From a virus, in IMG/VR virus record IMGVR_UViG_3300050010_000077, positions 1 to 21,659 of that record: 21,659 bases of DNA; one strand, written 5' to 3'. Positions 1 to 21,659 of the stretch are shown here, one piece after another. The notes under the pieces are model-generated. The model did no database searches. It was not told the origin of the DNA and saw nothing but the letters and a program-made list of their open reading frames with translations. The translations under genes were made by a program, and so were the position numbers. Positions within the stretch are counted from its first letter, which is position 1; each line of letters opens with the position of its first letter.

Positions 1-948
1 TGGTTCATTAGTGTTAAACCCGGCATCTTTTGGTGTGTATCTCATCTCCACCGTCCAACTCCCCGGAGTGAAAATGCCAGCCGTGGGGATGATCATGGTT
101 TCGGAGGAGCGGGTAGCACCACCAGTGATCCAGGATGTGGCGTAGGCTTTCTGCTCGACCTGCCATCCATCGAAATACCAATTGCCGTTGGCCTGTGGCT
201 CCGCTCTGAGAGAGATATATGCCGTCGTCGTCGCCGTGACTATGGTAGCTTCGGCGTATTGAAACGCCCCGTTCCCTGTCAATGACACCAACTGCCCCGA
301 GTCAGATACCACTCCGCCTGCGGCGTTCCACTGGAGTACCCTGAGATACCAGCTAGCGCCAGAAGGTGCCTGAACGTGCTGGGACACCGTATAGCTGGTG
401 TTGGGTAAAACGGGCACTTCGTCCCATTCTCCGCTAACGCCCATTCCGCTAACATAGCAATCTCCTGAAACATACCCAGTAATGACGTCCTCCAGGGATG
501 TTCCTCCTGCCCAGGACACCGTAGATGATATGCTGAGCGTATGGGTTACGCCTGCCCCGCCGCCTTCCCACCCCGTAGTGCTTGCCGGGTGCGACTGATT
601 AGCCGTTAAAAGGTTAGTAGTGCCTTCCTCGATCAGCAGCCCATAGAGGAAATCATTTGTGTCGATCTGCTCATACCGGGGGATATGCGTCCCTACCTGC
701 ACGCCCTCTAGGGTATAGGCAGTAGATGGCCGACTGAACCCCGCGATCTGCGAACCCAGGATCTCCGTATTGGCCACCCCGGAGAGATTGATCGCCGGAG
801 CCACGGAATTGTTGCAATAGCCCTGAGTGGCCTGAAGCCCCGCCACAATAGCCGCGAAGTTTTGCTGCAAGGCAGAGAGCAATTGCGCCTGATTGAAGTT
901 AGACGTTATGGTTACAGGAAGCTGGGTCGGCGTGATCACATTGCCCAT
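1..948 (-). CDS. Phage tail fibre / receptor-binding protein, N-terminal part, cut by the left edge
   Basis: An open frame of 316 codons starts at an ATG at 948 and runs off the left edge without a stop. The N-terminal ~100 residues are probably a virion-attachment segment with a predicted helical start (QLLSALQQNFAAIVAGLQ). A segment reading YGLLIEEGTTNLL follows, and then a beta-rich domain ending near position 105 in WQVEQKAYATSWITGGATRS. These two signatures recur in phage tail and LamG/ConA-like proteins, where they flank a carbohydrate-binding jelly roll. The last residues (WTVEMRYTP) look like the start of a further LamG-type domain. The gene begins 5 nt after the stop of the hub-like gene, so it is co-transcribed with it. 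The role in host-surface binding is inferred from these motifs and from its position at the end of the neck genes. Confidence 0.75.
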   Translation of the reverse strand, partial: MGNVITPTQLPVTITSNFNQAQLLSALQQNFAAIVAGLQATQGYCNNSVAPAINLSGVANTEILGSQIAGFSRPSTAYTLEGVQVGTHIPRYEQIDTNDFLYGLLIEEGTTNLLTANQSHPASTTGWEGGGAGVTHTLSISSTVSWAGGTSLEDVITGYVSGDCYVSGMGVSGEWDEVPVLPNTSYTVSQHVQAPSGASWYLRVLQWNAAGGVVSDSGQLVSLTGNGAFQYAEATIVTATTTAYISLRAEPQANGNWYFDGWQVEQKAYATSWITGGATRSSETMIIPTAGIFTPGSWTVEMRYTPKDAGFNTNEP

Positions 949-953
949 ACTGG

Positions 954-2399
954 TTACGCTCCCTTTGCCTTTGTCTGCGGTGTGCCACCCTTGGTAGCAA
1001 TATCGAGAACCAAATTCCTCACTTCGTATGGGCCAAGGTAGGTATGTGAAATCTTGGCCTGCAATTGATGGAATCTATAAGTGCCGTAAACCCTGAAAAC
1101 TTCATGCAGGCTGTCAGTTAATTCCGTGTCCACCGTCGCCTGAGTATAAGAGCCGGAATCCTCTGTAGCCACAAACAGATCCGCCCTGGTGGTCCATCCC
1201 GGCGTGTCGGCTATCGAAGCCTTGCCCAGCATCTTGTAGGTGCCGATGTTCTTGTCTACGGTCTGCGGTATCCAGAAAGCCGAGATCGCATTGCCGAAGT
1301 CGCTCGAACCGGTGTCCAATTGGTTCACGTAGCCATTCGGATCTCCGGCAAAGAACTCCAAACCGGAGCCGGTGTTATATCTCAAGAACTGCTGAGCGTT
1401 GATCCCGTTCAGAATGAAGAACTTGCCCCCTGTCGCTCCTGTGGTCGGGGGGATATAGAGCACCACGGCATTATTCGTGGTGGATGATCCTGTCGGCAGA
1501 GCGAACCAGATCCAGTTTCGCCATACCCCGCAAGCCGCTTTGGTGATCGCCGCTGCATTGACGTTGTTCCTGAACCAGTTGGGGATGCGGTCATAGCTGA
1601 TGCTTCCGGTGTCCACCCCGTCAAAATAGTACAGGCCATCATCGGCCACGAACCATATCAATTCATTGAACACGCACGCGGCCTGTGCCCCTACGCAGCC
1701 AATACCCTGCATGTAGTCAACCATGCTATAGTCTTCGATGGATGCCCCTTTTAAGACGTGGATGGAATAGCGTTTAAACACCACCAAGTCATTGAGGAAC
1801 GGTACTAGGGCGGTAATCACATCGCCGTCGCCCTGCCATACCTGCCAGTAGTATTGCAAGTCAGTGAAGTTGGCCGGGTAGAACGGGGCAGACCAGAGCA
1901 ATTCGGATGATGTCGTGCTGCTGCTTGGCGCACCGACAACAAAGAGACAATCAGCGAAGAAGGTAGGGAACTGGCCGCCAACGGGTGCCCCTGTCAACGC
2001 CGTGGCCGAACCCGTTCCGGTATATGATGCAGGCGTGTTCACTCCATCCGAGAAGACTACCTGGTTGATCAGGGTGCAGAAGTTGATCTGCGCTGTCGTG
2101 CTGAGGCCAGAGTAAATAGATGACCAGGCCGATCCTGTCCAGACATAAACACTACCGTTTGCCGCGGCTAGAATCTGCCTCACTCCACCGATATAGCAGG
2201 CATAAAGCCCTTGGATGGGGCCGGGCAGAGCGGTTGCGTTGAGATGCACCTGGCCGTTTCTCTTGTCCAGGGCACCCACTTGCCAGCCGATGAAGTTAGA
2301 GCAGGCTTGTGCAGAATTGACCGGGATCTTGGAGTCGAGCGTCCGGTCAATTAAGCCCTCTGAGAAGTCGTCTATGGTTAGTGGCATGTACGCGGGCAA
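954..2399 (-). CDS. Tail hub / stopper-like protein (P22 gp10-type, probable)
   Basis: This is a 481-aa protein made of short repeated beta motifs. It has many W/Y/G-rich strands, such as YACYIGGVRQILAAANGSVY and IWFVADDGLYYFDG, in a beta-propeller-like or beta-barrel-like pattern. No catalytic motif is seen. P22 gp10, the tail hub below the adaptor ring, is of similar length (472 aa) and holds the same position after the gp4-type adaptor, so I infer a tail-hub or stopper role at the portal vertex. The start is uncertain. The TTG at 2399 has a purine-rich AGAGG about 8 nt upstream. The ATG four codons later (2387, MPLTIDDFSEG) has no good ribosome site but gives a typical N-terminus. The gene follows the 50-aa basic gene by 2 nt. 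Confidence 0.7.
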   Translation of the reverse strand: MPAYMPLTIDDFSEGLIDRTLDSKIPVNSAQACSNFIGWQVGALDKRNGQVHLNATALPGPIQGLYACYIGGVRQILAAANGSVYVWTGSAWSSIYSGLSTTAQINFCTLINQVVFSDGVNTPASYTGTGSATALTGAPVGGQFPTFFADCLFVVGAPSSSTTSSELLWSAPFYPANFTDLQYYWQVWQGDGDVITALVPFLNDLVVFKRYSIHVLKGASIEDYSMVDYMQGIGCVGAQAACVFNELIWFVADDGLYYFDGVDTGSISYDRIPNWFRNNVNAAAITKAACGVWRNWIWFALPTGSSTTNNAVVLYIPPTTGATGGKFFILNGINAQQFLRYNTGSGLEFFAGDPNGYVNQLDTGSSDFGNAISAFWIPQTVDKNIGTYKMLGKASIADTPGWTTRADLFVATEDSGSYTQATVDTELTDSLHEVFRVYGTYRFHQLQAKISHTYLGPYEVRNLVLDIATKGGTPQTKAKGA

Positions 2400-2401
2400 T
2401 G

Positions 2402-2554
2402 CTATCGCCTCTTCTTTTTGGCCTTAACCTTCCTGGGTAACTTCTTTCCTTTGGTGGCGGTATCCCATTCCTTGACGGCCTTGGCGCCTCCGAGAGCTTT
2501 CTTTCCGGCAGCAGTGTGGCCCCAACGCTCTTGTTGCAGAGACTTCCATGGCAT
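2402..2554 (-). CDS. Tiny polybasic protein (50 aa)
   Basis: ATG at 2554 to TAG at 2402-2404. The protein has 13 Lys and 4 Arg against 3 acidic residues, and ends in a Lys/Arg tail (KKLPRKVKAKKKRR). It starts 1 nt after the stop of the upstream 58-aa gene, so translation is probably coupled. It is the last of three consecutive tiny basic genes between the neck-adaptor gene and the hub-like gene. Binding of packaged DNA or of another virion component is plausible from charge and location, but I do not recognise a family. The tight spacing without intergenic gaps supports a real gene. Confidence 0.65.
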   Translation of the reverse strand: MPWKSLQQERWGHTAAGKKALGGAKAVKEWDTATKGKKLPRKVKAKKKRR

Positions 2555-2555
2555 A

Positions 2556-2732
2556 TCAGTTTCCCCACCCGTTCTTGATCTTCATTTTGGGCATTTGGGT
2601 TGCCAGGGTGCTCTTAGCCTTCATCACACTGTCCGGTACGCCCGGATACCTGGCATCGCTCGATGTTGCCTTTTCCATCTTGCCGGTCTTGGGGTTGACC
2701 GGTGGCTGTTTGTTGAATCCACCGTTAGGCAT
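2556..2732 (-). CDS. Tiny basic protein (58 aa), unknown function
   Basis: ATG at 2732 to TGA at 2556-2558. A strong AGGAGG lies 7 nt upstream, inside the end of the preceding gene. The protein (MPNGGFNKQPPVNPKTGKME...) is rich in Lys, Pro, Asn and Gly, with a net charge of about +7, and has no membrane segment or signal peptide. A short predicted helix (PDSVMKAKSTLATQ) precedes a basic C-terminus (MPKMKIKNGWGN). It is packed between two other small basic genes in the neck region, so a minor virion or assembly role is possible. No family is recognised. Confidence 0.7.
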   Translation of the reverse strand: MPNGGFNKQPPVNPKTGKMEKATSSDARYPGVPDSVMKAKSTLATQMPKMKIKNGWGN

Positions 2733-2733
2733 T

Positions 2734-2871
2734 CTATAACCTCCTGTCCTTGTTGTTCTTGCCCCAACTGGCCGGAGCAGACTGAATCGCTATCTGCGGC
2801 TTACCTGCCTTGACCGATCCCGGAGTGGGGGCATGGGCTTTGGTTTTGACGGGCGGGTCCATTTTGGCCAT
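2734..2871 (-). CDS. Tiny basic Pro/Lys-rich protein (45 aa)
   Basis: ATG at 2871 to TAG at 2734-2736, with an AGGAG about 11 nt upstream. The sequence (MAKMDPPVKTKAHAPTPGSV...) is Pro/Lys/Ala-rich and likely disordered, with a net charge of about +7. The gene lies 17 nt after the stop of the neck-adaptor gene. Its end carries the ribosome site of the next gene, consistent with a coupled operon. An earlier in-register ATG, directly after the AGGAG, would give a different frame and has no usable spacing. Function unknown. Confidence 0.6.
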   Translation of the reverse strand: MAKMDPPVKTKAHAPTPGSVKAGKPQIAIQSAPASWGKNNKDRRL

Positions 2872-2888
2872 TCAGAAAACATCTCCTC

Positions 2889-4040
2889 TCACCTGAAGCT
2901 GCTGACCTTTATCTGCCTATTAAATCTTTTTTGCATCTGATCTAATGCAAGTTGAACTTTTCCACGAAACTCACTGTAGCGTTGAGAAGTGTCTTTGTCG
3001 TTCGGGAAGTCTGCAGAAGCGAATCTGTATGCAAGATAGTACGGAAGTGCATTGGCGATCAGGGGATGGCAGGGCAACGGATCTGTCCCTGTCATGCTGC
3101 TCACTATCGGTGGCAACTGGTAATATCGGACAGTGTAGAGCGATCCGCCGTAGTCGAACCACATGAAGGCACTGTCGCACTCGTAATCATAGAAGTCGTC
3201 ACCGTTGCTGTCATAAACCGCATATACCCGAAGGAAGTCGGCAGGTACAGCGTAGGCCACGTTGTACTGAGCCGTGGGAATCGTCCAGTTGTTGAACAGG
3301 CAGGCGTCAGCCATAAGCTCCACCTGCATACAGTCGTTGATCCAGGGGATCACGTCCGAGTAGTTGAGCGTCTTTCGGATCAGGTTGTTGGATGCATAGT
3401 TTGCTACATCGGCCACGGTGTTGAAATAGCCTGCTGTCTGGTAAGTGAACTGGTCAGCAGAGCTTGTGGTGCTGGTGCCGTAGGGAGACACAACGGTTAC
3501 GTCTACCTGCCCGGCTGTCAATGCCGGAGGTGCGACCGCATATATCTGCGTCCCGGTCTGATTGATCGTGAAGCCCGATCCCCACGGATACCCGGTGCCA
3601 CCCGGTACGGTATTCGCAGCCTGCGAACTGCCCGAGGTTGCCCCGGAAAAGACCGGCACGGTACCAAAGTAGACGACAGTAGTGTTCTGGAAGTTGTACC
3701 CGTTAATGGTCACGTTCTGGCCGCCTGCCGTGATACCCCTGGCCGGGGATACGCTGGTCACCACCGGCACGCCTGAATAGGTGAACTGATCCCCGGCATT
3801 GATTGAACTGGACCCGCCGGATGTGGTCACGATCACGTTGTAGACACCGGGCGTCGGGTTGGGCGGTGTGATGCAGACAATAGACGTGCTGCTGATCACA
3901 TTGACGCCAAGGGCAGCCACCCCATTAATGGCTACAGTTGTTGCCCCCACAACAAAGCCGGTGCCGGTGATAGTGATTGGCGTGCCTCCCATGAGAGGAC
4001 CGCTATTCGGGCTAACGGCAGATACAGTCGGCGCAGCCAC
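2889..4040 (-). CDS. Head-tail neck adaptor-like protein with two N-terminal IPT/TIG Ig-like domains
   Basis: A 383-aa protein that starts with GTG at 4040, 8 nt after a GGGAGG. Residues ~4-89 and ~91-200 are two Ig-like IPT/TIG domains, with the family hallmarks PTVSAVSPNSGPLMGGTPIT and VTSVSPARGITAGGQNVTI and matching DQFTY endings. Residues ~205-383 form a mixed helical domain (ADVANYASNNLIRKTLNYSD, DVIPWINDCMQ, a final helix ALDQMQKRFNRQIK) of about 180 aa. Its size and its position before a hub-like gene resemble P22 gp4-type adaptors that extend the portal ring. The Ig domains would then be displayed around the neck. The TIG call is firm; the adaptor call is inference from size, predicted helices and gene order. 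Confidence 0.7.
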   Translation of the reverse strand: MAAPTVSAVSPNSGPLMGGTPITITGTGFVVGATTVAINGVAALGVNVISSTSIVCITPPNPTPGVYNVIVTTSGGSSSINAGDQFTYSGVPVVTSVSPARGITAGGQNVTINGYNFQNTTVVYFGTVPVFSGATSGSSQAANTVPGGTGYPWGSGFTINQTGTQIYAVAPPALTAGQVDVTVVSPYGTSTTSSADQFTYQTAGYFNTVADVANYASNNLIRKTLNYSDVIPWINDCMQVELMADACLFNNWTIPTAQYNVAYAVPADFLRVYAVYDSNGDDFYDYECDSAFMWFDYGGSLYTVRYYQLPPIVSSMTGTDPLPCHPLIANALPYYLAYRFASADFPNDKDTSQRYSEFRGKVQLALDQMQKRFNRQIKVSSFR

Positions 4041-4442
4041 TTATAAAACCTCCCAGGCGGTCTTGGCAAACTCCTTCTGATGTTCTCTCGCCAGGTTGTC
4101 ATTGCGGGTTTCAAATGCTCGCTGCATACTGGCCTCATGCCTGCGGTTAAACTCGTCTATCTCAGCAAATGCCTCTGCGCTGCGCTCCACGCAGTTTTCC
4201 CTGGCTTTATCCAGCACTCGGCTATCGAGGTCTTTCCAGGGCACTATCCAGGCGTAGGTATGGGGATAGTGGGCGGTGGAATGGCATTCCCAGTTTGGCC
4301 CTAGATCGTTTCTCGCTATGAACAGAGTCGGATCTATTTCCCTGATCCGATTGCAGATGTCATGGACATCGGAGAAGACCGGGATCAACCAGGGCTTGCT
4401 GGTAAGTCTACTTAACACTTCATTCGTGAAATTGGAGTCCAT
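4041..4442 (-). CDS. Conserved-looking phage protein of unknown function (133 aa)
   Basis: I place the start at the ATG at 4442 (MDSNFTNEVLSRL), which has an AGGAGG 6 nt upstream. An ATG at 4466 with a weaker AAGGA also keeps the frame. The first ~80 residues look globular (WLIPVFSDVHDICNRIREID). The last ~50 are a charged helix with coiled-coil character (ENCVERSAEAFAEIDEFNRR, ETRNDNLAREHQKEF). Its TAA stop abuts the GTG of the TIG-adaptor gene, and the adaptor's ribosome site lies inside its last codons, so the two are translated together. It may be a neck or tail assembly partner, but no family is recognised. Confidence 0.7.
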   Translation of the reverse strand: MDSNFTNEVLSRLTSKPWLIPVFSDVHDICNRIREIDPTLFIARNDLGPNWECHSTAHYPHTYAWIVPWKDLDSRVLDKARENCVERSAEAFAEIDEFNRRHEASMQRAFETRNDNLAREHQKEFAKTAWEVL

Positions 4443-4490
4443 TCGTAGCCTCCTGCTGTTGAACATTAGCCCTTCCTTTAGTTCAATAAG

Positions 4491-6098
4491 CTATTGCCCG
4501 AACACCCATTTGTTTGTAGTGCCCAAACTGCCGTTGTAAGTTGATCCGGACGATCCTTTATTCGTGCAGGCCGTCCCTGTCCCCTCGTCCATCAAGTATA
4601 TTTCCGTAGCTGTCAAGGGTATATCGCCCATTGTCAACTGCGCCATCTGTGCGGCTGTCAGGTTGGCGTTGCCTATTGACACGTTTGATATAACGCCCAC
4701 CAAGCCCGTAGCGGCTGGAGGAACATCGTTGCCGATATATAATGTTCCAGCAGTAGGCATACCGTTTGTACTTGCATTTGTAATGGCGGGAGCATTGTTG
4801 ATAATCATGCCCATTGTCGTGCCTGTCCAATAGACGATGACATCGTACCAGACACCAGGAATCCAATAGGCCAATCCAGTACCAGATTGAACCTCTACAT
4901 AGGTTGAATTATTCATCTCGAAATGTAGCTGTCCGTCACCGTTCATCAAATATACGTGAATATATTTTCCACCGCTGGACTTAGACAGCAGAAACTGGGT
5001 AGCACTGCTGCTCTGAAAGGCAACATCTAGCCTAAATCGAAGGTGCATCCAGAAAGCAGTATCTGAACTTTCAGCCGCCCCACAAGCCATGATAGAATTG
5101 GCGGTGCCATCGAAGTGAGAACCTAAGCACCGGGTGTAGCCGACAGAGTTTAATCCTGCCATACCCGACCATGCAACTGATGTTCCCAGGTTGTTGCCCA
5201 GCGTCGGGAAAACGCCCTGCGCTGTATTACCATACGCTCCCGCGATCTGTTGAAATTCAGGTGCGCCGCCGCTGCCACTATTGGTCAAGTTCCAGTCCCA
5301 GGGGAAGAAGCCATTTATGGAGTTGTTGCAGCACTGGAAACCGCTGAACACAACGCCTGACGTAGTACTGCCTATCGGCTGGAACTGTAGGCTGCCGATG
5401 TTGTTACCCACTATCTGAGCATTTCCATTGGCAACAAATTGTACCATCGCCCCCGTTCCGCCAGTGAGGCAGGCGATGCTTTCAAAGCTGTTGCCGTTTA
5501 TCCACGCATCGTATGAAGTAGCGACAGTAGTTGAAACTAAAACTGGGGAAGCAAACCCGTTGATGGAAATACTACCGAAATTGCACATCTGAATATAGGA
5601 CTGAGTGGTTCCGGTGTTTGTTGCGTTGATCTGCAAGCCATACCCGGTATAGGCCGTAGAATTTGTCCAAGTTAAAACTATATCGTCGTAAATGTTATGG
5701 ACGCCGTTGAAGTTGACGTTCGTGCCACCAACTGTCAAAGCCGTGCCGGAGAACGAGTTACAGACTGCTATAGTAACGCCTATCAGTTTGCCGCCAGTTG
5801 AGACTGTAACACCGCCGCCTGGAGTGGTGATGTTGATAGTCGTAGCACCAGAACCCAGCCCTTTGACGATACAGTTAGAAATAGCCCAACTGGTCAGATT
5901 CACCGCACCGCTAAGAATTTGCAACAGGCCACCTACTGCTACGGTTGCTGCTGTGCCCAACATTGTCTGATCGTTGACCCCGGTGAGGATGTAGTCTGCC
6001 CCGGCCTTCTCTGATGCGCTAGATGTACTGGTGGCAACCGTGATAGTCGCTCCCCTAGTTCTTGCTAATGCTAAACTTCTCGCTACATTATCCGGCAT
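4491..6098 (-). CDS. Beta-helix plus LamG/ConA-like virion surface protein
   Basis: A 535-aa protein. Residues ~35-270 show regularly spaced short strands rich in N, G, T and S (ISNCIVKGLG, MCNFGSISING, GNNIGSLQF), the pattern of a right-handed beta-helix like those of phage tailspikes. Residues ~340-490 form a LamG/concanavalin-like jelly roll (AFWMHLRFRLD, LLSKSSGGKYIHVYL, WYDVIVYWTGTTMGMIIN, LYIGND, GVISNVSIG). A short tail reading YLMDEGTGTA ends the protein, as often seen after such lectin domains. No clear catalytic residues can be assigned. The ATG at 6098 immediately follows the stop of the upstream gene. Carbohydrate binding at the virion surface is inferred. The position between coat and neck genes is unusual for a tailspike. 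Confidence 0.65.
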   Translation of the reverse strand: MPDNVARSLALARTRGATITVATSTSSASEKAGADYILTGVNDQTMLGTAATVAVGGLLQILSGAVNLTSWAISNCIVKGLGSGATTINITTPGGGVTVSTGGKLIGVTIAVCNSFSGTALTVGGTNVNFNGVHNIYDDIVLTWTNSTAYTGYGLQINATNTGTTQSYIQMCNFGSISINGFASPVLVSTTVATSYDAWINGNSFESIACLTGGTGAMVQFVANGNAQIVGNNIGSLQFQPIGSTTSGVVFSGFQCCNNSINGFFPWDWNLTNSGSGGAPEFQQIAGAYGNTAQGVFPTLGNNLGTSVAWSGMAGLNSVGYTRCLGSHFDGTANSIMACGAAESSDTAFWMHLRFRLDVAFQSSSATQFLLSKSSGGKYIHVYLMNGDGQLHFEMNNSTYVEVQSGTGLAYWIPGVWYDVIVYWTGTTMGMIINNAPAITNASTNGMPTAGTLYIGNDVPPAATGLVGVISNVSIGNANLTAAQMAQLTMGDIPLTATEIYLMDEGTGTACTNKGSSGSTYNGSLGTTNKWVFGQ

Positions 6099-7670
6099 CT
6101 AACTCACCCCCAATGTTCCGGTCGAGGATACTGATGTACCGGTAATAGCTGCAACCTGCTGTACGAAGGACCAGCCGGGGCGCGGATTGCCCTGCCATTT
6201 CTGCCCGGTTCCTATAGTGTCTACAGCTCCATTCACTGTCCCGATTTTAAGAGGAGCAGCAAGATCAGTACCACTGGCAGCTGCTTTAATGCTGAGCCTA
6301 GCCAGCAAACCCTGCTGACCTGTGGTGGTGGTGTAGACTGTTGTGTAAGCAAACGACAAATCAGAGTAGACTGTTCGTATCGCTGCTTGCACCGCTGCGG
6401 CGATTAATGCGCCACTGGTGAGGCCGGAAACGCTCGCTAAGCTGATGCTATGATAGGTTCCTGTCAGAACATCTCCGTAAGCTGCGATCTGGAATGACAC
6501 CGGAGCGGCCAGGGCGTGAATATCCGTTGATGGTGAAGAAGCTCCTACGTCAGTCGCAGCGGTAGGTACTGCGCTGGTGCTGTTGGCTAAGGCTAACGCT
6601 CCACCAGAGACAGAGGAGCATTGTAAAGGGCAAGCGGCATTACTGACAGGATCGACCTCGAAGAAGTTCATCGTCAGACCTGTCAGACCAACCCCTGAAA
6701 TATCGAAGTCTACTTGATCGTAGTTGCCCATAGCGACCTCTGGCCCAAACCCCGTGGCCGTCTGAGCGTTGAGAAAGGTCTGCGTCGCCGATGACTTGCC
6801 GGATACCTGACTGACCACGTTTGGCACATTTACTACCTGCACGTCTTGTGTGCCCCGGCTCGACATCGCGTAGGCTAAGAGGAAATAGCTCGCCTGGGCG
6901 ATAGCCCCGTTGGTAAATACGAAGCGAGTATATTGTTTGCCTGATGTGGAGGTATTCGGGATTATAGCAGTCACACCTGCGGAAACGTTTATTGTCTGCA
7001 CATGCGACCAAGCAACGTTATCGTCAGACTCGTCCATGTAGAAGGTGCCTGCCTGATCAGCGTGAGCGGACGCCCGAAAATAGTATGGCGTAGGATTGGA
7101 ACGCAGCCTGTCTATGGTTGGCGACGTGTAGGACGCATTAGCTCCTAGAAGCGCCCCAAGGCTATTTACGGTATCAACCAGCAAGTGTATGTTATCTGGC
7201 GTGTTGCCCATAAAACCGATATAGTTAGTCCCGGCAGAGAGCGCGACATCAGTAATCCCCGAAAGCATTTCAGGCTCCTGCATGTAAAGCGCCAGCCTTG
7301 CGTCAATGGGCGCTGGGTTTGCCTGTTGACCGTTGGCATATATATTGCCGCCTTGCTGTGTAGCGCCATTGACGATCTGCACTTGGAAATAACGCATGGT
7401 TGGATTTATCCAACCGCTATCCAAAAGCTGGCCGGCCGTATTCGCTTCTGAATATAGGCTAGTCCATGTGCTGTTATCGTTGCTTTCGAGAATGTTCAAA
7501 GTCAGGCCATATATGGCGAAAATAAGCACCCGTATGGCATCATTGATCTGGTTATTGTTCATCTTGAACATCGGACTCTGGCTGGTTGGCTGCGCGCTGT
7601 TCGGCCAGGTGGCACCCGCAGCCAGTACCGGGACATTGAGCGGAACGATAATTGAATTGGGCCCCTGCAT
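6099..7670 (-). CDS. Large beta-rich virion structural protein with repeated domain
   Basis: A 523-aa protein with an ATG at 7670 and a GGGAG 8 nt upstream. Two internal repeats are visible. Residues ~56-103 (LNILESNDNSTWTSLY ... MRYFQVQIVNGA) and ~207-255 (AGTFYMDESDDNVAWSHVQT ... QYTRFVFTNGA) share the order strand, E/D-S-x-D-N-x-x-W, then YFR/YTR-type strands, so a beta-sandwich domain is duplicated. The C-terminal half is Ala/Thr/Ser/Gly-rich. There is no signal peptide or enzyme motif. Its place between coat and neck genes, beside two lectin-like proteins, suggests a head-decoration or fibre component. That role is inferred. Confidence 0.65.
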   Translation of the reverse strand: MQGPNSIIVPLNVPVLAAGATWPNSAQPTSQSPMFKMNNNQINDAIRVLIFAIYGLTLNILESNDNSTWTSLYSEANTAGQLLDSGWINPTMRYFQVQIVNGATQQGGNIYANGQQANPAPIDARLALYMQEPEMLSGITDVALSAGTNYIGFMGNTPDNIHLLVDTVNSLGALLGANASYTSPTIDRLRSNPTPYYFRASAHADQAGTFYMDESDDNVAWSHVQTINVSAGVTAIIPNTSTSGKQYTRFVFTNGAIAQASYFLLAYAMSSRGTQDVQVVNVPNVVSQVSGKSSATQTFLNAQTATGFGPEVAMGNYDQVDFDISGVGLTGLTMNFFEVDPVSNAACPLQCSSVSGGALALANSTSAVPTAATDVGASSPSTDIHALAAPVSFQIAAYGDVLTGTYHSISLASVSGLTSGALIAAAVQAAIRTVYSDLSFAYTTVYTTTTGQQGLLARLSIKAAASGTDLAAPLKIGTVNGAVDTIGTGQKWQGNPRPGWSFVQQVAAITGTSVSSTGTLGVS

Positions 7671-7696
7671 CTGATCAACTCCCTTTAGAGAGTAAA

Positions 7697-7718
7697 GCGG
7701 GGACGATTAAGCCCCCGC
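7697..7718 (-). other. GC-rich stem-loop between two surface-protein genes
   Basis: A six-base perfect stem (GCGGGG/CCCCGC) with a 10-nt loop lies in the 54-nt gap between the 269-aa and 523-aa genes. On the minus strand it is followed by TTTACTCTC, too weak a U-tract for a confident terminator. It could reduce readthrough, protect the upstream mRNA from 3' decay, or mark a processing site. Confidence 0.45.
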
Positions 7719-7724
7719 CCGTCT

Positions 7725-8534
7725 TTATCTGTTCTGCGAGAACTGAGCATAATCAATGGTCATGGTATTTGCCTGCGCTGCGGCCTTGTTGTCCACATAG
7801 AAGTAGGGGATCAATGTGGTCAACGGCGACTGTATCAACTGCGTTGAAGGCAGAAGTCCAGGGGGCACCTGGATGTCGTTGATCCAGACGTTCATCCCGG
7901 CAGTGGTTGCGCCGGTTGCTTGCGGCAGAATCTCGATCCTGATCTTGACGTAGGTAGCCGCCGCCATCGTAACTGCTCCCGGATACCCAGTAAGCGGCGT
8001 CGCAACTTCGCTGCCACCGTTGTTGTTGGTGGAGAGGTAGAGGCCGGTGGTGGACAGGGCGGTGTCGTATTTGACATATGCCCAGTTGCTTGCAGAGGCG
8101 TAAAACCCCATTCTTGCGGTCAGGTTGGCAGTGACGTTGTTCACCTGTAGCAGCGCCTCAAAGGTGGGATTCTTGACCATGCTGAAAGCCGCCTGCGTGA
8201 ATTGCAGGGTGCTGGTGCTGGACGCGGTGACAGTACTCGCCAGTACCATCGTTCCGTTCGGGGCCGCGGTGACGGTCTGAGTGCCGTTGGTGCCGCCGCC
8301 TGTCCACATGGCTTTTGCGATCACGGTGGATGCCAGGACAGCCGGGTTTTCAAGAAAGTCCTCGTAGAAAGTCATGCCTTGAAGCTTGATCTCCTCAAGT
8401 TCAACTGTACCGCAGTTCCGCAACCACACACCAGGACCGAGGCCGGACTGACCGATCTGGGAAGAGTCGGAAGCAGAACCCCTTAGAAACGGGGTAAATG
8501 AGGGGTCTATGGTGGCTATATCTACACCTTTCAC
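7725..8534 (-). CDS. Lectin-like jelly-roll protein, probable head decoration or head fibre
   Basis: A 269-aa protein that starts with GTG at 8534, 7 nt after a strong AAGGAGG. The first ~60 residues form a small N-terminal segment (GLGPGVWLRNCGTVELEEIK). Residues ~65-269 show the strand pattern of a concanavalin/LamG-like jelly roll (TFEALLQVNNVTANLTARMG, NWAYVKYDTALSTTGLYLS, TYVKIRIEILPQ, GMNVWINDIQVPP, TMTIDYAQFSQ). It is the first gene after the major capsid gene, a common place for decoration proteins, and a highly stable hairpin separates the two. Attachment to the capsid and sugar binding are inferred; no specific family is claimed. Confidence 0.65.
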   Translation of the reverse strand: MKGVDIATIDPSFTPFLRGSASDSSQIGQSGLGPGVWLRNCGTVELEEIKLQGMTFYEDFLENPAVLASTVIAKAMWTGGGTNGTQTVTAAPNGTMVLASTVTASSTSTLQFTQAAFSMVKNPTFEALLQVNNVTANLTARMGFYASASNWAYVKYDTALSTTGLYLSTNNNGGSEVATPLTGYPGAVTMAAATYVKIRIEILPQATGATTAGMNVWINDIQVPPGLLPSTQLIQSPLTTLIPYFYVDNKAAAQANTMTIDYAQFSQNR

Positions 8535-8559
8535 GGATATACCTCCTTATAAGTTTTCC

Positions 8560-8589
8560 CCTGGCGACCCCCCGAAGGGAGCCACCAGG
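8560..8589 (-). other. Very stable stem-loop with UUCG tetraloop just downstream of the coat gene
   Basis: On the minus strand these 30 nt fold into a 13-bp stem (three G-U pairs, no mismatch) closed by C(UUCG)G, an exceptionally stable RNA tetraloop. It begins about 15 nt after the coat stop codon. No U-run follows (GGGAAAACTT), so it does not look like a normal intrinsic terminator. A 3' stabiliser or processing site for abundant coat mRNA is the likelier role. Confidence 0.7.
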
Positions 8590-8604
8590 AGGAGGAACGC
8601 TATT

Positions 8605-9864
8605 TTAGTGCTCTACGATGCCTTGCAACCAGACCTGAGCCCTGGGCTTCTGGCATCCAATGTCACAATACTTAACCATCGTGGCCTCGTATGCAGGTAT
8701 GTTGGCAACACGGCTCAGGATCGCCCCGTCCTCATCCATCCACGTCCAATCCTCCAACTCATAAACTTTGAAGTCGTCCGTGTCGAGCAGGAACATGGAG
8801 CCGGTCGGACAATACTGATCAGCCGTGATCGGGAGGGACTTTTCTCCGCCCTGGTATTCGAGAGCCTTCCAGCCACCCTTCAGTTCCAAGGTGTTGATCT
8901 GCCTCTTCTGGGACTGAAGCATGTACTGGTAGGCACGCCGGACGCCGAAGCTGGTCACGATGAACTTGATATGGCCGGCTGCAAACATACGGGAGTTGTC
9001 GATGCCAGCCTGAATCACAACCTCGGAAATTTCTCCGTTGACCGCTGTGGGCACCTGAGCATTGAACCAGTAGTTGCTTGAACGGTTGATGTTGTACAGG
9101 GTGGTGTTGTTGTTGAAGATAGCGCCCAGGCCGGTGATCTCGCCGTTCAGGGTGGTACCGGAAGCCACGTTCTGTACGACGATGTAGTCAGTGCTGACCA
9201 TACCAATCGAGGCGCAGGTGACGTTCCAGGTAACGGTTGATGTAGCGTTGTTCACCGCGGTGATCTGGATCGGGGTGCCGGGTGTGTTGCGCTGAGTAGT
9301 CGGGTAGGAGCCTGCCGCCCACACATCGCAGAGCATACCTTCAGCCAGGACGTTGATCCCGCCAATGGAGTAGTTGGTAAACGGGGTGTACTGGTTGATG
9401 GTTGTGGTCGAACCGGAAGCGACGTTGACTACAGCGAGGACGCCGGAGCCATCCCAGAATACAGAGCGGGCGACGTTTTCTTTGGCGTCGTCCTGACAGT
9501 CCTGGAGTTCCTGCTTAAACATATTGGCGAAGGCGCCCACGTTGGAGCGGGAAGCTTTGAGCAGTTTGTCAGACAACTGAATCCGGGCGTACAGGTTCTT
9601 GGTCTGCCAGTTGGCTTGCGCGGTCTGGCGGCTGTTGGTGACAGGCAGGGACGAAATATCGGAGCCGGATCCATAGCCACCGTTACGACCGTACCGGAGG
9701 GCCATGGTGATCGAGCTACCGACGACGCCTTCCTTGCCGCGCTCGAACTGTGCGAACACGACGCTTGCTCCGATGTTTAGCTGGTACCGGAGCGAGGGGA
9801 GGAAAAAAGTCTTGAGGGCGTTGGCTGCGCTAGTTAAACCGGTTACGTTAGGGTTGCTCGGCAT
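8605..9864 (-). CDS. Major capsid protein (HK97-fold, P22 coat-like class, probable)
   Basis: A 419-aa protein with an ATG at 9864 and an AAGGAG 10 nt upstream. The N-terminus (LRYQLNIGASVVFAQFERGK) is followed by a Gly/Tyr-rich stretch (RYGRNGGYGSGSD) and a long helical segment (SDKLLKASRSNVGAFANMFK, QELQDCQDDAKENVARSVFW), which fits the backbone helix of an HK97-type coat. A Thr/Asn-rich beta section in the middle may be an inserted domain. The end (EDWTWMDEDGAILSRV) resembles coat C-termini. The identity rests mainly on size, gene order directly after the scaffold-like gene, and this overall pattern. The scaffold gene lies 58 nt upstream. Confidence 0.8.
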   Translation of the reverse strand: MPSNPNVTGLTSAANALKTFFLPSLRYQLNIGASVVFAQFERGKEGVVGSSITMALRYGRNGGYGSGSDISSLPVTNSRQTAQANWQTKNLYARIQLSDKLLKASRSNVGAFANMFKQELQDCQDDAKENVARSVFWDGSGVLAVVNVASGSTTTINQYTPFTNYSIGGINVLAEGMLCDVWAAGSYPTTQRNTPGTPIQITAVNNATSTVTWNVTCASIGMVSTDYIVVQNVASGTTLNGEITGLGAIFNNNTTLYNINRSSNYWFNAQVPTAVNGEISEVVIQAGIDNSRMFAAGHIKFIVTSFGVRRAYQYMLQSQKRQINTLELKGGWKALEYQGGEKSLPITADQYCPTGSMFLLDTDDFKVYELEDWTWMDEDGAILSRVANIPAYEATMVKYCDIGCQKPRAQVWLQGIVEH

Positions 9865-9922
9865 TTATCATTCACTCCTTGATCGTTTTTTTTGTTAAGT
9901 TTACTTGCCACGCCGGGCAAGC

Positions 9923-10975
9923 CTAAAACCAGTCTCCGAACTGACCGGACGCCTTCATCGCTTTTAGCGAATCATTCAGATCGTGCATTTCGTTTCCCGA
10001 TACCATCGGTGGGCGACCACCTCCTGACATTGCACCCATCACAGGCAGGGGCTGACCGTTTCTGATCGCTTGCAGGTTTTCGGCCAGTATCTCTTCCTGG
10101 AGTGCCTGCTTGAGTGCGCCTTTGATTGTCGGATCGGCCATCAGTGTTGCTAAGTCTGTAGTCTTAACCGGTGCAGGAGCGGTGGCAGTAGTCATGGCAT
10201 TTTTGGCCTGGGTGCGGGAATGGATGATCTCGTAGGCAGATACCAGAGCGCCTTCAGGATCGACTTCTACCATGCGCCGGAGGGCCGGGCTTTCTTTGAG
10301 CAGCAGATCGGTGATCTCCTGGGCGTGGGATTCAATCTCCGGGGCGCCATATTTGTCCTTCAAGATGTTGTAGCCGCGGGCCAGTGAATCATTCCTTACC
10401 TGCTGAAGTTGCTGTACCTGCTGTTGTCTTACCTGATTTGCAGCATAGATGATCTCGTCTTTCTTGTTGGCTTGCCAGAGATTGATCTTGGCTAGAGCAT
10501 TGGCCTCTGCTTTAGCGTCGAAGTCCTCTCTTGCCTTGACGAACTCATTTTGCAACTCTTCGGGAATCTCTAATACTTTCGAGAAATCTAGCGCCGGTGG
10601 CGGTGCCTGAGGTGCCGCTTGTTGGGTCGGCGTTCCCTGGGGCTGCGCTTGCGGCTGTCTCATTGCCTGTACCTGTTCTGCCAAAAGCCGTACTGCTTCT
10701 GTCAACTGAGCCTGCGTCTGCATGACAGCTTCCAGAGGTTGCGGTGCTGCGGCCGGTTGCTGCGTCGGTTCCTGCGTCTGGGGTGCGATTGGTTCCTGCG
10801 TAGATACCTGTACGGGTGGAATATCTGTCGGCAACGTAGCCGGTTCAGTCGTTACTGGTGGCGTTTCTACGGATGATGGCTCAGGGGGCGTATCGTCCCC
10901 TAGCCCCTGATCGGTGAAGAAGGTTGCTAACTGTTCACTGGTGGGTTGTTCTATTGCCTCAAATTCTCCTGACAT
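9923..10975 (-). CDS. Capsid scaffolding protein (probable)
   Basis: A 350-aa protein with an ATG at 10975 and an AGGAGG 7 nt upstream that overlaps the portal stop. Residues ~28-130 are Pro/Thr/Gln-rich low-complexity sequence broken by a helix (AVMQTQAQLTEAVRLLAEQV). Residues ~140-260 are strongly helical and coiled-coil-like (ELQNEFVKAREDFDAKAEAN, QVRQQQVQQLQQVRNDSLAR). The C-terminus is short and ends in LKAMKASGQFGDWF. Extended helical, acidic-then-basic proteins between portal and coat genes are the usual scaffolds of P22-like and HK97-like phages, which co-assemble with coat into the procapsid and then exit. No protease motif is seen, so release rather than proteolysis is likelier. Confidence 0.75.
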   Translation of the reverse strand: MSGEFEAIEQPTSEQLATFFTDQGLGDDTPPEPSSVETPPVTTEPATLPTDIPPVQVSTQEPIAPQTQEPTQQPAAAPQPLEAVMQTQAQLTEAVRLLAEQVQAMRQPQAQPQGTPTQQAAPQAPPPALDFSKVLEIPEELQNEFVKAREDFDAKAEANALAKINLWQANKKDEIIYAANQVRQQQVQQLQQVRNDSLARGYNILKDKYGAPEIESHAQEITDLLLKESPALRRMVEVDPEGALVSAYEIIHSRTQAKNAMTTATAPAPVKTTDLATLMADPTIKGALKQALQEEILAENLQAIRNGQPLPVMGAMSGGGRPPMVSGNEMHDLNDSLKAMKASGQFGDWF

Positions 10976-10987
10976 TTACGTTCCTCC

Positions 10988-13255
10988 TCATTGCGCCGCC
11001 GCTTGTGGCGGGGCTGCTGATATTTGTGGCGGGCCTCCTGGCGAGGGTGCCGCTTGTGGTTGTCCCGGTGGTGTTGGCGCACCAGGTTGTGCCTGCGCCT
11101 GACCGTGCATCTTCTGGAGATGCATCAAGGTGTGCATTTTGAATATCTGATCCAGCGTGCCCCCTGCTGCCTGGTTCATCTGATCGTATTCATCTGTCAG
11201 GCGGTAGTTATTGTGGTGGGTGACATGGAGAACATCATCGTCCACGTCCGAGACTTGTACCATCTGCCCCTGATCCATGATGCGGTTTTCCTTCTCCGCC
11301 CGGCTGATCTGCCGGGAGTCCACGGCATCTGATAATTCCCAATGCCCGAACTGCATCAGATCAAGCACCTTGGCGCGCCCGTCCTTGGTGAGTTTGCCGG
11401 TGTCCGGATCATTGAACAGGCCGCTCTGCATCATATCAAACACCATTGCCCGGCGCTGGGCAGGAGTCTCCGCAAGCATGGCCGATGTCTCAATGATTAC
11501 GTCATCTGAGCGCACATCTCTGTTGTCCCACTGCATCATCTCAAGCTCCATGTCGGCGCCAATGGTTCTAACCATCCTCTTCTGGGTGGCGAACTGGCGA
11601 TAGAGCCGGATCACCTGTTTACTTATGTCCACCAGCCCCATCTCGTAGTTGCCTACCGTATGGGACAGGCGGGTATCATCCTGTTCAATGGCGATGGCGA
11701 GGGCTACTCCAGACTTGATCCCGGGAGGAGCTTCGCTGTTCCTGGCGATCTCCGATACCCCGGATATATAAGTAAACTCATTCAGAAGGGCACTCTCTTC
11801 CTCGCGGAACTCTGGGGGAAGGCCGGGAGTCTCCATGAAATGCGGATCAGCAAAGCCCTTTTTCTTGATCCAGATCGCCCCGGGGGAACCGGCGTTATTA
11901 GCTGCCCAATCGGCGTCAACGCTGTTCTCCTCGATAATTACCTGGCCGATGGCGACCCGGTTGAGATGCTCGGCTTTACGGTTTCTCACGGCATTGTAAC
12001 GGCGCTGTACCGGGACGATCCGCTCGATGATGGACCTGCCCCAGAAGCAACCCGGCCTTCGTATACAATCGAACTTGGTGATGCCGATGTCTGCTTTGTC
12101 ATCCGGCCCCACTCGGTAGGGCAGCGCCCCGACGTGCAAGAGCTTGTGGCCGGCAACGACGATCAGGCGTCCGTCAGGATAGGCCGAAGTTGGCTTCTCG
12201 TATTCCTCTTTCAGGACGGCATAGCCATCTATCTTGCTGACTGTCTGGTTGAAGTTATAGAACCCATAGCCCAGACCGGCCAAGCCAAGGGTAGTAGTCT
12301 GAATCTTGTAGGAGTCTACCGGCTCGGAGTCAACCTTGACCCCGTACATCTCATAGATTTCCTCCACCGGGTAGGCTCTGGCGTGCATGATTCTCCGGCA
12401 ATCATCTATCGTCGGGTGCCAGGGGGAATCGGGGAATATCTCATAGGGGGGGACTACCACAACGTCAATGTCGCCCTCGTATATCGGTTCGAGCGTACCG
12501 GCAACGATGCCGCCACCGTCCTGCTCGATATTGATATGTTGGCGCTCAAACTCTTCCGGGGTGGGATCGCCGGACATGTCATCATATATTTTCTTGCCCG
12601 CATTATCCAAACTCAGGCCAGTGCCATCACCCGTATTCAGAATGTCATCTACCTTATCGTCGTCTTTCTTCTTCTTGCGAGAGAGGCTGTCTGGGGCGGT
12701 AGCATCCTTGAACTCGCCTTTAATAGACATCATGCCGACTTTCGCTCCGAGCTTGCTATCCCAGATCGGCTTAAGAAATGCCGTGCCACAACCCTCCATC
12801 CACTGGAAGAGGGTGTTGCGGTCCTCCATGGTCAGGCGTTCATTCAGGAAATAATCGAGAAGACGGGTTTCCACTTTGGCGCCCGAGAGATCGTAGTCCT
12901 CAGACGTGGCCGGACGTACTTTCAGGATTGGTTGCATCCGTGATATGCGGGCTATGCGAGTTTCAATGATAGGAGCACAGTGGTTGAATACTTCCCGTTC
13001 TTGCCACCAGTAGAGCTTCGGTATCTCGAACAGATCCATGATGGCGGCATTTATATCCATGTACTGGTTGCCGTCAATGAAGGCCATGTTCAGGCGCCAC
13101 TGTAATTCAAAAGGCCGACGTTCGTTACGCCGGCGCTCAAATTCCTGGTCAACGTGGGAGACGAGATCGGTATCATAGCCGAAGTCTGTTGGCTTCGACC
13201 TGACAGCGATTCGTGATATTCCTCTTTTTACGGCAGAGAGCATGGATTCTTTCAT
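10988..13255 (-). CDS. Portal protein (P22-like, large)
   Basis: About 755 aa from the ATG at 13255 (MKESMLSAVKRG), with a GGAGG 4 nt upstream. A GTG at 13303 keeps the frame but would start in the loop of a terminator hairpin, so I reject it. The N-terminal half (ERRRNERRPFELQWRLNMAF, NQYMDI, WQEREVFNHCAPIIETRIAR, MQPILKVRPATSEDYD) and the central region (IERIVPVQRRYNAVRNRKAE, YISGVSEIARNSEAPPGIKS) fit large P22-type portals, the dodecameric DNA gate of the head. A charged insert (LSRKKKKDDDKVDD) interrupts the first half. The C-terminus is a Pro/Gln/Ala-rich tail of about 50 residues. The stop overlaps the scaffold ribosome site. Confidence 0.88.
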   Translation of the reverse strand: MKESMLSAVKRGISRIAVRSKPTDFGYDTDLVSHVDQEFERRRNERRPFELQWRLNMAFIDGNQYMDINAAIMDLFEIPKLYWWQEREVFNHCAPIIETRIARISRMQPILKVRPATSEDYDLSGAKVETRLLDYFLNERLTMEDRNTLFQWMEGCGTAFLKPIWDSKLGAKVGMMSIKGEFKDATAPDSLSRKKKKDDDKVDDILNTGDGTGLSLDNAGKKIYDDMSGDPTPEEFERQHINIEQDGGGIVAGTLEPIYEGDIDVVVVPPYEIFPDSPWHPTIDDCRRIMHARAYPVEEIYEMYGVKVDSEPVDSYKIQTTTLGLAGLGYGFYNFNQTVSKIDGYAVLKEEYEKPTSAYPDGRLIVVAGHKLLHVGALPYRVGPDDKADIGITKFDCIRRPGCFWGRSIIERIVPVQRRYNAVRNRKAEHLNRVAIGQVIIEENSVDADWAANNAGSPGAIWIKKKGFADPHFMETPGLPPEFREEESALLNEFTYISGVSEIARNSEAPPGIKSGVALAIAIEQDDTRLSHTVGNYEMGLVDISKQVIRLYRQFATQKRMVRTIGADMELEMMQWDNRDVRSDDVIIETSAMLAETPAQRRAMVFDMMQSGLFNDPDTGKLTKDGRAKVLDLMQFGHWELSDAVDSRQISRAEKENRIMDQGQMVQVSDVDDDVLHVTHHNNYRLTDEYDQMNQAAGGTLDQIFKMHTLMHLQKMHGQAQAQPGAPTPPGQPQAAPSPGGPPQISAAPPQAAAQ

Positions 13256-13276
13256 GGTGCCTCCGCTGGCCCAATT

Positions 13277-13331
13277 AAAAACGGGAAGTTCGCCAAGTAC
13301 CACTTATCAAGGTGTTGGCGAAACTTCCCGT
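13277..13331 (-). terminator. Strong intrinsic terminator directly upstream of the portal gene
   Basis: The arms 13281-13296 and 13315-13331 pair over 16 bp with one bulged base, separated by an 18-nt loop. On the minus strand the stem is followed by TTTTT at 13281-13277. It stops transcription running toward the portal gene, whose ATG is only 21 nt beyond the U-tract, leaving no room for a normal promoter between them. Portal expression therefore needs readthrough, attenuation control or antitermination. Confidence 0.8.
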
Positions 13332-13342
13332 CGGTTGTTCAT
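13307..13342 (-). other. Possible 11-codon leader ORF running into the terminator
   Basis: ATG at 13342 to TGA at 13307-13309, encoding MNNRREVSPTP. It covers the whole 5' arm of the terminator and ends in its loop, so a ribosome on it would block hairpin formation. The ribosome site is poor (CCGGACG), so translation is uncertain. Confidence 0.25.
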
Positions 13343-13374
13343 CGTCCGGGTTTTATGAAGTTACTTACAGCACA

Positions 13375-13404
13375 AGCATATTACGGCAAATCAGATATTG
13401 TCAA
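13375..13404 (-). promoter_or_regulatory. Candidate promoter for the portal/late operon leader
   Basis: A perfect TTGACA -35 box on the minus strand (13404-13399) lies at the end of the DUF2292-like gene. Possible -10 boxes are TAATAT (spacing 15) and TATGCT (spacing 18). Transcription would begin near 13368 and meet the terminator after a leader of about 90 nt. Confidence 0.4.
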
Positions 13405-13582
13405 GATTTATTTTTATTGGCTTCACACTTTCGGTCTTGATGATCCGAACTATGCCCCTGCCCTGGATCAGAATCTCCACCCTTCCCCATTCAAGAGAGC
13501 GCAGAGCATCAAGCGCCTGCTTCTCTTCGTCGCTGACGTTCAATAATATTCTCCTTACTGGGTCAATGCAACCATAGGGCAC
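13391..13582 (-). CDS. DUF2292/YezD-like small protein
   Basis: A 63-aa protein that starts with GTG at 13582, 5 nt after a GAGGTG. The core LDALRSLEWGRVEILIQGRG followed by IVRIIKTESVKPIK matches the pattern of the DUF2292 (B. subtilis YezD) family: a short helix (L..L.S...G.VEI.I..G) and then I..I...E. The biochemical role of that family is not established. The gene lies between the packaging genes and the portal, and its stop codon coincides with a TTGACA promoter element and precedes the terminator, so it closes the upstream transcription unit. This family is common in Firmicutes, a weak host clue. Confidence 0.7.
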   Translation of the reverse strand: MPYGCIDPVRRILLNVSDEEKQALDALRSLEWGRVEILIQGRGIVRIIKTESVKPIKINLDNI

Positions 13583-13591
13583 GGTATCACC

Positions 13592-13849
13592 TCACCTGCG
13601 ACCTGGAATGAATAGAGGGCTTCTCTCTTGCTGTTCCGGTTTAGGTTGAAAGTCTACGGTAGCCATCGGCATCAGGCCGTCATAGATGCAATCATCGACA
13701 TCCAAGGTGGTCGGATTGCCGTCCTTGTCGTAGACGAACAACCTGTTGACCCAATATATCTGGGCGCCTGTCTTTATGGAATGGCTCAACATGTCCATTA
13801 CAAGAAACTGCTCGCCAGTCTCTTTTACTTTGACCAGATGCGGGAACAT
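13592..13849 (-). CDS. Small phage protein of unknown function (~85 aa)
   Basis: The preferred start is the ATG at 13849 (MFPHLVKVKETGEQF), 9 nt after GAGGAG and 1 nt after the upstream stop. An ATG at 13858 is in frame but touches the ribosome site. The protein looks like a compact beta-rich domain (LVKVKETGEQFLVMDMLSH, AQIYWVNRLFVYDKDGNPTT) with a short charged tail. I do not recognise a family. It is tightly packed in the small-gene operon. Confidence 0.7.
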   Translation of the reverse strand: MFPHLVKVKETGEQFLVMDMLSHSIKTGAQIYWVNRLFVYDKDGNPTTLDVDDCIYDGLMPMATVDFQPKPEQQERSPLFIPGRR

Positions 13850-13850
13850 C

Positions 13851-14081
13851 TCATTCATCTCCTCCCATGCTCATGCTTCTTCTGATACTCTCACTGATTG
13901 GATTTCTGCCCTTTGGCGGGGCACTCTCCTGATTGCTGATGTAATCCGTCAGGGTCTCGGCCTTGATCAGGCGGTAGAGGTCTTTGCGCTCCTTGGCATG
14001 TTGGATTTCCAGGGCATAGACGATAGTAGCGAACAGACCAAGAAACAGCAAGGCGAATACGGCGCTGGCAATATCGGTCAT
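13851..14081 (-). CDS. Small single-pass membrane protein
   Basis: A 76-aa protein. Residues ~5-24 (ASAVFALLFLGLFATIVYAL) form one hydrophobic helix, followed by a charged, helical cytoplasmic-looking tail (IQHAKERKDLYRLIKAETLT) and a disordered end. Its ATG overlaps the TGA of the upstream gene (ATGA), so translation is coupled. Small N-terminally anchored proteins of this kind in phage late operons can be holin-like or spanin-like, but one helix and a long polar tail are not diagnostic. No lysin gene is in the window. Confidence 0.7.
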   Translation of the reverse strand: MTDIASAVFALLFLGLFATIVYALEIQHAKERKDLYRLIKAETLTDYISNQESAPPKGRNPISESIRRSMSMGGDE

Positions 14082-14278
14082 ACTACACCACGCTCCTCCA
14101 GGAGGTCTTGGATAACTTCACACCGGGCAACTGCCTCAGGTGTACTGCTGCCAGCGCTGTAGGCATCCTTGGCGAAGTTCCAAGCTTCCTTCAACTCTTC
14201 CATTGGCGTGCTTGCATAGATTCTTCTGAACCGGGCAAGGTGTTTCTGGTATGCAGAATCGTGATCAGTAATACTCAA
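14078..14278 (-). CDS. Small helical protein, paralogue of its upstream neighbour
   Basis: I place the start at the TTG at 14278, 10 nt after AAGGAG. A GTG at 14287 is possible but lies 1 nt from that site. The 66-aa product is all-helical. It shares a pattern with the upstream gene: ARFRRIY..., an A-x-x-FA-x-x-A helix (EAWNFAKDAYSAG), and RCEVIQDLLEERG at the end, against ARFKKVL, ALEFAETALANC and RAEVCREILKERD. This points to tandem duplication. Start and stop overlap both neighbours. Function unknown. Confidence 0.65.
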   Translation of the reverse strand: MSITDHDSAYQKHLARFRRIYASTPMEELKEAWNFAKDAYSAGSSTPEAVARCEVIQDLLEERGVV

Positions 14279-14471
14279 GCGGGTCACGCTCCTTCAGGAT
14301 CTCCCGGCAGACCTCAGCCCGCATCTCTCCCTCCGGGCAATTAGCAAGAGCAGTTTCGGCAAACTCCAACGCCTGCCTGACAATTCTCGTGTCTACCTGT
14401 TTGAGAACCTTCTTGAAACGTGCCTTAAACTCCTCGATCTCTGCCTCGGTCATGGGTTCCAGTTCGCTCAT
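14265..14471 (-). CDS. Small acidic helical protein, tandem paralogue
   Basis: A 68-aa protein with an ATG at 14471, two nt after the stop of the zinc-finger gene; its ribosome site is weak (AGGG), so translation is probably coupled. The sequence is helical and Glu-rich (MTEAEIEEFKARFKKVLKQV, ALEFAETALANCPEGEM). It aligns over its last ~50 residues with the next gene downstream, which overlaps it. The end of this gene carries the AAGGAG used by that paralogue. No family recognised. Confidence 0.7.
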   Translation of the reverse strand: MSELEPMTEAEIEEFKARFKKVLKQVDTRIVRQALEFAETALANCPEGEMRAEVCREILKERDPLEYY

Positions 14472-14473
14472 GT

Positions 14474-15136
14474 CTAATACCCTGGCCCTTCTGCATCGCC
14501 AATATCATTGGCAAGATTATCAGCGTCAGAAGCTGTGGTGTACTTAGCTTTGATCTCTTCCTCGCTGAGAACAAGTACGGGGCGTGAACCAAAAGGAAAA
14601 GACCCCACTCCTTCATAGATGCCTTGAGGTATCCTTAATGTAGGAATAGCATCCTTATCTCCATAAGCCTCTTTGAAGTCGGCAGGAGCAGCAAGATTGC
14701 CGTCAGCTATTCCGACCGGCAGTACCTTGCAATGCTGCTCATGAATGCTACGTGCTGCCGGGTTCTTTAACGGCTTGCCGCACTTGGAGCAGGGGTATCT
14801 CGTCGGTTCTTTGGGAGCCGCTGCTGCTTCTGCTTCGGCAATAGCCACCGCCTCTGCCCTTGCTTCAGCCAGGGCATCAGCCTTAGCATACTCGGCTATC
14901 TTGCCCACACCGATCTTCCTGGCGATGGGGCCATACTCAGGATCATCAAAGATTGTTTCGATCAGGGCTACCATGTGGTTGTGGCAGATATAATGATTGG
15001 TGAACCCATTGGATGGTGTGGTGTTAAAGGCAACGGATGCGGGCATGTTCGAGCCGTGCTGGGTACCTATCTCGCATGAGCTGTACTCGCATGATTGCCC
15101 CATGACGCTTCGGTGAATCTTGATCGGATTGAACAT
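14474..15136 (-). CDS. Zinc-finger protein with Ala-rich coiled coil (220 aa)
   Basis: ATG at 15136 with AGGAGGAGG upstream. Residues 116-136 (C116, C119, H132, C136) form a clear Cys2-His-Cys finger. A second Cys/His cluster near the N-terminus (C16, C21, H27, C51, H54) may hold another metal. Between them an Ala/Glu-rich helix (EARAEAVAIAEAEAAAA) looks like a coiled coil. The C-terminal 80 residues look like a short beta region with a disordered end. DNA binding is possible but not shown. It lies between the terminase and portal genes and starts a run of overlapping small genes. Confidence 0.75.
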   Translation of the reverse strand: MFNPIKIHRSVMGQSCEYSSCEIGTQHGSNMPASVAFNTTPSNGFTNHYICHNHMVALIETIFDDPEYGPIARKIGVGKIAEYAKADALAEARAEAVAIAEAEAAAAPKEPTRYPCSKCGKPLKNPAARSIHEQHCKVLPVGIADGNLAAPADFKEAYGDKDAIPTLRIPQGIYEGVGSFPFGSRPVLVLSEEEIKAKYTTASDADNLANDIGDAEGPGY

Positions 15137-15163
15137 CTTGTTCCTCCTCCTAAAGCAGATTGC

Positions 15164-15277
15164 CTAAAGCTTGAAGTTGGGAGCCTTCGGCACTCGTGGT
15201 GTCTTAGGCTTTGGCATTTTCGGGCTTTTCACCCTTGGCTTGGGAACGGTTGGTTTCTTCGTCCGTAGTGTGGCCAT
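15164..15277 (-). CDS. Tiny Lys/Pro-rich polybasic protein (37 aa)
   Basis: ATG at 15277, two nt after the previous stop, to TAG at 15164. The protein contains 12 Lys/Arg and no acidic residue, and repeats P-K and K-P steps (KPRVKSPKMPKPKTPRVPK), so it should be extended and bind polyanions. No strong ribosome site is seen, so it probably depends on coupling with the upstream gene. It resembles eukaryotic-type basic linker tails only in composition. Function unknown. Confidence 0.5.
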   Translation of the reverse strand: MATLRTKKPTVPKPRVKSPKMPKPKTPRVPKAPNFKL

Positions 15278-15279
15278 GG

Positions 15280-15447
15280 TTAAAATCCCGGAATCAGAGC
15301 AGACTTCTTGGGGTTTCTGCTTGCAGGAGTAGATCCATGCGTGCTAGTGCCCTTCTTCGGGTGCTTTACCATCCCGATTGCTCCGGGGCTGGTGATGTTG
15401 GTCGGGCCGGGGATCTTGCCGCGCGCTTTCGTTTTCTTCTTTGCCAC
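15280..15447 (-). CDS. Tiny polybasic protein (55 aa)
   Basis: GTG at 15447 with a GAGAGGAG about 10 nt upstream, stop TAA at 15280-15282. The N-terminus is Lys/Arg-rich (VAKKKTKARGKIPGPTN), the rest Gly/Pro/Ser-rich with basic patches (VKHPKKGTSTHGS). It has 12 basic residues and no acidic ones. It is followed at once by another tiny basic gene. Binding to DNA or RNA is suggested by charge only. Confidence 0.55.
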   Translation of the reverse strand: MAKKKTKARGKIPGPTNITSPGAIGMVKHPKKGTSTHGSTPASRNPKKSALIPGF

Positions 15448-15502
15448 AGCGATGATGCTCCTCTCTGCTAGTTTTATAGGATGCCTTGCGGCTAATCCTC
15501 AG

Positions 15503-15775
15503 TTAAACACCCAATACCCTTCTGACATCTTCCCTCGCAACAAGGAACTTCTTATATGCCTCCTGCTGGGCTTCAGCCTGCGCCTTCCTCTGAACCATGA
15601 GCCGGTATTCGGGCAAGGTATCATGCAGAAGTTTGCCCCTGATCTCGACATGGCCTTTGATAGTGTTGAAACAGGACGGGCACATGCGGCCTTTCAAGTC
15701 GGCCATAATAATGCCATCGGCGAGGCCTTTGCTCTTACGGTTGCAGAGGGAGCAACGGTTGTGCCGAACCTTCAT
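15503..15775 (-). CDS. Zinc-ribbon-like protein (90 aa)
   Basis: I choose the ATG at 15775 (MKVRHNRCSLCNRK), 9 nt after AAGGAG; longer in-frame starts exist up to 15811 but are badly spaced. Two CxxC pairs (CSLC and CPSC), about 27 residues apart, form a probable four-Cys zinc ribbon. The C-terminal half is a long basic helix (YRLMVQRKAQAEAQQEAYKK). Its start overlaps the end of the 84-aa gene upstream by 41 nt. Zinc ribbons in this setting often bind nucleic acid or a protein partner; the specific role is unknown. Confidence 0.65.
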   Translation of the reverse strand: MKVRHNRCSLCNRKSKGLADGIIMADLKGRMCPSCFNTIKGHVEIRGKLLHDTLPEYRLMVQRKAQAEAQQEAYKKFLVAREDVRRVLGV

Positions 15776-15989
15776 CTCGTCCATCTCCTTGCAAGAAATC
15801 TTCACACTCAATGGAGACCCTGAAACCCAATCCTATAAACGCAGCTATGTTTGTCGGCGGATCATAGGGAGATATGGCCTGAAGTTGCCAATGCGTTTTC
15901 CAGCATACTTTCAAGTGCTGGCACTCATCGCACTTATCAGCGATATGAGAACCTCTTATTTGAGACTTTATGTTCCTCTTTGGTGGCAT
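15735..15989 (-). CDS. Small Cys-rich protein (84 aa), 3' end possibly frameshifted
   Basis: ATG at 15989 with an AGGAGG 8 nt upstream. Residues ~20-33 (CDECQHLKVCWKTHW) hold a CxxCx5CxxxH cluster, a probable metal site, followed by a globular stretch (NIAAFIGLGFRVSIECEDF). After that the frame overlaps the next gene by 41 nt and gives an untypical end (GSAQPLLPLQP). If the T-run at the GATTTC step had one more T, the frame would instead end in an ATGA overlap with the next gene's start. The last ~20 residues are therefore doubtful. Confidence 0.6.
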   Translation of the reverse strand: MPPKRNIKSQIRGSHIADKCDECQHLKVCWKTHWQLQAISPYDPPTNIAAFIGLGFRVSIECEDFLQGDGRDEGSAQPLLPLQP

Positions 15990-16001
15990 ATTTTATTCCT
16001 C

Positions 16002-16298
16002 CTAGCTATTCAAATAATCGTTGACTAGCCCCAGCGCATGTTCCTTAAAGCCTTTTTCGCAGCCCTCGATAGGCTCTAGGCAGATACCAAGAAGCCCGTC
16101 GTCATACTCAGATCCCATCTGAACCTGATCAGAAAACACAACTTCAACTTGGACATAAACGGGGTCGCCTTCCGTGTCTCTCTCTTTGAGGTATTCCATG
16201 AAGGGATATAACTGTTTAGGCAACATCTGTATTTGCACACATTCAAACCCGATCCCCGATTTCCAAAATTGCCAACCATGGAACTTCTTTTTAACCAT
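16002..16298 (-). CDS. Small acidic protein of unknown function (98 aa)
   Basis: ATG at 16298, about 10 nt after GGAGGT. The protein looks like one alpha/beta domain with alternating strands (FECVQIQMLPKQLYPFMEYL, PVYVQVEVVFSDQVQMG, GLLGICLEPI) and a C-terminal helix. It is the first gene after the large terminase and precedes the Cys-rich gene by 12 nt. No family is recognised and no membrane or metal motif is present. Confidence 0.75.
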   Translation of the reverse strand: MVKKKFHGWQFWKSGIGFECVQIQMLPKQLYPFMEYLKERDTEGDPVYVQVEVVFSDQVQMGSEYDDGLLGICLEPIEGCEKGFKEHALGLVNDYLNS

Positions 16299-16321
16299 TT
16301 TTTTGCATACCTCCGTTTTAT

Positions 16322-17758
16322 TTAACTATTCATAGACCTGGCGCGAGCCTCGTCAAAGCCGCCCTGCCTGGTCAGTTTCTCCTTGTAGAGTTGCAACCGG
16401 GTTTTCTTCTCCTCCGGTGCCTTGGACTCTGAGGCATGGTAGGACACAAGCCCCATCCCACCGCAATCGTAGCCGTGGTTGTCTGAGCTCGGAGCATCGC
16501 TCACCTTGTCGCTGTCCATCTCGTCCTCTTGCAGTTGCGGGATGGAGCTGATCAGATAGCGGCAGGTAGAGAATATCTTGACCCGCGGCCCTACTTCAGG
16601 ATCATTTCGCAGGTACTCATGCCATGTGGCTTTCCTGATCTTCCGGTCAGTATCTCCCCTGACGAAACCAGAGAGACCGCCATCCTGGTAATAATCAATC
16701 AGCGTTTTGCCCTCCGTATCCCGATGGTGCTGAGACCAAGCATCATGGCCGGCAACGATGACATCGTGCTTCTCGACAACCTCTTCGTCGCACCGGGAGA
16801 CCTCATCGTATCGGGTGAAGGTAGATAACTTTACTACCCGTCTGGCCTGGTCGGAATAACCCACCCTCTCCTCGTGTTTGTTGCGGGTGAACTCCCGGTA
16901 GATGTAGACCTGGCCATCCTCGTCAACGGTGAACCAGAGCCAGCAGAAGGGATCGGCCATTCCGTTATCAACGGACATCCATTTTCGCCAGTGATCGGGT
17001 ATAACAAATGGCCTGACGACATGGATTGCCGGGTCAAATTCCTCGAAAGCCTGCCCCTCGTAGGAGTCCCAATCGCCGTAGAGAAGGGCTTTCTTCTTGG
17101 CCGGTGGCAGGTTCTCCAGGCGCCGCACATAAGCGGGGTCGTTCTTCATCAGGATCGCGTTGTCATAGACAGTGGCCGGGATGTAGGCAATGACGCTGCC
17201 TGTCTTTTTGTCCCGGTACATGCGCTCTCCTTTGTTGGTAGGGATGACGTAGCGTTTCTTGACCCACTTATGCCCCAATTGCCCTGGATTCGTTGTCGCA
17301 CGGAACCTTGGTGGGTACCCTTTTGGAGAGCGCAGGCAGGAAAGAAGGATTTGAATTTCTTCTTCCGTGTGTTTCGTAAGCTCATCCACGCCGATATAAT
17401 CAATCGAGGAGCCGTCGTAATTGGCAGCATCTTCTTTACAATCGCAGAAACGGAAATATACCTTCGTGCCATTGAGCAACGTGGCGATATGCTTGCTCTC
17501 GTGATACTTGTAAAGCTGAGCAGGTATCTTGGCCTTCCACTCGTTGATCAGGTTGCGCTCAAGTTCGTCGAATGTTTCACGGAAGAGGTAGCACTCTGCC
17601 TTCGGATAGGCCATGGCATACTGAAAACAGTCCATGACAAGCGAACAGGTTTTCGATCCTCCTTTGGCTCCACCAAATAATACCTCATTTGCATCACATT
17701 GGTGGAAGAGGACTTGTTTGGGATTTATGTAGGGGTCGTATGCCAGGGTTAGTTCCAT
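16322..17758 (-). CDS. terL: Terminase large subunit (ATPase/nuclease packaging motor)
   Basis: A 478-aa protein that drives DNA into the prohead through the portal and cuts the concatemer. Residues 29-37 (GGAKGGSKT) are the Walker A loop, 121-126 (YIGVDE) the Walker B strand with catalytic Glu, and 155-159 (TTNPG) the coupling motif. The C-terminal nuclease domain begins near SVDNG (Asp264), with a further candidate acidic site in AGHDAW. The ATG at 17758 follows the stop of a 44-aa gene by 3 nt and has AAAGG upstream. Terminase small and large genes are normally adjacent; here 2.6 kb separates them. Confidence 0.95.
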   Translation of the reverse strand: MELTLAYDPYINPKQVLFHQCDANEVLFGGAKGGSKTCSLVMDCFQYAMAYPKAECYLFRETFDELERNLINEWKAKIPAQLYKYHESKHIATLLNGTKVYFRFCDCKEDAANYDGSSIDYIGVDELTKHTEEEIQILLSCLRSPKGYPPRFRATTNPGQLGHKWVKKRYVIPTNKGERMYRDKKTGSVIAYIPATVYDNAILMKNDPAYVRRLENLPPAKKKALLYGDWDSYEGQAFEEFDPAIHVVRPFVIPDHWRKWMSVDNGMADPFCWLWFTVDEDGQVYIYREFTRNKHEERVGYSDQARRVVKLSTFTRYDEVSRCDEEVVEKHDVIVAGHDAWSQHHRDTEGKTLIDYYQDGGLSGFVRGDTDRKIRKATWHEYLRNDPEVGPRVKIFSTCRYLISSIPQLQEDEMDSDKVSDAPSSDNHGYDCGGMGLVSYHASESKAPEEKKTRLQLYKEKLTRQGGFDEARARSMNS

Positions 17759-17761
17759 GAG

Positions 17762-17896
17762 CTACCTTTTTCCCCTCACAAGTAAACTTGCCAACATGCC
17801 CAAAAACTCTTTGAAATCGGCGTGTTTGGGTGCTCGGTAATTACTATTACACTTGGGGAAAAAGGCTTCCTTGGCGGATTGGCGGGCGGTTTTCAT
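17762..17896 (-). CDS. Tiny protein of unknown function (44 aa) before terL
   Basis: ATG at 17896 overlaps the TGA of the upstream gene fragment (ATGA), with GGGGAG about 7 nt upstream inside that fragment. Stop TAG at 17762-17764, 3 nt before the terL ATG. The product (MKTARQSAKEAFFPKCNSNY... EFLGMLASLLVRGKR) is short, basic and has a weakly hydrophobic C-terminal helix. The overlap with the broken upstream gene suggests it was translated by coupling before the tnpB element arrived. No family recognised. Confidence 0.6.
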   Translation of the reverse strand: MKTARQSAKEAFFPKCNSNYRAPKHADFKEFLGMLASLLVRGKR

Positions 17897-18090
17897 GTCT
17901 TATCTCCCCTCTCCTTGCAGATGAATCTATCCTCATGGCTCAATGTGTGCATAGTGTCCTGTGCAATGGCTGTCATAGCAACTGATTCGTAATAGGAATA
18001 GCAATCATAGATCGTCATCGTGGAACTCTCATTGGGGTGGATAGGCGTGTTCTCTGTCATGCGGAACACGGCTACAAACTGCTTAATCTC
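17893..18090 (-). pseudogene. 3' part of a small gene split by the tnpB element
   Basis: A frame open from the right end of the element (GAG at 18090) to TGA at 17893-17895, 65 residues (EIKQFVAVFRMTENTPIHPN ... RFICKERGDKT). It lacks its own ribosome site at the break; an internal ATG at 18060 could restart. Joined to the fragment 19269-19370 by precise loss of the element, it restores one frame (APETLD|EIKQFVAV) of about 99 codons. The joined protein is a soluble-looking, mixed alpha/beta product of unknown function. Its 3' end overlaps the next gene by ATGA, as normal in this operon. Confidence 0.65.
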
Positions 18091-18230
18091 GTCAACTACC
18101 CTCGACTGAAGTCGAAGGCTTGTAAGAACTAAGAAGCAATTCCTACGTTTGGCTGATTGACAGCAGCCCTACGACCAATGTTGATCGCAGCGATGTAGTC
18201 AGCACGACCAGAGAAGCCGCACTGAGTACA
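18071..18230 (-). ncRNA. Predicted TnpB omega RNA (reRNA) with guide
   Basis: In IS200/IS605 elements the guide RNA of TnpB overlaps the 3' end of tnpB and extends past the right end, where the flanking ~16-20 nt act as the guide. Here the scaffold would end in the hairpin 18099-18118 and TTGAC at 18095-18091, and the guide would be 18090-18071 (minus strand, starting GAGATTAAGC). The 5' limit is approximate. Existence is inferred from the family and the RE hairpin. Confidence 0.5.
18099..18118 (-). repeat. Right-end subterminal palindrome of the tnpB element
   Basis: On the minus strand CC-T-TCGAC, loop TTCA, GTCGA-G-GG: an 8-bp stem with one G-U pair. It matches the left-end hairpin at 15 of 20 positions with the same loop pattern and a compensated stem pair. 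Such hairpins are bound by TnpA and also close the 3' end of the omega RNA. Confidence 0.65.
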
Positions 18231-19205
18231 TTTAAAGGTGGCCTGGTCAGGCCTGTTCTTCTTGTCGATGTTACCGCAGTTTGGACAGGTGCGGCTGGTA
18301 TTACGAGGATCTACTAGTTTGACAGCTACGCCGTCCAGCATGGCCTTGTACTCGATAAACTGCCGTAGTTGATTGAAGCTCCACGAAGAATGTTGCCGTC
18401 TCTGTGCTTTGCGAACCGTTACTCTGTCACGTATTCCTTTTAAATCTTCAAGGGCGATACCGGATAGAGTGCCTTTAGCCTTTGCAACAATCTTCTTGGA
18501 GATACAGTGATTAACGTCTTTGGCAAAGAGTTGTTCCTTATGACGACGCTTATTACGTAGTCTTTTAGCAGACTTGGTGCCTTTAGACTGTAGCTTTCCA
18601 CGCAGTTTAGCATGGCGCTTTCGTAGAGCATTGACCTTGGCACCAGAGAAGGTCTTTCCAGTACTATCGGCAGCAATGTTAACGACGCCCAGGTCAACGC
18701 CAAGCCAGTCGGTATTCTCGTCAGTAGGACGGTCTGGCAGTTCAACACAGACCGCCAGATAGAATTCTCCATCACGGTAGAGCAGGTCAGCCTGGCCACG
18801 GACACGGCGTATATCCAATTCTCGATAGTTCTTAAAGACGAACGGTATTATCTCTCTGCCGTCAAGAGTCAATACTGAGATACAATCTGGGAACTTGAAC
18901 GTCAGGATTCTCTGGTCGTAGACGATGGCTCCGTGAGGTTTGAAAGTGTGTAGGTGCTTCTTTTCAGTCTTGTAAGAATCAGATACTTTGCCAATAACTC
19001 GAACTGCCATCTGAGACGACAGACCAAACTTCTCACGTATTGCATAGTAACAGAGGTGATGCAGTTTGATCTGACCGAAGATGTGCTCTGTAAAGGCTGT
19101 CTCTGAGACGAAGTTACAGGCAGCATTGAATCTCTCCATAGTTACCAAGAGAAATTGAGCTTGCTGTTCAGTTGGCTGTAGTTTGAAAACCTGTGTTAGT
19201 TTCAT
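18129..19205 (-). CDS. tnpB: TnpB RNA-guided endonuclease (IS200/IS605 family)
   Basis: A 358-aa protein, within the usual 350-450 range. The RuvC-like nuclease is complete: RuvC-I D171 in WLGVDLGVVNIA, RuvC-II E253 in ALEDLKGIRDR, and RuvC-III D336 in ADYIAAINIG. The target-nucleic-acid-binding zinc finger uses C307, C310, C326 and C329 (CPNCG ... CTQCG). In RuvC-III the common Asn after D-Y is Ile, a tolerated variation. The N-terminal helical domain (KLQPTEQQAQFLLVTMERFN) is typical. TnpB cuts DNA beside a TAM as directed by the omega RNA and promotes retention of its element. All key residues are present, so it is probably active. A promoter lies just upstream and would give a near-leaderless mRNA. 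Confidence 0.95.
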   Translation of the reverse strand: MKLTQVFKLQPTEQQAQFLLVTMERFNAACNFVSETAFTEHIFGQIKLHHLCYYAIREKFGLSSQMAVRVIGKVSDSYKTEKKHLHTFKPHGAIVYDQRILTFKFPDCISVLTLDGREIIPFVFKNYRELDIRRVRGQADLLYRDGEFYLAVCVELPDRPTDENTDWLGVDLGVVNIAADSTGKTFSGAKVNALRKRHAKLRGKLQSKGTKSAKRLRNKRRHKEQLFAKDVNHCISKKIVAKAKGTLSGIALEDLKGIRDRVTVRKAQRRQHSSWSFNQLRQFIEYKAMLDGVAVKLVDPRNTSRTCPNCGNIDKKNRPDQATFKCTQCGFSGRADYIAAINIGRRAAVNQPNVGIAS

Positions 19206-19211
19206 ATCTGT

Positions 19212-19240
19212 ATTGTATCAGATACTCAATAAATAGTAAA
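19212..19240 (-). promoter_or_regulatory. Promoter of tnpB, probably giving a leaderless mRNA
   Basis: On the minus strand a -35 TTTACT (19240-19235), 17-bp spacer and -10 TACAAT (19217-19212). Only 6 nt separate the -10 box from the tnpB ATG, so transcription should start at or beside the start codon, and no ribosome site is possible. Confidence 0.6.
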
Positions 19241-19370
19241 GGATAATGTGCCTCCTCCCACGATTAAAATCGAGGGTCTCCGGCGCACGGACATGTTCAT
19301 GAAAGTTATCCTCTATCCACTTGATTAAACCTGTCTTGGATTCTGGGGCTATTCGCATGATGTCGGCCAT
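19218..19370 (-). pseudogene. 5' part of the small gene split by the tnpB element
   Basis: ATG at 19370 has a GGAG 6 nt upstream. About 34 native codons (MADIMRIAPESKTGLIKWIE ... RAPETLD) reach the element's left end near 19269. The frame then continues 16 codons through element sequence to a TGA at 19218. The natural-looking part is amphipathic helix followed by a turn. Its continuation is the fragment 17893-18090. An upstream TTG at 19409 would give a longer product, but it would have to read through an A/T-rich leader and its spacing is poor. Function unknown. Confidence 0.6.
19257..19276 (-). repeat. Left-end subterminal palindrome of the tnpB element
   Basis: On the minus strand CCCTCGAT, loop TTTA, ATCGTGGG: 8 positions with one mismatch. 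It is the counterpart of the right-end hairpin and sits about 17 nt beyond the -35 box of tnpB. Depending on the exact left end it is inside the element or spans its boundary. Confidence 0.5.
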
Positions 19371-19436
19371 TTTTATCTCCCAAAAAAAATTGGTGGGACT
19401 CCTGCTCAATCACGGATTCTAGGAATAAACGAATAT

Positions 19437-19652
19437 TTATTCATACTTCAACCCGAAGCTCAAACACCCTTCCTTGGTGCCCGAAAGCGGCTCAGGATTG
19501 CGCTTTAGAGTGATGTCTCCGGTCTGGATGTTCACCGTAAAGAAGGGACGGAACACCTCGGGGGGAGACTCACTAAGAAGCACCTTGGGATAATCTTTGC
19601 CATTGATGTTGCCGTCGTATTGCCCAGCAACATAGGCGCAGTAGTCTTTCAT
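19437..19652 (-). CDS. Small protein of unknown function (71 aa)
   Basis: ATG at 19652 with AGGAG 6 nt upstream. The product (MKDYCAYVAGQYDGNINGKD ... FTVNIQTGDITLKRNPEPLS) is beta-rich, with a strand-turn pattern that suggests a small barrel, and has no membrane segment. The TAA stop lies inside an inverted repeat (19423-19429 with 19436-19442, GAATAAA/TTTATTC), too AT-rich to be a confident terminator. The next gene downstream is the one split by the tnpB element. No family recognised. Confidence 0.7.
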   Translation of the reverse strand: MKDYCAYVAGQYDGNINGKDYPKVLLSESPPEVFRPFFTVNIQTGDITLKRNPEPLSGTKEGCLSFGLKYE

Positions 19653-19661
19653 GGGATGCTC

Positions 19662-19779
19662 CTATTTCCTGCTTGAATTGGAACGACCGAATATTAATCC
19701 AAGTATGAACAGAATCAGCCAGGGCAGACAAACAGAAAAACAGAGCCAATGCCAAAACGATTAAGATAAAGGTTTCCAT
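19662..19779 (-). pseudogene. Small membrane protein gene, apparently frameshifted at a T-run
   Basis: ATG at 19779 (METFILIVLALALFF) has GGAGGGAG directly upstream and starts a hydrophobic helix. As written, the frame runs on to 19573 and overlaps the next gene by 80 nt with an untypical polar end. If the TTTTTC run were one T shorter, the protein would continue as a second hydrophobic helix (CLPWLILFILGLIFGRSNSS) and end at TAG 19662-19664, which overlaps the AGGAG of the 71-aa gene. This fits the operon's spacing. A real frameshift, a read error and a natural overlapping gene cannot be told apart here. Two-helix small proteins can be holin-like, but that is not claimed. Confidence 0.45.
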
Positions 19780-19900
19780 CTCCCTCCTCCTCATGGTAAA
19801 GAATGGGAGCGGGTTTCATTTTGGTATAAAAAATGTGCGCGGCTGGAATCAGGGTATCGGTACATGAGCCGCCACCCAAAGCGACGTCCCCCCTATCCCT

Positions 19901-20131
19901 CTAACCAACGAGTTCCCGTTGCATCCTCATTAACCTCTCAATGGGCGACGGTCCCCATACCTCGTCCCGGGCCACCTCTGGCCTCGGCTGGATCGCAACA
20001 TATAGATGCTCAGCCCAGCAATCTGAACACTCAATGGCATCCTCGGTATTCGGACACTCCGGGTAACAGTATCCTTTGTCAGCCATCCACTCCGATACAT
20101 GGTCAACCTGATCATCTGTGAGCAACGGCAC
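19901..20131 (-). CDS. Small Cys-rich protein (76 aa)
   Basis: I choose the GTG at 20131, 8 nt after GAGGAG; a GTG at 20140 touches that site and overlaps the previous reading frame. The product has a Cys cluster (YCYPECPNTEDAIECSDCWA: C-x3-C-x9-C-x2-C) that probably binds zinc, after an acidic helix (LTDDQVDHVSEWMADKG), and ends in a basic helix (IERLMRMQREL). Between its stop (19901) and the next gene (19779) are about 120 nt without a convincing gene; a 24-codon frame there has no good ribosome site. Confidence 0.65.
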   Translation of the reverse strand: MPLLTDDQVDHVSEWMADKGYCYPECPNTEDAIECSDCWAEHLYVAIQPRPEVARDEVWGPSPIERLMRMQRELVG

Positions 20132-20136
20132 TGCGA

Positions 20137-20282
20137 TCACTCCTCAGCATCCTTATCGTCGCGGGCCACCTTTACGGGGTGAAGGTATCGGTCAGAATAC
20201 TTGCCACGCTCAACCCTTGCCCGGAGCCTTGAGAAACTATCCTACCTAGTACGAATCTATCAATCGGTTGCCTGCTACTCAT
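20137..20282 (-). pseudogene. Tiny basic protein gene broken by an apparent one-base deletion
   Basis: ATG at 20282 has AAAGGGG 5 nt upstream and encodes MSSRQPIDRFVLGRIV. The frame then ends at a TAA (20172-20174) after untypical sequence. A shift at GTTTCT (one T missing) gives a natural continuation (FSRLRARVERGKYSDRYLHP ... DDKDAEE) to TGA 20137-20139, 5 nt before the next start and carrying its GAGGAG. The corrected protein would be about 48 aa and strongly charged. Read error, mutation and -1 frameshifting are all possible. Confidence 0.45.
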
Positions 20283-20367
20283 TTAAGCCCCTTTAAATGC
20301 GTCTGAATGGAATCGTGGTTGTAATCCTTGCTATCACTAGGGCGATGTTGAAGGTGGCCCGGGGCGA

Positions 20368-20880
20368 TCACTCCTGCTCTTCCGGGTCGATCTCGATCAG
20401 TGCCGCAGCGTCGACGGCCACCTTGGCGGGGAATTTGAGGTTGACGGTCACGGCGGTCTCAACACGTTGAGCGCCGGCGTCGGTGAACATGCCGCCAGCC
20501 TTGCCAATCAACTCTAGGGCTCGGTTGCAACCGGCGTGATCTTTGGCCTTGCGGGCTGACTTGAGGGTGAGCTTTAGCTCCTTTACCACCCAATCGGCAT
20601 CAGCTTCGAGTCGGGCGGCTCTATTTTTTTGAATTGAGGCGATACGAGCCTGAATTGCGGGCTTTTGTAGGTTTTCTACTGACATATCATGGGCACTTGC
20701 TTCTGAATACCCTGCTTTTTTTGCTGCCTCCGAGCCATTACCGTCATTTGCCACATACTCTTGACAAAAAAGCGCCTGTTTTAAGGTCAACTCTCGGGGT
20801 GCAAGAGCGGCCTTTTCGGGCGCTTTGGTCTTTTTGAGGTTATCAATCCTTTTGTACTTATGTGGTGCTTCGTTGCCCAT
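20368..20880 (-). CDS. terS: Terminase small subunit (Terminase_2 type)
   Basis: A 170-aa protein with an ATG at 20880 and an AGGAG 9 nt upstream. Residues ~30-85 carry the helix-turn-helix hallmark of the family (LTLKQALFCQEYVANDGNGS, EAAKKAGYSEASAHDMS, LQKPAIQARIASIQK), which binds the packaging site and loads the large subunit. A central helical region (VVKELKLTLKSARKAKDHAG) probably oligomerises, and an acidic tail (EIDPEEQE) follows. It is the first gene of the minus-strand operon, behind a good promoter. It is not next to terL but separated by accessory genes. Confidence 0.92.
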   Translation of the reverse strand: MGNEAPHKYKRIDNLKKTKAPEKAALAPRELTLKQALFCQEYVANDGNGSEAAKKAGYSEASAHDMSVENLQKPAIQARIASIQKNRAARLEADADWVVKELKLTLKSARKAKDHAGCNRALELIGKAGGMFTDAGAQRVETAVTVNLKFPAKVAVDAAALIEIDPEEQE

Positions 20881-21268
20881 GGCTCAAGGCTCCTAACCGT
20901 TTTTTTAAGTCTCTTCCTGCTGCTTATGGTAGATATACTTACTATCATTGTCAACTGTTAAATATCCTTTACAGGGTTGACATGCAGCATTTTTGTGATA
21001 CCCTAAAAGCTTTTAAAGACCCTATATAAATATACGTATTACTTATACGTTTGGTTGTTAGCAACAGTTTACACGTTGCTGCTTTTCGCGTTTAAAACTG
21101 CGAACAATTTTTTTTAAAATCCTTTAGTTATGCGGTTTTGATTAATTACATATGGGACTTTATTCCCCTTTTTGGTAAGTATACTTTACAATGCATGGGG
21201 ATAGCCGTATCATGGTGTCAAGCAATCAAACAACCCAGCGCCCAGGGTGAAGGGCAGAAAGGTACAAA
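20881..21268. promoter_or_regulatory. AT-rich divergent control region (388 nt) without genes
   Basis: No convincing gene is found. It separates the minus-strand packaging operon from a plus-strand gene. Besides the terS promoter it holds a plus-strand TTGACA (20977-20982) with only weak -10 choices, a plus-strand TACAAT (21187-21192) without a clear -35, the palindrome AAGTATACTT (21177-21186), and a short hairpin AGCAAC/GTTGCT near 21059-21079. The word GTAAGTATA occurs at 21175-21183 (+) and within the terS promoter spacer on the other strand, so a shared operator is possible. Confidence 0.5.
20926..20954 (-). promoter_or_regulatory. Promoter of the terS-led operon
   Basis: On the minus strand a perfect -35 TTGACA (20954-20949), a 17-bp spacer, and a -10 TACCAT (20931-20926; 4 of 6 consensus). 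The start should fall near 20919, about 40 nt upstream of the terS ATG. The spacer contains GTAAGTATA, which recurs near the divergent gene. Confidence 0.65.
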
Positions 21269-21659
21269 ATGAGTGCTTTTATCTTCGGCGAGGAGACCAT
21301 TGATCGGATTGTCACCTATTTAACGTCACCCCGTCGCGTGGATCAGCTAGGTTATTATTACCCGGAGCTAAGCAAGGCATACAATGGAGACCGCCGCAGT
21401 CTTGGCCAGGCACTCTGGAACATGAACAGGCGCGCAGTCGATCAGCGTTACGATGAGAAAAATTATCTCGAAATCTACCGCTTCCAGTCCAAGGAGTCGA
21501 ACAGGGTCCAGGTTTACAAGTCCATGCAGGGCTTTCTTTACCAGTGCGCTGAGGGCGATGTGTACGAGTGCCCGCTCTATAACGAGGTCGAGAACTATAT
21601 GAACAGCCTGGCCGGTGACATTATCCGGGCGCTGCCCGAATACGAAGCAGCTGCATGGG
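21269..21659 (+). CDS. Phage protein of unknown function, C-terminus cut by the right edge
   Basis: ATG at 21269 with AGAAAGG 5-6 nt upstream; 130 codons are open to the edge. It is the only plus-strand gene and starts a divergent unit. The sequence is soluble and rich in Tyr, Glu and Arg (MSAFIFGEETIDRIVTYLTS; LGQALWNMNRRAVDQRYDEK; YQCAEGDVYECPLYNEVENY). Small phage and prophage proteins with a comparable MSAF-type start and a late Tyr/Cys-rich segment are common, but their function is unknown to me. It probably belongs to early or replication-side genes that continue to the right. Confidence 0.75.
   Translation, partial: MSAFIFGEETIDRIVTYLTSPRRVDQLGYYYPELSKAYNGDRRSLGQALWNMNRRAVDQRYDEKNYLEIYRFQSKESNRVQVYKSMQGFLYQCAEGDVYECPLYNEVENYMNSLAGDIIRALPEYEAAAW

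Follow-up and report, generated by a model that had tools for sequence, protein, structure and literature searches.

A recombining gene cassette with a XepA-type component beside the coat gene of a soil podovirus

Among the closest described systems is the capsid turret of HFTV1, an archaeal siphovirus. Its base, gp30, is a hexamer for which XepA is the sole structural match reported (DALI Z 8.1); the following gene encodes the turret head, gp31, a trimer that combines galactose-binding with deacetylase domains (PMC12494034). The two genes overlap, and the coat gene lies about 4.4 kb before them. XepA itself, from the Bacillus prophage PBSX (PDB 6i56), forms pentamers and is called a lytic-cassette protein; it is reported to have a cytotoxic effect on Bacillus and to be missing from mature PBSX particles, and its authors proposed docking on the capsid (PMC6834076). 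A literature search within one library, judged by its listings, turned up no description of such turrets in bacterial podoviruses.

Kuravirus SU10 gp10 and the phi29 head fibres resemble the locus described here in that a gene for a beta-rich decoration candidate comes right after the coat gene (in SU10 gp9, gp10 and the adaptor gp11). They differ from it in that an Ig-like fold is reported there, whereas no Ig-type decoration or head fibre family of the phi29/epsilon15 kind was among the Pfam, PHROG and NCBIfam matches of proteins A, B and C (see below), and SU10 gp10 is not seen in the capsid map. The Arthrobacter cluster AV podoviruses (Jasmine, Adat) have the same coat family (about 26% identity) and a spike and esterase cassette between coat and neck genes that is swapped between sister phages; a case in which a rhamnogalacturonan acetylesterase gene stands in for these two genes is already published (PMC5794937). 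In contrast to the present locus, no XepA-type domain was found in cluster AV, and the annotation there is tail spike.

The window is a 21.7 kb virus record from a soil phage, and its minus strand carries the structural genes of a podovirus in one block. The features are given below together with their conservation in related contigs, of which L003 and L004 are relatives and L005 is a near-identical twin.

20368-20880, minus strand: small terminase (PF03592)
16322-17758, minus strand: large terminase
10988-13303, minus strand: portal (PF16510)
9923-10975, minus strand: ORF in the scaffold position, without a match above cut-off
8605-9864, minus strand: major coat protein, upstream border of the insert (phrog_14242 major head protein, E 2.8e-55)
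7725-8534, minus strand: protein A, 269 aa, GTG start
6099-7670, minus strand: protein B, 523 aa, XepA-type; proposed base
7272-7670, minus strand: N-terminal module of B (residues 1-133), kept in L003 (82%) and L004 (56%)
7317-7547, minus strand: XepA-type domain 1 of B (aa 42-118), from profile and sequence matches
6861-7088, minus strand: XepA-type domain 2 of B (aa 195-270), from profile and sequence matches
4491-6098, minus strand: protein C, 535 aa; proposed exchangeable head
5280-5741, minus strand: tail-spike-type (beta-helix-like) stretch of C (aa 120-273), a weak match (phrog_3783, E 1.6e-5)
4647-5006, minus strand: LamG or concanavalin-type domain of C (aa 365-484; PF13385, E 4.2e-10)
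4371-7234, minus strand: stretch without nucleotide similarity to L003, with the C-terminal part of B, all of C, the gap before D and the first bases of D (flanks 81-93% identical)
4041-4466, minus strand: protein D, about 140 aa, conserved and neck-adjacent, downstream border
2889-4040, minus strand: adaptor with two N-terminal TIG domains (PF01833, E 3.9e-24) and a SU10_adaptor match (PF24175, E 6.4e-6)
954-2399, minus strand: nozzle, P22 gp10-like (phrog_3287, E 6.5e-18; phrog_578)
1-948, minus strand: tail spike or fibre, cut by the window end and separate from the A-B-C cassette

An earlier note on this DNA had placed three ORFs between the coat and neck genes, and they are confirmed at these coordinates on the minus strand. 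A, B and C each have an RBS-like sequence upstream, and the 25 bases 5' of the B start are nearly identical in three relatives. Because all three are present again in L005, and A and the start of B again in L003, they are real genes and not chance ORFs. The GC content per kb ranges from 0.47 to 0.56, and a tRNA search of the window found none. A gene for a TnpB-family RNA-guided nuclease (18129-19205, minus strand; NF040570, 171.9 bits against a cut-off of 100) sits between the small and large terminase genes.

Protein B was described earlier as a repeat-containing protein, which proved correct: it has two copies of one XepA-type domain. The NCBIfam XepA model NF047953 matches B with E 1.8e-20 and 73.2 bits, short of the curated equivalog cut-off of 400. 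Residues 173-279 match PBSX XepA in the PDB with E 1.3e-8, and the N-terminal module by itself does so with E 1.6e-5. An HMM of 27 XepA-type domains from other viruses, with the window relatives left out, gave 102 bits for B, 37 for L004 and 32 for L003, and the best of 1000 shuffled B sequences reached 9.3 bits. The type that is present twice in B is the N-terminal beta-sandwich of XepA; its C-terminal disc had no confident match in B (0.6 bits). B is also far longer than XepA, and its gene is located in the head/neck module, between coat and neck genes, not in a lysis cassette.

Protein A had been read as lectin-like, for which no library match was found: Pfam and NCBIfam gave zero matches and PHROG only phrog_14820, of unknown function (E 7.4e-4). 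The description of C as a LamG protein was right, and a weak spike-type match precedes the LamG domain. Pfam gave LamG only, with neither an N-terminal spike family nor a deacetylase domain. Searches of A and C against the PDB found nothing, and structure predictions of B (alignment of three rows) and A (two rows) had a pLDDT of 30 and were both discarded. The start of C (6098) directly adjoins the end of B (6099), with B first.

Comparison with the relatives shows where the cassette is exchanged. The coat protein is 97% identical in L003 and 87% in L004. Nucleotide similarity between the window and L003 extends over 8540-14131 (93%) and 7235-8364 (81%), breaks, and is found again over 2565-4370 (90%). 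In place of the C-terminal part of B and of C, L003 carries about 2.65 kb of other DNA with two other ORFs (11390-12223 and 12236-13129), neither of which was named by Pfam, PHROG or NCBIfam, and the second of which was without a PDB match. A TIM-barrel hydrolase assignment for the 297 aa protein of L003 came from reading alone, and the claim was dropped. Protein A is kept in L003 at 79% identity with a different start; L004 has an unrelated protein of 301 aa at its place, and A was not found there. The slot in L004 encodes a 1049 aa protein with LamG and rhamnosidase domains above the cut-offs and a PA14 match below. At 9154-10452, beside the rhamnosidase in the same slot, lie an ORF that looks by eye like a methyltransferase and a gene for a hexapeptide transferase (PF00132). 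Scans for closer relatives returned mostly the same three contigs. It is established that the coat gene has a real, modular cassette next to it that recombines and includes a XepA-type component, and that component, as recognised by sequence, is what is new.

Protein D, which closes the insert, is 88% identical in L003 and 84% in L004. In L089, L090 and L096 a look-alike of D, judged by eye, immediately precedes the XepA-type gene, and a profile comparison of D with a broader family of about 140 aa was weak (probability 30%).

The interval between coat and nozzle was also compared across coat lineages. A coat scan found 69 loci, and annotated phages and later loci were added. With HMMs from the coat and nozzle of the window, 80 coat loci were recognised, and in 69 of them a nozzle lies downstream. 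Clustering at 90% coat identity resulted in 45 lineages, of which the seven without a measurable gap were left out. The remaining 38 include L090 and L094, which were found via the XepA-type domain and not the coat, both with inserts. The gap is compact (at most 1.7 kb) in 21 lineages, typically in the order coat, protein of about 140 aa, adaptor of about 220 aa and nozzle, and expanded (at least 2.3 kb) in 16; one lineage is mixed, L020 being compact and L031 having a 552 aa GDPD protein. The insert had been called unusual, which holds only in part: it is an insertion relative to the compact P22-like order, but it is not rare in this coat lineage.

The coat-neck slot recurrently hosts adhesin or enzyme genes. 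Nine of the 20 slot proteins scanned reached the Pfam cut-off (one beta-helix, three GDSL esterases, three GDPD and two collagen), and the slot proteins of L012 and L055 and one of Shocker's had Pfam matches below the cut-off only. In cultured relatives the annotators labelled slot proteins tail spike and esterase (GDSL; Jasmine). The cluster AV spike, the esterase and the protein that replaces them have an N-terminal segment of about 35 residues in common (L010 10272-13703, L041 11353-12921), which is likely an anchor. No XepA-type domain was found among coat loci L012-L077, so that other cargo of the slot must have a different mount. In ctLwi270 (L008, MW202554.1) a concanavalin-type lectin and an endopolygalacturonase (as deposited) are encoded between portal and coat and not after the coat.

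A scan with the XepA-type domain only gave 21 loci, one being the twin of the window; the other 20 are on 19 contigs (L089 and L098 share one). Only selected neighbours were annotated, and L098, L103 and L107 are without a module assignment. Five of the 20 have a coat of the window family upstream, in the order portal, coat, XepA-type gene (L089, L090, L094, L096 and L097); L096 and L097 look like the same virus, with an identical XepA-type protein. Two further loci are in head modules with other coats, which brings the number in head modules to seven: L102, with another major head protein directly upstream of the XepA-type gene, and L108, with the portal before it and scaffold and major head protein after it. 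Tail modules contain the XepA-type gene in L099 (tape measure before, tail protein after), L100 and L101 (in L101 a spike-like protein is encoded two genes before) and L104, and the XepA-type protein of L090 has a weak match to the major tail protein family phrog_9522 (E 5.2e-5).

The partners of these genes are repeatedly glycan-active. The next gene encodes a polysaccharide deacetylase in L089 (PF01522, E 6.1e-26) and a protein with CBM_4_9 above the cut-off and LamG below it in L097; in L091 a GH16-type domain is fused to the XepA-type protein, and in L092 the partner is a poly-gamma-glutamate hydrolase. A genome scan with the XepA-type domain found two loci, one in Gordonibacillus kamchatkensis with a layout as in L094, a candidate phage region with genes for coat, XepA-type protein, adaptor and nozzle, and one in Novosphingobium without a coat match. 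When two XepA-type proteins were compared with cultured phages, Sphingomonas phage Scott was the sole find.

The favoured explanation, with a probability of about one half, is that A, B and C together make up a glycan-adhesion cassette of the virion, with B as the base and C as a swappable head, most likely a turret mounted on the capsid. Glycan adhesion by the virion through this cassette is likely. B would be a ring-forming base of XepA-type beta-sandwiches, anchored on the particle by its conserved N-terminal module. C, translated directly after B, would sit on this base as the outer head and touch sugars with its spike-like stretch and LamG domain, and C and the C-terminal part of B may be swapped as a unit when the phage changes the surface glycan that it binds. 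The likeliest mount would be the exterior of the capsid, with turrets as in HFTV1. Such a turret might let the particle attach reversibly to capsule, EPS or other matrix at first, with the separate tail spike (1-948) coming into play afterwards.

The parallel with HFTV1 lies in the base gene directly before the head gene, as B then C here, in the resemblance of the base to XepA, by sequence for B and by the reported DALI match for gp30, and in a head that binds glycans, as predicted for C, with the deacetylase gene of L089 in the corresponding place. Two separate pieces of the L089 deacetylase, whose sequence contains many N, match gp31 (single-pair E 6e-5 and 3e-5); the protein appears to be without the N-terminal part of gp31 because the alignment begins at about residue 36 of gp31. 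Turrets are favoured for B and C because the pattern of a base followed by a glycan-active head recurs (L089, L097, L091). On the other hand, B has no direct sequence match to gp30 (an hhalign profile comparison of its XepA-type domains gave a probability of 0.2% and rank 81 of 371 proteins), C has LamG and spike-like stretches and no deacetylase, and the placement on the capsid is here inferred. Further points against are the reported absence of XepA from mature PBSX particles, the XepA-type genes in tail modules, the weak tail protein match in L090, the lack of a XepA-type domain in coat loci L012-L077 and the apparently shortened L089 deacetylase. A search of cultured phages with the HFTV1 head protein returned HFTV1 alone. 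Since the turret genes of HFTV1 are so far from its coat gene, the mount cannot be read from gene position only. Indirect support for the capsid comes from the XepA-type domains of B, from the repeated presence of such domains in head modules and from the HFTV1 parallel.

A serious rival, possible though doubtful, is that the proteins are spikes mounted on the tail or neck, with B as a connector docking on the tail adaptor and C as a tailspike. In SU10 the adaptor gp11 is the docking site of the long tail fibres, whose genes, gp12 and gp13, come right after it (PMC9509320), and in L090 and L094 the XepA-type gene directly precedes the adaptor gene. C has a spike-type stretch, and the slot in cultured podoviruses is occupied by the predicted tail spike and GDSL esterase of Jasmine, which have their N-terminal segment in common with the replacing protein of a sister phage; an HHpred match of the spike to the HK620 spike has been reported (PMC5513430). 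However, a separate spike is already present after the nozzle, and in L005, where it is full-length (789 aa), it has LamG and a beta-helix. The earlier suggestion that the surface-type proteins of the insert come in addition to a tail spike is thereby borne out. The cassette of the window also precedes D and the adaptor, and in L108 the XepA-type gene is between the portal and scaffold genes.

The match of B to XepA, with its reported cytotoxicity and absence from mature particles, would also fit a function in lysis outside the virion, where B is an exported membrane-disturbing helper like PBSX XepA and C a secreted depolymerase. This is unlikely in that seven of the 20 other XepA-type loci are inside head modules, the kept N-terminus and swapped C-terminus of B resemble an anchored device, and B is far below the XepA equivalog cut-off (73 of 400 bits). 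Passenger (moron) insertions with no structural role are very improbable. The methyltransferase-like ORF and hexapeptide transferase in the L004 slot speak for such passengers, but the N-terminal module and start region of B are conserved across three phages and the slot proteins that reached the Pfam cut-off have surface or enzyme domains.

If the turret explanation is true, the order coat, XepA-type base and glycan-active head would be a genetic signature by which capsid-mounted, enzyme-bearing adhesion devices of bacterial viruses can be recognised. The explanation is also a concrete proposal for what XepA-type proteins do. More tentatively, and somewhat short of an even chance, bacterial podoviruses may have HFTV1-like turrets with a conserved XepA-type base, its gene next to that of the coat, and interchangeable glycan-active heads (LamG/spike, rhamnosidase, deacetylase, CBM). 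Capsid-borne adhesion would then evolve through the exchange of heads without involving the tail spike, and XepA-type proteins would be a turret-base family common to archaeal and bacterial tailed viruses. If the mount is the tail, the locus still marks a site of recombination at which podoviruses with coats of this lineage trade surface-binding modules.

The number of TIG domains in the tail adaptor varies, with two N-terminal domains in the window (2889-4040) and in L003 (13607-14758), the first of which is absent in L004 (10976-11824). In L003 an ORF on the opposite strand (15254-15838, minus strand), HNH homing endonuclease-like by eye, is found between adaptor and nozzle. The tail spike is mosaic too, because its central stretch (about aa 105-260) differs between the window (1-948) and its otherwise near-identical twin L005 (11781-14150).

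What the first reader, a model, noticed from the sequence alone, without database searches (positions are those of the whole stretch)
17893..19370. A tnpB element splits a small phage gene, and precise excision restores its frame
Upstream of the element, an ATG-led frame with a good ribosome site ends ...APETLD. Downstream of the right end, an open frame starts EIKQFVAV... and ends in an ATGA overlap with the next gene. Joining TCGAT (19269) directly to GAG (18090) restores one reading frame of about 99 codons. This dates the insertion as recent and locates both ends. By family logic the omega-RNA guide (18090-18071) would match the uninterrupted allele, so TnpB could cut related phages lacking the element during co-infection and favour its own spread, in a homing-like way, between terS and terL.
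Basis: partly seen in the sequence, partly recalled or inferred. Interest (0 to 1): 0.8.

Follow-up and report, generated by a model that had tools for sequence, protein, structure and literature searches.

The report
Phage gene split by tnpB element

Summary
Supported, with one correction. An orphan IS200/IS605-type tnpB element (18091-19298, 1208 bp, minus strand) interrupts a small accessory gene between terS and terL on a phage contig. Uninterrupted homologues in two lineages (L003-L008; L111) show that both fragments belong to one gene. The left end is off by 30 bp: TCGAT (19269-19273) lies inside the left-end hairpin. The true insertion point is after TTTCAT (19299-19304). A TCAY motif precedes this hairpin in 31 of 40 related elements (control windows 3-7 of 40), and both homologue lineages lack the ten residues that the TCGAT junction adds. 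Frame is restored either way because 30 is divisible by three; the rebuilt protein has 89 residues, not 99. TnpB looks intact; no TnpA lies on the contig. Cleavage of empty alleles during co-infection is plausible, and a plasmid analogue is published, but no TCAY-flanked guide match was found in IMG/VR and known uninterrupted relatives match the guide poorly. New member of a known kind.

The parts
18091..19298 (-). whole tnpB element, 1208 bp, left end GAACATG..., right end ...GTTGAC
   Evidence: left end from TCAY rule and gap-free homologues; right end from shared TTGAC end and pseudoknot covariation; length matches relatives, 1209-1274 bp
18129..19205 (-). tnpB, 358 aa, RuvC residues D171, E253, D336 and zinc-finger C307/C310/C326/C329 intact
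   Evidence: Pfam OrfB_IS605 and Cas12f1-like_TNB; NCBIfam guided_TnpB 171.9 bits against cut-off 100; invariant columns; alignment to solved Cas12f
19299..19304 (-). TTTCAT, insertion-site and presumed TAM sequence (TCAY core 19299-19302)
   Evidence: TCAY at this distance from the hairpin in 31 of 40 relatives against 3-7 of 40 in control windows
18099..18118 (-). right-end hairpin CCTTCGACTTCAGTCGAGGG
   Evidence: fold z -2.98
18157..18161 (-). GTCAA inside the 3' end of tnpB, upstream arm of an omega-RNA pseudoknot
   Evidence: covaries with the right-end 5-mer: 35 of 42 fully paired, shuffles mean 15.3, maximum 25 in 5000 shuffles
18091..18095 (-). TTGAC, right end of element and 3' arm of the pseudoknot
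18071..18090 (-). flank that would form the omega-RNA guide, GAGATTAAGCAGTTTGTAGC
   Evidence: follows the right end directly; guide role inferred from ISDra2 (PMC8612924)
19299..19370 (-). 5' part of the interrupted gene, 24 codons MADIMRIAPESKTGLIKWIEDNFH
   Evidence: homologous to L003-L008 and L111
17893..18090 (-). 3' part of the interrupted gene, 65 codons EIKQFVAV...GDKT, ATGA overlap with next gene
   Evidence: homologous to L002/L011, L003-L008, L111
19212..19240 (-). possible tnpB promoter TTTACT-17-TACAAT
   Evidence: consensus scan only, not above chance
16322..17758 (-). terL
   Evidence: Pfam Terminase_3/Terminase_6N, phrog_979
20368..20880 (-). terS
   Evidence: Pfam Terminase_2

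Best explanation
An orphan IS200/IS605-type (IS1341-like) tnpB element inserted, by single-strand transposition with a TnpA supplied in trans, 3' of TTTCAT inside a small accessory phage gene between terS and terL. Its 3' transcript would fold into an omega RNA whose guide is the flanking gene sequence, so TnpB would cut the rejoined site TTTCAT|GAGATTAAGCAG... left by excision, or an isogenic empty allele, and repair from an intact copy would restore the element. Shown: one interrupted gene, both ends, intact TnpB domains and catalytic residues, conserved omega-RNA pairing, no TCAY-flanked guide match in the window. Inferred: insertion chemistry, omega-RNA production, cleavage and copying.
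For: Homologues from two lineages read straight through the junction with no gap. TCAY precedes the left hairpin at a near-fixed distance in 31 of 40 related elements against 3-7 of 40 in control windows (binomial 2.6e-21 if loci were independent). Right-end GTTGAC/GCTGAC shared with Parageobacillus, Geobacillus, Methanohalobium and Nitrosophilus elements. Pseudoknot covariation. TnpB families and residues. No TnpA on the contig. Joined frame at offset 0 is 102 codons stop to stop, none at offsets +1 and +2. ISDra2 precedent.
Against: No isogenic empty allele was found. No expression or cleavage data. Frame restoration did not generalise to the other 24 elements tested, as expected if most lie between genes, so it gives no general support. 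The loci share ancestry, so their significance is overstated. A 2-bp ambiguity (GA on both sides) remains, settled only by the TCAY rule.
Confidence: 0.88

Rival explanations
1. One reading: left end after TCGAT (19269), rebuilt protein 99 aa, TAM TCGAT or TTGAT-like.
For: The frame is also open at this junction, and TCGAT resembles TTGAT of ISDra2.
Against: TCGAT is inside the hairpin arm, and the same hairpin positions are variable in relatives. Both homologue lineages need a ten-residue gap exactly there (L111 scores 68.6 bits against 76.6 for the corrected junction). TCAY lies upstream of the hairpin in relatives.
Confidence: 0.04
2. Active phage homing element: TnpB cuts co-infecting phages that carry the empty allele and the element is copied in, spreading like a homing endonuclease gene. 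(An extension of the best explanation, not exclusive of it.)
For: Intact TnpB and conserved omega-RNA pairing. The occupied site lacks TCAY beside the guide match, so it should escape cutting (sequence). TnpB acts as a gene drive among plasmids (PMC11870625). Related tnpB genes occur on many viral contigs.
Against: No TCAY-flanked guide match in IMG/VR: 26 exact 16-mer matches, none after TCAY. Known uninterrupted relatives carry CCAC or TCAA-type flanks and 8 or 11 of 20 mismatches, several in the first nine positions; the L002 fragment mismatches at 7, 9 and 18. No population or co-infection data.
Confidence: 0.3
3. Passive passenger: a dead-end insertion in a dispensable gene, without TnpA, kept by chance.
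For: No TnpA on the contig. The slot between the conserved leader and terL holds a different gene in L010, so the interrupted gene looks dispensable.
Against: TnpB catalytic residues and the omega-RNA pairing are intact, so no decay is visible.
Confidence: 0.4

Closest known systems
IS200/IS605 family, orphan tnpB group (IS1341-type)
   Same: TnpB, subterminal hairpins, insertion 3' of a short motif without target duplication, omega RNA at the right end
   Different: no tnpA on the contig; TCAY motif; carried by a phage inside a gene near terminase
ISDra2 TnpB (PMC8612924)
   Same: expected omega-RNA logic: guide is the right flank, TAM is the left flank
   Different: ISDra2 uses TTGAT and has its own TnpA; sequence similarity weak (8bf8, E 5e-5)
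tnpB elements of Parageobacillus/Geobacillus plasmids (L017, L018)
   Same: 61% TnpB identity, same right end GTAGTTGAC, same left hairpin type; L017 carries TTCAC|GA
   Different: plasmid insertions, other flanks
TnpB gene drive in plasmids (PMC11870625)
   Same: proposed advantage over empty copies in the same cell
   Different: shown for plasmids; here a phage, untested
Phage intron homing endonuclease in PhiPA3 (PMC11620839)
   Different: intron-borne homing endonuclease; this element is not an intron and interrupts the gene

Membership tests
IS200/IS605, orphan tnpB (IS1341-type) | TnpB with RuvC and zinc finger | tested here: met
IS200/IS605, orphan tnpB (IS1341-type) | subterminal hairpins at both ends | tested here: met
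   (left-end fold z only -1.57; supported by relatives)
IS200/IS605, orphan tnpB (IS1341-type) | insertion 3' of a short conserved motif, no target duplication | tested here: met
   TCAY in 31 of 40; homologues need no extra or missing residues at the junction
IS200/IS605, orphan tnpB (IS1341-type) | absence of tnpA in the element | tested here: met
   the contig may be incomplete
OMEGA (TnpB with omega RNA) | omega RNA fold at the right end | tested here: met
   pseudoknot covariation; Rfam has no confident match
OMEGA (TnpB with omega RNA) | RNA-guided cleavage next to the TAM | not testable with these tools
   needs an assay
homing element | cleaves the allele lacking it and is copied in | not testable with these tools
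   no TCAY-flanked target in IMG/VR

The most novel reading that the evidence does not exclude
An orphan TnpB element works as an RNA-guided homing element among phages, cutting co-infecting relatives at the empty gene beside terL and reprogramming itself at each new insertion site.
Probability: 0.25. Interest if true: 0.65.

Novelty: new member of a known kind. Interest (0 to 1): 0.35.

Why it matters
It fixes both ends, the insertion motif and the guide of a phage-borne TnpB clade, giving an exact target for testing whether RNA-guided nucleases act as gene drives in phages. The correction matters: a test with TCGAT as TAM would probably fail.

Tried and rejected
TCGAT as left end: rejected, hairpin arm. 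Isogenic empty allele in IMG/VR: none by degenerate junction pattern, profile or exact guide. Phage records: no match to the small gene. L010 as empty site: has an unrelated gene there. Enrichment near terminase: of 13 contigs with a Terminase_6N match only a few have tnpB within about 3.5 kb (positions compared by eye); no rule claimed. Frame restoration across other elements: no general signal. Rfam: weak HEARO match on the opposite strand, E 0.014, 24.6 bits against a gathering score of 83, taken as chance. Genome collection scan: two distant relatives only. Literature search for a TCAT TAM: off-topic hits. Function of the interrupted gene: no PHROG or NCBIfam match.

Full report
The window is an IMG/VR viral record of 21,659 bp. 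It holds terS (20368-20880), terL (16322-17758), portal and major head genes, all on the minus strand. A 358-aa TnpB is encoded at 18129-19205, minus strand; it matches OrfB_IS605, Cas12f1-like_TNB and NCBIfam guided_TnpB above their cut-offs. Residues D171, E253 and D336 and four zinc-finger cysteines are invariant among eight relatives, and they align with the corresponding motifs of solved Cas12f proteins. No TnpA was found on the contig.

One gene or two? A two-sequence profile added a second lineage, L111. The homologues cover both fragments, so they belong to one gene. The right half is also syntenic in L011: gene end, 44-aa gene, terL.

Where is the left end? Both homologue lineages read WIEDNF followed directly by the counterpart of EIKQF, without the ten residues EHVRAPETLD that a TCGAT|GAG junction would include. 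Removing them gives a gap-free alignment through the junction, and L111 scores 76.6 bits instead of 68.6. This puts the junction at NFH|EIKQF, TTTCAT(19299)|GAG(18090), exactly on codon boundaries.

Independent support comes from related elements. Eighty viral loci and several plasmid loci with TnpB relatives were fetched. A hairpin followed by AGGA precedes tnpB. In 40 distinct loci, TCAC or TCAT occurs in the stretch 14-32 nt before this hairpin in 31, against 3-7 of 40 in five control stretches; where found, it usually ends 16-22 nt before the hairpin. In the window it is TTTCAT ending 22 nt before the hairpin CCCTCGATTTTAATCGTGGG (19257-19276). TCGAT is the arm of that hairpin, and those positions are variable among relatives. 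The loci are related, so the binomial value of 2.6e-21 should not be read literally.

The right end: relatives end in GTAGTTGAC or variants, then diverge. The last five bases pair with a motif upstream, 67-137 nt in all from motif start to element end, inside or just after the tnpB 3' end. When the upstream motif is GTCAA, GTCAT, GTCAG, GTAAA or GTAAT, the end is TTGAC, ATGAC, CTGAC, TTTAC or ATTAC. Full pairing occurs in 35 of 42; shuffled partners gave mean 15.3, maximum 25 in 5000 (relatedness of the sequences is not corrected for). Three of the seven exceptions (L060, L063, L068) were parsed off register by the script and, read by eye in the listings, L060 and L068 pair as GTAAT with ATTAC. 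This is the signature of a structured omega RNA and supports the element's right boundary at 18091.

How it likely works: by analogy with ISDra2 (PMC8612924), TnpB with the right-end RNA would cut the excision joint TTTCAT|GAGATTAAGCAG. The occupied allele is split, with TCAT on one side and the guide match next to TTGAC on the other, so it should not be cut; no TCAY followed by the guide seed occurs in the window. Repair from an intact copy would restore the element. These steps are inferred.

The homing claim: TnpB biases inheritance among plasmids (PMC11870625), so a phage version is reasonable. In IMG/VR the 16-nt guide occurs exactly 26 times, never after TCAY. The uninterrupted relatives L003-L008 have CCAC and 8 mismatches of 20, L111 has CAAT in place of TCAY and 11 mismatches, and L002 has mismatches at guide positions 7, 9 and 18 in the part available. 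Only a near-isogenic empty phage would be a good target, and none was found. Records very near the window may be left out by the search tool, so this absence is weak evidence.

Age: both gene halves are open. The 3' half keeps 41 of 62 codons identical to L002, with most amino-acid changes in one variable stretch. This fits a recent insertion, or continued translation of the 3' fragment from an internal start; it does not date the event. The gene is probably dispensable: L010 shares the leader before the start codon but has an unrelated 99-aa gene between it and terL.

It is a new member of a known kind.

Noticed in passing
L010:4658-5001: The leader and ribosome site before the interrupted gene are conserved, but an unrelated 99-aa gene lies between them and terL: an exchangeable cargo slot.
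   Followed up: partly
L002/L011:1-5: The contig of the closest relative ends about 5 bp beyond the insertion point, as if assembly broke at a variable or repeated site; no TNB-domain match was found elsewhere on that contig.
   Followed up: partly
L138:4240-4288: Right-end-like sequence (hairpin plus GTAGTTGAC) without a tnpB in the fetched stretch; a TNB-domain match lies elsewhere on that 178-kb contig at 18182-18361. Possibly a non-autonomous remnant.
   Followed up: partly
L054 and L056: Two different tnpB copies (53% and 49% identity to the window's) on one viral contig of 31 kb.
   Followed up: no
L031 and L020: tnpB about 0.3 kb from a terminase match (L031), and near an HNH endonuclease and terS on a Bacillus carboniphilus plasmid (L020).
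   Followed up: no
window 18157-18161 with 18091-18095: The omega-RNA pseudoknot arm lies inside the tnpB coding end, so the same bases serve protein and RNA.
   Followed up: partly
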